Both the position numbers and the translations under genes were made by a program. Below the pieces are notes generated by a model. That model saw only the letters and a program-made list of their open reading frames with translations, was not told the DNA's origin and made no database searches. Below are positions 1 to 48,136 of a stretch of 48,136 nucleotides of DNA, one piece after another. Where the stretch lies: the IMG/VR virus record IMGVR_UViG_3300033064_003319, positions 1 to 48,136 of that record; one strand, written 5' to 3'. Numbering within the stretch: position 1 is the first letter of the stretch; every line of letters starts with the position of its first letter. The DNA is from a virus.

Positions 1-1
1 A

Positions 2-643
2 GCTCAAGGTGGAACAGGTAGTAATGGTAGTAATGGTAGCAATGGTAGAAATGGCGGTAGAGGTAGCACAGGCGCTACTGGAGCTACTGGAGCTACTGGG
101 CCTGCTGGATCAAATGCCAATATCACTTATGCAACTGTAACAGCGGCGCTGGGCTATGTGCCAGTCAACGGCACGCCCGGCGGAGTATCCGAAGTAGGTC
201 GATATATAGATTTTCATAATTCAAATAATGGTGTAGATTTTGATGTACGTATGGAATCCAGTGCAGGGTCTGGCGGCGCTGCTAATTTGGTAATGTCTGC
301 TGCCGGCGGGCTATATGTTACTGGAAACGTAACTGCAGGGTATTCGGACGACAGATTAAAAACCAAATTAGGCACTATTAAAAATGCGCTTGATAAAGTA
401 TCAACATTAACTGGATTTTATTACGAAGCAAACGAATTAGCACAGTCTCTCGGTTATTGTGCAAAGCGCGAAGTAGGAGTATCTGCACAATCAGTACAAG
501 CAATTTTACCAGAAATTGTATCAAGCGCAGCCATCAACAACAACTATATGACTGTACAGTATGAAAAATTAGTACCGTTATTAATTGAAGCAATTAAAGA
601 GCTTTCCAAAAAAGTAGAAGATCTTGAAAGAAAATTAACATGA
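2..643 (+). CDS. Tail fibre C-terminus: collagen-like repeats plus S74 intramolecular chaperone (5' partial)
   Basis: The frame is open to the left window edge, so the gene starts upstream; a GTG at 158 is internal. The first ~35 visible residues are Gly-X-Y collagen-like triplets (GSN and GAT types). They are followed by an ALGYVPVN motif typical of phage tail-fibre repeats, then a beta-rich stretch. The last ~100 residues carry DDRLK and end in a coiled coil, which is the Peptidase_S74 signature. In that family the domain trimerises the fibre and then cuts itself off. The protein is expected to be a trimeric distal fibre used in host recognition. The family call is firm; the receptor is unknown. 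Confidence 0.85.
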   Translation, partial: AQGGTGSNGSNGSNGRNGGRGSTGATGATGATGPAGSNANITYATVTAALGYVPVNGTPGGVSEVGRYIDFHNSNNGVDFDVRMESSAGSGGAANLVMSAAGGLYVTGNVTAGYSDDRLKTKLGTIKNALDKVSTLTGFYYEANELAQSLGYCAKREVGVSAQSVQAILPEIVSSAAINNNYMTVQYEKLVPLLIEAIKELSKKVEDLERKLT

Positions 644-688
644 ATTCTTTGATCATTAAATACAGTATGAAATTTACGGAGATAATCA

Positions 689-1969
689 GTGATCATATAT
701 AATACAACAACAGTATACATTGAAAAGATTGATATAACTTATCCAGTAGCAGGTATTGATAATTCTAGTCAGGGTTTTAGAGATAACTTTAAAAACATTA
801 AGCTGGCATTCCAATCATCCCAACAAGATATGTTGGATCTTAAAGGTGGAATATTTAATTTAGATAAAATAACCATTGGAGGAACAAATACACTTACCAC
901 TGGTACAAATATTTCTGATTATTTTGCAAATATTGTAACTGCCAATTCTGCAGTTGGTCAAATTGCACTATTACCTAATCAAATCACAGTCAATGTTACA
1001 GGAGTTGCTATTCTTGATGTGCTGGGAAACTCTGTAGCTTCTGCATTTCCTGTTGATACTACATTAGGTATTTTATCAGGAGCTACTTTTACATTTGCAT
1101 CTGTTCCCACTGTATTTTCAGTAGCCAGTATCACTACTAATACAGTAGTAACATCCAGTGCATTTCCAGTTACTGCCCCTACATCCAATCAAAGTATTAC
1201 ATTTACTAATCCACAATTTATTGATCAGCCAGTGGTAACAACATTAAGTAGTTATATGCCTAGCAGTGTATTATCTGCAAAAGGCGACTTAAAAGGGAGA
1301 ATTCATGCCAATGCCACTGCCCTTTATGTTGATTATAACGATTATTCTTCTGGAATTAATAATAAATTTATGGTTAGTGCAGATACTGTTGCTCGACATT
1401 TGCCGTCTGGTACTAGTGCAGACACTGCGGTATTAACAGATTCATCAACCTTATTGGCCACTACTGATTTTGTTCAAAAAGTTGCACTAGCAACATCAAA
1501 AACAGTAACAGCAACTGCATTGCCAAAAGGCATAATTATGTTATGGTCAGGATCGTCTACTAGCATACCATATGGATGGGCATTGTGTAACGGAATAAAC
1601 GGCACCCCTAATTTAATTGATACTTTTGTAATTGCAGCAGGCGGATTTTATGCAGTTGGTGCACAAGGCGGAACTGCTAATTCTGTAGTAGTATCACATA
1701 ATCATGTTGCTACTACTACAGTTAATGATCCAGGACACCAGCATGCCACTAGCTGGGGAGAATCTTATCAGCAAGGTCAGTACGGAGATACCGGAAGTGC
1801 AGGGCATATAGGATCAGGACAGACTGACTTTAATAATTATGATTATTTAACCAGCAGAGTAACCACTGGAATAACAGTATCAACTGAATTAGCAGCAGCA
1901 GGAGTATCTGGTGAAAATATGAATTTACCACCATACTACGCATTGTGCTATATCATGCGGGTGATATAA
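689..1969 (+). CDS. Tail-collar domain fibre/baseplate structural protein
   Basis: 426 residues with a GTG start preceded by GGAGAT. The N-terminus has a PVAGIDNSSQGFRDNF motif that I associate with T4-like marine phage virion proteins. The middle is Thr/Ser/Val-rich beta structure. The C-terminal ~150 residues form a phage tail-collar domain: GIIMLWSGSSTSIPYGWALCNG, then PNLIDTF, a His-rich metal-site-like stretch (SHNH, DPGHQHA), and a closing NLPPYYALCYIMR. It is likely a short tail fibre or fibre-associated adhesin. It follows the S74 fibre directly, so both probably belong to one late transcript. Confidence 0.82.
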   Translation: MIIYNTTTVYIEKIDITYPVAGIDNSSQGFRDNFKNIKLAFQSSQQDMLDLKGGIFNLDKITIGGTNTLTTGTNISDYFANIVTANSAVGQIALLPNQITVNVTGVAILDVLGNSVASAFPVDTTLGILSGATFTFASVPTVFSVASITTNTVVTSSAFPVTAPTSNQSITFTNPQFIDQPVVTTLSSYMPSSVLSAKGDLKGRIHANATALYVDYNDYSSGINNKFMVSADTVARHLPSGTSADTAVLTDSSTLLATTDFVQKVALATSKTVTATALPKGIIMLWSGSSTSIPYGWALCNGINGTPNLIDTFVIAAGGFYAVGAQGGTANSVVVSHNHVATTTVNDPGHQHATSWGESYQQGQYGDTGSAGHIGSGQTDFNNYDYLTSRVTTGITVSTELAAAGVSGENMNLPPYYALCYIMRVI

Positions 1970-1970
1970 T

Positions 1971-2213
1971 ATGTATAATCCATTACTGGCTGACCCAAGT
2001 GAATTAAAAGATTTAGATTTAGATGCTAAAATTTTGGATCTTAGTAGAAAATATAGTGTAGCTGCTAGGATGAATCAAACAGGGGTTGTAGCACAAATTA
2101 TCACTGCATTGGATGTATACAAATCAGAGCAAATGCGCAGGCAGTATGTTGCAGTGCGTAATTTAGTCAATCGAAACGATAAAGGGTTGGACGATTTAAT
2201 TAATATTGATTAA
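1971..2213 (+). CDS. Small conserved T4-like phage protein
   Basis: 80 residues, starting one base after the stop of the collar protein, so probably translationally coupled. The sequence is charged and largely helical (DPSELKDLDLDAKILDLSRKY, then a helix ending MRRQYVAVRNL). I recognise the general look of a family found beside fibre genes in T4-like phages, but no function is known to me. The absence of Cys or a membrane segment suggests a soluble cytoplasmic or virion-associated helical protein. The coding call is good; the role is open. Confidence 0.7.
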   Translation: MYNPLLADPSELKDLDLDAKILDLSRKYSVAARMNQTGVVAQIITALDVYKSEQMRRQYVAVRNLVNRNDKGLDDLINID

Positions 2214-2220
2214 AATATCA

Positions 2221-2249
2221 TTGACATTATAGTCAGTATCCTGTACACT
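2221..2249 (+). promoter_or_regulatory. Sigma70-type promoter with dyad over the -10
   Basis: TTGACA at 2221-2226, a 17-nt spacer, and TACACT at 2244-2249. It lies in the 58-nt gap before the DnaE-like gene. An inverted repeat (2237-2246 TATCCTGTAC with 2254-2264 GTACAAGGATA) is centred at about 2250, just after the -10. Predicted transcription start is near 2256. Confidence 0.7.
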
Positions 2250-2271
2250 AGTAGTACAAGGATAAGATATT

Positions 2272-2793
2272 ATGCAAATAAATCAATACAGCCAAGTAGA
2301 GATAACAGAAGAAGAAGCATTCTCAGCATTATACAATAAAAATATCACAAACTTGCGTGATATTTTTATTGATTCCCCACTTACAATTGAGCAGTTCAAT
2401 CACGCAAGAAACAAAAATGCTGATAAATTTCCCAATTTATTAAAATTATCTAAATTTAATATCTCCTTAAATGAATTTGATCAAGCTAACCAAAATATTT
2501 GGTTCATGCCTGATGAATACAAAAATTTCAACATTTCGCAATGGTTATTTGATCAGTGCACAACTGATCAACAAATAGCAAGAGTAGCAACAGAGCTGGA
2601 ACTATTTGTTCAGTTTAATTTGATCTCGGTGTTACAATATCTTAAATACCTTGTAGACACCATGCGGGCACATAATATACTATGGGGTGTTGGTCGAGGA
2701 AGTAGTGTGAGTTCTTATTGCTTGTATCTTATGGGCGTACATAAAGTTGATTCGATACTTTTTGAATTAGACATAACAGAATTTTTAAAATAA
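2272..2793 (+). CDS. Stand-alone DnaE (Pol III alpha)-like fragment
   Basis: 173 residues with AAGGA upstream. The C-terminal ~60 residues resemble the start of the bacterial DNA polymerase III alpha catalytic region. There is a helix matching the one before the nucleotide-binding loop, then GVGRGSSVSSYCLYLMGVHKVD, comparable with the DnaE signature GPGRGSxxGSLVAYxLGITDVDP, then a terminus like LLFERFLN. The reading frame stops just before the catalytic DxD block, and no PHP domain is present. It cannot be an active polymerase. It might be a nucleotide-binding remnant, a decoy for the host replisome or a processivity-related factor. The first ~110 residues are unrecognised. Homology rests on motif reading only. 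Confidence 0.6.
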   Translation: MQINQYSQVEITEEEAFSALYNKNITNLRDIFIDSPLTIEQFNHARNKNADKFPNLLKLSKFNISLNEFDQANQNIWFMPDEYKNFNISQWLFDQCTTDQQIARVATELELFVQFNLISVLQYLKYLVDTMRAHNILWGVGRGSSVSSYCLYLMGVHKVDSILFELDITEFLK

Positions 2794-2803
2794 AGGATAA
2801 TAA

Positions 2804-3070
2804 ATGAAACACCGATCTATGCAAGGAAAAGAAGTTGATATGGAAAAACTAGTTGCGCAAAATGAACTAATGCCGGCTATTGGTAACATGCGAGTAAATG
2901 CTCGTGGGGACGAACTAGGTTCAGGCGGAACCATAATTCGTAAACGAGAAGACATTGTATCGGCGTATTATGAAGATAACCCTAATGCAATTCCTGCCCC
3001 AATACCAACTTTGGCTCCAGTAGTAGCTGCAACCGTGCCCCCACTTAGCAATACTCAATCAGAGGAATAA
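2804..3070 (+). CDS. Conserved T4-like phage protein, unknown function
   Basis: 88 residues, preceded by AAAGGA and ending exactly where the GroES-like gene starts. The N-terminal half is conserved in style with T4-like phage proteins (MKHRSMQGKEVDMEKL, NARGDELGSGG, a Lys/Arg-rich KREDIVSAYY). The last 25 residues are a Pro/Ala-rich disordered tail. The position before the co-chaperonin suggests a head-assembly association, but that is inference only. Confidence 0.7.
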   Translation: MKHRSMQGKEVDMEKLVAQNELMPAIGNMRVNARGDELGSGGTIIRKREDIVSAYYEDNPNAIPAPIPTLAPVVAATVPPLSNTQSEE

Positions 3071-3406
3071 ATGAAAGTTACAGGTAAAATTAAACCATTG
3101 CGCGATACTATATTTGTAACTGATATGGAATTTGGAGAACAAAAAAGTACAGGCGGTATTGTAGTACTATCTGCAAATGGTAAATCCCGAGGAATTCATC
3201 CACGATGGGCAAAAGTATGGGCAATTGGAGATGATCAGAAACACATCAAAGTAGGCGAATGGATTTTGATTGAACATGGTCGATGGACTCGTACAGTTGA
3301 AATGGAAACTGAAACTGAAGTAATTGAAATACGGATGGTTGATAATAAAGCTATCTTAATGACATCAGACGAGCAACCCACTGATATTAACAGGGCACCC
3401 ACTTGA
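3071..3406 (+). CDS. groES: GroES-like co-chaperonin (gp31-type)
   Basis: 111 residues with AGAGGA upstream and coupled to the preceding gene. The sequence fits the Cpn10 beta-barrel: IKPLRDTIFVTDMEFGEQKSTGGIVVL (start of barrel plus mobile loop), then RWAKVWAIGDD and VKVGEWILIEHGRWT, comparable to the GroES 'GxVxAVGxG...VKVGDxVLF' core. Phage co-chaperonins such as T4 gp31 cap the host GroEL so that the major capsid protein can fold. No GroEL is encoded here, so it must use the host's. It is somewhat longer than GroES (~97 aa), as gp31 is. Confidence 0.75.
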   Translation: MKVTGKIKPLRDTIFVTDMEFGEQKSTGGIVVLSANGKSRGIHPRWAKVWAIGDDQKHIKVGEWILIEHGRWTRTVEMETETEVIEIRMVDNKAILMTSDEQPTDINRAPT

Positions 3407-3415
3407 TATAAGTAG

Positions 3416-3444
3416 TTGACTTTAGCTAAATGCTATGCTATAAT
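3416..3444 (+). promoter_or_regulatory. Sigma70-type promoter with perfect dyad over the -10
   Basis: TTGACT at 3416-3421, a 17-nt spacer, and TATAAT at 3439-3444. The -10 lies inside a perfect inverted repeat, CTATGCTA (3433-3440) and TAGCATAG (3447-3454). A terminator follows only ~10 nt after the predicted start. Confidence 0.75.
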
Positions 3445-3460
3445 ATTAGCATAGGTACAA

Positions 3461-3489
3461 AAGATGCCTTTTACGGCATCTTTTTTTTG
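3461..3489 (+). terminator. Rho-independent terminator
   Basis: An 8-bp stem AAGATGCC (3461-3468) with GGCATCTT (3475-3482), loop TTTTAC, followed by a run of T. It should end transcripts arriving from the fibre/co-chaperonin side, but it also lies directly after a strong promoter. Confidence 0.85.
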
Positions 3490-3509
3490 TTCAAAATATA
3501 TAGGATAAT

Positions 3510-3671
3510 ATGACTCAACCTGATCCAAAACTACATCAACGCATCAGTTTTGCAAAAAGTGCAATCCGTATCGTTGCTGGTATTTTTCTAATACTACCAC
3601 ATGGATTAATCATGGCCGGTGGCGCAATAATTGTTGCGGAAATATTGGGCATTATTGAGGAATTGGTATGA
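3510..3671 (+). CDS. Small membrane protein (53 aa)
   Basis: ATG at 3510, preceded by AGGAT; the stop overlaps the next start as ATGA. The N-terminus is MTQPDPKLHQRISFAKSA, followed by a hydrophobic segment (IRIVAGIFLILPHG through MAGGAIIVAEILGII), so one or two membrane helices and a short acidic end. It resembles small conserved proteins of T4-like marine phages. The function is unknown; an inner-membrane location is inferred from hydrophobicity. Confidence 0.65.
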   Translation: MTQPDPKLHQRISFAKSAIRIVAGIFLILPHGLIMAGGAIIVAEILGIIEELV

Positions 3672-3865
3672 AAAATAGAGAAGACATCATTACAGGTATG
3701 TGTTATACTTACAGACACGACTATGGACTTACAGTAACTGAAGATGAAAAGAATATGAATGTGTTGGACGCTGGCATGACTAAAACAGAACAAACAGCAT
3801 TATGGAATCAAATGGCGCAGCTCTTTGATAACGACATTGCACCATTTTTACAATTTAAAGAATAA
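3668..3865 (+). CDS. Small conserved phage protein
   Basis: 65 residues, translationally coupled (ATGA overlap) to the small membrane protein, so the two are probably co-expressed. It is acidic, soluble and helical (MKNREDIITGMCYTYRHDYG, then DAGMTKTEQTALWNQMAQLF). No known domain is recognised. The pair sits just upstream of the clamp loader gene and is likely on the same transcript. Confidence 0.65.
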   Translation: MKNREDIITGMCYTYRHDYGLTVTEDEKNMNVLDAGMTKTEQTALWNQMAQLFDNDIAPFLQFKE

Positions 3866-3889
3866 CTCACACTCACAAGGAATAAATTA

Positions 3890-4822
3890 ATGGCAACTCA
3901 ACTATGGGTAGAATCGTACCGTCCAAAGACAATTATTGATTATGTGTTTAAAGATGCTGCACAAAAGCGTCAAGTAGAAACATGGATTAAAGAAAAGTCA
4001 ATTCCTCACTTGTTGTTTAGTGGCAGCGCCGGTATTGGTAAGACTACACTAGCCAAAGTGTTAATTAATGAGATTGGAATCGAAGGTTACGACGTACTTG
4101 AGATCAATGCTAGTCGCGAAAACAATGTGGACACAGTACGCGATAAGATTGTAAATTTTGTACAAATGATTCCATTTGGTCCATTTAAAGTGGTGCTGCT
4201 GGACGAAGCAGACGGACTATCACCTGCAGCACAAGGTGTATTGCGAGGCGTTATGGAAACGTATGCTAGTACCAGTCGATTTATTCTTACTTGCAACTAT
4301 CCTAATCGAATTATTCCTGCATTACACAGCCGATGCCAAGGTTTTCACGTAGAGAAAACAGATCAAACCGAGTTTACTGCAAGACTAGCAACTATCTTAA
4401 TTACTGAAAATGTCGAGTTTGATTTAGACACACTCGATACGTATGTAAAATTAACTTATCCCGACCTACGTAAATGCATTAACGTGATTCAGCAAAATGT
4501 AACTAATTCTGTGTTACTATCTCCTACTGCAGGTGACAGCAGCACTAGCGACTATAAAATTGATATGGTGGCACTGTTTAAAGCTGGTAAAATACAAGAA
4601 GCACGCAAGTTACTGTGCAGCAAAGCACGCCCCGAAGACATTGAAGAAATCTTTCGCTGGATGTACGACAATCTTGAACTATTTGGTAAAACGGAAGAAC
4701 AAAAAGATTCAGCAGTATTGATTATCAAGCAAGGACTTTGCGATAATACAATCTGCGCTGATTCGGAGATCAATCTTTCAGCATGCTTGATCAAATTAGC
4801 ACGTAATCTAAGAGACAATTAA
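3890..4822 (+). CDS. 44: Sliding clamp loader ATPase subunit (gp44-like, RFC family)
   Basis: 310 residues with AAGGAA upstream. It is an AAA+ clamp-loader ATPase: WVESYRPKTIIDYVF at the start, Walker A GSAGIGKTT (45-53), Walker B LLDEAD (103-108), sensor 1 TCNYPNR (134-140), and the SRC motif (147-149) that carries the trans-acting arginine finger. The C-terminal collar domain follows. T4 gp44 (319 aa) forms a complex with gp62 and loads gp45 at primer ends. No gp62-like gene follows here; instead there is a 588-nt region without a gene. Confidence 0.93.
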   Translation: MATQLWVESYRPKTIIDYVFKDAAQKRQVETWIKEKSIPHLLFSGSAGIGKTTLAKVLINEIGIEGYDVLEINASRENNVDTVRDKIVNFVQMIPFGPFKVVLLDEADGLSPAAQGVLRGVMETYASTSRFILTCNYPNRIIPALHSRCQGFHVEKTDQTEFTARLATILITENVEFDLDTLDTYVKLTYPDLRKCINVIQQNVTNSVLLSPTAGDSSTSDYKIDMVALFKAGKIQEARKLLCSKARPEDIEEIFRWMYDNLELFGKTEEQKDSAVLIIKQGLCDNTICADSEINLSACLIKLARNLRDN

Positions 4823-5280
4823 TAAGTAACTCGTAATACCATACATGCAGAACAGCTAGTGCCGGCATACATCGGGCATCTATGAAAACTGGACGAAAGT
4901 CGCAGGGACAGCAAATTCTTCCGCTGCAGGAAGTACTCATTAACTACCCTTTGGGATGATGATCGGATACGCCTACGTACAACTGATTTTAATGTTTAGA
5001 ATATTTTTTAACTAAGGCTAATGAAGGGACAGTGTGCCCTAGGATTGTGTATATGTTAGCGTATATGCATAATCTGCCGTCGTAATGAAGACTGAGCTCG
5101 AGGTACCGAACGACCGCCTCTGTAATGCTTTAACGCTAGTGACTAACGAACTCAGATAATGTGTTTTTATTTTTTTCTCCCGGCAACGGGCGAATTGTGA
5201 CATTGAATCTAGATAATAGCTCACTAATAATTATATCTTCTTAGTAGTTTTAAAATAAAGTTGAGTGTCAGCGAAAACTT

Positions 5281-5299
5281 TAAAGAGCATCGCTCTTTA
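5281..5299 (+). terminator. Terminator-like hairpin
   Basis: An 8-bp perfect stem TAAAGAGC (5281-5288) with GCTCTTTA (5292-5299) and a 3-nt loop, followed only by TTCAATG, so the U-tract is weak. It may be the 3' side of the putative structured RNA or a terminator for the gp44 transcript. Confidence 0.4.
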
Positions 5300-5338
5300 T
5301 TCAATGCAGTTTTAATATGAATGGAGTATTACGAGTTT

Positions 5339-5403
5339 AAGAAGTGTAGATTGCATAATTTTTGCAGGTCATCTAAAACGGATGATTATGCAATCTACTT
5401 CTT
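5339..5403. repeat. Long imperfect inverted repeat between convergent transcripts
   Basis: AAGAAG (5339-5344) and TAGATTGCATAAT (5347-5359), with a TG bulge between them, pair with ATTATGCAATCTA (5385-5397) and CTTCTT (5398-5403): 19 base pairs. The loop holds a smaller stem, TCATC with GATGA. It lies just before the end of phoH on the opposite strand and could serve as a bidirectional transcript end. Confidence 0.6.
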
Positions 5404-5410
5404 CCACGCC

Positions 5411-6169
5411 TTAAGTTATATCTTTGTAGATTGAAAGGACTTCTTTTACTACAGGATGTCGTTCAACATCTTTTGTTCCGAAGCGTGCAATTGCAATCAT
5501 TTTGTGATCACCTGACTCTTCAAACAGATTACAGAAATCTAGTAATCCATTTTCTTTAATACGGTCACCCTGGGCAAGGTCACCTGTTACTACCATTCTA
5601 GAACCGTCACCCAATCTGGTTAGTAACATTTTCATTTGACTGGGTGTAGTATTTTGCATCTCGTCAGCTATTACAAACGCATTTTTAAAAGTTCGTCCTC
5701 GCATATAAGCTAAAGGAGAAATTTCAATAGTCCCGTCTTCCAACATTTCAGTAATGTCTTTAGGTGAATAATATTCTTCGAATACATCCATAATTGGGCG
5801 TGTCCATGGTGCCATTTTTGCATTTAAATCGCCTGGTAAAAACCCATGCTCTTCATCTACAGATACTGCAGGGCGGGTAATGATAATTTTTTCAATGGTC
5901 CCTTCCTTAAATAACTTAATAGCCATCTGTACACCTAACATTGTTTTACCTGTACCGGCTGGTCCGATGGCAAACACAATGAATTTTTTGGGATTTTTTA
6001 ACAACTCAACATATGTCTCCTGTGATAAATTTCTAGGAACTATCTGTACTTGCTGTTTCTTCTTTTGATACGATTTAATTTGTATCAAATTACTGGCATC
6101 CTGTGTAAATCGTGGATCACGGCTCACTGTGGATTCTTTTTCGCGTCGTCTGGATCTTGGCAATTTCAT
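5411..6169 (-). CDS. phoH: PhoH-like ATPase
   Basis: 252 residues on the minus strand, the only such gene in the first 42 kb. PhoH family P-loop: Walker A GPAGTGKT (69-76), the conserved ITRPAVSVDEEHGFLPGDL stretch, Walker B FVIADEMQN near 165, and VVTGDLAQGD. PhoH-like proteins are common in marine and freshwater phages; an RNA-helicase-like or nuclease-linked role has been proposed, but the phage function is unsettled. GGGAG lies directly against the ATG, an unusually short spacing. A late-type TATAAATA lies ~32 nt upstream. The long N-terminal basic stretch (KLPRSRRREKES) is specific to phage forms. Confidence 0.92.
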   Translation of the reverse strand: MKLPRSRRREKESTVSRDPRFTQDASNLIQIKSYQKKKQQVQIVPRNLSQETYVELLKNPKKFIVFAIGPAGTGKTMLGVQMAIKLFKEGTIEKIIITRPAVSVDEEHGFLPGDLNAKMAPWTRPIMDVFEEYYSPKDITEMLEDGTIEISPLAYMRGRTFKNAFVIADEMQNTTPSQMKMLLTRLGDGSRMVVTGDLAQGDRIKENGLLDFCNLFEESGDHKMIAIARFGTKDVERHPVVKEVLSIYKDIT

Positions 6170-6200
6170 CTCCCAAATAATAAAGCTCGACCTGCATTGT

Positions 6201-6208
6201 TATTTATA
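6201..6208 (-). promoter_or_regulatory. T4 late-type promoter element (TATAAATA) for phoH
   Basis: On the minus strand the sequence reads TATAAATA, identical to the T4 late -10 element, 32 nt upstream of the phoH start. A second copy on the same strand lies at 6340-6347, farther upstream. The 190-nt divergent gap 6170-6359 holds no other gene. Confidence 0.5.
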
Positions 6209-6359
6209 TTAGCACATTAAATTAACACTAATATTGGTATTATTTTAATTTTGCTTGATTACTGATTGAATGGAACCAACTAGTATATTTGTTTAATAAA
6301 TACATTATAAGTTTCTTATGTCAATTTGTAAGCAATTATTATTTATAAAAAGGTAAATC

Positions 6360-6875
6360 ATGGCAGTAGATCTAGTAGATACTATAAAAAACATACAAAC
6401 ACTCAGTGAAAATAACAGCGCATTTAAGGTACTCACTGATTTTGAAAGAGTGTTAGATGCATTGGATATATATGTATTTAAAAATTGGGAAGATGGTGAA
6501 CTGCTATCAGGACCGTCTGTGTCAAGATATGATGTCAAATGTGCATTTATGTGGCCCAAGGATGAAATGCCAGATCCTGCAGGGGGACAGCGCCTGTATG
6601 AATATGGGTGTAAGGTGACATTTGAAAAAAACAATATAATGATTCCTCGTAAGATTAAAGATCCATCAGATTTTCGGCCTGGCACTAAAAAAGGTAAGAT
6701 TGATTCGCATCCTATTTGGATAGTTACTATCAATATGCCTAAAAAATTGATGCAGGACGTACAAATTGGTAAAGAAAATCAAGAACATAATAGAATGGCA
6801 GAACTAATGAAATCCACACAAATTTCATCTGAAGATGAAGTAGCACAGGAGGCACCATCTGATGCAGTACAATAA
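6360..6875 (+). CDS. Conserved T4-like phage protein, unknown function
   Basis: 171 residues, with AAAAGG nine bases before the ATG. Soluble; the N-terminal half is helical (VDTIKNIQTLSENNSAFKVLTDFERVLD), followed by a compact domain with YDVKCAFMWPKDEMPDPAGG and HPIWIVTINMP, and a disordered acidic C-terminal tail (SSEDEVAQEAP). It looks like a family conserved among T4-like marine phages. It overlaps the next gene by 14 nt, so the two are likely produced together, perhaps as structural partners. No enzymatic motif is seen. Confidence 0.75.
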   Translation: MAVDLVDTIKNIQTLSENNSAFKVLTDFERVLDALDIYVFKNWEDGELLSGPSVSRYDVKCAFMWPKDEMPDPAGGQRLYEYGCKVTFEKNNIMIPRKIKDPSDFRPGTKKGKIDSHPIWIVTINMPKKLMQDVQIGKENQEHNRMAELMKSTQISSEDEVAQEAPSDAVQ

Positions 6876-7617
6876 AAGAAAATTAGCAGAAGGTTTACGT
6901 TCACACGATTTAAAAGATTACGTATCTGATTTGTTTACTGTGGATAGATACAGTAGCAAAATGGGAAATGATCAAGACATAGTGGTATTGGGATTCCATG
7001 TGAACGGAAAATATCCAGCTGCTGATCTTATGGAATTCATGGAACGTGGATATCCTTTTATTCTAGATTCCGATATGAGTGCAGGGGAAGAACAAGATGG
7101 AAAATATCAAGTATTTGTCGAAATTGAAAGAACTATTGCCCTTCCAGGTAGAATTAAAGAATTATTAAGCGGGGTAGGTCAATTATGCGATTGTTATGAC
7201 TGGCAATTTAAATATCAATACGATAAAGCAGGAGTAAAGTTTAGCGAAGAATCAATTATAAAGCACGTACCGTTAACTTCAGCCGACTACGAAAATAAAA
7301 TCGTAGAAATTAAAAATGGTGATATAGCAGAATTCTTTGACAAAGGTGCTATTGACTCCATTACTTTGGAAGCAGACAATACCCTTACATTTTCAAAACC
7401 TTATGCCGAGGATTTGTCGATGAAATTTATTGCAATTGGTCCTTACGTGGATGTTAAAAATACAGTTCCCGGTCCGTTGTCATTAGACGAAAGCAGTCAG
7501 AGTCAAATATTTTACATGCAAAAATATTTAGGTGATTATAGTATTAATAAAATTGGTAATAAATTTCTTATTACTAATCGAGATCAAGCAGTAGTTGTAG
7601 AAAAAACGAGGTGGTAA
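6862..7617 (+). CDS. Conserved T4-like phage protein, unknown function
   Basis: 251 residues, overlapping the upstream gene by 14 nt and abutting the endolysin start. It has an N-terminal KRKLAEGLRSHDLKDYVSDLFTVDRYSSKMG stretch, and the rest is mixed alpha/beta with many acidic residues. There is no signal peptide, membrane segment or known catalytic motif. The length and tight coupling to the 171-aa gene suggest a complex or sequential assembly function. I do not recognise a named family. Confidence 0.75.
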   Translation: MQYNKRKLAEGLRSHDLKDYVSDLFTVDRYSSKMGNDQDIVVLGFHVNGKYPAADLMEFMERGYPFILDSDMSAGEEQDGKYQVFVEIERTIALPGRIKELLSGVGQLCDCYDWQFKYQYDKAGVKFSEESIIKHVPLTSADYENKIVEIKNGDIAEFFDKGAIDSITLEADNTLTFSKPYAEDLSMKFIAIGPYVDVKNTVPGPLSLDESSQSQIFYMQKYLGDYSINKIGNKFLITNRDQAVVVEKTRW

Positions 7618-8238
7618 ATGTCCATAAATTTTACAGAACAACAATTAGAAAAAATTATATCAGGAAATCAAAACACTGCCCGATGGTATACGGCACTGAT
7701 GGCATTTTTGGACGATTACAGTATTAATAGTCCTATCAGGATTGCTGCATTTCTTTCTCAGTGTGCCCATGAAAGTGCAGGGTTCACTGCTATCATAGAA
7801 AATTTAAATTATCGTCCTGAATCATTAATGCGTGTATGGCCTAGATCATTTCCCACTGCAGCTATTGCACAACAATATGGTCATAATCCAGAAGCAATTG
7901 CTAATCGTACGTATGCAAATCGAATGGGTAACGGAAGTGAAGCTAGTGGGGATGGCTTTAAATATTGCGGCAGAGGATTAATACAGTTAACAGGTAAATC
8001 AAATTATCAGGCTTTTGCAGACAGTATTGAAACTGATATTTCTAAAATACCAGAATACTTGTCTACATTTGAAGGATGTGTTCAGAGTGCATGTTTTTTC
8101 TGGGAAAGTAATAATTTAAATCAGTATGCGGATACTGGTGACATTGTTAAAATAACAAAAATTATAAATGGCGGAGTTTTAGGGTTAGACGATAGGACCG
8201 CTCGGTATCAAAATGCATTAACTGTGCTAGGAGCATAA
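7618..8238 (+). CDS. Endolysin, glycoside hydrolase family 19 (chitinase-like)
   Basis: 206 residues. Typical GH19 lysozyme/chitinase fold: FLSQCAHESAGF with the catalytic Glu at about 52, a second candidate acid at Glu61, YANRMGNG...SGDGFKYCGRGLIQLTGKSNY (about 100-130), and a C-terminal VKITKIINGG. It would cleave the glycan strands of peptidoglycan at the end of infection. There is no signal peptide, so release needs the holin encoded three genes later. It is the first gene of a compact lysis cassette with two spanins and a holin. Confidence 0.92.
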   Translation: MSINFTEQQLEKIISGNQNTARWYTALMAFLDDYSINSPIRIAAFLSQCAHESAGFTAIIENLNYRPESLMRVWPRSFPTAAIAQQYGHNPEAIANRTYANRMGNGSEASGDGFKYCGRGLIQLTGKSNYQAFADSIETDISKIPEYLSTFEGCVQSACFFWESNNLNQYADTGDIVKITKIINGGVLGLDDRTARYQNALTVLGA

Positions 8239-8240
8239 TT

Positions 8241-8702
8241 ATGTTTAATTGGATAATATTAAATCTTATTGGATTTATTCCAGTATGGATATGGCCTTGT
8301 ATTATAGGTATGAGTATTGCAGCATATATAATTTTCTCAGTGTTAACTAATATACCTGAGATTTCAAAATATCGTTTAATAATATTACCGTCGTGCGCGA
8401 TAATATGTTTTTTGGCGTTGTTTATGTTCGGAGGTGAAGGAGTAGCTGCCATTTACAAAGATGATATCAAGTCATTGGCAAATAGAGTTAAGATTGCAGA
8501 GGAAAAAAGTCGTAGCGTAAACACCGAAATACAAACTGTTATACAATACAAAACTATTATTGTAACAAAATTTAAAGACACAATTAATAAAAAGATCGAA
8601 GAGCAGAAAGCAGAAATTAATGCATCTTGTAAATTATCCGACTCTGCAATTAGTTTATATAATCAAGCAGTACTTGGAAATCAAATAGGATTAGAAAAAT
8701 GA
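8241..8702 (+). CDS. Inner-membrane spanin (Rz-like)
   Basis: 153 residues. Two hydrophobic N-terminal segments (about 5-37 and 45-65) are followed by a long charged coiled coil (DDIKSLANRVKIAEEKSRS to KINEEQK-like helices) and a short C-terminal region. This topology, its place right after the endolysin and the 4-nt overlap with a lipoprotein gene identify it as the i-spanin. Spanins join the inner and outer membranes in the last lysis step, which implies a Gram-negative host. Sequence similarity to lambda Rz is not obvious; the call is by topology and context. Confidence 0.75.
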   Translation: MFNWIILNLIGFIPVWIWPCIIGMSIAAYIIFSVLTNIPEISKYRLIILPSCAIICFLALFMFGGEGVAAIYKDDIKSLANRVKIAEEKSRSVNTEIQTVIQYKTIIVTKFKDTINKKIEEQKAEINASCKLSDSAISLYNQAVLGNQIGLEK

Positions 8703-8965
8703 ATACTTTATTAGCAAGCATTGTTTTAGTACTAATGACAGGATGTAGTACTGTTGTACCAGTTAAAGAAGAGTGGCCTACTGCACCGCAGGAGTTACTT
8801 ACCCCAGCAAGCAACTTAACCCCAATGTCTGTAGATAAAACAGAGTTAAGTGACTTGCTGGAAAATGCTAATAATAATTTTACACAATATTATCTTCTTA
8901 AGGATCGGTTCACTGCATGGCAAAAATGGTACACGGATCAACAAAAAATATACGAAAGTAAGTAA
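8699..8965 (+). CDS. Outer-membrane lipoprotein spanin (Rz1-like)
   Basis: 88 residues, overlapping the i-spanin by ATGA. The N-terminus is a lipoprotein signal with the lipobox LMTGC, so lipidation is expected at Cys16. The mature part is Pro-rich at first (KEEWPTAPQELLTPA) and then helical. It is the natural o-spanin partner of the upstream i-spanin, binding it across the periplasm. The length is in the normal range for separated o-spanins. Confidence 0.75.
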   Translation: MNTLLASIVLVLMTGCSTVVPVKEEWPTAPQELLTPASNLTPMSVDKTELSDLLENANNNFTQYYLLKDRFTAWQKWYTDQQKIYESK

Positions 8966-8966
8966 C

Positions 8967-9365
8967 ATGTCATATAAACATTTACACAATTCAAAATTAT
9001 CTAAAAACTCTGATGAGTGGATGCAACGAACATGGCGGCCCATGATGGCAATATTATATATGGCTGTTTGTGGATTTGATTTTATAATAGCACCAATTTT
9101 ATGGAGTATATTACAAGCTAAAAGTAATGGAACTATTACTAGTCAATGGGTACCTTTAACATTGCAAGGCGGAGGTTTATTTCATCTTGCAATGGGTGCA
9201 GTTCTTGGTATAACTGCATATGGTAGAACTCAAGAAAAATTAGTTGGGGTTACTAGTTCAGCAGTGCTTTCTGACAAGCAAGATACTAATATTGTTGCAC
9301 CATTAGGTGATTCTACTCAGTTGTCTAACAATTTACCAATTCATCCTGTCACACCCTCAATATAA
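8967..9365 (+). CDS. Holin, 3-TM type
   Basis: 132 residues from the ATG at 8967, one base after the o-spanin stop; an in-frame ATG at 8850 lies inside that gene and is rejected. The N-terminus has HLHNSKLSKNSDEWMQRTWRPMMAILYMAV, a pattern of the holins with three membrane segments related to gene-transfer-agent holins (PF11351-like). Hydrophobic segments fall at about 26-46, 60-80 (weak) and a GLFHLAMGAVLGITAYGR segment. The C-terminal ~40 residues are polar. It would form the inner-membrane lesion that releases the endolysin. Confidence 0.7.
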   Translation: MSYKHLHNSKLSKNSDEWMQRTWRPMMAILYMAVCGFDFIIAPILWSILQAKSNGTITSQWVPLTLQGGGLFHLAMGAVLGITAYGRTQEKLVGVTSSAVLSDKQDTNIVAPLGDSTQLSNNLPIHPVTPSI

Positions 9366-9375
9366 AAAGATTTAT

Positions 9376-9549
9376 ATGAAATTATTACCTGTTATTATTA
9401 CAATTATATTAATGAATGCAAATCCTGTTAACGCAGCATATGTATTAAAAAAAGTATGTCATACAACAAACAACAAACAAACTTGCAAAATAATCAAAAC
9501 ACATAAAAAATTGGCAGGAGTTCCTATCTTACCATATCATAAAAAATAA
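9376..9549 (+). CDS. Small secreted basic protein
   Basis: 57 residues from the ATG at 9376; an in-frame upstream ATG at 9307 lies inside the holin gene. It has a signal peptide (MKLLPVIITIILMNANPVNA, likely cleaved after Ala20) and a short Lys-rich mature part with two Cys (VCHTTNNKQTC) that could form a disulfide. It closes the lysis cassette and might act in the periplasm. No family is recognised and the SD is weak. Confidence 0.5.
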   Translation: MKLLPVIITIILMNANPVNAAYVLKKVCHTTNNKQTCKIIKTHKKLAGVPILPYHKK

Positions 9550-9554
9550 ATTTG

Positions 9555-9583
9555 TTGACATATGGAAAAAAGTGTAGTATAAT
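9555..9583 (+). promoter_or_regulatory. Consensus sigma70 promoter with long dyad
   Basis: TTGACA (9555-9560), 17 nt, TATAAT (9578-9583): both boxes perfect. Near-perfect inverted arms lie at 9559-9576 (CATATGGAAAAAAGTGTA) and 9593-9612 (TACACTTTTTCC then TACATATG). Their axis is just after the -10, and the right arm includes the dnaJ start codon. The predicted leader is only ~20 nt and has no clear SD. Confidence 0.85.
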
Positions 9584-9609
9584 AAAAACTAATACACTTT
9601 TTCCTACAT

Positions 9610-10422
9610 ATGACAAACTTATACTCTATACTTGGCGTTAAAAAAGATGCTACACACGATGAAATTAGACAGTCTTATCGAAAACTAGCCAGCAAGCACC
9701 ATCCAGATAAAGGTGGAGAAACTTCAAAATTTCAAGAGCTGCAATCTGCATACGAAACTTTAATCAATCCAGATAAGCGCGCCGATTATGATAATCCAAG
9801 ATCAAATACTAACGAATTTCATTATCAAAGCAACAATGGACGCGGATTTGAAGAAATGTTCCGGGGATTTGGTGATTTCTTCGGCCAACATAATCAAGTA
9901 CCACAGAATAGAATAATTGCAGTGCAATCTACTATTACACTGGAAGAATCATTTCACGGTAAATCTATTATGGCAGTGCTTACTTTGCCTAGCGGAAAAA
10001 ATCAACTAATTGAAGTAAATGTACCGCCTGGTACACATGATGGTACAACATTACGATTATCGGAAATGGGGGACGATACAGTGGCCAATGTGCCACGCGG
10101 AGATATTCATCTTACTGTTCGTGTAGTACCACATAACTTATTTCACCGGCAAGGCGATGATTTGGTACATGTAGTTACAGTCAATTGTATTGAAGCTATG
10201 TTAGGTAGCACTATTACAGTGGAGTCAATAGATAAGAAAATGTTAGAGATTAAAATTGCTCCAGGCACACAACCGGGCCAAGTGTTTGCGCTGCGAGACA
10301 ACGGTATGCCAATTGTGAATCAAAATGGCAATCGAGGCCGCTTACTGATAAAAGTTGATATATCAATTCCTGTTGATATATCTGACTCACAAAAGAGTAT
10401 ACTCTCTCAATTCTTTAATTAA
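9610..10422 (+). CDS. dnaJ: DnaJ/CbpA-type co-chaperone
   Basis: 270 residues. J-domain at 1-60 with the HPD motif (31-33) that stimulates DnaK ATPase. A Gly/Phe-rich linker (NNGRGFEEMFRGFGDFFGQHN) follows, then two C-terminal beta-barrel substrate-binding domains (VQSTITLEESFHGKS, LTVRVVPHNLFHRQGDDL, LEIKIAPGTQPGQVFAL). The zinc-finger CxxCxGxG repeats are missing, so it is class II (CbpA-like). It presumably recruits the host DnaK. It heads a three-gene protein-quality block with peptide deformylase and a ClpA-like unfoldase, and has its own strong promoter. Confidence 0.92.
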   Translation: MTNLYSILGVKKDATHDEIRQSYRKLASKHHPDKGGETSKFQELQSAYETLINPDKRADYDNPRSNTNEFHYQSNNGRGFEEMFRGFGDFFGQHNQVPQNRIIAVQSTITLEESFHGKSIMAVLTLPSGKNQLIEVNVPPGTHDGTTLRLSEMGDDTVANVPRGDIHLTVRVVPHNLFHRQGDDLVHVVTVNCIEAMLGSTITVESIDKKMLEIKIAPGTQPGQVFALRDNGMPIVNQNGNRGRLLIKVDISIPVDISDSQKSILSQFFN

Positions 10423-10430
10423 ATACAATT

Positions 10431-10925
10431 ATGCTACAAATATTAAAATTTCCCAATGTTATACTACGTCAATCAATTAAAAAATATGAATTTAATACCG
10501 GTGAGTATGATCCAATTCAATTAGAAAATGATTTAATTGAAACAATGTTGTTAAATGATGGAATTGGGTTAGCAGCGCCACAAGTAGGACTTGCCATTAG
10601 AGTATTTGTAATGGGGCATCGAGATAATCCAGAAGCTGCGCAAGCCTTTTTTAATCCAGAAGTAATTTCTTCAGTTAGTGAAATCGAAGATTTGGAAGAA
10701 GGCTGCTTGAGTTTTCCTGGAATTTATGTTAAAATTAAACGTCCTGTGAAAATTTTAGCACGTTGGCAAACTAGCAAAGGTGAGTGGCAAGAATCAGAAT
10801 TTGATGGATATAATTGCAAGTGCTTTCTACATGAATTAGATCATTTAGAAGGAATTGTATTCCAAGATAGAGTAAGTGCGTTAAAGTGGGCAGTAGCTGT
10901 CAAACAGAAACAAAAAAGGAAATAA
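10431..10925 (+). CDS. def: Peptide deformylase
   Basis: 164 residues. All three family motifs are intact: GIGLAAPQVG (44-53), EGCLSFP (90-96) and HELDHLEG (134-141). Cys92, His134 and His138 would hold the metal. It removes the formyl group from nascent chains. Phage deformylases usually lack the C-terminal tail of bacterial ones; this one ends with a short basic stretch (KQKQKRK). It follows dnaJ by 8 nt without a clear SD. Confidence 0.95.
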   Translation: MLQILKFPNVILRQSIKKYEFNTGEYDPIQLENDLIETMLLNDGIGLAAPQVGLAIRVFVMGHRDNPEAAQAFFNPEVISSVSEIEDLEEGCLSFPGIYVKIKRPVKILARWQTSKGEWQESEFDGYNCKCFLHELDHLEGIVFQDRVSALKWAVAVKQKQKRK

Positions 10926-10927
10926 TA

Positions 10928-13192
10928 ATGCTAGAACCAAATGACGATTTAGAACAAGTTTTTGAAAATGCTATTAACGTAGCTATGGTAAATCATCACG
11001 AGTATATTACAATTGAACACATACTATACAGTATGTTGAATAATCAGCCATTTGCAGAGCTATTAACTTCTTTTGGAACAGATGTACAGGTTCTAAAAGA
11101 CGATATTGAAAATTATATTACTGAACAATTAACCGATATCGTAAATATGGATATCGACGAGCCTAAGAAAACAAATTCAGTAGATCGCATGCTTAATCGT
11201 GCATTTACTCAAGTGCTAGTAGGCGGCCGAAATATTGTTGAACCTGCTGACTGTTTTATTAGTATGTTCTCTGAAAAGAAAAGCCACGCAAATTTCTTTA
11301 TTAGAAAAGCAAACATTGACAAAGATCAATTTATTAATTTTCTTAAAAATGAAATTAGAATTGAAGATCCAGACAATGTGTCTGATAGCCAGATGTCTAG
11401 TCTAGAAAAAACCATTGTACAATTTTGCGCAAATCTAACGTTACGTGCTAAAAAAATTGACCCAGTTATTGGCCGTGAAAAAGAAATTGAAGAAATTCAG
11501 TTAGTGCTGGCACGGCGCGGAAAAGCAAATGCAATTCTAATTGGAGATCCAGGAGTAGGTAAAACTGCCATTGCAGAAGGACTTGCACGTAAAATTCTAG
11601 AAGGCGAAGTTCCTAAGTTCCTACTAAATCATACTGTTTACAGTCTTGATATTTCTGCAATGTTAGCAGGTAGCAAGTATCGTGGTGACTTTGAAGAAAG
11701 ATTAAAAAATGTAATTGGCGCAATTGAAAAACGTGGAAATTGCATCCTTTTTATTGATGAAGCTCATATGATGAGCGGAGCAGGATCAGGCAGCAGTAAC
11801 AGCAATGATATGGCAAATATGCTAAAGGCGTCTCTGGGTAAAGGAACAATTAAAGTTATTGCATCAACTACCTGGGAAGAATATCGAAAACATTTTGAAA
11901 AAGACCGAGCATTAATGCGTCGTTTCCAACGTGTTACTGTTGATGAACCAGACGAAGCAACTGCGATTAAGATTCTTAAAGGTCTTAAGAAATACTACGA
12001 AAAACACCACGGAGTAAAAATTACTAATCAGGCAATTATTGACTCTGTGAAATATTCAGTTAAGTATCTTGCAGATAAAAAGTTGCCTGACAAAGCAATT
12101 GATTTGATTGATTGTGCATGTGCGAGATTCAAAGTTAAAGATGAAGAAAACGGTGTAGTGGATCATGAAGAAATTTTATTTGAAATTTCTAAGATTGCAA
12201 ATGTGCCGTTGGAACAGCTTACTAACAAAGAAAGTAATAATATTCAGAATCTTGAAAAGAATATGAAATCAAAAGTATTTGGTCAAGAAAAAGCAATTGA
12301 TATTTTACTTGATAAAATTTTTATTGCACAAGCAGGATTAAAATCTTTAAATAAACCAATTGGTAGTTTTCTATTTGTTGGCCCAAGCGGAGTTGGAAAA
12401 ACTGAAAGTGCAAAACAACTAGCAAGCAGCCTCGGAGTTAAGCTGGTACGATTTGATATGAGTGAATATCAAGAAAAGCATAGCATTAGTAAGTTTATTG
12501 GTTCCCCGCCAGGATATGTGGGATTTGATGATAATGCAGGACAATTAATTACTTGTTTACAAGAAACTCCTAACTGTGTTCTACTATTAGATGAAGTTGA
12601 GAAAGCACATCCAAGTGTACTAACTATTTTGTTGCAATTAATGGACAACGGTTTTATTACTGGTAGCAACGGTAAACGCGCAGATGGTCGAAATGCTATT
12701 ATCATAATGACAAGCAATTTAGGTGTCGCAGATGCTGAAAAGAATGGAGTAGGATTTGGTAGTTTAGAGCGTGATAGTGATCCAAAGGATGCTGTAAATA
12801 AATTTTTTGCACCTGAATTCCGTAATCGTCTTGATGGTATGATTCGATTTGGTAAACTGGATCATGCCACAATGATGAAAATTGTTAAAAAATTCATCGA
12901 CGAACTAAACTCATTAGTTAAAGATAAAAATATTCATGTTAAACCCAATGTTGCTTCAATGGAATACTTAGTAAAGCATGGGTTTGATAGTAAAATGGGT
13001 GCTCGTCCGTTACAAAGAACTATTGATGAAATGATTAAAAAGCCATTAAGTAAAGAAATTTTATTTGGTAAAATGGCTAATGGTGGAATTGTTGAAATCT
13101 CAGTGGAAGATGATAAGTTAAAACTTACGTCTATTGACATTTTACCAGTGACTCGTTCAAAATCAGTAACTAAAAAAACCGAAACTGAATAA
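10928..13192 (+). CDS. clpA: ClpA-like AAA+ unfoldase
   Basis: 754 residues from the ATG at 10928, chosen for the AAAGGAAA ribosome site; an in-frame start at 10886 lies inside def. Clp N-domain (about 8-140), first AAA+ module with Walker A GDPGVGKT (about 206-213) and [11 protein letters not shown], second with GPSGVGKT (about 485-492) and [10 protein letters not shown]. No ClpB-type middle coiled coil. At about 608-610 a VGF tripeptide lies where E. coli ClpA has its IGL ClpP-docking loop. It probably delivers substrates to host ClpP, as no ClpP is present here. Confidence 0.93.
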
Positions 13193-13199
13193 AATAAGC

Positions 13200-13226
13200 A
13201 GTGCATGTATGAATCATACATGCACT
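13200..13226. terminator. Perfect 13-bp inverted repeat after clpA
   Basis: AGTGCATGTATGA (13200-13212) and TCATACATGCACT (13214-13226) separated by one base. It lies 8 nt after the clpA stop. There is no T-run, so it may be a processing or pausing hairpin, or a DNA-level operator rather than a classic terminator. Confidence 0.5.
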
Positions 13227-13249
13227 ATCTGTTAATTTAATTATACAAT

Positions 13250-13444
13250 ATGAATAAAAATATAGAAGCGATAGCCCGAGGGTATTTGTTTTTTAAAGTG
13301 AATAATAAATTTTTTATTTTTTATAACTCTGCACTGTCTTACAAAAAATCAATAGAGTTATCTTCTTCTGTAGAATTTTTAGGATTTCATGTATATAAAC
13401 ATTGGAGGGCATTTTATATTCGATGTTGTTTCTCGCATAAATAA
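13250..13444 (+). CDS. Possible small ORF, unrecognised
   Basis: 64 residues, rich in Phe, Tyr and Lys (YLFFKVNNKFFIFYNSALSYKK). No SD sequence, no domain and no near neighbour. Its 3' end overlaps a late-type CATAAATA element (13436-13443). It may be a real orphan or a chance ORF in an AT-rich gap; I give it low weight. Confidence 0.3.
   Translation: MNKNIEAIARGYLFFKVNNKFFIFYNSALSYKKSIELSSSVEFLGFHVYKHWRAFYIRCCFSHK
13436..13443 (+). promoter_or_regulatory. Late-type promoter element CATAAATA
   Basis: One mismatch from T4 TATAAATA, 25 nt upstream of the 134-aa structural gene, with an AGGA ribosome site after it. Confidence 0.5.
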
Positions 13445-13468
13445 TAGTTAATAATTATAGGAAATTTT

Positions 13469-13873
13469 ATGTCAGCATTAAGTCAAAGTTTAATTTTTAT
13501 TCCAGCTCAATCAGTGAATGCTAGCGGTACAGTTAGCATTACTTATCCAAATACTGCAACTAATACACTGGTATACCATAGTGATAAAGTAAAAGGCGAT
13601 GGGTATTACGGAGCAAGTGATGGATTACACACTGCAATGTATACAGCTAATCCTACATTTTTAGGTACAGTAACTATGCAAGCCACGTTATCAATTTCTC
13701 CTGTCGAAGGTGATTGGTTCAACGTAACCGGAACTACTACTTCATACAATAAATTTGATATTCGGACTACTACTACCGTAGATTATTGTAACTTTACTGG
13801 TAATTTTGTTTGGGTTCGAGGTCAAGTTTCAATTTCTCAGGGAAGTATTGATTCAATTCAATACAATCACTAA
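13469..13873 (+). CDS. Conserved virion protein-like
   Basis: 134 residues with TAGGA upstream. All-beta, Thr/Ser/Val-rich, with no charged helices: SLIFIPAQSVNASGTVSITYP, VEGDWFNVTGTTTSYNKFDIRTTTTVDYCNFTGNFVWVRGQV. The pattern is that of small structural proteins in T4-like marine phages, perhaps a tail or head decoration component. It has its own late-type promoter element and stands as a monocistronic unit between clpA and the next cluster. Confidence 0.7.
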   Translation: MSALSQSLIFIPAQSVNASGTVSITYPNTATNTLVYHSDKVKGDGYYGASDGLHTAMYTANPTFLGTVTMQATLSISPVEGDWFNVTGTTTSYNKFDIRTTTTVDYCNFTGNFVWVRGQVSISQGSIDSIQYNH

Positions 13874-13894
13874 CTTTCAGTTAAATTAAACTAG

Positions 13895-13902
13895 CATAAA
13901 TA
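13895..13902 (+). promoter_or_regulatory. Late-type promoter element CATAAATA
   Basis: 41 nt upstream of the first gene of the 14-20 kb cluster, consistent with late expression of head-packaged proteins. Confidence 0.5.
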
Positions 13903-13943
13903 GTTGATAATACAAGTATGCTACACATTTACGACTGAAAACT

Positions 13944-14321
13944 ATGAAACTATTTGAATTTTTTGGAAAAGCAATCAGCGGTACTAATAAAGATTCCGGC
14001 GCAAGAGAAAACGACACAAAAATTAGTAACGACATTTTTTGGTTCATTGTGGATCATGATAAACTACACAAAGATTATTTGATTCCTTTAGCAAGAAAAA
14101 TTAAAAGTGATCACGACACGGGATCACTTGATAGGCATGAAATTGTTGAAAAATTTATGCCTATGACCAAAAAAGGATGTATGGAATTTTATCATAAGAA
14201 TAAAATGCAAGGAAAAGTAAGCAAATTATTTTCCAAAGAAATGAGAGATGATATTTGCGAAAAGTTGTACGATCACTTTGCCGAACACATAATCAAAGAT
14301 CAGTATAAGCTAGGACAATAA
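13944..14321 (+). CDS. Conserved phage protein with MKxxEFF leader
   Basis: 125 residues. The leader MKLFEFFGKA resembles the T4 capsid-targeting sequence (MKTYQEFIAEA) but has no clear (L/I)xE cut site. The rest is soluble and helical, with many Lys, Asp and His (IFWFIVDHDKLHKDYLIPLARKIKSDHD). No family is recognised. It heads a run of eight co-oriented, overlapping or abutting genes ending in a terminator at 20307. Confidence 0.65.
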   Translation: MKLFEFFGKAISGTNKDSGARENDTKISNDIFWFIVDHDKLHKDYLIPLARKIKSDHDTGSLDRHEIVEKFMPMTKKGCMEFYHKNKMQGKVSKLFSKEMRDDICEKLYDHFAEHIIKDQYKLGQ

Positions 14322-15353
14322 ATGAAGATTATTGATCTGTTACGGGAAGGCGGATGGGATACTACTGCTACTCAAGGAACTATTATTAATCCTGCTTTAG
14401 TTAAATCTGCATTAATAGTTGCACAACAGTTTGTAGTAGACTTTAACAATTATTTAAAACCTAAAGGTCTTGGTCCAGTAGCTATGGGTCGCCCAACAGG
14501 CAGCAGTGCTTATCATGAAAAAGATCAAGCAGAAAATCCGACTAAAATTTACGGTGATATTGATTTACAAATGATTGCGCCGCCAGTGGAAAATACTACG
14601 TATGGACAGTTTACTGCGTTGTGGACAAAATTGGCCGATGAATTTGTTAAAGCCAGTAATCCATCATATCTACATCCAACTGAAAGTAAGCCTGGGCACC
14701 CTATTATAAAAGTAGGTGCTGATCAATATGTGCAAGTTGACTTAATGTGGCATGAAGAAAAGATGCGGGATTGGGGCGCAACTCGAGTAACGCCCGAACA
14801 TGGAGTAAAAGGATTGCTATCCGGAAATATGTACAGTGTATTAGGTGAATTATTAGACATGAGTATTCAACATGCAGGAGTACAATTAAAAGTAGTTGAT
14901 AACTCTCGTGTGCCATTTAGCAAGCAAAAAGGTACTCAAACACTTACCATTACTATTAATCCTAAAACATTTATATACGATATATTTAAATATGAATATC
15001 AGCAAATTACTGGTAAGAATTTTGAAAAGTCTGTACCAGTAGATTCATTACTGACACAATATCCAGGCAATGATATTGATGATGTTAGAATTAGTAAACT
15101 GGCTAACGGTGTTAAAGGGCTTGCTCGTAGTTTTGAAATGAATAATATGTATGGAGATGGATCTCTTGCTAACTATAGTAATGCAAACGAGTTTATTTCA
15201 CGATTTGTTTCAAGATATGAAGAAAAAGCTATGGATGATGTTAATAATCCAAAAAGAAATAAAGCTTCTACTCCGGCTGCAATTGAACGTGCCGAAGATG
15301 ATAAGAAAAAAGTTTTGGACGGGCTAGCAATGGTCAAAGGATATTTTAAATGA
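14322..15353 (+). CDS. Pol-beta-type nucleotidyltransferase with capsid-targeting-like leader
   Basis: 343 residues, directly after the previous stop. The leader MKIIDLLREGG fits the T4 capsid-targeting form with a gp21-type LRE|G site. Then a nucleotidyltransferase core: helix with GRPTGSSAY (GSS at 60-62), YGDID (77-81, metal-binding Asp79 and Asp81), and VQVDLMWH with the third Asp at about 140. This arrangement is that of the DNA polymerase beta superfamily. The substrate (RNA end, protein, nucleotide) is unknown. The C-terminal ~180 residues are unrecognised. Confidence 0.7.
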   Translation: MKIIDLLREGGWDTTATQGTIINPALVKSALIVAQQFVVDFNNYLKPKGLGPVAMGRPTGSSAYHEKDQAENPTKIYGDIDLQMIAPPVENTTYGQFTALWTKLADEFVKASNPSYLHPTESKPGHPIIKVGADQYVQVDLMWHEEKMRDWGATRVTPEHGVKGLLSGNMYSVLGELLDMSIQHAGVQLKVVDNSRVPFSKQKGTQTLTITINPKTFIYDIFKYEYQQITGKNFEKSVPVDSLLTQYPGNDIDDVRISKLANGVKGLARSFEMNNMYGDGSLANYSNANEFISRFVSRYEEKAMDDVNNPKRNKASTPAAIERAEDDKKKVLDGLAMVKGYFK

Positions 15354-16219
15354 ATATGATTATAGAAGGTGGTAACGAATTTAAATTTGCCGACGGTACA
15401 AATGCAACTAAACAAAATGCTACGACTGATCAAGCAGCATCTGTACTAGATGTGTTAGGTACGCAAATTGGTATAGATTTACAAAGTCGTAAAGCAGGGT
15501 CTATCATTTATCCTCATGCAGAAACAGGCGATGCTGATACTGTATTAGATCCTGTTGATTTTATCAAAACATCTCCTGATGCTGCACCTAAAGACATACA
15601 AAATCAATTCAGAGCTTGGTTAGCTACTAAACTTCAACAAGCAGGTTATACAGAACTTCCGAAGAAAGCCACTATTGAAGGACCAGGCAAATATTATAAA
15701 ATTGCAGGCGATGGGCTAACTGCAATGGTACAGCTACCAGGAAGTCAAGAGTCGCTGCAAGTGGATTTAGACATTGCAGAACCAGGTGAAGGTAAATTCA
15801 GCACTTGGAGCAAACGTGGAGAGCCAAATGAACCAGGTACTCCTAAAGATGCTCGTGCTAAAGGTGCATATCGCCATATTTTAAAAACAGAAATTGGACG
15901 AGTACTAATCAGTGCTGAGTATCCGCAAGGCATGAGCTGGAGTTTTAAGAATGGATTATTGGATCGTGCAACCAATACCATTATTACTAAAGATCCAGAT
16001 GAAATCGCTAAGATATTGTTTGGTGGAACAGCAGCCGACTTGGACAATATACAATCTATTTTAACCAAGTTTAAACAAACACACCCAGACAAATACAACG
16101 ACGTAGTTTCTAAAGTTAATACAGGTCTGGAGAAATATAAAACTCAATATAAAATAAAAGAATCACATGTGTTTGGTAGTAGAGAATGGTTTAGATACTT
16201 AATGGATAACCTGCAATGA
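15350..16219 (+). CDS. Second nucleotidyltransferase-like protein
   Basis: 289 residues, coupled by ATGA to its neighbour. Short leader MNMIIEGG with a possible IIE|G cut site. It has HAETGDAD (Asp61, Asp63) and LQVDLDIAEPG (Asp139, Asp141), echoing the GDID...QVDL layout of the upstream gene, so the two may be distant paralogues acting together. KGAYRHILKTEIGRVL is a conserved-looking helix. The assignment to the pol-beta fold is weaker than for the upstream gene because the GS motif before the DxD is not evident. Confidence 0.5.
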   Translation: MNMIIEGGNEFKFADGTNATKQNATTDQAASVLDVLGTQIGIDLQSRKAGSIIYPHAETGDADTVLDPVDFIKTSPDAAPKDIQNQFRAWLATKLQQAGYTELPKKATIEGPGKYYKIAGDGLTAMVQLPGSQESLQVDLDIAEPGEGKFSTWSKRGEPNEPGTPKDARAKGAYRHILKTEIGRVLISAEYPQGMSWSFKNGLLDRATNTIITKDPDEIAKILFGGTAADLDNIQSILTKFKQTHPDKYNDVVSKVNTGLEKYKTQYKIKESHVFGSREWFRYLMDNLQ

Positions 16220-17379
16220 GAATTAGAGAATTATTAAGCGAAGCAGCTCCAGTTGGTCGAGAATATCAGCATCTTGAAGACTTATTAATCGTTAACGGTA
16301 GTGCCGGCGCACTTGAAGCACTTGATGAGCTAGCAGACGCAGCACGTGATCCGAGCACATTAGATTTAAAATGGGATGGCGGCGCGGCAGTATTTTGGGG
16401 ACGCAATGATAAAGGGCAATTTATTTTTTCCCCTAAAAATCAATGGAGCAAAAAACAACCGTTAGGAAAAGATGGATTAAGCTACGAGATTAAGAATACT
16501 GGCAGGCCTAGTGCCGGTCAGGATCCAGACCAGTTTGCTGCTATCCGTGATGGTATGGCTAAAAAGTATGATGCACTATGGGATATTTTTGAACGTGCCA
16601 CCCCTGCAAATTTTCGAGGATATTTAAACGGCGACTTGATGTTCACTGAGCCTCAGCAACCAGAAGCAAACGGAGAATATGTTTTTACTCCGAACAAAGT
16701 AACTTACACAGTTGATCCTAATGGGCTCGGTGGAAAAATAAAATCTGCTAGAGTTTTTGTAATTGTGCACGGAAAAATTGATGAATTTGGTGCAGATGCC
16801 AGCGGAAATATCACTGCAGTAGCTGATAACGTAATTGATCAATTTAATAAAGTTTCTGAGTTGATTGTATTGAACACACAAAAACCAAAAGTTAAAGTTA
16901 AGCCAATGAACACAGAGCTTAAACAAGCTATTCAATTTATTAATACTCATGCAGTAGAAATTGATGAAATTGCTAATTTTACAGCACCTAAATTTACTAC
17001 GTTGAAACAAATCATGTACACTTATGCAGTGGCAAGATCAAAAGTTGCAGGCGGACGTGATTTTGCACAATGGTTACAGACTAGTAAAGTTTCAGAAAAT
17101 CAAAAAGTGGTATTGCAAGATGTCATGCGCAAACCAAGTTGGCAAATTTTCTGGGCAGCGTTCCATCAAATACTCGATGCCAAACATGCCATACTAGATC
17201 AGTTGCACAGTGCAGGCGGCGAAGAAATGCAAAGCCGTTTGGGAATCCGCGCCAGTGTTGGCGGAAAAGCAGGAGGTGAAGGTATGGTAAAGAGTTTGAA
17301 GAGTGGTGGGTTAGGTAAATTAGTTAATCCTGAATTCCGTTCAGCACCAGTTAATCCACGATTTAAGCCAGAGGTATAA
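16216..17379 (+). CDS. Ligase/capping-superfamily-like protein (KWDG) with capsid-targeting-like leader
   Basis: 387 residues, coupled by ATGA. Leader MRIRELLSEAAP has a clear LSE|A gp21-type site. The core has LKWDGGAAVFWG, matching motif I (KxDG, Lys52) of covalent nucleotidyltransferases, GYLNGDLMF as a motif III-like segment, and near the end GGEGMVKSLKSGGLGK (Glu355, Lys359, Lys368), comparable with motifs IV and V (EGxVxK, KxK). It resembles a T4-like phage family of unknown function (I believe DUF6267-like). It could be an RNA/DNA ligase or an adenylating enzyme; the activity is untested. Confidence 0.6.
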   Translation: MRIRELLSEAAPVGREYQHLEDLLIVNGSAGALEALDELADAARDPSTLDLKWDGGAAVFWGRNDKGQFIFSPKNQWSKKQPLGKDGLSYEIKNTGRPSAGQDPDQFAAIRDGMAKKYDALWDIFERATPANFRGYLNGDLMFTEPQQPEANGEYVFTPNKVTYTVDPNGLGGKIKSARVFVIVHGKIDEFGADASGNITAVADNVIDQFNKVSELIVLNTQKPKVKVKPMNTELKQAIQFINTHAVEIDEIANFTAPKFTTLKQIMYTYAVARSKVAGGRDFAQWLQTSKVSENQKVVLQDVMRKPSWQIFWAAFHQILDAKHAILDQLHSAGGEEMQSRLGIRASVGGKAGGEGMVKSLKSGGLGKLVNPEFRSAPVNPRFKPEV

Positions 17380-17380
17380 T

Positions 17381-18106
17381 ATGTTTTTATCAGAATTTTT
17401 TAACAAAACAACATCACGAAAATTAAATTTTAGAAAAGTAGTGACAACAGAATCAATTGCTCGCACTGGACAAAATGATACTGCTGTTATTGGATGGGGG
17501 CGCGGAATGGGGCACAAAGGTCATATGTATCTAGCCAGCAGTGTTATTACTCATGCCAAACAGTTGGGTGCTGATCCGTATTTTATTGTATCTCGCACTG
17601 TGGGAAAAGATGATCCTATTACTCCTGATGAAAAGCTGGCCATATATAAAAAAGTATTTCCTCAAAGTGGTCATATTTTCCAAACTGCCACTGATGAAAT
17701 GCCAGACCTTACAAGAGTATTAAGCAATTTATATCAGCAAGGATATAAAAACGCAGTGGTTATAGTGGGGGCTGATCAAAAGGCAGCATTAGGATATGTA
17801 AAGAATTACAACGGAAAACCAGACAAAGCGGGCAATATTCTGTTTAATTTTGATAGTTTAGATGTTATAAGTCGTCAAGAAACAGCAGATCCTAGTGCTG
17901 GAGAAGAAGGCCCGCGTGCTACACCTATGCGAGCTGTATTAAATGATCCTAGTAAATCAGAAGAGGAACAATTTGCAGTATGGCGTGATGCAATGAATCC
18001 AGAAATCAGTGATGATGAAGTACGGGATTTGATGATAAAGGCAAAATCTCGTATGTCTGCAGCATCTGTACCAAAACCAAAAGTTAAAAAAGTCGCCACA
18101 TTATGA
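17381..18106 (+). CDS. HIGH-type nucleotidyltransferase (NMNAT/cytidylyltransferase-like)
   Basis: 241 residues with AGAGG upstream. Leader MFLSEFFNKTTS is of the same general type as its neighbours. Rossmann-like core: TAVIGWGRGMGHKGHMYLA, with GHKGH (44-48) in place of the usual HxGH nucleotide-binding motif, then VSRTVGKDDPITPDEKLAIYKKVFP, typical of the nicotinamide-nucleotide adenylyltransferase/cytidylyltransferase superfamily, and VIVGADQ. It would transfer an AMP or CMP group from an NTP. NMN as acceptor is plausible but not shown. Confidence 0.65.
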   Translation: MFLSEFFNKTTSRKLNFRKVVTTESIARTGQNDTAVIGWGRGMGHKGHMYLASSVITHAKQLGADPYFIVSRTVGKDDPITPDEKLAIYKKVFPQSGHIFQTATDEMPDLTRVLSNLYQQGYKNAVVIVGADQKAALGYVKNYNGKPDKAGNILFNFDSLDVISRQETADPSAGEEGPRATPMRAVLNDPSKSEEEQFAVWRDAMNPEISDDEVRDLMIKAKSRMSAASVPKPKVKKVATL

Positions 18107-18360
18107 AACAATATAGAATTACAAGCGAAAATATAACTCCTATAAGCGATGACGACTGTTACCTTTCCCCGGACGACCCTATACACGAATTAAAAATTGC
18201 CAGCATGTTAGGCGGGTTAGGATCTGAAGAAAGATTAGCTGAATATAAACGTAAGAATCATAAATATTCTAACCCAATTAAAAGTAAGGCACAGATCATG
18301 CGAGAACAGAATATCCAGCCAGGTACTGATGCATGGTTCAAATTATTTTTTGCTAAATAA
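18103..18360 (+). CDS. Conserved small phage protein (PGTDAWFKLFF)
   Basis: 85 residues, coupled by ATGA to the HIGH-type enzyme. Basic and partly disordered, with a conserved-looking C-terminal block (KSKAQIMREQNIQPGTDAWFKLFF) that I have seen in T4-like marine phage proteins. It lacks the MRxxEF leader of its neighbours. The function is unknown; coupling suggests a partner of the upstream enzyme. Confidence 0.7.
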   Translation: MKQYRITSENITPISDDDCYLSPDDPIHELKIASMLGGLGSEERLAEYKRKNHKYSNPIKSKAQIMREQNIQPGTDAWFKLFFAK

Positions 18361-18417
18361 AATTAATAACTGAGTGTTATGGCTAATGCTCTTAATATAT
18401 ATTAACTATAGATAACA

Positions 18418-18786
18418 ATGAGAGCTAAAGAATTTATTAACGAAGCAGAAGGTAAAATACATCCAGATTTTGCTAAAGCAACACAGGGTGTCACTAGAAT
18501 GCGAGATGTTGGAGGGTATGATCGTACATATCACCTAAACAGAATCTGGATGGCAGCGGCCATGGCTGATGGTAAAAGCGGTAAAGCAGTAGATATAGAT
18601 ACTGCCAGTTGGTCTGAAAAATATAATGTAGCAATCCCATACACTGATGCAGAACATTTAATGGTGATGGCCGCAATGGCTACTATTCCTACTGACGGGC
18701 AAGAATTGCAAAAGCGTAGCAAAAGTGTCGAACCAGATGATACTTATACCATTAGTCCTGTGAATAATTGGAATAAGAAAAAATGA
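18418..18786 (+). CDS. Putative head-packaged protein A (MRAKEFINEA leader)
   Basis: 122 residues. The leader MRAKEFINEAEGK is very close to the T4 capsid-targeting sequence MKTYQEFIAEA and has an INE|A site. The body contains GGYDRTYHLNRIWMAAAMADG and YNVAIPYTDAEHLMVMAAM, helical and without a known fold, ending SPVNNWNKKK. It seems paralogous to the next gene in length, leader and C-terminal NW motif. It is translationally coupled to it (ATGA). Confidence 0.65.
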   Translation: MRAKEFINEAEGKIHPDFAKATQGVTRMRDVGGYDRTYHLNRIWMAAAMADGKSGKAVDIDTASWSEKYNVAIPYTDAEHLMVMAAMATIPTDGQELQKRSKSVEPDDTYTISPVNNWNKKK

Positions 18787-19163
18787 GAGCTCGAGAATTT
18801 ATTTTAGAAAGGACGTTAGGACAATTATCAGCTGATCAAGCTAGTGCATTACCTGGGGCATTTGTTCTTCCTGAATTAGCTAATCAAGATGCGTATCTAC
18901 AATATAGAATGGGAGTTGCATTAGCTGCAGTTCGTGGTGCTAAAAGTCGGGCCGAGGATGGGTTTGATGATTTTAATTCAGTAACTGCATGGGGAGAAAA
19001 TCAAGTAATAATAGGATATTCCCAAGATGAAAACCTTGATCAACTGCTAAATGACGCATTGAAACTAATGGGGAAGAGTAAGAAAATCATGACTAGTACT
19101 GTCACTAGCAAGGAGACTGCAGATATTTACACTCGTAGTCCAATATCTAACTGGATGAAATAA
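18783..19163 (+). CDS. Putative head-packaged protein B (MRAREFILER leader)
   Basis: 126 residues. Leader MRAREFILERTLG with an ILE|R site. The body has PGAFVLPEL, AYLQYRMGVALAAVRGAKSR and a C-terminal SPISNWMK that parallels SPVNNWNKKK of the upstream gene, so the pair likely arose by duplication and has diverged. No catalytic motif is seen. It sits between the upstream paralogue and the basic modular protein, overlapping both by a few bases. Confidence 0.65.
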   Translation: MRAREFILERTLGQLSADQASALPGAFVLPELANQDAYLQYRMGVALAAVRGAKSRAEDGFDDFNSVTAWGENQVIIGYSQDENLDQLLNDALKLMGKSKKIMTSTVTSKETADIYTRSPISNWMK

Positions 19164-20287
19164 TGATTAGCGAATTTAAAATTAGAAAAACAGCATCTGA
19201 AACAATTTATGTATTGGAAGATGGTACAAGTGGCGGCACTAGCTCTGGTGCAATTGCATCTATCGCAATGCCAGTAGGGGCCGTTATTAAAAGAACTCCG
19301 ACTAAGAAAAAATCTTTTACTAAATCGGTAAGTTCTGTGGCAGAGGAAGGAAAGACAATGAGTCGTATTGCCAAAGGAAATGAGAAGTATGGCAAAGACG
19401 GTATGCGGGCACTGGCCAAAGCTGGGCGTGATGGTGCCAGTGAGAAAAAGTTAGATGCCATTCGTAACAAGCACGACAATTATAATGAAGAATGGAGTAA
19501 AACTTACAAGAGCAGTATTAATTGTAGTCATCCTAAAGGGTTTAGTCAAAAAGCTCATTGTGCTGGCAAGAAAAAACATACAGAAAGTATCATGACAATG
19601 GAAGACACTTGTCCAGATTGCGGTAAATGTCAAACACATGGTGATCTTAATGAGATCAAAAAAGGTGCTAAAGATTCAAATGGATTTACCAGTTGCTGGT
19701 CGGGCTATCATGCCGCAGGCACTAAGAAAAGTGCTACAACTGGCAAGTCAGTAAGAAATTGTGTGCCTAATGAAGGAGTGGATGCATATACTGCACGATT
19801 ACAAGAAGCACTTGATAACAAAATAGTGAATAGTCCGCCACCAAGAAATTTTGTAGCCAAAAATGCAAAAACTGCAGGATCAGGTGCCCACTCAGATAAG
19901 AGTAAAACTATTCCTCGACATGAAAAGCACAAAACTAATTTTAAAGAATCAGAAGGTTCTCCCGAAGGAATGCCACATGTTTCTAAAAAGCTATTACAAC
20001 ATATTGTACAGCAAATAGGAACAGATGGAGTTAAAGCATTGATTAAAAGTCTAAAATGGGGAGACGGAGCTGCTGGTGAATTATTGACCCTCATCACTCA
20101 GAATTTAAAGAAATCTGCTCAAGAAATGAAAGAATCGTCTTTACAGGAAAAAATACCTGCAGGTGCGGATGTAGATTACTATATCAAAGATTTTTCAAAA
20201 TCAAACGCGCCACAATTTAAAAATAAAACTGCTGAAAAGAAAAAGCGTATGGCTATCGCAGCCTACTACGCTAGCAAGCAAAAATAA
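19163..20287 (+). CDS. Basic, modular, Lys-rich putative internal head protein
   Basis: 374 residues, strongly basic, probably DNA-associated. It reads as a string of short modules: a KYGKDGMRALAKAGRDG segment, CSHPKGFSQKAHCAGKKKH, a Cys cluster CPDCGKC that could bind zinc, a GFTSCWSGYHAAGTKKSATTGKSVRNCVPNE block, a helical section, and a closing YYIKDFSKSNAPQFKNKTAEKKKRMAIAAYY block. Several of these recur in T4-like phage proteins of unknown role. Leader MISEFKIRKT is only loosely like its neighbours'. It ends the cluster, just before a terminator. Confidence 0.6.
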   Translation: MISEFKIRKTASETIYVLEDGTSGGTSSGAIASIAMPVGAVIKRTPTKKKSFTKSVSSVAEEGKTMSRIAKGNEKYGKDGMRALAKAGRDGASEKKLDAIRNKHDNYNEEWSKTYKSSINCSHPKGFSQKAHCAGKKKHTESIMTMEDTCPDCGKCQTHGDLNEIKKGAKDSNGFTSCWSGYHAAGTKKSATTGKSVRNCVPNEGVDAYTARLQEALDNKIVNSPPPRNFVAKNAKTAGSGAHSDKSKTIPRHEKHKTNFKESEGSPEGMPHVSKKLLQHIVQQIGTDGVKALIKSLKWGDGAAGELLTLITQNLKKSAQEMKESSLQEKIPAGADVDYYIKDFSKSNAPQFKNKTAEKKKRMAIAAYYASKQK

Positions 20288-20306
20288 TAATTCCTGCATT
20301 AATCAT

Positions 20307-20330
20307 AATAGGCCGCAAGGCCTATTGTTT
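20307..20330 (+). terminator. Rho-independent terminator
   Basis: 8-bp stem AATAGGCC (20307-20314) with GGCCTATT (20319-20326), a GCAA loop, followed by GTTTT. It ends the 14-20 kb cluster. Confidence 0.85.
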
Positions 20331-20346
20331 TGACCAACTTAATTAT

Positions 20347-20375
20347 TTGACATATATTTTTAATTAGTGTATAAT
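20347..20375 (+). promoter_or_regulatory. Consensus sigma70 promoter
   Basis: TTGACA (20347-20352), 17 nt, TATAAT (20370-20375), followed by a strong AAGGGGA ribosome site. Only a weak 4-bp dyad is centred on the -10. It drives the dsbA-like gene and probably the polymerase. Confidence 0.85.
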
Positions 20376-20397
20376 ATAGTACTACAAGGGGATTTCT

Positions 20398-20673
20398 ATG
20401 AGTAAAGTATTTGGTGAGCCAGAAAAAGCAAAAATTCGACAAATTGTATCTGAGGGGATGACAGTTCGACAAGAAATTCAGGATCTAACTGATGGGCTAA
20501 ATGAAACAATTGCAGCTATTGCCGAAGAGCTTGAAATTAAACCCAGCATCATTAAAAAAGCAATCCGTATTGCTATGAAGGATCAATGGGATTCAGTATT
20601 CCGTGAGTTTGATGATTTGGAAACAATTGTTGATATTAGTGGGCATGCAAATCGTGCCGATAACGAAGAATAA
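20398..20673 (+). CDS. dsbA: DsbA-like dsDNA-binding protein
   Basis: 91 residues, small, helical and acidic at both ends. The C-terminal half (EELEIKPSIIKKAIRIAMKDQWDSVFREFDDLETIVD) lines up by eye with T4 DsbA (ELGV...NRLLALYHKDNRDVFEAETEEVVELYD). DsbA binds double-stranded DNA and modulates late transcription in T4. Length matches (T4: 89 aa). It has its own consensus promoter and the strongest SD of the region and precedes the DNA polymerase gene. Confidence 0.6.
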   Translation: MSKVFGEPEKAKIRQIVSEGMTVRQEIQDLTDGLNETIAAIAEELEIKPSIIKKAIRIAMKDQWDSVFREFDDLETIVDISGHANRADNEE

Positions 20674-20729
20674 ATTAGTATTTTAACACCATGGTATTTG
20701 TGAGCCTAAAATCACAAGGAGAATAAGAT

Positions 20730-23396
20730 ATGGGTTATGTAGATGGTATGTGGGATAAAGAAAAAGATGTAATTAGAGTAGTAGAACGTGATCCAAAAAA
20801 AGGAAGACTCTACCAGGAATACCCCGCTAGATATATGTTCTATTATCCTGATGGACGAGGAAAATTTAAATCTATTTTTGGGGAAAATCTTACTAAAGTT
20901 ACGGCCAAAACAAATAAAGATTTTATTAAAGAACAACGAGTACACTCAACTCACAAGCTGTATGAATCTGATATTAATCCTATCTTCCGATGCCTTGAAG
21001 ATAATTATCTGGGCAAGGAACCTCCCAAGCTGAATGTGGCATTTTGGGATATTGAAGTAGATTTTGATCCAGAACGTGGTTATGCATCTCCTGATGATGC
21101 GTTTATGCCAATTACTGCTATTTCCGTACATTTACAATGGCTAGATACGTTGGTTTGCTTGGCAGTGCCTCCAAAAACACTTACTATGGAGCAAGCATCT
21201 GAACTAGTTAAGGACATTCCTAATACTATTCTATATGAAACTGAACGAGAAATGCTGGACACTTTTCTTAATCTAATTGAAGATGCTGATATTCTAAGTG
21301 GGTGGAACAGTGAAGGATTTGATATTCCGTATACCGTTAATCGGGTAATTAAAAAATTAAGCAAAGAAGATACTCGTAGATTTTGTTTATGGAATCAGTC
21401 TCCAAAGAAACGAGAATACGAAAAGTTTGGAAAAACTGCTAATACGTATGATCTTGTTGGACGTGTGCACTTGGATAGTTTGAATTTGTATAGAAAATAT
21501 ACCTACGAAGAGAGACATAGTTATCGACTTGATGCAATTGCTGAATATGAGCTAGGTGAAACTAAAACTGTATATGAAGGCACATTGGACCAGCTATACA
21601 ATAATGACTTCCGAAAGTTTATTGAATATAACAGACAAGATACTGCACTATTAGATAAATTAGATAAAAAATTAAAGTTTATTGATCTTGCGAATACTGT
21701 TGCTCATGAAAACACTGTACTACTACAAACTACCATGGGCGCAGTTGCAGTAACTGAACAAGCTATTATCAATGAGGCACACTATCGAGGGTTAATTGTG
21801 CCTTCCCGTGCTAGACGTGATGATAGTGTCAGTACCCAAGCAGCCGGTGCTTATGTTGCGCACCCTAAAAAAGGACTGCATGAGTGGATCGGATCGATGG
21901 ACATTAACTCACTATATCCGTCCGTGATTAGGGCACTGAATATGGGACCTGAAACAATTGTTGGACAATTACGACAAGATTACACAAATGCTGAAATTGA
22001 ATCAAAAATTGAAAAAGGTTCCAGTTTTGCAGCAGCATGGGAAGGTAAATTTGGGTCAAACGAATATGAGTTTGTGATGTCTGAAGATCGTTCCCATGAC
22101 ATCATAATTGATTGGGAAAATGGTGAAACCAGTATCATGTCAGGTGCACAGATATTTGAATTAATTTTTGATAGTGGTAAACCTTGGATGATGAGTGCTA
22201 ATGGTACTATTTTTACGCATGAGTTTGAAGGAATTATTCCTGGACTTTTAGCAAGATGGTACTCTGAAAGAAAAACCATGCAAGCTTCATTAAGGGCTGC
22301 AATTGATGCAGGGAATAAAATTGAAGAAGAATACTGGGATAAACGACAGCTTGTTAAAAAAATTAATCTTAATAGTTTATATGGTGCTATTCTTAACGCT
22401 GGTTGTAGGTTCTTTGACAATCGTATTGGACAGTCAACTACTCTCACAGGCCGGCAAATTGCCAAACATATGGCTTCAAAGGTAAACGAAGTAATTACCG
22501 GTGATTACAACTACGTGGGTAAAAGCATTATATATGGTGATACAGACTCTGTATATTTCAGTGCATATACCACTCTAAAGTCAGAAATTGATAAAGGTGA
22601 GATTCAGTGGGGTAAAGATACTGTTCTAAGTTTATATGATACAATATCAGATGAAGTAAACAGCACCTTCCCTTCATTTATGTCAGATGGGTTCCATTGT
22701 CCAAAATCTCGCGGAGATGTAATTAAGGCTGGCCGAGAAATTGTTGCAAGTAAAGGGTTATTCATTACTAAAAAACGGTATGCAGTGTTGTACTATGATA
22801 AAGATGGAAAGAGACAGGATACCAACGGCAAAGAAGGTAAAATTAAAGCCATGGGGCTTGATTTAAAAAGATCAGATACCCCGGAATTTATGCAAACTTT
22901 TTTGGAAGAAATACTTACTAAAGTATTGTATGGTGCACAGGAAAAGGAAATTCTGGCCAGAATTAGTGAATTTCGCTCTGAATTCAAAGCTAAACCTGGA
23001 TGGGAAAAAGGTTCTCCTAAACGTGCAAACAATATTGCAGAATATCAAAAGAAGGAAGAAAAAGGTAAAACCACTATGCCTGGTCATGTTCGCGCATCAA
23101 TTAATTGGAATACATTAAAGAGAATGAACAGCGACAAATATTCTATTAATATTGTTGATGGAATGAAAGTAATTGTTTGTAAAATGCGTACGAATCCATT
23201 GGGTTATACATCAGTTGCTTATCCAACTGATGAATTACGGTTGCCTAAATGGTTCCAGGAGTTGCCATTTGAACATGACGAAATGGAAATGACAATCATT
23301 GATAATAAATTAGATAATCTTATTGGTGTATTGGATTGGGACCTAAATAGCACTACCAATACAAATAATTTTGGTAATCTTTTTAGCTTTGATTAA
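20730..23396 (+). CDS. 43: DNA polymerase, family B (gp43)
   Basis: 888 residues (T4 gp43 is 898) with AAGGAG upstream. Exonuclease domain: Exo I FWDIEVD (Asp107, Glu109), Exo II GWNSEGFDIPY (about 190-200), Exo III EYNRQDTALLDKL. Polymerase domain: motif A DINSLYPS (from 391), motif B KINLNSLYG (about 543-552), motif C YGDTDS (Asp604, Asp606). All catalytic residues are present, so it should be an active proofreading replicase. The C-terminal end (NNFGNLFSFD) is like the clamp-binding tail of T4-type polymerases. The clamp gene follows. Confidence 0.97.
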   Translation: MGYVDGMWDKEKDVIRVVERDPKKGRLYQEYPARYMFYYPDGRGKFKSIFGENLTKVTAKTNKDFIKEQRVHSTHKLYESDINPIFRCLEDNYLGKEPPKLNVAFWDIEVDFDPERGYASPDDAFMPITAISVHLQWLDTLVCLAVPPKTLTMEQASELVKDIPNTILYETEREMLDTFLNLIEDADILSGWNSEGFDIPYTVNRVIKKLSKEDTRRFCLWNQSPKKREYEKFGKTANTYDLVGRVHLDSLNLYRKYTYEERHSYRLDAIAEYELGETKTVYEGTLDQLYNNDFRKFIEYNRQDTALLDKLDKKLKFIDLANTVAHENTVLLQTTMGAVAVTEQAIINEAHYRGLIVPSRARRDDSVSTQAAGAYVAHPKKGLHEWIGSMDINSLYPSVIRALNMGPETIVGQLRQDYTNAEIESKIEKGSSFAAAWEGKFGSNEYEFVMSEDRSHDIIIDWENGETSIMSGAQIFELIFDSGKPWMMSANGTIFTHEFEGIIPGLLARWYSERKTMQASLRAAIDAGNKIEEEYWDKRQLVKKINLNSLYGAILNAGCRFFDNRIGQSTTLTGRQIAKHMASKVNEVITGDYNYVGKSIIYGDTDSVYFSAYTTLKSEIDKGEIQWGKDTVLSLYDTISDEVNSTFPSFMSDGFHCPKSRGDVIKAGREIVASKGLFITKKRYAVLYYDKDGKRQDTNGKEGKIKAMGLDLKRSDTPEFMQTFLEEILTKVLYGAQEKEILARISEFRSEFKAKPGWEKGSPKRANNIAEYQKKEEKGKTTMPGHVRASINWNTLKRMNSDKYSINIVDGMKVIVCKMRTNPLGYTSVAYPTDELRLPKWFQELPFEHDEMEMTIIDNKLDNLIGVLDWDLNSTTNTNNFGNLFSFD

Positions 23397-23407
23397 TAAA
23401 AAATCTG

Positions 23408-23436
23408 TTGACAAGTTCAACAAATATTGCTACAAT
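23408..23436 (+). promoter_or_regulatory. Sigma70-type promoter with dyads at both boxes
   Basis: TTGACA (23408-23413), 17 nt, TACAAT (23431-23436). ATATTG (23424-23429) and CAATAT (23433-23438) form a dyad entering the -10, and GTTGA/TCAAC (23407-23421) one over the -35. It drives the sliding clamp gene. Confidence 0.8.
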
Positions 23437-23462
23437 ATGTATAACTATATAAAGGTAATAAC

Positions 23463-24197
23463 ATGAAAAATATTTTGCAGGATATCGTTGCACACACTAA
23501 CAAACTGGGGTTCCTTAACATTGTTAAGATTACAGGCACTGAAGACAAAACTATTATTGATTCAATGGCAGATGACCGTTCAGTAATCATGTTTGGTGAA
23601 ACAGTTAATCCTCATCCTGCAATGATTGGTACATTTGGTATGCCGCAGTTGGAAAAGCTTCGTTATCTTCTTGATGGTAAAGAATATCAGGACGGTGCCA
23701 GTATTGAAGTAACCAGCGCAGATCGTAATGGAGAAATTATTCCAGTTGGCATTCACTTTGAGAACAAAGATGGAGATTTTAAAAACGATTATCGTTTTAT
23801 GAATCAAGAAATTATTAATGAAAAACTAAAGACTGTTAAGTTTCGTGGTGTAAAGTGGGACGTTGAGCTCGAGCCAACCGTTAGTGCAGTTCACCGTTTT
23901 CAATTTCAAGCTGGTGCAAACACTGAACATACTACGTTTCTTGCAAAAACAGATGGTGACAAGCTAAAGTTTACATTTGGTGACGTTAGCTCCCACGGTG
24001 GCGAATTTATTTTTGCTATTGGTGTCACTGGAGTACTAAACAAAGGATGGACATGGCCTGTACAACCTGTACTTAGTATTCTAAAAATTGCAGATTCTAA
24101 CAACACTAAGATGAGCTTTAGCAACGACGGTGCAATGCAAATTACTCTTGACAGTGGCGTCGCAGTTTATAAGTATATCATTCCCGCACAAGCCTGA
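23463..24197 (+). CDS. 45: DNA polymerase sliding clamp (gp45)
   Basis: 244 residues (T4 gp45 is 228) with AAAGG upstream. The fold and sequence are those of the trimeric T4-type clamp: an N-terminal NILQDIVAHTNKLGFLN helix, a hydrophobic FGMPQLEKLRYLL stretch, and a second domain ending MQITLDSGVAVYKYIIPAQ. It encircles DNA and tethers the polymerase; in T4 it also activates late transcription. It has its own promoter directly after the polymerase gene. Confidence 0.92.
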   Translation: MKNILQDIVAHTNKLGFLNIVKITGTEDKTIIDSMADDRSVIMFGETVNPHPAMIGTFGMPQLEKLRYLLDGKEYQDGASIEVTSADRNGEIIPVGIHFENKDGDFKNDYRFMNQEIINEKLKTVKFRGVKWDVELEPTVSAVHRFQFQAGANTEHTTFLAKTDGDKLKFTFGDVSSHGGEFIFAIGVTGVLNKGWTWPVQPVLSILKIADSNNTKMSFSNDGAMQITLDSGVAVYKYIIPAQA

Positions 24198-24199
24198 TT

Positions 24200-24436
24200 A
24201 TGAGAATAACTTCCAGTTGCCCTCATATTGTTGTAATGACAAGTGACACTACTGCAGATGTCACTCTAACAACCATGTCGCAATTGGCAGTAACTTGGGC
24301 AATTGAAAAAATGCAAGAAGAAGACCACGTAAAAACCCTTGCTGAAACAAATAAATCGGTTGCCATTGCATTGGAAAACCTAAATACAGCCAAGCAGCAA
24401 TTGGCTGTTACAATATTTTTGAGTAAAGAACAATGA
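24200..24436 (+). CDS. Small hypothetical protein between clamp and DpdA-like gene
   Basis: 78 residues, starting two bases after the clamp stop and overlapping the next gene by ATGA. The N-terminus is Ser/Thr-rich (ITSSCPHIVVMTSDTTADVTLTTM), the rest a helix (VKTLAETNKSVAIALENLNTAKQQ). No family is recognised. Its coupling to both neighbours supports it being real. Confidence 0.6.
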   Translation: MRITSSCPHIVVMTSDTTADVTLTTMSQLAVTWAIEKMQEEDHVKTLAETNKSVAIALENLNTAKQQLAVTIFLSKEQ

Positions 24437-26067
24437 ACCCACCTGTTAACTTAACACCGCTACAAAAAGACTATGCAGTTTTTTTGCCAGCCATCAGTTC
24501 GTTTTATAGTACATATATTGCTAAACAACGACTAGAAGAATTTGTACCGTTAGCTCGGATTCCTGCTGGATTTGATCGCGGCATCGAAGGTATGAACTTT
24601 CTTAATCCAGAAGAAGGATATTTTACATACAAATATGGCCTTTATTCTGCAGGGCATGCACAATTGGATCTACAAAAGAGTGTGGTACAGGAATCTATGA
24701 TTCAGCAGCGTGATCGTGCTAACACAATGATTCTTGGTGACTCAGGTGGTTTCCAAATTGGTAAAGGTATTTTAAAATTTGATTGGTTAGATTTTGAAGG
24801 AAAAAAAGCCAATAAGACGCGTGATGATATTCTTAACTGGCTCGAGCTAACAGCTGATTGGTCAATGATGTTGGACGTTCCCACTTGGGCATGTGATCAT
24901 AATCATACACAAAAAACAGGACTAAAAACATTTGATGACTGTTTGCAAAAGACTCGCTACAATAACGAATATTTTTTAAAGAATCGACTAGGTCAAACAA
25001 AGTTTTTGAATGTATTACAAGGCAGTGACTGGGATACTGCAGAAAAATGGTACACCGGTGTTAAAGAATACAGTGATAACTCTGTATGGGGAGACAAAGC
25101 TGCCGAAGGATGGGCATTCGGAGGTGCAAATATGTGTAAGATGGATGTTGCACTAAAACGACTAATGACCATGCGAGAAGATGGCCTTCTCAAAGGTAAG
25201 AACTGGATTCACTTTTTGGGCACAGCACAACTGGATTGGGCTTGCTATTTAACTTCAATTCAACGACAAATTAGAAAGCATATTAATGAAGAACTTACCA
25301 TTTCTTTTGACTGCGCGTCCCCGTTTATCGCAACCGCGCACGGACTTGTCTACACCAATGCGCAGCACTCTACAAAGCGTTGGAGCGTTATTATGGACAA
25401 AGCCTTCGACAACAAAGCATTATCGGGTTCAGATATCCCTTTTCCATTCGAATCAGAAATTGGACGTCGGTTAACTGTTGGTGACATTTGTCATTATAAT
25501 GAAGGTGTTGCTAAAAGTGCAAAACAATTAAAAGCAGAAGGTATTGATACATTTGATGCTGCTAATCCAGATCACTACACTGTTATTCCTAAAATGAACA
25601 AGATCAATAAGATTGGCAAAACTTCATGGGACAGTTTTGCTTATGCGTTAATGATGGGCCACAATGTGTATTGTCATATTGCAGCAGTGCAACGTGCAAA
25701 TCAGTTAATGGATATTGAACGTGCTAAATCCAAACCAGACTGGCGTCATTGGAATAAACTAAATGCCAAAGATAGCACTGGTGATCAATACAGTGATTGG
25801 GTACCGCGCAATTTACTATACTTTGATCGATTCGTCGAAGAACTGTTTAATACTGCTACCAAAGTTGAAGCATTTGAACTGATTAAGAAAGCAGGTAACT
25901 TCCTGCGTGGGTTGGAAGGTTCTCGTCTACAAGGCGGCCCAAAGCAGAATACGTTTAACAACTTGTTTGATCTTGAAGAAGTAACGCTTGCTGAGGAAAT
26001 TGATCTAGCCAGTTCTGAAGATGAGCAATTACGTGCGCTTGAACAAGACTTGGATGCCGAACTTTAA
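24433..26067 (+). CDS. dpdA: TGT-family 7-deazaguanine DNA transglycosylase (DpdA-like)
   Basis: 544 residues. It has the TIM-barrel motifs of tRNA-guanine transglycosylases: ILGDSGGFQ (Asp103, general acid/base), MMLDVP, LNVLQGSD, AFGGANMC, IHFLGTA and SFDCASPF (Asp293, nucleophile position). In phages, TGT-like proteins of this kind (DpdA) insert 7-deazaguanine bases into DNA instead of tRNA. The CxCxxC zinc site of tRNA TGTs is not seen. QueD- and QueE-like genes lie 6-9 kb downstream. A tRNA target cannot be excluded from sequence alone. Confidence 0.75.
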   Translation: MNPPVNLTPLQKDYAVFLPAISSFYSTYIAKQRLEEFVPLARIPAGFDRGIEGMNFLNPEEGYFTYKYGLYSAGHAQLDLQKSVVQESMIQQRDRANTMILGDSGGFQIGKGILKFDWLDFEGKKANKTRDDILNWLELTADWSMMLDVPTWACDHNHTQKTGLKTFDDCLQKTRYNNEYFLKNRLGQTKFLNVLQGSDWDTAEKWYTGVKEYSDNSVWGDKAAEGWAFGGANMCKMDVALKRLMTMREDGLLKGKNWIHFLGTAQLDWACYLTSIQRQIRKHINEELTISFDCASPFIATAHGLVYTNAQHSTKRWSVIMDKAFDNKALSGSDIPFPFESEIGRRLTVGDICHYNEGVAKSAKQLKAEGIDTFDAANPDHYTVIPKMNKINKIGKTSWDSFAYALMMGHNVYCHIAAVQRANQLMDIERAKSKPDWRHWNKLNAKDSTGDQYSDWVPRNLLYFDRFVEELFNTATKVEAFELIKKAGNFLRGLEGSRLQGGPKQNTFNNLFDLEEVTLAEEIDLASSEDEQLRALEQDLDAEL

Positions 26068-26080
26068 ATAAAGGAATACT

Positions 26081-26632
26081 ATGACACCTGAACTAGATAA
26101 TAAATTATATAATCAATATCCTAAACTATTTGCACATCGAAATTCTTCAAGTTACGAATCTGCAATGGCATGGGGGTTGGCAGTTAATGACGGATGGTAC
26201 AATATTATTAACGTCTTGTGTTACAGTATTCAATCACGAATTGATTATTCAAGAAAGCAACGTGCATCTGCCATTAAATATAATCGTGCACTGACTCGTG
26301 CACTCGATGGCGACACTGACGGAATGTCGCGATATTTTTCATCAGTTACACCAACGCCGCAATGGGCAATTAATTTTAGCGAAAAAGCAATAGATGATGC
26401 AACATACAAACTTGTGCCAGATGCGGTCCCTCAACTAATAGTCATGCAAGTTAAAGAAAAGTTTGGTACTCTGCGATTTTATGCTGATGGAGGCGATACT
26501 ACAACATATTGTATGATAAACATGGCAGAAAGCATGTCTTCATGCACTTGCGAGCAATGTGGTTCACCAGGCATATTACGCAGCAGCAGGTGGGCACGTA
26601 CTCTTTGCGATTTGCATGTTTCCCACGAATAA
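26081..26632 (+). CDS. Conserved phage protein with Cys-rich C-terminus
   Basis: 183 residues with AAAGGAA upstream. The N-terminal part is helical; the C-terminal ~60 residues hold VMQVKEKFGTLRFYADGG, CTCEQCG and TLCDLH, a possible zinc-ribbon-like cluster. I have the impression of a family widespread in phages but cannot name a function. It is the last gene before a promoter and dyad at 26650. Confidence 0.65.
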   Translation: MTPELDNKLYNQYPKLFAHRNSSSYESAMAWGLAVNDGWYNIINVLCYSIQSRIDYSRKQRASAIKYNRALTRALDGDTDGMSRYFSSVTPTPQWAINFSEKAIDDATYKLVPDAVPQLIVMQVKEKFGTLRFYADGGDTTTYCMINMAESMSSCTCEQCGSPGILRSSRWARTLCDLHVSHE

Positions 26633-26649
26633 TACAATTAATTTTTGAC

Positions 26650-26678
26650 TTGACTGCTGCTAAAGAATATGTTACAAT
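26650..26678 (+). promoter_or_regulatory. Sigma70-type promoter with 10-bp dyad
   Basis: TTGACT (26650-26655), 17 nt, TACAAT (26673-26678). Arms CTGCTAAAGA (26657-26666) and TCTTTAGCAG (26694-26703), plus inner TTACA/TGTAA, are centred at 26680. It drives the oxidoreductase-SulP-dehydrogenase operon. Confidence 0.8.
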
Positions 26679-26723
26679 TATAGTGTAATAGTATCTTTAG
26701 CAGTATAACAATCAAAGGTTAAC

Positions 26724-27617
26724 ATGGCAAAGCGTAGTTTAATAGTAGGAATGGGAATTGGTCAATTATATAAAGATGTCCTCACTAATTTAGGGCATGA
26801 AATAGTAACAGTTGATATTGATACAACCAAAGATGTCAACTTCCATTCTGTTCAAGACGCCCTTGACAAATATCAAATATTTGACACAGTGCATATTTGT
26901 ACTCCAAATTTCACACATTACGATATAGCAGAGCAAGTTGCATCGCATGCATGTATTGTATTCGTAGAAAAACCCGGAGTTGAAACAAGCGAATATTGGA
27001 AACATCTAATTGAAGCTAATCCGTGGACTCGATTCATGATGGTTAAAAACAACATGTGGCGAACAAATATTAAAGAATTGAAACAGTGTGCTGAAGATTC
27101 TGTTCAAGTAAATATTGATTGGATTAACATTGATAGAGTGCCAAATCCAGGTACATGGTTCACCACAAAGAGGTTATCGTACGGCGGTGTTAGTCGAGAT
27201 CTTATGCCGCATCTGTTGAGCATATTCATGGCACTGGATACAGCATATTCCAAATACCAAGAAACTATTGTATTCTCTGAACAACAATGGAAATTAGAAG
27301 ATTTAACGCAAACTGATTACGGCGTAGTAAAACACGACGGTACGTATGATGTTGACGATTTTTGTCAATTGCAATTTCGACGACTAGATAAGATTTGGAA
27401 TCTTCGAGCGCAGTGGCGAAATACAGTGATGGATAGTAAACAGATTGAATTTATTATGACGGATGGTTCTAGTAAAATATTTGAATTAGGTCTTTGCCCA
27501 GAAGATGCTTACCAAAATATGATTGCAGACTCAGTAGCCAACATGGATAATGACGAATTTTGGTTAGCTCAAAATTTTCAAGATTTATGGATACACCAAA
27601 AAGTTGAGTCACTATGA
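26724..27617 (+). CDS. Gfo/Idh/MocA-type NAD(P)-dependent oxidoreductase
   Basis: 297 residues with AAAGG upstream. N-terminal Rossmann fold with GMGIG (9-13), the family's VEKPG motif (EKP at 82-84), and a C-terminal alpha/beta domain. Family members oxidise or reduce sugars and sugar-like compounds. The substrate is unknown. It is coupled by ATGA to the SulP permease and heads the operon with its own promoter. It may take part in nucleotide-sugar or cofactor chemistry during infection. Confidence 0.75.
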   Translation: MAKRSLIVGMGIGQLYKDVLTNLGHEIVTVDIDTTKDVNFHSVQDALDKYQIFDTVHICTPNFTHYDIAEQVASHACIVFVEKPGVETSEYWKHLIEANPWTRFMMVKNNMWRTNIKELKQCAEDSVQVNIDWINIDRVPNPGTWFTTKRLSYGGVSRDLMPHLLSIFMALDTAYSKYQETIVFSEQQWKLEDLTQTDYGVVKHDGTYDVDDFCQLQFRRLDKIWNLRAQWRNTVMDSKQIEFIMTDGSSKIFELGLCPEDAYQNMIADSVANMDNDEFWLAQNFQDLWIHQKVESL

Positions 27618-28786
27618 AATTTAAAGACGCACAAAAAAACACGCTAGCAGGAATTACAACTAGTCTGGCAATGGTCCCTGAAGTAGTTGCATTTGCGTTA
27701 TTAGCACAAATTAATCCAATAGCAGGACTATATGCTGCATTCATATTAGGATTAGTTACTGCAATATTTGGCGGACGAACAGGACTTATTAGTGGCGGTG
27801 CTGGCAGCCTTGCAGTAGTTAGTGTTGCACTGGTTATCACTCACGGAATTGAATATCTATTTGCATGTATAGTTATTATGGGTATTATACAATTTGCATT
27901 CGGAGCTTTAAAATTAGGCAATTTGATTAAACTGGTGAGCCCTAGTGTGATGACAGGATTTGTTAATGGTTTAGCTCTTGTTATTTTCTTTGCTCAGTTC
28001 CACCAATTAAAAACTAATGATGTATGGGTCATAGATCCGCAATTGTATATTATGATGGGATTGATTGTTGTAACAGTATCCAGTGTATTCATTGCTCCCA
28101 AACTAACACGCATTATTCCTGCAAGTTTGTTTGGAATTTGTGTAGTTACATTAGTTACTATTACTTTTGACATTAATACAGCAGTGGTAGGGGATATAGC
28201 AAAAATTGGAGGAGCATTTCCGACCTTTCATATTCCGCTGGTTCCAATGACATTGGAAACTTTATGGATTGTATTACCTTATAGTTTAATATTATCGGCA
28301 GTTGGTTTGATTGAAACACTTTTAACTGCTAACTTAGTTGACAGTATTATAAATGATCCAAATAATAAAGCTCGTCCTAATAAAGAAAGTATGGCACAAG
28401 GTGCTGGTAATTTTTTAACTGGACTTTTTGGCGGCATGGGTGGATGTGCCATGATAGGACAAACTGTAATCAATCTTGAAGCAGGCGGATTTCAAAGGCT
28501 AGCTGCTGTTGTTCAGAGTTTATGCATTCTTGCTTATATTTTATTTGCATCATTTATTATTGAATCAATACCACTTGCTGCACTAATAGGAGTAATGTTT
28601 GTTGTATGTTATCATACTTTTGATTGGAGTAGCCTAAATATTAGAAATAAGCCAACAGAAGATACTTGTATTATGTTAGTAGTAACTGTATTAACTGTTG
28701 TGCTCAATCTTGCATATGCAGTAATATTAGGAGTTTTGCTGACAAGTGTGCTATACTATTGGAAACATGTTAAAAAAGATCTATGA
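27614..28786 (+). CDS. SulP-family anion permease (no STAS domain)
   Basis: 390 residues, almost entirely hydrophobic, with ~10 or more membrane segments. SulP/SLC26 hallmarks: GITTSLAMVPEVVAFALLA, PIAGLYAAFILGLVTAIFGGRTGLISGGAGSLAVV, a GFVNGLALVIFFAQF helix and a GNFLTGLFGGMGGCAMIGQ loop-helix. The C-terminal STAS domain of most members is missing, so it is a transport core only. Sulfate or another anion such as bicarbonate is the likely cargo. It is coupled on both sides by ATGA to two oxidoreductase genes. Confidence 0.85.
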   Translation: MKFKDAQKNTLAGITTSLAMVPEVVAFALLAQINPIAGLYAAFILGLVTAIFGGRTGLISGGAGSLAVVSVALVITHGIEYLFACIVIMGIIQFAFGALKLGNLIKLVSPSVMTGFVNGLALVIFFAQFHQLKTNDVWVIDPQLYIMMGLIVVTVSSVFIAPKLTRIIPASLFGICVVTLVTITFDINTAVVGDIAKIGGAFPTFHIPLVPMTLETLWIVLPYSLILSAVGLIETLLTANLVDSIINDPNNKARPNKESMAQGAGNFLTGLFGGMGGCAMIGQTVINLEAGGFQRLAAVVQSLCILAYILFASFIIESIPLAALIGVMFVVCYHTFDWSSLNIRNKPTEDTCIMLVVTVLTVVLNLAYAVILGVLLTSVLYYWKHVKKDL

Positions 28787-29679
28787 AAACTAAACTATTA
28801 TATACTGCAGGTGATGGTAAATTTGTGGAGACAGACTGGGAAGTTCCTGCGTTGTTGCCAAATCAAATCATGGTTAAGGCTGTGATGACTGGGGTATGTC
28901 GCAGCGATATTGATATGATGTCAGGCGGGTTTGGGCCGTTGCCAATACATATGAGTGGGCATGAAGGACTTGGCAAGGTGATGGAAGTAGGCAGTGATGT
29001 TTCAAACATCAGCGTAGGCGATTATGTTGCAACACGAGGTGAACCTGCATACGCAAATTGTTATCCGTGTAATGATGGAGAATTTGTTCAAGTGCCCGTT
29101 GCACATGCTCGATATATTTTAGAACCAGTGGCATGCGGAATTAATCTAATCAATCAGCCAATGCGTGAAATTATTGAACGCAGCGGTCCAGGAAAACGCT
29201 TGTTGATTATAGGCAGTGGATTTCTTGCGTGGGTTGCATATCATACCATCATGCTCAACCATCTAGAATTTGATATCACTGTGCATGGACGTAGTAATGT
29301 AGCCATGTGGGGAAATAAATTATCTAATGTAATCAACGGCGAATTTGACGTGATAATTGATCTTAATAGTGGTACTCAAGTATTCAATGATGAAATTGTA
29401 AAGCCTAATGCGCTGGTTGTGCTGGGTGCTCAAAAAACAGTAACCACTGATTTCAGTTCGTTATTGTGGAAAGCATGCACTATGATTTTTCCAAGCCCAC
29501 GCACTGCAGGATTCCTGCAGTGCATGAAAGACGCTGAAAAATGGATAACAAACGGCGATATTCAGGTTGATTCTTTCTGGACTACCTGTTATAATCGTAC
29601 TACACAATGGCAAGATGCATTTGCAGACGGTGCAGCTAGACCACCTGGTTATAGCCGCGGTTACATTAAATGGGATTAA
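28783..29679 (+). CDS. Zinc-type medium-chain dehydrogenase (MDR family)
   Basis: 298 residues, coupled by ATGA to the permease. GroES-like catalytic domain with GVCRSDIDMM (Cys39, the zinc-ligand position) and SGHEGLGKVMEVG (His60, Glu61), then a Rossmann domain with IIGSGFLAW. The structural-zinc Cys cluster of typical alcohol dehydrogenases is reduced to CYPC (93-96), and the protein is shorter than the usual ~340 residues. The substrate is unknown. Confidence 0.75.
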   Translation: MKTKLLYTAGDGKFVETDWEVPALLPNQIMVKAVMTGVCRSDIDMMSGGFGPLPIHMSGHEGLGKVMEVGSDVSNISVGDYVATRGEPAYANCYPCNDGEFVQVPVAHARYILEPVACGINLINQPMREIIERSGPGKRLLIIGSGFLAWVAYHTIMLNHLEFDITVHGRSNVAMWGNKLSNVINGEFDVIIDLNSGTQVFNDEIVKPNALVVLGAQKTVTTDFSSLLWKACTMIFPSPRTAGFLQCMKDAEKWITNGDIQVDSFWTTCYNRTTQWQDAFADGAARPPGYSRGYIKWD

Positions 29680-29683
29680 TTAA

Positions 29684-30193
29684 ATGTTAGATACACAAGC
29701 AAGACAACATGTAACTTATTTTGTAGGAACTGAAGTAGAACATACTATTGCATATGGTATGAAGACACTTTTTGTAGTGGGTACTCCCCCGCTAGAAGAA
29801 ATTGTAAAAAATGCGCAGCAAAATAACTGTAAGCATGTATATCTTGGTACTAGTCAAAGTTTCAATCCATCATTGGAAAATGGTGAATATGACCAGTGGG
29901 GACAATTGATCTTTGCATTGTTAGCTGAAGAATTTTTTGTTACATTGGATTTTGATTCTACGCATGCTGCAAATGTTCTTGAATATGGATTTGATGAGAA
30001 CAATCGGTTTATTGCAATGATCAGTGTTAAATTACCGTATATTAATCAATTCAATTATAATGCAACACTTAAATTGGATGATATCACATGGGGTCACAGT
30101 AATCCAGGTGTATGGACACATCAACTACACGACTTGATGGCAAAAGACAAGTACACATATTGGGATCAATACACCCAAGATACTACACTATAA
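29684..30193 (+). CDS. Conserved phage protein (NPGVWTHQLH)
   Basis: 169 residues, starting 4 nt after the dehydrogenase. Pattern: YFVGTEVEHTIAYGMKTLFVVG, LGTSQSFNP, ISVKLPYINQFNYNATLKLDDI, NPGVWTHQLHDLM. It resembles a family found with queuosine-type genes in T4-like phages, as I recall, and here it precedes the QueD-like gene by 12 nt. The function is unknown. Possibly a metal-dependent or nucleotide-binding enzyme. Confidence 0.65.
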   Translation: MLDTQARQHVTYFVGTEVEHTIAYGMKTLFVVGTPPLEEIVKNAQQNNCKHVYLGTSQSFNPSLENGEYDQWGQLIFALLAEEFFVTLDFDSTHAANVLEYGFDENNRFIAMISVKLPYINQFNYNATLKLDDITWGHSNPGVWTHQLHDLMAKDKYTYWDQYTQDTTL

Positions 30194-30205
30194 TTAAAGG
30201 AAAGT

Positions 30206-30574
30206 ATGACAACTAATACATATATTAAAGTGCGAGCAGAATTTGAAGGATTTCATTGCTATCCTGCAGCAGGTACAATTGATCCGCGTATTAAATTTCT
30301 AGAAAATGATCATAGACATATTTTCAAAGTAGAAGTTAAGATCCGAGTTTCTCATCTTGATCGTGAACTAGAATTTTTCCTAGTCAAATGGGCACTACAA
30401 GATTTTATTAAAGCAGGACAAATGAACCATATGAGTTGCGAAATGATTGCAACAGGTATCTTAACAGATCACTTGATGCCAAAATATGGCATTGATCGAT
30501 ATTATGAGATTGTAGTGTCTGAAGATGGTGAATCAGATGGTATCGTTGAATATATTCCAAATCAGTATCGTTAA
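30206..30574 (+). CDS. queD: QueD-like 6-carboxytetrahydropterin synthase family protein
   Basis: 122 residues with AAAGGAA upstream. The zinc histidines of the PTPS/QueD fold are placed as GFH (His17) and NDHRH (His36, His38), and MSCEM supplies a Cys (78). The family pattern 'H...HGH...v.v.v' is recognisable but divergent (HRH instead of HGH). QueD makes the second intermediate of 7-deazaguanine synthesis. QueE is 2.5 kb downstream and a DpdA-like enzyme upstream. FolE and QueC are not in this window. Confidence 0.6.
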   Translation: MTTNTYIKVRAEFEGFHCYPAAGTIDPRIKFLENDHRHIFKVEVKIRVSHLDRELEFFLVKWALQDFIKAGQMNHMSCEMIATGILTDHLMPKYGIDRYYEIVVSEDGESDGIVEYIPNQYR

Positions 30575-30611
30575 ACAATTATCAAATTAATAAAATAGTT
30601 TTAAAAATTAG

Positions 30612-30640
30612 TTGACAACAATGTATTTTTACTGTATAAT
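30612..30640 (+). promoter_or_regulatory. Consensus sigma70 promoter followed by hairpin
   Basis: TTGACA (30612-30617), 17 nt, TATAAT (30635-30640). A 12-bp stem (30642-30653 with 30658-30669, loop AAGC, one G-T pair) begins around the expected transcript start. The 131-nt gap before the 76-aa gene holds only these. Confidence 0.85.
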
Positions 30641-30705
30641 TAAGGTATCAATTAAGCAATTGATACTTTATTTTAATTTAACCCCTTTATAAGTAATATA
30701 AAAAA

Positions 30706-30936
30706 ATGGCTATTCCTACTTTTATTCAAAAAACTCTTAAAATGAAACCAGAAGTTACTAAGGTATTTGATGACCTTGATGCATGGTTGAATTATTGTCG
30801 TCTTAATCTAATTAAGTTCGATCCATCAGAGCTATATCGCTCCCCAACATATCGCTCATTTATTAAAGAAAAAGAGTATTTTGAACGTAAAGCACGTCGT
30901 GATGCAAAAGCTCTACGAGAAACATCAAGTAAGTAA
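30706..30936 (+). CDS. Small conserved T4-like phage protein
   Basis: 76 residues, basic, helical (IPTFIQKTLKMKPEVTKVFDDLDAWLNYCRLNLIKFDPSELYRSPTYRSF), then a Lys/Arg-rich C-terminus. It is reminiscent of a small family in T4-like cyanophages. Strong upstream promoter with a 5' hairpin suggests early, abundant expression. No clear SD (the leader is A-rich). Role unknown; a small nucleic-acid or host-protein binder is possible. Confidence 0.65.
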   Translation: MAIPTFIQKTLKMKPEVTKVFDDLDAWLNYCRLNLIKFDPSELYRSPTYRSFIKEKEYFERKARRDAKALRETSSK

Positions 30937-30957
30937 TTGTTAAACTATTAGTAAGAA

Positions 30958-30979
30958 TACAGAGCTTTTGGGCTCTGTA
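30958..30979 (+). terminator. Hairpin after the 76-aa gene
   Basis: 8-bp stem TACAGAGC (30958-30965) with GCTCTGTA (30972-30979) and a TTTTGG loop; no T-run follows. Could be a weak terminator or a processing hairpin between the small gene and the glycosyltransferase. Confidence 0.45.
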
Positions 30980-30996
30980 GTCATATAAGGCAAAAA

Positions 30997-32103
30997 ATGA
31001 AACCTACGATTTGGATTTTTAGTTTAGAACCATTGCCAACAAGATATACTTGCGAATGGCATAGTTACGTCCCTGAATTATTTAAAGATAAATTAGTTAA
31101 TAGATTTAATGTTGTGCAAATAAACGGTTTTCAAAAAGACAGCGAACTAACTCCTGGTGCGTTTTTAAATTTTTCTGATACTAATTATTGGAAAAGTTCG
31201 CAGCTTTGCAACTTCTTAGATTATCATAATAAAGGTCTGACTTCTTCCAATGACCATATCATATTTACAGATGCATGGAATCCTGCAGTAATTCAATTAA
31301 AGTATATGAGTGATTTGTTAGACTTTAACTGGAAACTGCACGGACTATGGCATGCAGGTTCATACGATGGCGAGGATTTTTTAGGACGATTAGTTGGTAA
31401 TAAGCCGTGGGTAAGGAATGCTGAGAAAAGTTTTTATCATGCGTTTGATCACAACTACTTTGCTACCGAATTTCATGTTAAGATGTTCATTGATGAATTA
31501 CTGCATGATGGACGCACTTCAGAAAATGCATGGTATGAAGAAGATTTTGATGCAAGGTACGACGATGGAAAAATTGTACGTGCTGGCTGGCCAATGGAAT
31601 ATATGTTAGATACTTTAACTCCATATAAAAATATCCCCAAACGCGATCTTATTTTATTTCCTCATCGTATTGCTCCGGAAAAACAAGTTGAAATCTTTCG
31701 AGACTTAGCATTACAATTGCCTCAATACGAGTTTGTAGTATGTCAAGATCAGAAGCTAACCAAACGTGAATACCATACTTTATTAGGGCAGTCCAAAATT
31801 GTTTTCAGTGCGAATCTGCAAGAAACTTTAGGTATCAGCTGGTACGAAGGTGCAATAGTGGATGCAGTTCCCATGGTACCGAATCGACTTAGTTATTCAG
31901 AAATGGCACATGATGAATTTAAATATCCAAGTGAATGGACTAAATCATATACTTCTTATGTTCAACATAAAACAGAATTATGTGCATTAATTGTTAAAAC
32001 TATGAGTAATTATGATACACTACTCCCACAACTACGCAAGCAAGTAACCTCATTAACTAATGAGTACTTCTCAGCAACCAATATATTAAAAAATATTAAA
32101 TGA
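30997..32103 (+). CDS. Glycosyltransferase, GT-B fold (GT4-like)
   Basis: 368 residues, with AAGG in the leader. The N-terminal half is unrecognised; the C-terminal half has the nucleotide-sugar binding region of GT-B enzymes: LILFPHRIAPEKQVEIFRDLALQLP, FVVCQDQ, LGQSKIVFSANLQETLGISWYEGAIVDAVPMVP (the E...GIxxxEA-like segment). The substrate may be a modified base, a capsid or tail protein, or a host surface. With the 7-deazaguanine genes around it, DNA glycosylation is one possibility, but nothing in the sequence proves it. Confidence 0.7.
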   Translation: MKPTIWIFSLEPLPTRYTCEWHSYVPELFKDKLVNRFNVVQINGFQKDSELTPGAFLNFSDTNYWKSSQLCNFLDYHNKGLTSSNDHIIFTDAWNPAVIQLKYMSDLLDFNWKLHGLWHAGSYDGEDFLGRLVGNKPWVRNAEKSFYHAFDHNYFATEFHVKMFIDELLHDGRTSENAWYEEDFDARYDDGKIVRAGWPMEYMLDTLTPYKNIPKRDLILFPHRIAPEKQVEIFRDLALQLPQYEFVVCQDQKLTKREYHTLLGQSKIVFSANLQETLGISWYEGAIVDAVPMVPNRLSYSEMAHDEFKYPSEWTKSYTSYVQHKTELCALIVKTMSNYDTLLPQLRKQVTSLTNEYFSATNILKNIK

Positions 32104-32279
32104 CTTGCCCTGAACAATTAACATTATTTGACAAGCAGAATGCGCTATGCCAAGAATTAAATGAAATAAACGCATATCGATTGTATTGGATGTTGGAAAA
32201 ATGTCCTACATTACGTAATAGTTGGAATGCATTTGTTATTGATTATAAATTATGTTCATCCATCATCATTGAGGAATAA
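32100..32279 (+). CDS. Small ORF coupled to the glycosyltransferase (59 aa)
   Basis: ATG at 32100 overlaps the glycosyltransferase stop (ATGA); stop at 32277-32279. The 59 residues (MTCPEQLTLFDKQNALCQELNEINAYRLYWMLEKCP...) are helical with four Cys and no known motif. The next gene starts one base after the stop, and its GAGG site lies inside this ORF. Tight coupling on both sides supports it. Confidence 0.5.
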   Translation: MTCPEQLTLFDKQNALCQELNEINAYRLYWMLEKCPTLRNSWNAFVIDYKLCSSIIIEE

Positions 32280-32280
32280 T

Positions 32281-32787
32281 ATGAAACAATTGGAAGTTAG
32301 CAACGACAAATTCAAAAATTTAGTTAGTAAAATCTGCCGGGATATTATAATTAGTGATTGGCGGCCAGATTATGTAGTAGGTATAGGACCGTCTGGTTTG
32401 TTAGCAGCAGTTATGATTAGTAATTATTTAAATGTGCCCATGCAATCAGTGGATATTAATTTAGTGGAAGGTGGCTCCACTAGCAATTTAGGTATGGCAG
32501 AAGATGCATTTGGATATGTAGATGCACCTAAAAATATTTTAATAGTTGACGATTTTAATAGTACCGGCTGTGTATTCAATTGGATCATAGAGGACTGGCC
32601 AAGTGGGTGTGTTCCGTCTAGCGCATGGTGGAATGAAGTTTGGAACAAAAATGTTCGATTTGCTGCTTTAGTAAATAACTTAACCAACACTTGTAATACT
32701 GAAATTGCATATACTGGAATGGAAATTGATATGACTGAAGATCCTGTAGCGGTATATTTTCCTTACTCTCAATGGTGGTCTAAATAA
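32281..32787 (+). CDS. Phosphoribosyltransferase-fold protein
   Basis: 168 residues from the ATG at 32281, chosen for the GAGG site; an in-frame ATG at 32227 would run through the previous ORF. YVVGIGPSGLLAAVMISNYLNVP and ILIVDDFNSTGCVFNWI (89-96 VDDFNSTG) match the PRTase fold and PRPP loop. It may salvage a base or act as a nucleotide sensor. Type and substrate are unknown; it lies next to a MazG-like gene and QueE. Confidence 0.7.
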   Translation: MKQLEVSNDKFKNLVSKICRDIIISDWRPDYVVGIGPSGLLAAVMISNYLNVPMQSVDINLVEGGSTSNLGMAEDAFGYVDAPKNILIVDDFNSTGCVFNWIIEDWPSGCVPSSAWWNEVWNKNVRFAALVNNLTNTCNTEIAYTGMEIDMTEDPVAVYFPYSQWWSK

Positions 32788-32789
32788 AG

Positions 32790-32818
32790 TTGAGTTTATT
32801 TGTAATAGAATGTATAAT
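32790..32818 (+). promoter_or_regulatory. Sigma70-type promoter giving a leaderless mazG transcript
   Basis: TTGAGT (32790-32795), 17 nt, TATAAT (32813-32818). The predicted start is at about 32825, which is the ATG of the MazG-like gene. Confidence 0.7.
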
Positions 32819-32824
32819 ATATAT

Positions 32825-33097
32825 ATGAACAAACAAACTCAAGAAGTGCTAATTATCCTCCAAGAAGAATGCGCTGAAGTAATTCAAGCAATTAGTAAAT
32901 GTTTTCGTTTTGGACTTGATAACTTTAAAGCAAATACAGTACAAACTAATGTACAACATCTAGAAGAGGAATTAGGAGATTTGATTGCAATGATGAATAT
33001 TCTTGTGGAATCAGGTATCATTAATCAAAGTACAATTGATGCGGCTGCGGTAAGTAAAATACAAAAATTAAAGAAATGGTCAAATATATATGAGTAA
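32825..33097 (+). CDS. mazG: MazG-like nucleotide pyrophosphohydrolase
   Basis: 90 residues from the ATG at 32825. An in-frame ATG at 32810 overlaps the -10 box and would not be on the mRNA. All-alpha NTP pyrophosphohydrolase motifs: LQEECAEVIQAISK (EExxE) and HLEEELGDLIAMMN (EExxD). It is a short single-domain form common in phages, thought to adjust (p)ppGpp or dNTP levels; the substrate is not certain. It overlaps QueE by ATGA. Confidence 0.8.
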   Translation: MNKQTQEVLIILQEECAEVIQAISKCFRFGLDNFKANTVQTNVQHLEEELGDLIAMMNILVESGIINQSTIDAAAVSKIQKLKKWSNIYE

Positions 33098-33944
33098 AAT
33101 TAAAGTAAGTGAATTGTTCTATTCCATACAAGGTGAAGGCAGATATATGGGAGTTCCTAGCGTGTTTCTTAGGACTTTTGGCTGCAACTTTACCTGTAGC
33201 GGGTTTGGCATGCCCAGAGGAGAACGCAGTGTCGAAGCAACTACCATCGCTACACAGGCAATTAACTTTACAGACTATAACAAGCTACCATTAGTCAGTA
33301 CTGGTTGCGATAGTTATGCTTCGTGGATGCCTGAATTTAAAAATCTTAGTCCTATGCTAACTGATGATGCTATTGCATCACGTATTGTAGAAATTCTACC
33401 TAAAAACATATGGGCAGACGCGCATTTAGTTATTACAGGCGGTGAACCATTGTTAGGTTGGCAGCGAGCGTATCCTGAATTACTTAATAACAATAAGATG
33501 TCAGATCTTAAAGAAATTACGTTTGAAACAAATGGTACTCAGGTGTTAACACCTGTATTTAAAGAAGAGTTATTAAAATGGAAGTCTGCCAATCAACATT
33601 TAAATAGAGAAATTACATTTAGTGTAAGTGCCAAACTCCCGTGTAGTGGCGAAAAATGGGAAAATGCAATCAAGCCATCTATAGTGTGTGAATATGAACA
33701 AGTTGGCACTGCTTATTTGAAGTTTGTTATTGCTACTGAAGAAGACCTTACAGATGCATTACGTGCAACAGAAGAATTTCGCGCCGCTGGATTTAAAGGA
33801 TATGTGTACCTAATGCCAGTAGGTGGTGTTGAATCAGTGTATGCTTTAAATAATAAAGCAGTAGCATTAATGGCAATGAATAACGGACTGCGTTATAGTG
33901 ATCGATTGCAAGTTCCCCTCTTTAAAAACGCATGGGCAACTTAA
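33090..33944 (+). CDS. queE: 7-carboxy-7-deazaguanine synthase, radical SAM (QueE)
   Basis: 284 residues. SELFYSIQGEGRYMGVPSVFLRTFGC is the QueE signature. Of the CX3CX2C cluster only Cys32 and Cys36 are close together; the residue expected as third Cys is Phe39. A Cys73 in TGCDSYASW, like the normal CDTPYxW, lies ~37 residues later, so the cluster seems interrupted by an insertion. ITGGEPLLGWQ (SAM-binding GGE) is intact. It makes the 7-deazaguanine core used for modified bases. Confidence 0.88.
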   Translation: MSKIKVSELFYSIQGEGRYMGVPSVFLRTFGCNFTCSGFGMPRGERSVEATTIATQAINFTDYNKLPLVSTGCDSYASWMPEFKNLSPMLTDDAIASRIVEILPKNIWADAHLVITGGEPLLGWQRAYPELLNNNKMSDLKEITFETNGTQVLTPVFKEELLKWKSANQHLNREITFSVSAKLPCSGEKWENAIKPSIVCEYEQVGTAYLKFVIATEEDLTDALRATEEFRAAGFKGYVYLMPVGGVESVYALNNKAVALMAMNNGLRYSDRLQVPLFKNAWAT

Positions 33945-33945
33945 T

Positions 33946-34161
33946 ATGATAAGTGATGGTATATCAAATATATTTGATACTTATTGGTCTTTAAAATTTG
34001 CGTTGCTCCCTCATCGCTGTATTAAAAGCAATAAGTGGATATGGCTTACTCTTGCGTATCGAGGTGAAACATTAATCAGATATGATATAGAGCGGTTTAA
34101 ACGTATAACATGGATGTCTAAACAAGAATTTTTATTTTATGAATTACGAGGTCTGGAATGA
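33946..34161 (+). CDS. Small conserved phage protein
   Basis: 71 residues from the ATG at 33946 (an in-frame ATG at 33898 lies inside queE). It has two Trp-rich stretches (IFDTYWSLKFALLPHRCIKSNKWIWLTLAYRGETLIRYD) and an amphipathic end (MSKQEFLFYELRG). No family name; overlaps the next gene by ATGA, so probably in one operon with queE and the genes below. Confidence 0.6.
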   Translation: MISDGISNIFDTYWSLKFALLPHRCIKSNKWIWLTLAYRGETLIRYDIERFKRITWMSKQEFLFYELRGLE

Positions 34162-34604
34162 AACAATTAATTAATAAATTATTTGGTATTGACAAACTAA
34201 TAGCTGCTAAAAATAAAGCAGAAAAAGAATATACAGAAATCGCTGCCAGAGTAGAACAATCAGTGGAAAGAGAAGCAGTTGCTCTTGAATCAGAACGGGT
34301 TGCTAAATTGACCCCAAAAGCATTAGCTACTGAAAATAAAGAACCGTGGGTCGCAGTAATGGACACACATGTTAACAAAGATAATTTGCGTAATGGTTTC
34401 TTTGAGCTTGACTGGAATGAGTATTTTGTGTTACAATTACGTACTGCAGGATATCCTGGAAACACAGACGAAGAAACAGTTGATATCTGGTTCACAGAAC
34501 TTTGCAGGAACGTAGGAGCAGAAGATGGTGTTAACATGGATCGACGTGGTTCAGGTTTCATCAATGTTAATGACTTAGGAAATGGCAGAACAGAGGTAAG
34601 CTAA
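34158..34604 (+). CDS. Conserved T4-like phage protein (DTHVNKDN/GFFELDWNEYFV)
   Basis: 148 residues. N-terminal ~60 residues are a charged coiled coil; the C-terminal ~90 hold WVAVMDTHVNKDNLRNGFFELDWNEYFVLQLRTAGY and TVDIWFTELCRN, a pattern that I have seen across T4-like marine phages. Function unknown. It ends at the RNase H start (TAATG overlap), so a replication-associated role is a reasonable guess. Confidence 0.7.
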   Translation: MKQLINKLFGIDKLIAAKNKAEKEYTEIAARVEQSVEREAVALESERVAKLTPKALATENKEPWVAVMDTHVNKDNLRNGFFELDWNEYFVLQLRTAGYPGNTDEETVDIWFTELCRNVGAEDGVNMDRRGSGFINVNDLGNGRTEVS

Positions 34605-35596
34605 TGAAAAAAACTTTTATTCATCTTGATACAGCAAATACTTTTTTTAGAGCACGTCACGTAGTACGTGGTACTGCTGAAGAAAAAGTGGGCATGTGTT
34701 TGCAGACTGTATTAATGAGTCTGAGAAAAGCATGGCGTGATTTTAAAGCAGATCATGTAATTGTGCATCTCGAAGGCAGATCCTGGCGTAAGGATCACTA
34801 TGCTCCGTATAAACGACAGCGGACAGAAGCGCGTGCTGCGCAAAATCCACGAGAGCAGGAAGAGGATCGGCTGTTCTGGGCGACATTTGATGAATTTCAA
34901 GTATACATGACCAGTAAAACTAACACATCTGTTCTAAGACACTCTCAATTAGAAGCAGATGATTTAATTGCAGGATTTATTCAAGCACACCCGGATGATA
35001 TGCATGTTATTATTAGTACAGATGGAGATTTTGCTCAACTAATTGCTCCTAATGTACGGCAATACAATGGTGTTTCGGGCATCACAATTACTCACGAAGG
35101 GTATTTTGATGATAAAAATAAACGAGTAGTTGATAAGAAAACCAAAGAAGTCAAGCCAGCACCAGATCCAGAATGGATGCTATTTGAAAAATGCATGCGA
35201 GGTGATACTAGCGATAATATCTTTAGTGCATATCCAGGAGTACGTACTAAAGGCAGTAAAAATAAAGTGGGACTGCAAGAAGCATATGCAGATAGAGATT
35301 CTAAAGGATATAATTGGAATAATATGATGCTGCAACGATGGGTTGATCACGAGGGAGTTGAACATCGCGTATTAGATGACTTTAATCGTAATCGGTTGCT
35401 ATGCGATTTAACTGCACAGCCTGATGAAATTAAATTATTAATTAAGGAAACTATCCATACTGCAACAACTGCAGGTAAAAGTATCCCACAAGTTGGCGTA
35501 CATCTTATGAAATTTTGTAGTAAACATGACTTAGTAAAAATTGGCGAACAAATTCAGAGCTATGCAGATCCACTTAACGCAAGGTACCCCGTATGA
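34604..35596 (+). CDS. rnh: T4-type RNase H / 5'-3' exonuclease (FEN-like)
   Basis: 330 residues. FEN/PIN-like nuclease: TFIHLDTANTFFRARHVV at the start, EADDLIAGFI, ISTDGDFAQLI and KCMRGDTSDNI give the acidic metal cluster. T4 RNase H (305 aa) removes RNA primers from Okazaki fragments. It belongs with polymerase, clamp and clamp loader, although it sits 11 kb away from them. Start and stop overlap its neighbours. Confidence 0.9.
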   Translation: MKKTFIHLDTANTFFRARHVVRGTAEEKVGMCLQTVLMSLRKAWRDFKADHVIVHLEGRSWRKDHYAPYKRQRTEARAAQNPREQEEDRLFWATFDEFQVYMTSKTNTSVLRHSQLEADDLIAGFIQAHPDDMHVIISTDGDFAQLIAPNVRQYNGVSGITITHEGYFDDKNKRVVDKKTKEVKPAPDPEWMLFEKCMRGDTSDNIFSAYPGVRTKGSKNKVGLQEAYADRDSKGYNWNNMMLQRWVDHEGVEHRVLDDFNRNRLLCDLTAQPDEIKLLIKETIHTATTAGKSIPQVGVHLMKFCSKHDLVKIGEQIQSYADPLNARYPV

Positions 35597-36084
35597 CTTC
35601 AGTTGCTAAAATTTTAATTCCTGGTAAAGAATGGTTAATTACCAATAACAAAGAGAAAATTGGTTCGGTGGCAAGGGCATCAAAGGGGTTTGTGTTCATT
35701 CGAAAAGGAGAACATTTGAATTTTCAATATTTAACCGAGATTAATAAACAGTTCAGCATTAATATTCTTGAGGATAGCTTGTTAAGCACTAATATTGTAT
35801 TGGCAGATGTTACTAATTTTTCTATCTACGACTTCCCGTGTAGCTCAAAACCGTTTGACCCGGTATACAGTGTTAAAGAAAAACTACCTTTATATACTAA
35901 AAGCAATAAAAGCGTTAGTCAATACTGTGCCGGCTATTATCTTATTCAATTTAAAAAAGGATGGGTTAAAAGTTTTTGTCCAAAATTGATTACACTGGAG
36001 AGATATCCTTTTCAAGGCCCTTATACTAATACTAGCTCGATGAAAACGGCATTAACTATTTTGAATAAGGCAGGCAAGCAATGA
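35593..36084 (+). CDS. Conserved phage protein, unknown function
   Basis: 163 residues, coupled by ATGA to RNase H and to the next gene. Beta-rich start (KILIPGKEWLITNNKEKIGSVARASKGFVFIRKGE), with LPLYTKSNKSVSQYCAGYYLIQFKKGWVKSFCPK later. I do not recognise a named domain, but the style is that of a conserved T4-like protein. The three Cys are not arranged as a zinc site. Confidence 0.65.
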   Translation: MTSVAKILIPGKEWLITNNKEKIGSVARASKGFVFIRKGEHLNFQYLTEINKQFSINILEDSLLSTNIVLADVTNFSIYDFPCSSKPFDPVYSVKEKLPLYTKSNKSVSQYCAGYYLIQFKKGWVKSFCPKLITLERYPFQGPYTNTSSMKTALTILNKAGKQ

Positions 36085-36302
36085 AACAGCTCAATACACT
36101 ACCTATTGAAGATTTTTTAGATAACGCACGAGTTGCAATTAAGTCTAATCAAAAAAATATGACATTATCTATTAAAGAAGTTTCTGATTTACAAAATAGT
36201 CTAAGTATTGTTATGACTAGATTAAGCGGTGAATTAGATAAATTAGTACTAAACACTTCTAACAATAATGTTGAAATTAGAGTGGATGGCGGTAATTTTT
36301 AG
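36081..36302 (+). CDS. Small coiled-coil protein
   Basis: 73 residues, nearly all helix (IEDFLDNARVAIKSNQKNMTLSIKEVSDLQNSLSIVMTRLSGELDKL), then a short beta-like tail (VEIRVDGGNF). It overlaps its upstream neighbour by ATGA. Likely an oligomeric adaptor; no function known. Confidence 0.6.
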   Translation: MKQLNTLPIEDFLDNARVAIKSNQKNMTLSIKEVSDLQNSLSIVMTRLSGELDKLVLNTSNNNVEIRVDGGNF

Positions 36303-36339
36303 TTAGATATACTAAATATACAGAATGGAGATTTTGTAT

Positions 36340-36411
36340 ATGATAATTAATGATCGGATGTACTCACTAAAATATAATTCCTTAAAATTAAAAGGAGTTA
36401 TAAGTGAGTAG
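36340..36411 (+). CDS. Possible 23-aa leader ORF
   Basis: ATG at 36340 with GGAG upstream; the 23-codon frame runs to TAG at 36409 and overlaps the GTG start of the next gene. It may be a leader peptide or chance. The 101-nt gap 36303-36403 holds nothing else. Confidence 0.25.
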   Translation: MIINDRMYSLKYNSLKLKGVISE

Positions 36412-36703
36412 ACCAAAACCAAAGGTATTGTTGGAAATCACCAATAAGAAAACTTATAAAACAGAGCAAGTACTGGAATCAGAAGCTATTTGGGCAGTAT
36501 TTTATCTAGACAACCCTATTAATTTAAAAACTAGTAGTCTTGTAGTACAACAACTAGGACCAAAATATAAAAAAGTTAGTTTTTCTAATTCTGGACATGC
36601 TATTAATCTTGCAGAGAAATTAAATAAGTTATTTTCTTCAAAAGATTTTTCAGTATATAAGTTAACTACTGGTGAAAAATTAGTCGATGATTCAATCATC
36701 TGA
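36404..36703 (+). CDS. Conserved T4-like phage protein
   Basis: 99 residues with a GTG start and AAGGAG upstream. Pattern: RPKPKVLLEITNKKTYKTEQVLESEAIWAVFYLD...GPKYKKVSFSNSGHAINLAEKLNKLF, which I associate with T4-like cyanophages. Basic N-terminus and an alpha/beta body. No function is known. It overlaps the next gene by 17 nt. Confidence 0.7.
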   Translation: MSRPKPKVLLEITNKKTYKTEQVLESEAIWAVFYLDNPINLKTSSLVVQQLGPKYKKVSFSNSGHAINLAEKLNKLFSSKDFSVYKLTTGEKLVDDSII

Positions 36704-37052
36704 AATTACTAAAAAAGTTCTGGAGATAACCAATCCTGCAGCAACACCTCTAGATTTTCAATCAGCATTAACTAGATGGTGGGCGAATCGCCGAAAAAAA
36801 GTACAAGGTGGATTGAGATTGACTGAGGATGGCTTTGCTGCACTTCAGTCAGCCCAGATTGAATCTTATAAAGTAAAATTTGAGGAGCCTCTTCTACTTA
36901 CAAATCAGTTGATCATATGGTTAGATCACTATATTGAATGTCCGTTTTATCTCAATTGCAAAGAGATTTATGTGTTCAACGAGAGCATGGCTATACAATT
37001 GATGTTATTCTCCGGTGATATCCAAAAATTTAGTGCTGCGAAAGCAAAATAG
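36687..37052 (+). CDS. Conserved phage protein (TRWWANRRKKVQGGLRLTEDGF)
   Basis: 121 residues. Has SALTRWWANRRKKVQGGLRLTEDGFAALQS and LTNQLIIWLDHYIECPFYLNCKEIYVFNESMAIQLMLFSGDI, a compact soluble protein of a pattern seen in several phage groups. No catalytic motif. It closes the operon that starts near queE; a new promoter follows. Confidence 0.65.
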   Translation: MIQSSEITKKVLEITNPAATPLDFQSALTRWWANRRKKVQGGLRLTEDGFAALQSAQIESYKVKFEEPLLLTNQLIIWLDHYIECPFYLNCKEIYVFNESMAIQLMLFSGDIQKFSAAKAK

Positions 37053-37063
37053 CTAAAAAATAC

Positions 37064-37092
37064 TTGACTATCGTCATTCTTTCCTGTATAAT
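37064..37092 (+). promoter_or_regulatory. Sigma70-type promoter for moxR
   Basis: TTGACT (37064-37069), 17 nt, TATAAT (37087-37092). Downstream, ATATTGA (37099-37105) and TCAATAT (37118-37124) could form a leader hairpin. Confidence 0.8.
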
Positions 37093-37150
37093 AGTTATAT
37101 ATTGATGCATATTGCAGTCAATATTACTTTAACCCACTTGAAAGAATATT

Positions 37151-38233
37151 ATGGCAGAGCAAATTTCATCAAATCGTACAGTTACCCCAAACGCTGCAAA
37201 ACGCAGCATCCGCAAGTGTATCAATATCCAGCGCCCAGTATTCATGTGGGGCCCGCCAGGTATTGGAAAATCCGATATTGTTAAACAAATTGGCGACGAC
37301 GCCGGACGTGAAGTAATTGATGTTCGACTGTCGTTGTGGGAGCCTACTGATATTAAAGGTATTCCTTTTTACAATGCTGCACTAGGAACCATGTCTTGGG
37401 CACCCCCTTCAGAATTGCCCACTGATCCGAATAGTACTGCTATCTTGTTTCTAGATGAATTGAATTCTGCTGCCCCTGCTACTCAAGCGGCTGCATTTCA
37501 GTTGGTGTTGAATCGTCGCGTGGGCACTTATATCTTACCAAAAGGTGTAAGCATTGTTGCTGCAGGCAATCGGGAAGCAGATAAAGGTGTTACATACCGC
37601 ATGCCTGCACCACTTGCTAATCGGTTTGTGCATTTGGAACTATGTTCTGATTTTGATGACTGGCTACAATGGGCTACAACCAACATGATTCATGAGCATG
37701 TTGTTGGATATTTGTCTTTTGCTAAACAGGATCTGTATGATTTTGATCCGCGTAGTGCAAGTCGGGCATTTGCTACTCCGCGTTCATGGTGCTTCGTAAG
37801 CGAACTATTGATGGATAATGATTTGCCAGTAAGTATTCTCACTGACCTTGTTGCAGGCGCAATTGGTGAAGGTCTTGCTATTAAGTTTATGGCGCATCGT
37901 AAAATTGCTGCACAAATGCCTAACCCAGCAGATATTTTAAGTGGCAAAGTTAAGAAATCTGATATCAAAGAAATTTCAGCAATGTATTCGTTGACAGTTT
38001 CCATGTGTTATGAGTTGCAAACTGCACATCAAAAGAAAGTTGACAATTGGGATGCTATGGCAGATTGCTTCTTTGCGTTCATGATGGATAACTTTCCAAC
38101 TGAATTAGTTGTCATGGGGGCTAAAGTAGCGTTGACAAATTATGCATTGCCGTTTGATGCATCCAAGTTGAAAAACTTCGATCGGTTCCATGAACAATTT
38201 GGTAAGTACATTATTTCAGCAATGAAGAATTAA
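37151..38233 (+). CDS. moxR: MoxR-type AAA+ ATPase
   Basis: 360 residues. Walker A GPPGIGKS (34-41), RLSLWEPTDIKGIP, Walker B AILFLDELNSA, sensor AAGNREADKGVTYRMPAPLANRF. The MoxR family pairs with VWA-domain proteins as chaperones that insert metals or remodel partners; here a VWA metallopeptidase-like gene follows after a short gene. It has its own promoter and ends in a strong terminator. The target in phage infection is unknown. Confidence 0.88.
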   Translation: MAEQISSNRTVTPNAAKRSIRKCINIQRPVFMWGPPGIGKSDIVKQIGDDAGREVIDVRLSLWEPTDIKGIPFYNAALGTMSWAPPSELPTDPNSTAILFLDELNSAAPATQAAAFQLVLNRRVGTYILPKGVSIVAAGNREADKGVTYRMPAPLANRFVHLELCSDFDDWLQWATTNMIHEHVVGYLSFAKQDLYDFDPRSASRAFATPRSWCFVSELLMDNDLPVSILTDLVAGAIGEGLAIKFMAHRKIAAQMPNPADILSGKVKKSDIKEISAMYSLTVSMCYELQTAHQKKVDNWDAMADCFFAFMMDNFPTELVVMGAKVALTNYALPFDASKLKNFDRFHEQFGKYIISAMKN

Positions 38234-38235
38234 AC

Positions 38236-38255
38236 AAAAGGGCATATGCCCTTTT
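38236..38255. terminator. Palindromic terminator
   Basis: Perfect inverted repeat AAAAGGGCAT/ATGCCCTTTT; it ends in TTTT on either strand and lies 2 nt after the moxR stop. Confidence 0.8.
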
Positions 38256-38285
38256 ATCATTTATTAACAATAGAAAGGACATTAG

Positions 38286-38480
38286 ATGACCATTATTACA
38301 AGATCCGATAAACTAGGGTGGGATATTGTAATTTCTGCTGCGAACGGCACTACAGTTCGCTCTATTATCAAATGCCAAGGCGGTTTTATGATAGTAAATG
38401 GATTTCTTACTCCTGACACTAGTATCTTTCAATCATCATTTCGCAGCGCTATTAGACTAATAAGGGCTGGACAGATCTAA
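38286..38480 (+). CDS. Small conserved protein
   Basis: 64 residues with AAAGGA upstream. Beta-rich (LGWDIVISAANGTTVRSIIKCQGGFMIVNGFLTPDT), followed by a short helix SFRSAIRLIRAGQ. No named family. It lies between the moxR terminator and the VWA promoter; no promoter of its own is evident, so it may rely on read-through. Confidence 0.55.
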   Translation: MTIITRSDKLGWDIVISAANGTTVRSIIKCQGGFMIVNGFLTPDTSIFQSSFRSAIRLIRAGQI

Positions 38481-38485
38481 TTTGC

Positions 38486-38514
38486 TTGACGTCGTACTAT
38501 ATATAATGTATAAT
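38486..38514 (+). promoter_or_regulatory. Sigma70-type promoter with perfect 8-bp dyad
   Basis: TTGACG (38486-38491), 17 nt, TATAAT (38509-38514). TGTATAAT (38507-38514) and ATTATACA (38518-38525) form a perfect dyad; the left arm is the -10 itself. Confidence 0.8.
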
Positions 38515-38539
38515 GTAATTATACACTCAGGAGTTATAA

Positions 38540-39757
38540 ATGACAAATACTACTACAAAGCGTACCAAGCAACTTAAAAATACCGAATTTACTGCTGTTG
38601 AAAAAAATAAAATTGTTGAAAAATTAGTTACTGCACGAGTAGGACTACTTCTGCGGCATCCGTTTTTTGGAAATCTAGCTACACGAATGCAGCTAGTTGA
38701 TGCAAGTGACTGGCTTGGAACACTTGCAACAGATGGCCGAAAATTTTACTTTTCTAATGATTTTGTACATCGTCTTACTCCTAAAGAAGCAGAGTTTGGA
38801 TTTGCACATGAAGTATTGCATAATGTGTTTGATCATATGGGACGCCGCAATGATAGAGATCCGGTGTTAAGTAACATTGCAGCCGACTATGCTGTTAATC
38901 AAATTCTTAAAGATGAAAAAATTGGTGAAGTACCTAGTTGGATTAAAATTTATCAGGATAATAAATATCGCGGGTGGTCTTATGAACAAATTTACGACGA
39001 CCTTTACGAAAAAGCTGACAAGATTGATATTAGCAGTTTAGGTGAACTGTTGGATGAACATCTTGAGGACGGCGATTCGGATGCACCCGGTAAGCCAACA
39101 CTAACAGACGAAGAAAAAAAGGAAATTCGGGACGAAATTAAAGAAGCAATGGTTGCAGCCGCACAAAGTGCTGGTGCCGGAAAAGTACCTGCATCTGTTG
39201 CTCGAATGATACAACAGTTCACTGAACCTAAAATGGATTGGCGGCAATTGTTACGTGCTGATATTCAAAGCATTTTACGAAGTAATTTTAGTTTTAGTCG
39301 CCCTAATCGTAAAAGTCAACACTGCGGCGCTATTTTGCCAGGCATGATGAACGAAGTAACTATTGATGTGAGTATTGCAATTGATATGAGCGGCAGTATT
39401 TCTGATGAACAAGGTAATGATTTCATGAGTGAAATTAAAGGTATCATGAATGAATTTCGTGACTTCACTTTAGAAGTATGGTGCTTTGATACTAAGATCT
39501 ATAATTACGAAAAGTTTACTGGGGATAATGCAGAAGCCATTACGGACTACCGTGTTACTGGTGGCGGTGGTACTGACTTCAGTGTAAACTTTGAATTTAT
39601 GAAAGAAAATGGTATTCACCCTAAGAAATTTATCATGTTTACTGATGGATATCCATGCGGGTCATGGGGAGATCCTGATTTCTGTGACACAATGTTTGTT
39701 ATTCATGGTAATGATACTATTGAATCACCGTTTGGTCAAACTGTATATTACAAATAA
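38540..39757 (+). CDS. VWA-domain protein with metallopeptidase motif
   Basis: 405 residues with AGGAG upstream. N-terminal part with HEVLH (90-94, an HExxH zinc motif; DUF2201-like). C-terminal VWA-like domain with SIAIDMSGSIS, a MIDAS DxSxS from Asp282. The middle is acidic and low-complexity. Pairs with MoxR in many bacteria and T4-like phages. It may be a metal-dependent peptidase or a dead scaffold; the sequence cannot decide. Confidence 0.82.
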   Translation: MTNTTTKRTKQLKNTEFTAVEKNKIVEKLVTARVGLLLRHPFFGNLATRMQLVDASDWLGTLATDGRKFYFSNDFVHRLTPKEAEFGFAHEVLHNVFDHMGRRNDRDPVLSNIAADYAVNQILKDEKIGEVPSWIKIYQDNKYRGWSYEQIYDDLYEKADKIDISSLGELLDEHLEDGDSDAPGKPTLTDEEKKEIRDEIKEAMVAAAQSAGAGKVPASVARMIQQFTEPKMDWRQLLRADIQSILRSNFSFSRPNRKSQHCGAILPGMMNEVTIDVSIAIDMSGSISDEQGNDFMSEIKGIMNEFRDFTLEVWCFDTKIYNYEKFTGDNAEAITDYRVTGGGGTDFSVNFEFMKENGIHPKKFIMFTDGYPCGSWGDPDFCDTMFVIHGNDTIESPFGQTVYYK

Positions 39758-39794
39758 ATTAGCATCTGATTGCGTAGTATTCCCATATCATTTA

Positions 39795-39802
39795 CATAAA
39801 TA
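39795..39802 (+). promoter_or_regulatory. Late-type element CATAAATA
   Basis: Matches the late-type element, but it is only 12 nt before the next ATG, so the leader would be very short; weaker than the other copies. Confidence 0.3.
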
Positions 39803-39814
39803 AGTAGGTACTTA

Positions 39815-40096
39815 ATGTCATTACTACGCAACTCTGTTAATCCTTTGGAAGTTTTAAACTTACGCAAGTTAACGTTTATACCAGCACATTTTAAACGTAT
39901 AACAGTTAAAGAACCTGTTGATTGTAAAATGATAGAGCAATGGATTAATTACAATTTGAATAGTCGGTATGCTATCAAAAAAACTGTTGCAGTTAATCAA
40001 TTTAAGATATTGATTAAAGTTGTAGAAATAGGCATAGAAGATCATAAGGAAGTTACTATGCTAACATTAGCATGTCCTTATTTACATATAACTTAA
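39815..40096 (+). CDS. Small conserved protein, unknown
   Basis: 93 residues with TAGG upstream. Alternating beta and helix (LEVLNLRKLTFIPAHFKRITVKEPVDCKMIEQWINYNLNSRY, then FKILIKVVEIGIEDHKEVTMLTLACP). No domain recognised. It leads a run of tightly spaced genes ending with thymidylate synthase. Confidence 0.6.
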   Translation: MSLLRNSVNPLEVLNLRKLTFIPAHFKRITVKEPVDCKMIEQWINYNLNSRYAIKKTVAVNQFKILIKVVEIGIEDHKEVTMLTLACPYLHIT

Positions 40097-40106
40097 AGGA
40101 ATTTAA

Positions 40107-40331
40107 ATGAATACCCAACCCCAAGTCGAAGCAAAAGTAGCAACACAACCTGAACTAACCATTGCAGATTTGCAAAATATTAGCGCAATTATTGATGCTG
40201 CAGTAAGGCGCGGCGCGTTTGGCGCTGCTGAAACAACTTCAGTTGGTGCAACTTTTGATCGGCTCAGTGCATTTTTGGTGGCAGTCACTCCAGTGGAACC
40301 AGTAGTAGATGCCCCAGCAGAAGAAGTTTAA
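40107..40331 (+). CDS. Small conserved T4-like phage protein
   Basis: 74 residues with AAAGGA upstream. Central helix LTIADLQNISAIIDAAVRRGAFGAAETTSVGATFDRLSAFL is a pattern I associate with T4-like phages; both ends are disordered (Pro/Val/Ala/Glu-rich). Function unknown. Confidence 0.68.
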   Translation: MNTQPQVEAKVATQPELTIADLQNISAIIDAAVRRGAFGAAETTSVGATFDRLSAFLVAVTPVEPVVDAPAEEV

Positions 40332-40343
40332 TAGGAGATTTAT

Positions 40344-40937
40344 ATGAAACATGTGGGAAAAATGAAGAATAACGGTGCCAAAATCGTTATCGCGTATCGT
40401 ACATTACCTGGCGATGCCAACAGTGCACTAGTAGTGGGTACCGGTAATCTAGGGGAAGCATATCATGATTCTCTCATGAATCTGATCCAAGATACAAACG
40501 CACAACAAGCAAATGAACTGGCAGATGTGCTAGCAGTTCGAAAGTTCCCAGACGGTAATACCATGCTAAACTGGTTACATACCTACGGTCACTTGAAAAA
40601 AGTCCCAACCAATATGGTTATTATGACTCCTAGCACACAAACTACGTTGCCTCTTGATGAATTAAATCAGCTAATTGCTGATCAAAAAGGTGTGACAATT
40701 GAAGAACTATCAATTACAGACGGAGTTGCTCCGAAGAAACCGCGCACCACAGAAGCACCGAGTAAAACTGCTCCTGCATTAATTGAGATGGTCCAGGAAG
40801 ACAAAACATTATCCCCTGCTGAAATGAGATCAAAAGCTGATGCACTTTTTAAAGAAGCCCAGCTATTACGAAAAGTTGCAGATGATATTGATCCTCCGAA
40901 GCGCAAAGCTAAAAAAGTAGTTGCTGAGGCAGAATGA
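40344..40937 (+). CDS. Conserved T4-like phage protein (MKHVGKMKNNGAKI)
   Basis: 197 residues with AGGAG upstream. The N-terminal ~100 residues are strongly patterned (MKHVGKMKNNGAKIVIAYRTLPGDANSALVVGT, ANELADVLAVRKFPDG, LNWLHTYGHLKKVPTNMVIMTP) as in T4-like cyanophages. The C-terminal half is charged and partly disordered. No function is known to me. It overlaps DHFR by ATGA. Confidence 0.72.
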   Translation: MKHVGKMKNNGAKIVIAYRTLPGDANSALVVGTGNLGEAYHDSLMNLIQDTNAQQANELADVLAVRKFPDGNTMLNWLHTYGHLKKVPTNMVIMTPSTQTTLPLDELNQLIADQKGVTIEELSITDGVAPKKPRTTEAPSKTAPALIEMVQEDKTLSPAEMRSKADALFKEAQLLRKVADDIDPPKRKAKKVVAEAE

Positions 40938-41419
40938 TTTCTAGTGTAGTTGCGGTAGAGCAAGGCTGTGGCATAGGATTTAATGGTTCTATGCCATGGC
41001 CGCGCCTTAAAGAAGATATGCAATGGTTTAAAGAATTAACCACCGGACATATTGTTATAATGGGTTCAACTACTTGGAAAGGGTTTTTAAAGCCATTACC
41101 AAATAGAATTAATATTGTTATCAGCAGATATCATCACATGGACGCAGACTATTGCTATACATCTCCAATTGATGCTATCGGAGAATGTCATTCACTACAT
41201 CCTGAAAAGAAAATATTCATAATTGGTGGGCAAGAACTTTATGACAGTACCATACATCTAATTGATAATTTTTACATTACCGAAATAGCAAGCCACTATA
41301 AATGCGATAAGTTTTTTGACTTATCATATGTACAAAAAAACTTTGTTAGTCGCCTAATTTCACAGCATACTGATACCAAGTCGTCAGTTGCGTTTACAAT
41401 TAAAGAATATTCAAAATGA
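40934..41419 (+). CDS. folA: Dihydrofolate reductase
   Basis: 161 residues. DHFR pattern: ISSVVAVEQGCGIGFNGSMPWPRLKEDMQWFK with the catalytic acid at Asp28, TTGHIVIMGSTTWKGF, IIGGQELYDSTI (NADPH-binding GG). It regenerates tetrahydrofolate for the adjacent thymidylate synthase, as in T4 frd/td. The two genes overlap by ATGA. Confidence 0.9.
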   Translation: MISSVVAVEQGCGIGFNGSMPWPRLKEDMQWFKELTTGHIVIMGSTTWKGFLKPLPNRINIVISRYHHMDADYCYTSPIDAIGECHSLHPEKKIFIIGGQELYDSTIHLIDNFYITEIASHYKCDKFFDLSYVQKNFVSRLISQHTDTKSSVAFTIKEYSK

Positions 41420-42303
41420 TAAATTATTCAGAACAAGTATACCTTGATGCATTAAAAAATATACTAGAAAATGGCGAGGATCGACCTGATCGAACAGGGG
41501 TAGGAACACGTGGTATATTTGGATTACAAATGAGATTTGACCTTACTGAAGGATTTCCTGCAATTACAACAAAAAAGTTAGCATGGCGAGCAGTAGTCAG
41601 CGAGCTGCTGTGGATCTTGGAAGGTAGTGGTGATGAATATCGCTTACGTGAGCTATTACACGGTGATCGAGGTTCCCCCAATAAGACAATTTGGACTGGC
41701 AATGTTAATGCAGATTATTGGGTCAAAAAACGTATGCAGCGGCACGCAGGTGACCTTGGCAGAATTTACGGTGTACAGTTACGAAAATGGCGCAAGCCGC
41801 TAGTCCGTAGTAATAAAGTAATACTACAGAATCATGATCAGCTGTTGGAATTAATTGAAGGTATTAAACACGATCCTTATAGTCGTCGCCATATCATCAG
41901 CTTTTGGAATCCTGGAGAGCTCGATCAAATGGCACTACCCCCGTGTCATATGGTGAGTCAATTTTATGTTAGCAATGGAAAACTAAGTTGTTCTATGTAT
42001 CAACGCAGTGCTGATTTTTTCTTAGGAATGCCATTCAATATTGCATCCTACGCATTGCTTACACACATGATTGCGCAAGCATGCAATCTGGAAGTGGGAG
42101 ATTTAGTTATATCAGTGGGAGATGCTCATATATATCAAAATCATATTGAACAAGTAAATGAGCAATTAGCAAGAGTACCATTTGCAATGCCAACTCTATC
42201 ATTAGATGAAGATGTTTCTCGCATAATTGATTTTACTATGGACGACATAGAATTGGTTGGTTATCAATCTCACGGCGCAATTTCTGCACCAATGGCTGTA
42301 TAA
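41416..42303 (+). CDS. thyA: Thymidylate synthase
   Basis: 295 residues. ThyA hallmarks: RPDRTGVGTRGIFG, PPCHMVSQFYVSNGKLSC with the nucleophile Cys177, MYQRSADFFLGMPFNIASYALLTHMIAQ, and DAHIYQNH. It makes dTMP from dUMP, supporting an AT-rich genome. No intron or frameshift as sometimes found in T4 td. It is the last + gene; a terminator follows. Confidence 0.96.
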   Translation: MINYSEQVYLDALKNILENGEDRPDRTGVGTRGIFGLQMRFDLTEGFPAITTKKLAWRAVVSELLWILEGSGDEYRLRELLHGDRGSPNKTIWTGNVNADYWVKKRMQRHAGDLGRIYGVQLRKWRKPLVRSNKVILQNHDQLLELIEGIKHDPYSRRHIISFWNPGELDQMALPPCHMVSQFYVSNGKLSCSMYQRSADFFLGMPFNIASYALLTHMIAQACNLEVGDLVISVGDAHIYQNHIEQVNEQLARVPFAMPTLSLDEDVSRIIDFTMDDIELVGYQSHGAISAPMAV

Positions 42304-42321
42304 GATAAACCATTATTAATT

Positions 42322-42352
42322 AAAAAATCCCTAACTTCCTAGGGATTTTTTT
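42322..42352. terminator. Bidirectional terminator between convergent genes
   Basis: 12-bp stem AAAAAATCCCTA/TAGGGATTTTTT, loop ACTTCC. A-run on one side and T-run on the other serve both the thyA transcript and the minus-strand tail genes. Confidence 0.9.
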
Positions 42353-42357
42353 ATGGG

Positions 42358-43317
42358 CTATTGAACTACGTTTGAGGAAGGGTATCCAGATATAGTACCT
42401 GGATATATATTATAGGGCTGCCATGTTGGTCCGCCAACTGCTTGATCAACTACCCGAAATCTGCGAATTTCAAATCCATTATAAGGTAATGTATAATTAC
42501 AAAATACGCGGGCTTCAGATCCAATTGGTACTGCAATATCATTATAAGTTGTATTTGATTTCGCAGGGAACATTAGAGTTAATTGTGAAATTATAACAGC
42601 ATTTTGTATAACCACATCATTATATATGTCTATATAACCGTTGGTTGGTGAAATTTTATCAATTTCTACATTTAACGATAAAAATTTATTAGTAAGCTGT
42701 CCTGTTACGTCAATATCGCCTATAATGGTAAGTCCCGCTACTACAGATTTTGCACTAGTGTTGAAGTAAGCAACCGATTCTGTAGGAGTCAATGTAAACG
42801 CAGTCGAAGAAAGAATTCCCAACGTGGTATTATAATTTTTTAGTAAACTTACGTCCTGATTAATATAATTAATATTCGTTAAGGGAGTAGTGGGTAGTAC
42901 CCATCCATTCTCTCCTACTACCTTAGAGAACAACGGACTTGCGATAAGCAAGTCATTACCACTTAAAATTTTTAATTGATTACTATCTGTATCAAACCAA
43001 AAATCTCCAGTTGACAAATTTTCAGGTCGTGTACCCGAAACAATAGCACCGCTGATTGTTTTAAAGACAGCATCGTAAATTTTTAATCTTTTGGAAGTGG
43101 TATCATACCATAATTGCCCCAATAATGGATTAACTGGAGGAACTGAAGTTGGACTCGCGGAGTTGGCTAAAATTTTAATAAAGTTGTTATTTAAATTTTC
43201 ACCATATGCATTTGCATTTTTTCCAATTAAAGATATGCTGGTAGTTGCCCTATCTATAATACCATCTGCAAGCAATAATAGCGTGGTTCCATCGGTATTT
43301 AAAATTTTATATGCCAT
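42358..43317 (-). CDS. Tail/baseplate structural protein, GQLWYDT family
   Basis: 319 residues. N-terminal ~80 residues carry TSISLIGKNANAYGENLNNNFIKIL and NPLLGQLWYDTTSKRLKIYD, a repeated WYDT/FWFDT fold. The same block occurs in the next gene, so the two share an N-terminal attachment domain. The rest is beta-rich, with FRVVDQAVGGPTWQ near the end. Likely a fibre or baseplate-associated protein of the tail. Confidence 0.78.
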   Translation of the reverse strand: MAYKILNTDGTTLLLLADGIIDRATTSISLIGKNANAYGENLNNNFIKILANSASPTSVPPVNPLLGQLWYDTTSKRLKIYDAVFKTISGAIVSGTRPENLSTGDFWFDTDSNQLKILSGNDLLIASPLFSKVVGENGWVLPTTPLTNINYINQDVSLLKNYNTTLGILSSTAFTLTPTESVAYFNTSAKSVVAGLTIIGDIDVTGQLTNKFLSLNVEIDKISPTNGYIDIYNDVVIQNAVIISQLTLMFPAKSNTTYNDIAVPIGSEARVFCNYTLPYNGFEIRRFRVVDQAVGGPTWQPYNIYPGTISGYPSSNVVQ

Positions 43318-43320
43318 AAT

Positions 43321-44868
43321 TTATATCTTTATAATGTAGTATACAGTGCCGCCTGTTGCAGATAATAATGTAAGATTTGGGACGTTAAACGTTGGTGTAG
43401 TAGAGCCATAAGCATTACCTATTACTTCATATAATGCTGTGTAATTAGATTTTAAGTATGATGTACCGTCACACAGTATCCATCCTGCAGGAATATTGCT
43501 GGAAGATCCAAACATAATAATCATACCAGATGGATACAACGGTACAGTCTCTCCGTACACTGTACCGTATATCTTTGTGCCTACACTTCCAATAGAACTA
43601 GCATACACATGCCTAAATGCTAGTGATTCGGAACCTAAATCAAATATATCGTGTATACTGGGTTGAATTGCAGGACCTTCTGTATAATCACTGCCTACTG
43701 TCAATACTCCATGAGACAGTGTATCTCCCACCACTATTAAATTTTTATTAATACTAATACTATCTCCCACACTAATACTGCCTATCACACTAATTGCATC
43801 GCTAGCAGTTGAAGTAACGGTTAATGTACTCAATATTCTAACAGTTCCCCATACGTCTAATGTAGGGCTTGCAGTATTGGTAGTGGTGTTAATGCCTACA
43901 GAATGATTTTCTGCAGTGATAACATCTATTAATGCGCCGCCAGCACTGGGAGTTGTTTTTAAAATAATTTTACCGGATGGTCTACTGTTTAACAGTACTG
44001 CATCGTTGACTAATTTGTAAAATTGTATGTATTGTGAATCATCTACTGTGGAAATTACTACTCCGTCATTACCTAACGTATCAGTGCCGCCAGGAGTACG
44101 ATATTGCATTTTTCCGGTTATTACTTGTCCTGCATTAGTAGGGTCATCTTTTTTTAAAAATGACGAAGCACTGTAAGATTGCCCGGATATCTCTAAATTT
44201 TGTGCAGATGTTGCAGTTGCATTGAGCCTGGCAGGGTAGCTGCTGTTAAGATTTATTCCTGCATATAATTTATCAAATCCAAAAATAACTACTCTGGGAG
44301 TGAAATTGTCTTTAGTAACGATGGATATAATTTCTCCGCCTACCCAATTTTTAATTACAAAATGACGGTTTGGCGGGTCAATAATATCGTCAAGGATAGC
44401 AGGTTCAGGTCCAGTTTTTGTGCCGCCGGTTCCGACGGATGGACCAACTACTGTCCAGCTATTGGTTCCATAAATTTTAAGTTGGTTGACTGAAGTATCA
44501 ACCCAGATATCACCTGCCTTCAATCCAGCAGACGGCGAATTTTTTGGATCTGTTGATTGTTGATAGATTCCTGTAGCAGATGGCCATCGTGCACTGGTGT
44601 TTCCGCCATCCATTACTCTTAGTACTTTTTTGTTAGTATCACTAGTATCGTACCATAACTGGCCTTCAATTGGGTTGTTAGGTGGCATGGGACTGGAAAA
44701 GTTTTCTAACAAATGCAAGAAATTAGTCGCAACTTTTTCACCATAATTAGGATATCCTTTACCTACTAGAGATATACTGGTATCAACTGCATTGATACCC
44801 GGCGGCATATCCGGTACTGTGATAGTGGTAGTGCGTGCTGGATCGGTAAATTTTAATATGTATGGCAT
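43321..44868 (-). CDS. Tail fibre with tail-collar C-terminus
   Basis: 515 residues. N-terminus TSISLVGKGYPNYGEKVATNFLHLLENFSSP...GQLWYDTS, shared with the 319-aa protein. Middle beta-rich. C-terminal tail-collar domain: GMIIMFGSSSNIPAGWILCDGTSYLKSNYTALYEVIGNAYG, PTFNVPNLT. A second tail-collar adhesin besides the one at 689, but on the opposite strand. Begins 3 nt after the stop of the upstream gene. Confidence 0.82.
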   Translation of the reverse strand: MPYILKFTDPARTTTITVPDMPPGINAVDTSISLVGKGYPNYGEKVATNFLHLLENFSSPMPPNNPIEGQLWYDTSDTNKKVLRVMDGGNTSARWPSATGIYQQSTDPKNSPSAGLKAGDIWVDTSVNQLKIYGTNSWTVVGPSVGTGGTKTGPEPAILDDIIDPPNRHFVIKNWVGGEIISIVTKDNFTPRVVIFGFDKLYAGINLNSSYPARLNATATSAQNLEISGQSYSASSFLKKDDPTNAGQVITGKMQYRTPGGTDTLGNDGVVISTVDDSQYIQFYKLVNDAVLLNSRPSGKIILKTTPSAGGALIDVITAENHSVGINTTTNTASPTLDVWGTVRILSTLTVTSTASDAISVIGSISVGDSISINKNLIVVGDTLSHGVLTVGSDYTEGPAIQPSIHDIFDLGSESLAFRHVYASSIGSVGTKIYGTVYGETVPLYPSGMIIMFGSSSNIPAGWILCDGTSYLKSNYTALYEVIGNAYGSTTPTFNVPNLTLLSATGGTVYYIIKI

Positions 44869-44871
44869 AGC

Positions 44872-45522
44872 TTACATTCCCGCTAACGATTGAATTCGTA
44901 CAGTATAATCAATTTGAATCATTCTATTCAGTGATTTTTGCACAGGATGAAAAATAACGTGAGTCAATAAACTTCCCATATTTTCGCCGTCTGGACTATA
45001 TGCTTTTAATCCTAGTTCATCAAAAATAAATGCACCTTCTGTATTTGTTGCATTATCAAATGCAGCTTGCCCGGCCGGCTCTCCAAAATCTAGTAAACAA
45101 CTCACTATGATATCTGAATAATAAGTGCCTGTTATATGACGAACTTCCATAAAGTTTCTAGCAGGGTCCAAGTCACTATTATTCAGCTGCCTGGGATCAA
45201 TGGTTTTATAATAAGTTTGATTATATAATCCAGCAGTATTACCGGACACATTAGGAGTAAGATACGTGATGATGCCTGTTTGATCCACTCTAGTGCCGCC
45301 GTTACCAAAAGCCATTTCTACTATAGTTCCATAGCCTTGATTGCTTAAACTTCGGGCAAGTGCAATTGAGAAGTTCTCATAGTGAATTGCATTACGTTTA
45401 TTAATAAAGACTTCTTTGGTTTCAGGATCAAAGATCTTGATGTGACCTTGTACACTAATTGAACCACTTTCATTTGGCTTAGTGGTTTTAGGGGTATTAT
45501 CAGTAGATTCGTAATTTTTCAT
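44872..45522 (-). CDS. Conserved T4-like virion structural protein
   Basis: 216 residues from the ATG at 45522; in-frame ATGs at 45540 and 45561 are alternatives. The later start is preferred because a late-type CATAAATA (45545-45552, minus strand) lies between them, and because homologous N-termini, as I recall, begin close to the ISVQGHIKIF block. Features: NAIHYENFSIALARSL, VEMAFGNGGTRVDQTGIITYL, FDNATNTEGAFIFDELGLK. A baseplate or tail location is likely from context. Confidence 0.68.
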   Translation of the reverse strand: MKNYESTDNTPKTTKPNESGSISVQGHIKIFDPETKEVFINKRNAIHYENFSIALARSLSNQGYGTIVEMAFGNGGTRVDQTGIITYLTPNVSGNTAGLYNQTYYKTIDPRQLNNSDLDPARNFMEVRHITGTYYSDIIVSCLLDFGEPAGQAAFDNATNTEGAFIFDELGLKAYSPDGENMGSLLTHVIFHPVQKSLNRMIQIDYTVRIQSLAGM

Positions 45523-45544
45523 AGTTTTATTATGTTCCATACTG

Positions 45545-45552
45545 TATTTATG
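45545..45552 (-). promoter_or_regulatory. Late-type promoter element CATAAATA (minus strand)
   Basis: Just upstream of the preferred start of the structural gene ending at 44872, and 12 nt past the end of the 850-aa gene. Confidence 0.45.
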
Positions 45553-45563
45553 ATGGGTCATAA

Positions 45564-48136
45564 TCAGCTAACATTTCCGTAGTAATATTTGTCTGGCAAC
45601 TCTGCAGGTCGTGCTTGCAAGAATCTAGCAGGGGTAGTTGTACTTTGCATTAACGATTTTGTCGACGATATACTAATTTGATCATTCCATATTGCATCAA
45701 TTACTGCTTCCTTTTTTACAATAATTAGCTCAATATTACGGTCTACACCAGTTTGTATATTCAATGTTAATAGCTGGGTCTCTTTATCTATAGAAAACTC
45801 AGGGTCTACATAATTTAATCCTGTGTAAATATATTTGTTTAGAGATCCAATTTCGGGTGCTGTGCTATATACCCAAACTTGATTAGTCTTTGTAACAACA
45901 TATGCATCTCCTATAATATTAGTAGTTGGTAAATCTAATACTGTTGCGACCGATCCTTTAATATTTGCTACCGGGCTGTCAAACGATATCAGCAAGTCCT
46001 GACGGTAGCTACCAGTTTTTGATAATAGTCGGCCTGCATAATAAACAGATACTTGATCATTTACAGCAATAGTGTCGTCTGAAGATAGTGATATACCATC
46101 ATTATTTAAAACTGTATAGGTAGAATTAATCATATAACTAGACACACCTGCAGTAGTTAAATGTTTCTGCTTAAGAATAGTTTCCTTAAACGGAATAGTC
46201 TGTTCAGGACTTTGATCAATTACTGTTGTACCAGTTGCATAACTATCTGCAGGAGAAGGCATTATACTTGTACTTATAAAATCTTTTGCAGATGTACCTA
46301 ATGTGGATCTACGTAATTGAGTAATATAATCTCCTTTTATCTTATCAGTACCTGTTTTAAAAAACTCAATTCTTTCGTCATCTATGATAACTACACCTGG
46401 TATTTTTTTGGCAAGATACGGAGGGGTTAATACTGATACGTCACTGACATATATTTTATCATCTGTAAATAATACAGGATGAGTCAAATATGTAGAATTT
46501 TGTCCAGATAACCGCTTGTAGTGTGTTCTATTAAAAATATCTTTAAATATTCTATAACCCAATACTGTGCTAGCCAGTTTCTGACTACCTACACTGGTAA
46601 TAACAATGGTATCAGTCAATTCATTTATATATGCATCACTTAATTGAACTGTACGACGATCATCTAATATTTCATAATCGACTCTATCAATCAAAGGTAT
46701 ACCGTTTAATTGTACCCATACATAGTTATCATCTAATATTTGACGACTGATCTTGTAACGACGATTAGCTATTCCAGGAAAACTTTCAGTACGCATCAAC
46801 ATATTATCATGATCAGTATAGGTTAGTACTTTAATATCTACATTGCTGACTGCAGTCATTAAAGTTAAAGTTGATCCAACAATGTTAAAATCATATTCCC
46901 CTGCTACTAATCCTACAATTGCAACTACATCTCCTGTTGTTAATAAAGTTTTACCAATAGTAATTGTATTTTTAGTCGACGATATTGTGAAGTCAAACCC
47001 TGGTCGTAACTCAATACCGTTTACATATACTTTTACATTTGCAATGGTAAATGTTCCAGGAAACGCATCTCTATTATTGTCAATTACAAAGGTGCGATTG
47101 TTGGTATTCGCTACTTCGTAATAGCTAACAGGTGGTGGTAATAATCTGCGTCGGCCGGTCGCGTCACTTATTTCAACAATGGCCTGTGCAGCATACGGTT
47201 CAATATTTCCAGGAGCATTTTTTAGAACAAACATAGTGGTAGGATCCGAAGACACTGTAAATACTTGTTCTGTTATTTCATTAAAATACTTTGGTACGCT
47301 GTCAAATCCAAAGAACCATGCATGTATTGCATTATTACCTGGCGGTAAATTATGCACATCAACTGCTGCCCTGTTATTATTTGCGCCACTATATGTTAAT
47401 GAGTACCAAGTCGGGTATGAAGGTGTTGGTGCTGATGCAATCTTTATGCCGTTAACTGTAACGTATGCACTATTCACCGTTCCAAATATTGCTGCACTTT
47501 GTAGCTGAATGGAAGTGCTAGTAGTAACAATAAATGCATTATCAATCACTCCAGCACGAGTGTCGGCGCGCCCGCCCCCAATGCTAATTATAGTATATCC
47601 TAATTTACCTGATACTGATTGAGGAGGAATACTTATTTTATTATTGGTCCAGTCAATAGCGAATTGGGTGCTTGTAGTAAATGTAGTACTTGTAGTATAA
47701 GTTAATATTTTATTATCAAACACCACTGCAATATTTGCGAATGACGGAGGTGTAATACTTAGTGTTGCAGTAGTCACAGTACCAGTACTAGCAAATATAC
47801 TGAAATTATTCGACAACACAACAGGAGCACCTGCTGGATTCTTTGTGTATACATTAATACCAACTGCTTCCACAACATGGCCAGGAACTAATTCTTCAGG
47901 TGCAAAACTTGATTCTGCTGATAAAAAATTATATCCGTCAACTGTAATTTCGTTAGGAGAAATTCCAGCCCATGAGCCGCCATCTATTATACTGTCTAAA
48001 ATAGCTGCGTTTGATGCTGCCGCCCAAAATTCAATTACACTAGATGATATAACAGACTCTGATAATGTAGAACTAAAAGATATCTGATTAGTCACGGTGT
48101 TTATTGAAGTAACCATTACTTCTGTGGAGGTACTAA
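45564..48136 (-). CDS. Large virion structural protein (5' partial at window edge)
   Basis: The frame has an ATG at 48116 but stays open to the edge, so the gene probably begins outside. At least 850 residues. Built of repeated beta-rich domains: VVQLNGIPLIDRVDYEILDDRRTVQLSD-type blocks repeat in variant form (VYVNGIELRPGFDFTISSTKNTITIG). Similar in character to long T4-like baseplate or fibre proteins. No chaperone domain is visible. It is the first-transcribed visible gene of the minus-strand tail block. Confidence 0.75.
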   Translation of the reverse strand, partial: STSTEVMVTSINTVTNQISFSSTLSESVISSSVIEFWAAASNAAILDSIIDGGSWAGISPNEITVDGYNFLSAESSFAPEELVPGHVVEAVGINVYTKNPAGAPVVLSNNFSIFASTGTVTTATLSITPPSFANIAVVFDNKILTYTTSTTFTTSTQFAIDWTNNKISIPPQSVSGKLGYTIISIGGGRADTRAGVIDNAFIVTTSTSIQLQSAAIFGTVNSAYVTVNGIKIASAPTPSYPTWYSLTYSGANNNRAAVDVHNLPPGNNAIHAWFFGFDSVPKYFNEITEQVFTVSSDPTTMFVLKNAPGNIEPYAAQAIVEISDATGRRRLLPPPVSYYEVANTNNRTFVIDNNRDAFPGTFTIANVKVYVNGIELRPGFDFTISSTKNTITIGKTLLTTGDVVAIVGLVAGEYDFNIVGSTLTLMTAVSNVDIKVLTYTDHDNMLMRTESFPGIANRRYKISRQILDDNYVWVQLNGIPLIDRVDYEILDDRRTVQLSDAYINELTDTIVITSVGSQKLASTVLGYRIFKDIFNRTHYKRLSGQNSTYLTHPVLFTDDKIYVSDVSVLTPPYLAKKIPGVVIIDDERIEFFKTGTDKIKGDYITQLRRSTLGTSAKDFISTSIMPSPADSYATGTTVIDQSPEQTIPFKETILKQKHLTTAGVSSYMINSTYTVLNNDGISLSSDDTIAVNDQVSVYYAGRLLSKTGSYRQDLLISFDSPVANIKGSVATVLDLPTTNIIGDAYVVTKTNQVWVYSTAPEIGSLNKYIYTGLNYVDPEFSIDKETQLLTLNIQTGVDRNIELIIVKKEAVIDAIWNDQISISSTKSLMQSTTTPARFLQARPAELPDKYYYGNVS

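Follow-up and report, generated by a model that had tools for sequence, protein, structure and literature searches.

The window, meaning the whole 48,136-nucleotide stretch of viral DNA that was analyzed (IMG/VR record IMGVR_UViG_3300033064_003319), contains a gp44-like clamp loader ATPase gene on the + strand at 3890–4822 (Pfam AAA and DNA_pol3_delta2) and a convergent phoH gene on the − strand at 5411–6169 (Pfam PhoH, 245 bits). The two stop codons, at 4822 and 5411, are separated by 588 nt. The preliminary description had considered this gap to be free of genes, and this was confirmed: the only open reading frame of at least 50 aa within it is a 61-aa frame on the minus strand (5039–5224), where substitutions were found to preserve the helices and not the reading frame. 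The folding energy of the + strand of the 588 nt was −154.6 kcal/mol, compared with −137.6 kcal/mol for shuffled sequences (z = −2.6). No tRNA genes were found within the 48-kb window, and a promoter scan returned 5 sites versus 3.3 expected by chance, which is little excess. Elsewhere, positions 10886–13192 encode a 768-aa ClpA/ClpB-like AAA protein (Clp_N, AAA_2, ClpB_D2-small). A 173-aa open reading frame at 2272–2793 matches a segment of a bacterial DNA polymerase III alpha domain, and the same phage also encodes a family B polymerase (20730–23396).

Using cmscan, Rfam family RF01718 ("Polynucleobacter-1") was identified at 4854–4997 of the + strand with a score of 86.1 bits over the full model, 1–141; it was the sole Rfam match in the entire window. 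Membership in this family is indicated by a score beyond the 37-bit gathering cut-off and by the published helices P1, P3, P4, and P5, which are conserved and covary. The covariance search that the preliminary description had called for therefore returned one known family, and GOLLD, ROOL, OLE, and HEARO did not reach the gathering cut-off anywhere in the window and were not matched up to an E value of 5 at 4600–5500. Comparison by blastn with 50,697 phage records and with 72,556 plasmids likewise gave no match.

The 141-nt RF01718 model corresponds to a 5′ domain only, approximately the first third of the RNA. A DNA pattern derived from the RF01718 hairpin recovered at least ∼50 good loci in viral contigs, and in the alignment of those loci conservation extends ∼300 nt past the Rfam model, up to two terminal hairpins. 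A second pattern, derived from the downstream core, recruited many more viral loci, and at least 178 loci (178 of 232 sequences, window included) match a profile of either the whole RNA or its 3′ core. Nearly all of the matching loci are in uncultivated viral contigs; host-chromosome copies are poorly sampled. The pattern search of genome contigs gave three matches, of which the profile confirmed only the one in a short MAG contig (L230). Both of the others lacked profile support and are probably chance matches. The RNA of the window matches the full-RNA profile at 4843–5220 (229 bits, E = 3e-68), and its helices reach 5298. From the profile and the helices, the full-length structured RNA was determined to be ∼455 nt in length, from the 5′ strand of PK1 to the end of the last hairpin, P14 (∼4846–5298, + strand), beginning ∼20 nt after the gp44 stop codon. 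The interval proposed originally, 4823–5410, does hold the RNA but is slightly too wide, since the strong hairpin at 5346–5398 is a terminator shared with relatives that lack the RNA. Likewise, the suggestion of a new class applies to the remaining two thirds of the RNA, which belong to no Rfam family, but not to the 5′ third, which is the known RF01718.

The structure was obtained from an alignment of 54 sequences, and column-pair covariation was calculated using 96 distinct sequences that carry the RF01718 domain (type A), in which the top covarying pairs mostly stack as Watson–Crick helices. Across the 54 sequences, 77 base pairs in 19 helices, pseudoknots included, were 96.0% paired, a percentage that leans upward because the alignment and the structure come from the same sequences. 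The stronger evidence is provided by two-sided changes, which were observed at 58 of the 77 pairs in this test for compensatory changes among homologous loci. The covariation score was 0.500, compared with 0.182 for shuffles and ≤0.09 for slid partners. No long reading frame is conserved (the median longest stop-free run over six frames is 70 codons). The initial proposal of a large structured RNA with at least eight local hairpins is thus borne out, and the hairpins are conserved and covary beyond chance across the 54 sequences.

All of the following elements are on the + strand. In the 5′ domain, PK1 pairs 4847–4850, which lies outside the Rfam model, with the loop of hairpin P4 at 4924–4927 (91.9% of cells paired, 2 pairs two-sided). 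PK0 (4855–4856 with 4865–4866; 98.1% paired; GC 36, AU 16) crosses P1 (4859–4863/4875–4879), which is conserved and covaries. Hairpin P3 is at 4889–4905, and P5 (4938–4942/4990–4994) closes the 3′ part of the domain, with 100% pairing and two-sided changes at 4 of 5 pairs. In the core, all 12 pairs of the long hairpin P9 (5043–5074) are two-sided, and its loop at 5058–5062 forms PK2 with 5133–5137 (99.3% paired, 4 of 5 pairs two-sided). PK3 joins GUCGU at 5079–5083 to ACGAC at 5110–5114, inside the sequence GGUACCG-NNNN-ACCGCC (98.9% paired, 3 pairs two-sided). P10 (5094–5097/5127–5130; first pair GC 25, CG 21, UA 4) encloses P11 (5101–5103/5117–5119). Toward the 3′ end are P12 (5175–5194), placed with the 54-sequence alignment, P13 (5257–5281), which has a tandem GA step, and P14 (5282–5298), with two-sided changes at 6 of 6 pairs. 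A perfect 12-bp outer helix can be drawn in the window between AACTCGTAATAC (4828–4839) and GTATTACGAGTT (5326–5337); as a conserved element it was rejected, a helix of at least 10 bp being present there in none of ∼90 homologs.

The helices also identify the strand that is the RNA. G-U combinations (170) far outnumber A-C combinations (25) in the helix cells, and the RNA is therefore the + strand. The preliminary description had chosen the same strand from two GNRA loops, and both are present in the window (GAAA at 4895–4898 in P3 and GCAA at 5183–5186 in P12). However, that reasoning is weak because the GNRA loops are not conserved; a GNRA loop occurs at the first position in 3 of the 54 sequences and a GNRA string at the second in 11. 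A compact core with several pseudoknots and many invariant bases could be taken as the signature of a catalytic RNA, either a new ribozyme or one resembling a group I/II intron. We give this explanation very little credence, since no intron or ribozyme model of Rfam was matched and the RNA sits outside any gene, between two complete genes, with the gp44 frame intact.

At least ∼40 loci match the 3′ core only and have a differing 5′ part for which there is no Rfam match (type B). Most of the type-B RNAs retain PK2 through covariation, and nearly all of them retain PK3, with little variation. The RNA is composed of an exchangeable 5′ domain, which is RF01718 in the type-A RNA of the window, and a constant core with multiple pseudoknots. 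The type-B 5′ domain was seen upstream of the core in L124, L134, L137, L182, L131, and L153, where it reads GAGGAACGGTGAGATACCCGGTCCGG... in several. A core model built from both types (R1) was run on 50 records, 47 of which are viral contigs with relatives of gp44/PhoH. The RNA was found in 17 of the 50 records; of the 14 viral contigs that measure 190 kb or more, 10 have it. Among the large T4-like phages that infect uncultivated microbes, the RNA is widespread. Two contigs contain two copies each (L404 and L405 in G028; L406 and L407 in G029). Among the matches listed, the closest to the RNA of the window are L404 and L152, which are 73–74% identical to it across alignments of 386 and 311 bases, respectively.

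The core contains two identical heptads, AGAUAAU at 5154–5160, preceded by CUC, and AGAUAAU at 5211–5217, preceded by UCU (both + strand; RGAURAN in the family), with hairpin P12 between them. The two heptads are identical to one another in 91 of 91 distinct type-A RNAs, though both keep changing, and they are alike at the variable positions in 160 of the 161 loci, types A and B together, that have both motifs among the matches listed. Changes were reconstructed by parsimony on a tree built without the heptad columns. At the three freely varying positions 20, 11, and 12 changes were inferred, and for each of these 43 the two copies underwent an identical substitution on one and the same branch. 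In shifted controls, the numbers of shared changes are 2, 2, and 0. In Watson–Crick helices of the same RNA most, but not all, changes are shared (e.g., 22 of 23 or 24). The preceding triplets stay different, with equality in at most 1 of the 91 RNAs at one position, and because these flanks are never equal as triplets, plain gene conversion is unlikely to be the source of the identity; gene conversion combined with selection on the flanks may be. To our knowledge, covariation by identity rather than by complementarity has not been described for any RNA family.

Several searches were made for what the heptads might contact. No third element that covaries with them stood out in the covariation scan. 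In the flanking DNA there is no enrichment of heptad complements (109 versus 103 expected), the heptad itself is slightly enriched near the RNA on the + strand (p = 0.0085), and copies do not cluster anywhere besides the two known places. A SegE-like endonuclease, frequently encoded next to the RNA, was rejected as the reader of the heptads, there being no co-change after correction (best p = 2e-4 in 426 tests). One tentative reading, for which our doubts outweigh our confidence, is that the heptads are the working part of the molecule, with which the RNA would read one partner or join two sites through segments that are identical and not complementary.

In the window, the RNA occupies a site that is variable among relatives. 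In 104 distinct gp44/phoH gaps, 45 are 54–107 nt in length and contain a terminator hairpin, whose loop is in most cases of the GCAGGTC type; the bidirectional hairpin at 5346–5398 of the window, outside the RNA, has the same loop. The loop (T)TGCAGGTC is kept in most relatives while the stem is free to vary, and a conserved terminator loop is unusual. Several of the longer gaps contain protein genes. Apparently differing genes of this kind were noted in L353, L371, L332, L323, L358, L334, L236, L233, L327, L254, and L345; by eye their products are ferredoxin-like, endonuclease-like, and desaturase-like, and most adjoin the same GCAGGTC-loop terminator. Among the relatives examined, the RNA is found at this gap in the window alone. 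By these comparisons the gap looks like an insertion hotspot, and the RNA of the window is cargo there, since none of the other relatives has it at this gap.

At other loci the RNA is adjacent to a SegE-like GIY-YIG endonuclease gene (PF19835) or, less often, to other genes. Among the matches listed, 131 of 143 type-A loci and 20 of 28 type-B loci encode SegE upstream of the RNA, no more than 700 nt away. With 151 of 171 testable loci having this arrangement, there may be a link in cis between the RNA and the SegE gene. In 170 of the 173 loci listed, the upstream open reading frame runs in the direction of the RNA, and in type A it ends a median of 2 nt before the RNA. The downstream gene is on the + strand in 86 and on the − strand in 85 of 171 loci listed. 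T4 late promoter strings (TATAAATA) were found just past the RNA, 12 in 67 loci, and none was found inside it.

These arrangements bear on three further explanations. The first is that the RNA regulates the downstream gene in cis, as a leader or riboswitch, in line with the "probably" rating of Polynucleobacter-1 in PMC2864571. Half of the downstream genes are suitably oriented, and some of these come after a late promoter string. However, promoters so placed would give transcripts of the next gene that do not carry the RNA. The other half of the copies, including that of the window with phoH, have a convergent downstream gene, which the published rating does not fit. The gene-upstream position presumed for RF01718 is a functional guess in that paper and is outside the family model, and we regard a role as leader as highly improbable.

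The second explanation is that the RNA is a 3′ UTR element of the mRNA of the upstream gene, where it would set stability or translation. The close and codirectional upstream frame, which is SegE in most loci, is consistent with this arrangement. However, the upstream gene differs, being gp44 in the window and, in L152 and L097, a gene whose 173-aa product is nuclease-like, and inserted genes part SegE from the RNA in L147, L202, L061, L198, and L038. In addition, a stability element would not be expected to be as large as 455 nt and to have several pseudoknots, and this explanation, while stronger than the other alternatives, is unlikely. In the third, the RNA and SegE would together form a mobile or homing unit, with the RNA perhaps acting as a guide or target mark whose heptads serve as identity sites. 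Proximity to SegE favors such a unit, and identical heptads in distinct flanks recall paired exchange sites. Against it, the copies in the window, L404, L407, L152, and L097 have no SegE neighbor, no SegE residue changes together with the heptads after correction, and the adjacency largely looks like inherited gene order; we consider it very unlikely. Downstream of L404 and L407 is a gene that by eye is metallophosphoesterase-like.

A conserved RNA is thus found at differing genomic sites without one fixed neighbor. The explanation that we favor, and hold to be probable, is that it is a stand-alone noncoding RNA gene of ∼455 nt in large T4-like phages that acts in trans. The RNA would be transcribed as the tail of the transcript of the upstream gene, gp44 in the window, would fold alone, and would then act in trans, as is thought for GOLLD, ROOL, and the ICP1 noncoding RNA. 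Somewhat more speculatively, and as the reading of the heptads that we prefer, the core may present two copies of a single 7-nt reader segment to the same partner, whether a symmetric protein or an RNA, which would be bound at two equivalent sites; both copies would then have to change together.

In the 2010 discovery paper (PMC2864571), the only place where RF01718 is named in the literature searched, Polynucleobacter-1 was rated probably cis-regulatory ("y") and listed from Burkholderiales in fresh water or estuary; the copies described here are mostly in viral contigs. The whole 141-nt model agrees with the window RNA in sequence and in P1, P3, P4, and P5, but it lacks the 5′ strand of PK1, the ∼300-nt core, the 3′ hairpins, and any pseudoknot. 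Neither the other two thirds of the RNA nor the pseudoknots, the alternative 5′ domain, or the heptad coupling was found described in the literature searched, which covered main texts outside the subscription journals, and within that literature the full RNA may be previously undescribed.

GOLLD and ROOL (PMC12286853) and the ∼800-nt noncoding RNA of ICP1 (PMC7567579) are large phage RNAs of unknown function. GOLLD is likewise a large ornate phage RNA with a constant 3′ and a variable 5′ part, but it is approximately twice the size, its Rfam model is not matched, and no tRNA gene is present in the window. ROOL is similarly large, contains several pseudoknots, and has no protein partner that is known, but the window RNA does not match its model and is not near tRNA genes. 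The ICP1 RNA also lies in a gap without open reading frames in a lytic phage; its expression is known, and no phage record was matched by blastn. By the tests that were run, these three RNAs appear to be the nearest in kind and not relatives.

We have now extended a short and probably misassigned Rfam motif to an ornate RNA of full size that is carried by large T4-like phages, has a second type of 5′ domain, and contains several pseudoknots; alongside GOLLD and ROOL, it constitutes a further widespread class. The paired heptads suggest that a phage RNA can recognize a partner in a manner not yet described and, if this is true, the partner or the reaction (dual seed, strand exchange, or symmetric docking) would be new. 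The function of GOLLD and ROOL is a long-standing question, and the identity of the heptads, which point mutations can abolish and then bring back, would provide a handle on it.

Follow-up and report, generated by a model that had tools for sequence, protein, structure and literature searches.

Organization of the locus

The window, that is, the whole stretch of DNA analysed, consists of one isolated viral contig (48,136 bases), whose DNA polymerase finds its nearest counterparts in large phages of the T4 superfamily (Phosso, Atu_ph07). Nine open reading frames lie between positions 13944 and 20287, all in the same orientation (+ strand) and with almost no gaps, and eight of them open with a short leader; the preliminary description had announced eight co-oriented genes here, and all are present at that place with N-termini exactly as it quoted them. 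Directly upstream, and belonging to a conserved gene order, a gene without leader (13469-13873, +) encodes a homologue of a virion structural protein (PHROG 14467, head and packaging, E=3.2e-7), and the gp43-type DNA polymerase (20730-23396, +), 71% identical in the relative G014, is the downstream landmark. The ninth gene of the run (18103-18360, +) encodes an 85-aa protein without leader whose homologues occur in the same gene order. This run, composed of homologues of the genes at 13469 and 13944, DUF6267, cytidylyltransferase, the 18103 homologue, further leader genes and DNA polymerase, is kept in many marine phages. A clpA-like gene and the DNA polymerase flank the leader cluster in the window, and likewise one of the two leader clusters of G001, a separate phage and 236-kb relative; the jumbo phages Phosso and Atu_ph07 have the clpA-DNA polymerase order in common with the window but carry different genes in between. 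Neither a megablast search of phage records with the cluster nor tblastn with its 343-aa protein gave any match.

At the protein level, the cluster (all genes on the + strand) begins with a 125-aa product (13944-14321) with the leader MKLFEFFGK (13944-13970). It is followed by two nucleotidyltransferase-like proteins. The first, of 343 aa (14322-15353; leader MKIIDLLRE, 14322-14348; predicted cut LRE↓GGW), carries the motif GSS..D79xD81..D140 and on that ground would be a Pol-beta-type nucleotidyltransferase, although matching structures are weak, the fold of its low-confidence model resembling mostly Pol-beta-type enzymes with a best E of at least 0.0056. The second, of 289 aa (15350-16219; short leader MNMIIE, 15350-15367; predicted cut IIE↓GGN), has 23 homologues and a related nucleotidyltransferase motif read by eye from its sequence. 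The 387-aa product (16216-17379; leader MRIRELLSE, 16216-16242; predicted cut LSE↓A) is a DUF6267 protein (Pfam PF19782, E=8.8e-21, 75.1 bits against a cut-off of 27) with a KxDG nucleotidyltransferase motif, present as an invariant KWDG among its homologues, and is by this motif a candidate member of the covalent nucleotidyltransferase/ligase superfamily. Its structure model has a pLDDT of 86 overall, with the leader disordered (pLDDT <50 over residues 1-15), and RNA/DNA ligases account for several of its best structure matches, though not at a significant level. Next comes a 241-aa NMNAT/cytidylyltransferase-like enzyme with an HKGH motif (17381-18106; leader 17381-17452; predicted cut TTE↓S at residue 24), which matches the cytidylyltransferase PHROG 3041 (E=6e-20). 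The earlier claim that the set includes enzymes agrees with the nucleotidyltransferase motifs, the PF19782 match with its KWDG and the PHROG assignment; PDB sequence searches with the 343-aa protein, the DUF6267 protein and the cytidylyltransferase yielded nothing useful. Behind the 85-aa gene lie a 122-aa protein (18418-18786; leader MRAKEFINE, 18418-18444; predicted cut INE↓A), a 126-aa protein with viral homologues (18783-19163; leader MRAREFILE, 18783-18809; predicted cut ILE↓R), grouped with the former by leader and position, and a 374-aa mosaic protein (19163-20287; leader 19163-19219; predicted cut VLE↓D at residue 19) made of Cys-rich modules that relatives encode in leader genes of their own or within other genes.

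Leaders and their predicted cleavage sites

A short N-terminal leader is therefore common to unrelated bodies in the cluster, as in a T4-type system. The pattern M[KRF][IALF]x[ED][LF][LIF], built from six window leaders, is found in 6 of the 9 cluster genes and in 0/58 genes outside the cluster, a comparison that is partly circular since the pattern derives from these leaders. Applied unchanged to G001, it matches 3/26 genes inside the two leader clusters against 0/321 elsewhere (p=3.8e-4), and a loose form matches 9/26 inside and 8/321 outside (p=2.9e-7); the comparison with other genes that the preliminary description had put forward as a check therefore came out in its favor. The leaders are real and not a product of chance.

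In T4, the motif recognized by gp21 is L/I-x-E, and leader residues 4 and 7 serve targeting while residues 8 and 10 serve processing (PMC9026906); these correspond to residues 3, 6, 7 and 9 of the window leaders. A literal L/I-x-E site is present in 5/8 leaders (those of the 343-, 289-, 387-, 122- and 126-aa proteins), the number first proposed. The other three hold VLE in the 374-aa protein (P3 not L/I), TTE in the cytidylyltransferase and K at P1 in the 125-aa protein. The latter is the weakest leader case, with K in place of the expected E; its distant homologues, recovered by phmmer, start MRIDEF.. and MRLVEF.., and the counterpart by position in G014 starts MRIRELLEN. In the cytidylyltransferase, which begins MFLSEFF, the site after residue 24 (TTE↓S) appears more likely because Glu stands there in nearly all homologues. 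These are 52-79% identical to the window protein and bear very unlike leaders (MFLRNIFE, MRLRELLKE, MLLRQLFE and MNIKDILVE, among others), and Glu occupies position -4 from the body (P1) in 27/28 distinct N-termini, with an entropy of 0.22. P3 (-6) is mostly hydrophobic (1.44), P2' (-2) is also low (1.18) and the remaining positions range from 2.2 to 3.0. A point against a reading as T4-type leaders is that the most frequent leader in this family, the short MLLREFLN, has a less typical site (LRE↓F). For the 374-aa protein, VLE↓D at residue 19 is the likely site because homologues with a short leader end in xNE or xKE before the same body.

The other families behave in a similar manner. In the 343-aa family E9 and the catalytic motif are invariant and residues 2-8 all vary, every homologue of the 289-aa protein has a hydrophobic residue, x, E and then GGN at the site, and all 12 distinct sequences of the combined 122/126-aa family have E9. 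DUF6267 homologues were found at eighty loci, nearly all with a leader, such as MRFTEFRTVLTEA, ahead of VGREYQHLED, and among the distinct homologues 51/52 unfused proteins have an [LIVMF]xE site, as do 28/28 that are fused; leaderless homologues occur in G003 and in the cyanophages P-HM1, DSL-LC02, S-SZBM1 and S-SM1. For the check on leader conservation in homologues to which the preliminary description had pointed, the outcome is that the predicted P1/P3 site is kept while the rest of the leader drifts.

Fused homologues carry predicted sites at their joints

Close relatives encode the second nucleotidyltransferase and the DUF6267 protein as one chain, to which the cytidylyltransferase is also appended in some. 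All 28 distinct nucleotidyltransferase-DUF6267 junctions contain [LIVM]xE, mostly followed by A, and the triple fusions retain IQE or LQE at the homologous place. In total, 35/35 fused proteins have [LIVMF]xE at the junction against a background of 6.3% per 10-aa window, a count that is not to be read as a probability because the fused sequences are mutually related. The junction neighborhood has diverged among these proteins with P3 and P1 unchanged, and unless the joints are cut this is difficult to account for. The notion of one leader per chain was rejected, because the cytidylyltransferase of G014 is followed in the same chain by the 122-aa domain, which retains its own leader internally (MKANEFIKE↓G). 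Since the joints between fused bodies bear the same cut site, the prohead protease probably separates the fused enzymes as well, inside the prohead. There seems to be an even chance that the clade loads a dedicated set of nucleotide-transfer enzymes, singly or as polyproteins of up to three (nucleotidyltransferase-DUF6267-cytidylyltransferase under one N-terminal address label), which would enter the prohead jointly; there its protease would cut them at conserved [L/I/V]xE joints, ahead of their injection into the host.

Prohead protease and capsid in relatives

The window, as a 48,136-base fragment, contains no head genes such as a gp21/S77 protease, and gp20-gp23 were not found in the fragments G001-G005 or in the first loci; for this reason the longer and closer relative G014 (345 kb, largely collinear with the window) was used. 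It encodes a Gp23 capsid protein with an S77 (gp21-type) prohead protease nearby, and the S77 protease is present in the close relatives G014, G015 and G018. The G014 capsid protein reads KYLME↓SPTAGATS, which offers a candidate LME↓S site, and cyanophage capsid proteins read LTE↓A, the cut position being taken from the motif in both cases.

Leader proteins in published cyanophage virions

The virion proteome of cyanophage S-CREM2 comprises 52 proteins of 219 genes (PMC10665884). A T4-type leader rule, the most specific among several tried, matches 5/219 genes of this phage, and 5/5 of them are in the virion proteome (p=6.5e-4): a SAM hydrolase, a kinase, the cytidylyltransferase and two unknown proteins, none of them annotated as structural. 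A looser T4-like rule reaches only p=0.06 because of false matches, and a broad one, [LI]xE within residues 4-16, was discarded in favor of stricter rules for being too unspecific (18/31 matching genes outside the virion). Some S-CREM2 virion proteins have no leader, for instance gp156, a nucleotidyltransferase. In S-SZBM1 (virion data in PMC9146016), 1/3 rule matches are in the virion, which is not significant alone (p=0.36) because genes 191 and 192, small proteins with clear leaders, went undetected and one match is spurious; its leaderless DUF6267 homologue, adjoining the cytidylyltransferase, is absent from its 30-protein virion list. Both phages combined give 6/8 (p=7.6e-4). Also reported from virions (PMC3037559) is the cytidylyltransferase of S-SM1, which begins MKKFSAFLNEA, and the virion cytidylyltransferases of S-CREM2, S-SZBM1 and S-SM1 all bear the leader. 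Cyanophage proteomes are thus supportive in S-CREM2 and mixed in S-SZBM1.

A probable set of leader-addressed enzymes

The T4 internal proteins IPI, IPII and IPIII carry a capsid-targeting sequence cut by gp21, and Alt, an ADP-ribosyltransferase, is packaged in the T4 head and loses its propeptide to gp21. Since the window leaders are short, cuttable and like the labels of the T4 internal proteins, the virus probably packages these enzymes alongside its DNA and brings them into the host. It is highly probable that the cluster encodes T4-type internal head cargo, addressed by leaders and cut by a gp21/S77 protease, in which nucleotide-transfer enzymes dominate. The capsid-targeting leaders with a gp21-type cut proposed at the outset find support in the P3/P1 conservation, the junction sites, the gp21 homologue of a close relative and the cyanophage proteomes. 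We infer that the cluster proteins are present in virions of this phage, and that they are packaged, cut and ejected and have the enzymatic roles ascribed to them. By analogy with T4, the short amphipathic leader would bind the scaffold core during prohead assembly, and only in T4 has a leader been shown to suffice for the targeting of a foreign protein (PMC9026906). A gp21/S77-type prohead protease would then cut after L/I-x-E at the boundary between leader and body, where the site is conserved, the leader would leave, and DNA would be packed around mature proteins that enter the host with it. This cargo would consist of two Pol-beta-type nucleotidyltransferases, the KxDG protein (DUF6267), the NMNAT-like cytidylyltransferase and several unknown proteins. 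The enzymes are probably active right at the start of infection, and their action might speculatively be the modification of host molecules, the adjustment of nucleotide or NAD pools, or the countering of nucleotide- or NAD-based defence.

Other readings of the leaders are improbable to different degrees. The proteins might be cut in the prohead as parts of the scaffold or core, like T4 gp22, gp67 and gp68, and be degraded and lost instead of ejected, given that the same protease reduces core proteins of T4 to small peptides (PMC9958956); this seems improbable for bodies that hold invariant catalytic motifs, have the conserved site at their boundary and include a cytidylyltransferase whose homologues persist in mature virions. 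Still less probable is that the N-termini are alike only through gene duplication or common short amphipathic starts without a targeting role, for although leaders are short and the 122- and 126-aa proteins are alike in leader and position, the bodies come from unrelated families, the pattern does not recur outside the clusters, either in the window or in G001, and P1/P3 are kept even at internal junctions, where there is no N-terminus. Just as remote is the idea of cytoplasmic enzymes contaminating virions, with the leader as another N-terminal processing or degradation signal: carry-over of abundant proteins was not excludable for the authors of the S-CREM2 and S-SCSM1 studies (PMC10665884, PMC9602691), but all five S-CREM2 leader genes, against 52/219 overall, are in the virion and the site is the motif published for gp21.

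The preferred reading, leader-addressed head cargo, shares with the T4 internal proteins a short N-terminal leader on unrelated bodies with hydrophobic residues at equivalent positions, L/I-x-E at the predicted cleavage site and an S77 protease in near relatives. It differs in that the window bodies are unrelated to those of T4, the leader has usually 9 residues instead of 10, the enzyme cargo is clustered and relatives have fusions with internal sites. As with Alt, an enzyme would be carried in the head and processed N-terminally; unlike Alt, several enzymes lie side by side and are nucleotidyltransferases, and a Pfam search of the cluster proteins gave no ADP-ribosyltransferase match. The cyanophage virion cytidylyltransferase/NMNAT (T4-GC190; S-SM1, S-CREM2, S-SZBM1, S-SCSM1) is homologous to the window enzyme, and the S-SM1, S-CREM2 and S-SZBM1 sequences have the leader, whereas the published virion-proteome accounts consulted give its virion association but no address signal. 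Also unlike the window, the DUF6267 homologue beside the cytidylyltransferase lacks a leader in the four cyanophages examined for it. In the giant phages SPN3US, phiKZ and 201phi2-1 many internal proteins are matured after Glu by a gp21-related protease, but their propeptides are mostly much longer, the motif is A/S-x-E and the proteins are different (PMC5694885). The term "new cargo system" used in the preliminary description overstated the case, for the system is the capsid-targeting one of T4 and not a categorically new one: T4 packages the enzyme Alt in the same general way and a cyanophage virion cytidylyltransferase was already known. What look new are this enzyme set and the apparently protease-cut polyproteins of close relatives.

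With the leader and the site as a rule, proteins injected by phages could be found from sequence alone. This rule picks nucleotidyltransferases, NMNAT-like enzymes and, in S-CREM2, a SAM hydrolase and a kinase, which likely act before any phage gene is expressed. The leader data also point to cargo that is made as polyproteins and cleaved within the prohead, a prediction open to direct testing, and the address label may explain why cytidylyltransferases have been found repeatedly, and without explanation, in cyanophage virions.

Additional genes of the window and leader-associated features in relatives

At the level of gene content, the window also encodes a GH19 chitinase/lysozyme-like protein (7618-8238), a peptide deformylase (10431-10925) and three consecutive metabolic genes (26724-29679) for a MocA-type oxidoreductase, a sulfate permease (SulP) family transporter and an alcohol-dehydrogenase-like protein. 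A membrane transporter such as the SulP family member is an uncommon phage gene.

A short Cys-rich module, SIxCSxPKGFSQxAHCAGxKK, follows leaders and is joined to very dissimilar bodies. Its carriers are found in the window (19163-20287), in the 236-kb relative G001 (202946-204214) and in the related locus L056 (6868-8058). Triple fusions of NTase, DUF6267 and cytidylyltransferase occur in the relatives' loci L197, L199 and L218, where the second junction reads IQE or LQE. In locus L003 the UvsX gene (11828-14185) is apparently split by an intein-like insert that carries a nuclease-like ORF, and in locus L036 a GIY-YIG-like endonuclease ORF (6828-7448) has been inserted into the conserved leader cluster.

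In the cyanophage S-CREM2, gp12 (OR473000, 7704-10313), a Cas9-like nuclease present in the virion, displays a leader-like site, FASFMAEA, near residue 19. The second leader cluster of G001 (95.9-102.7 kb) encodes small, strongly basic proteins (RKNRIVAKMQQCF...), which resemble internal proteins of the phage head.
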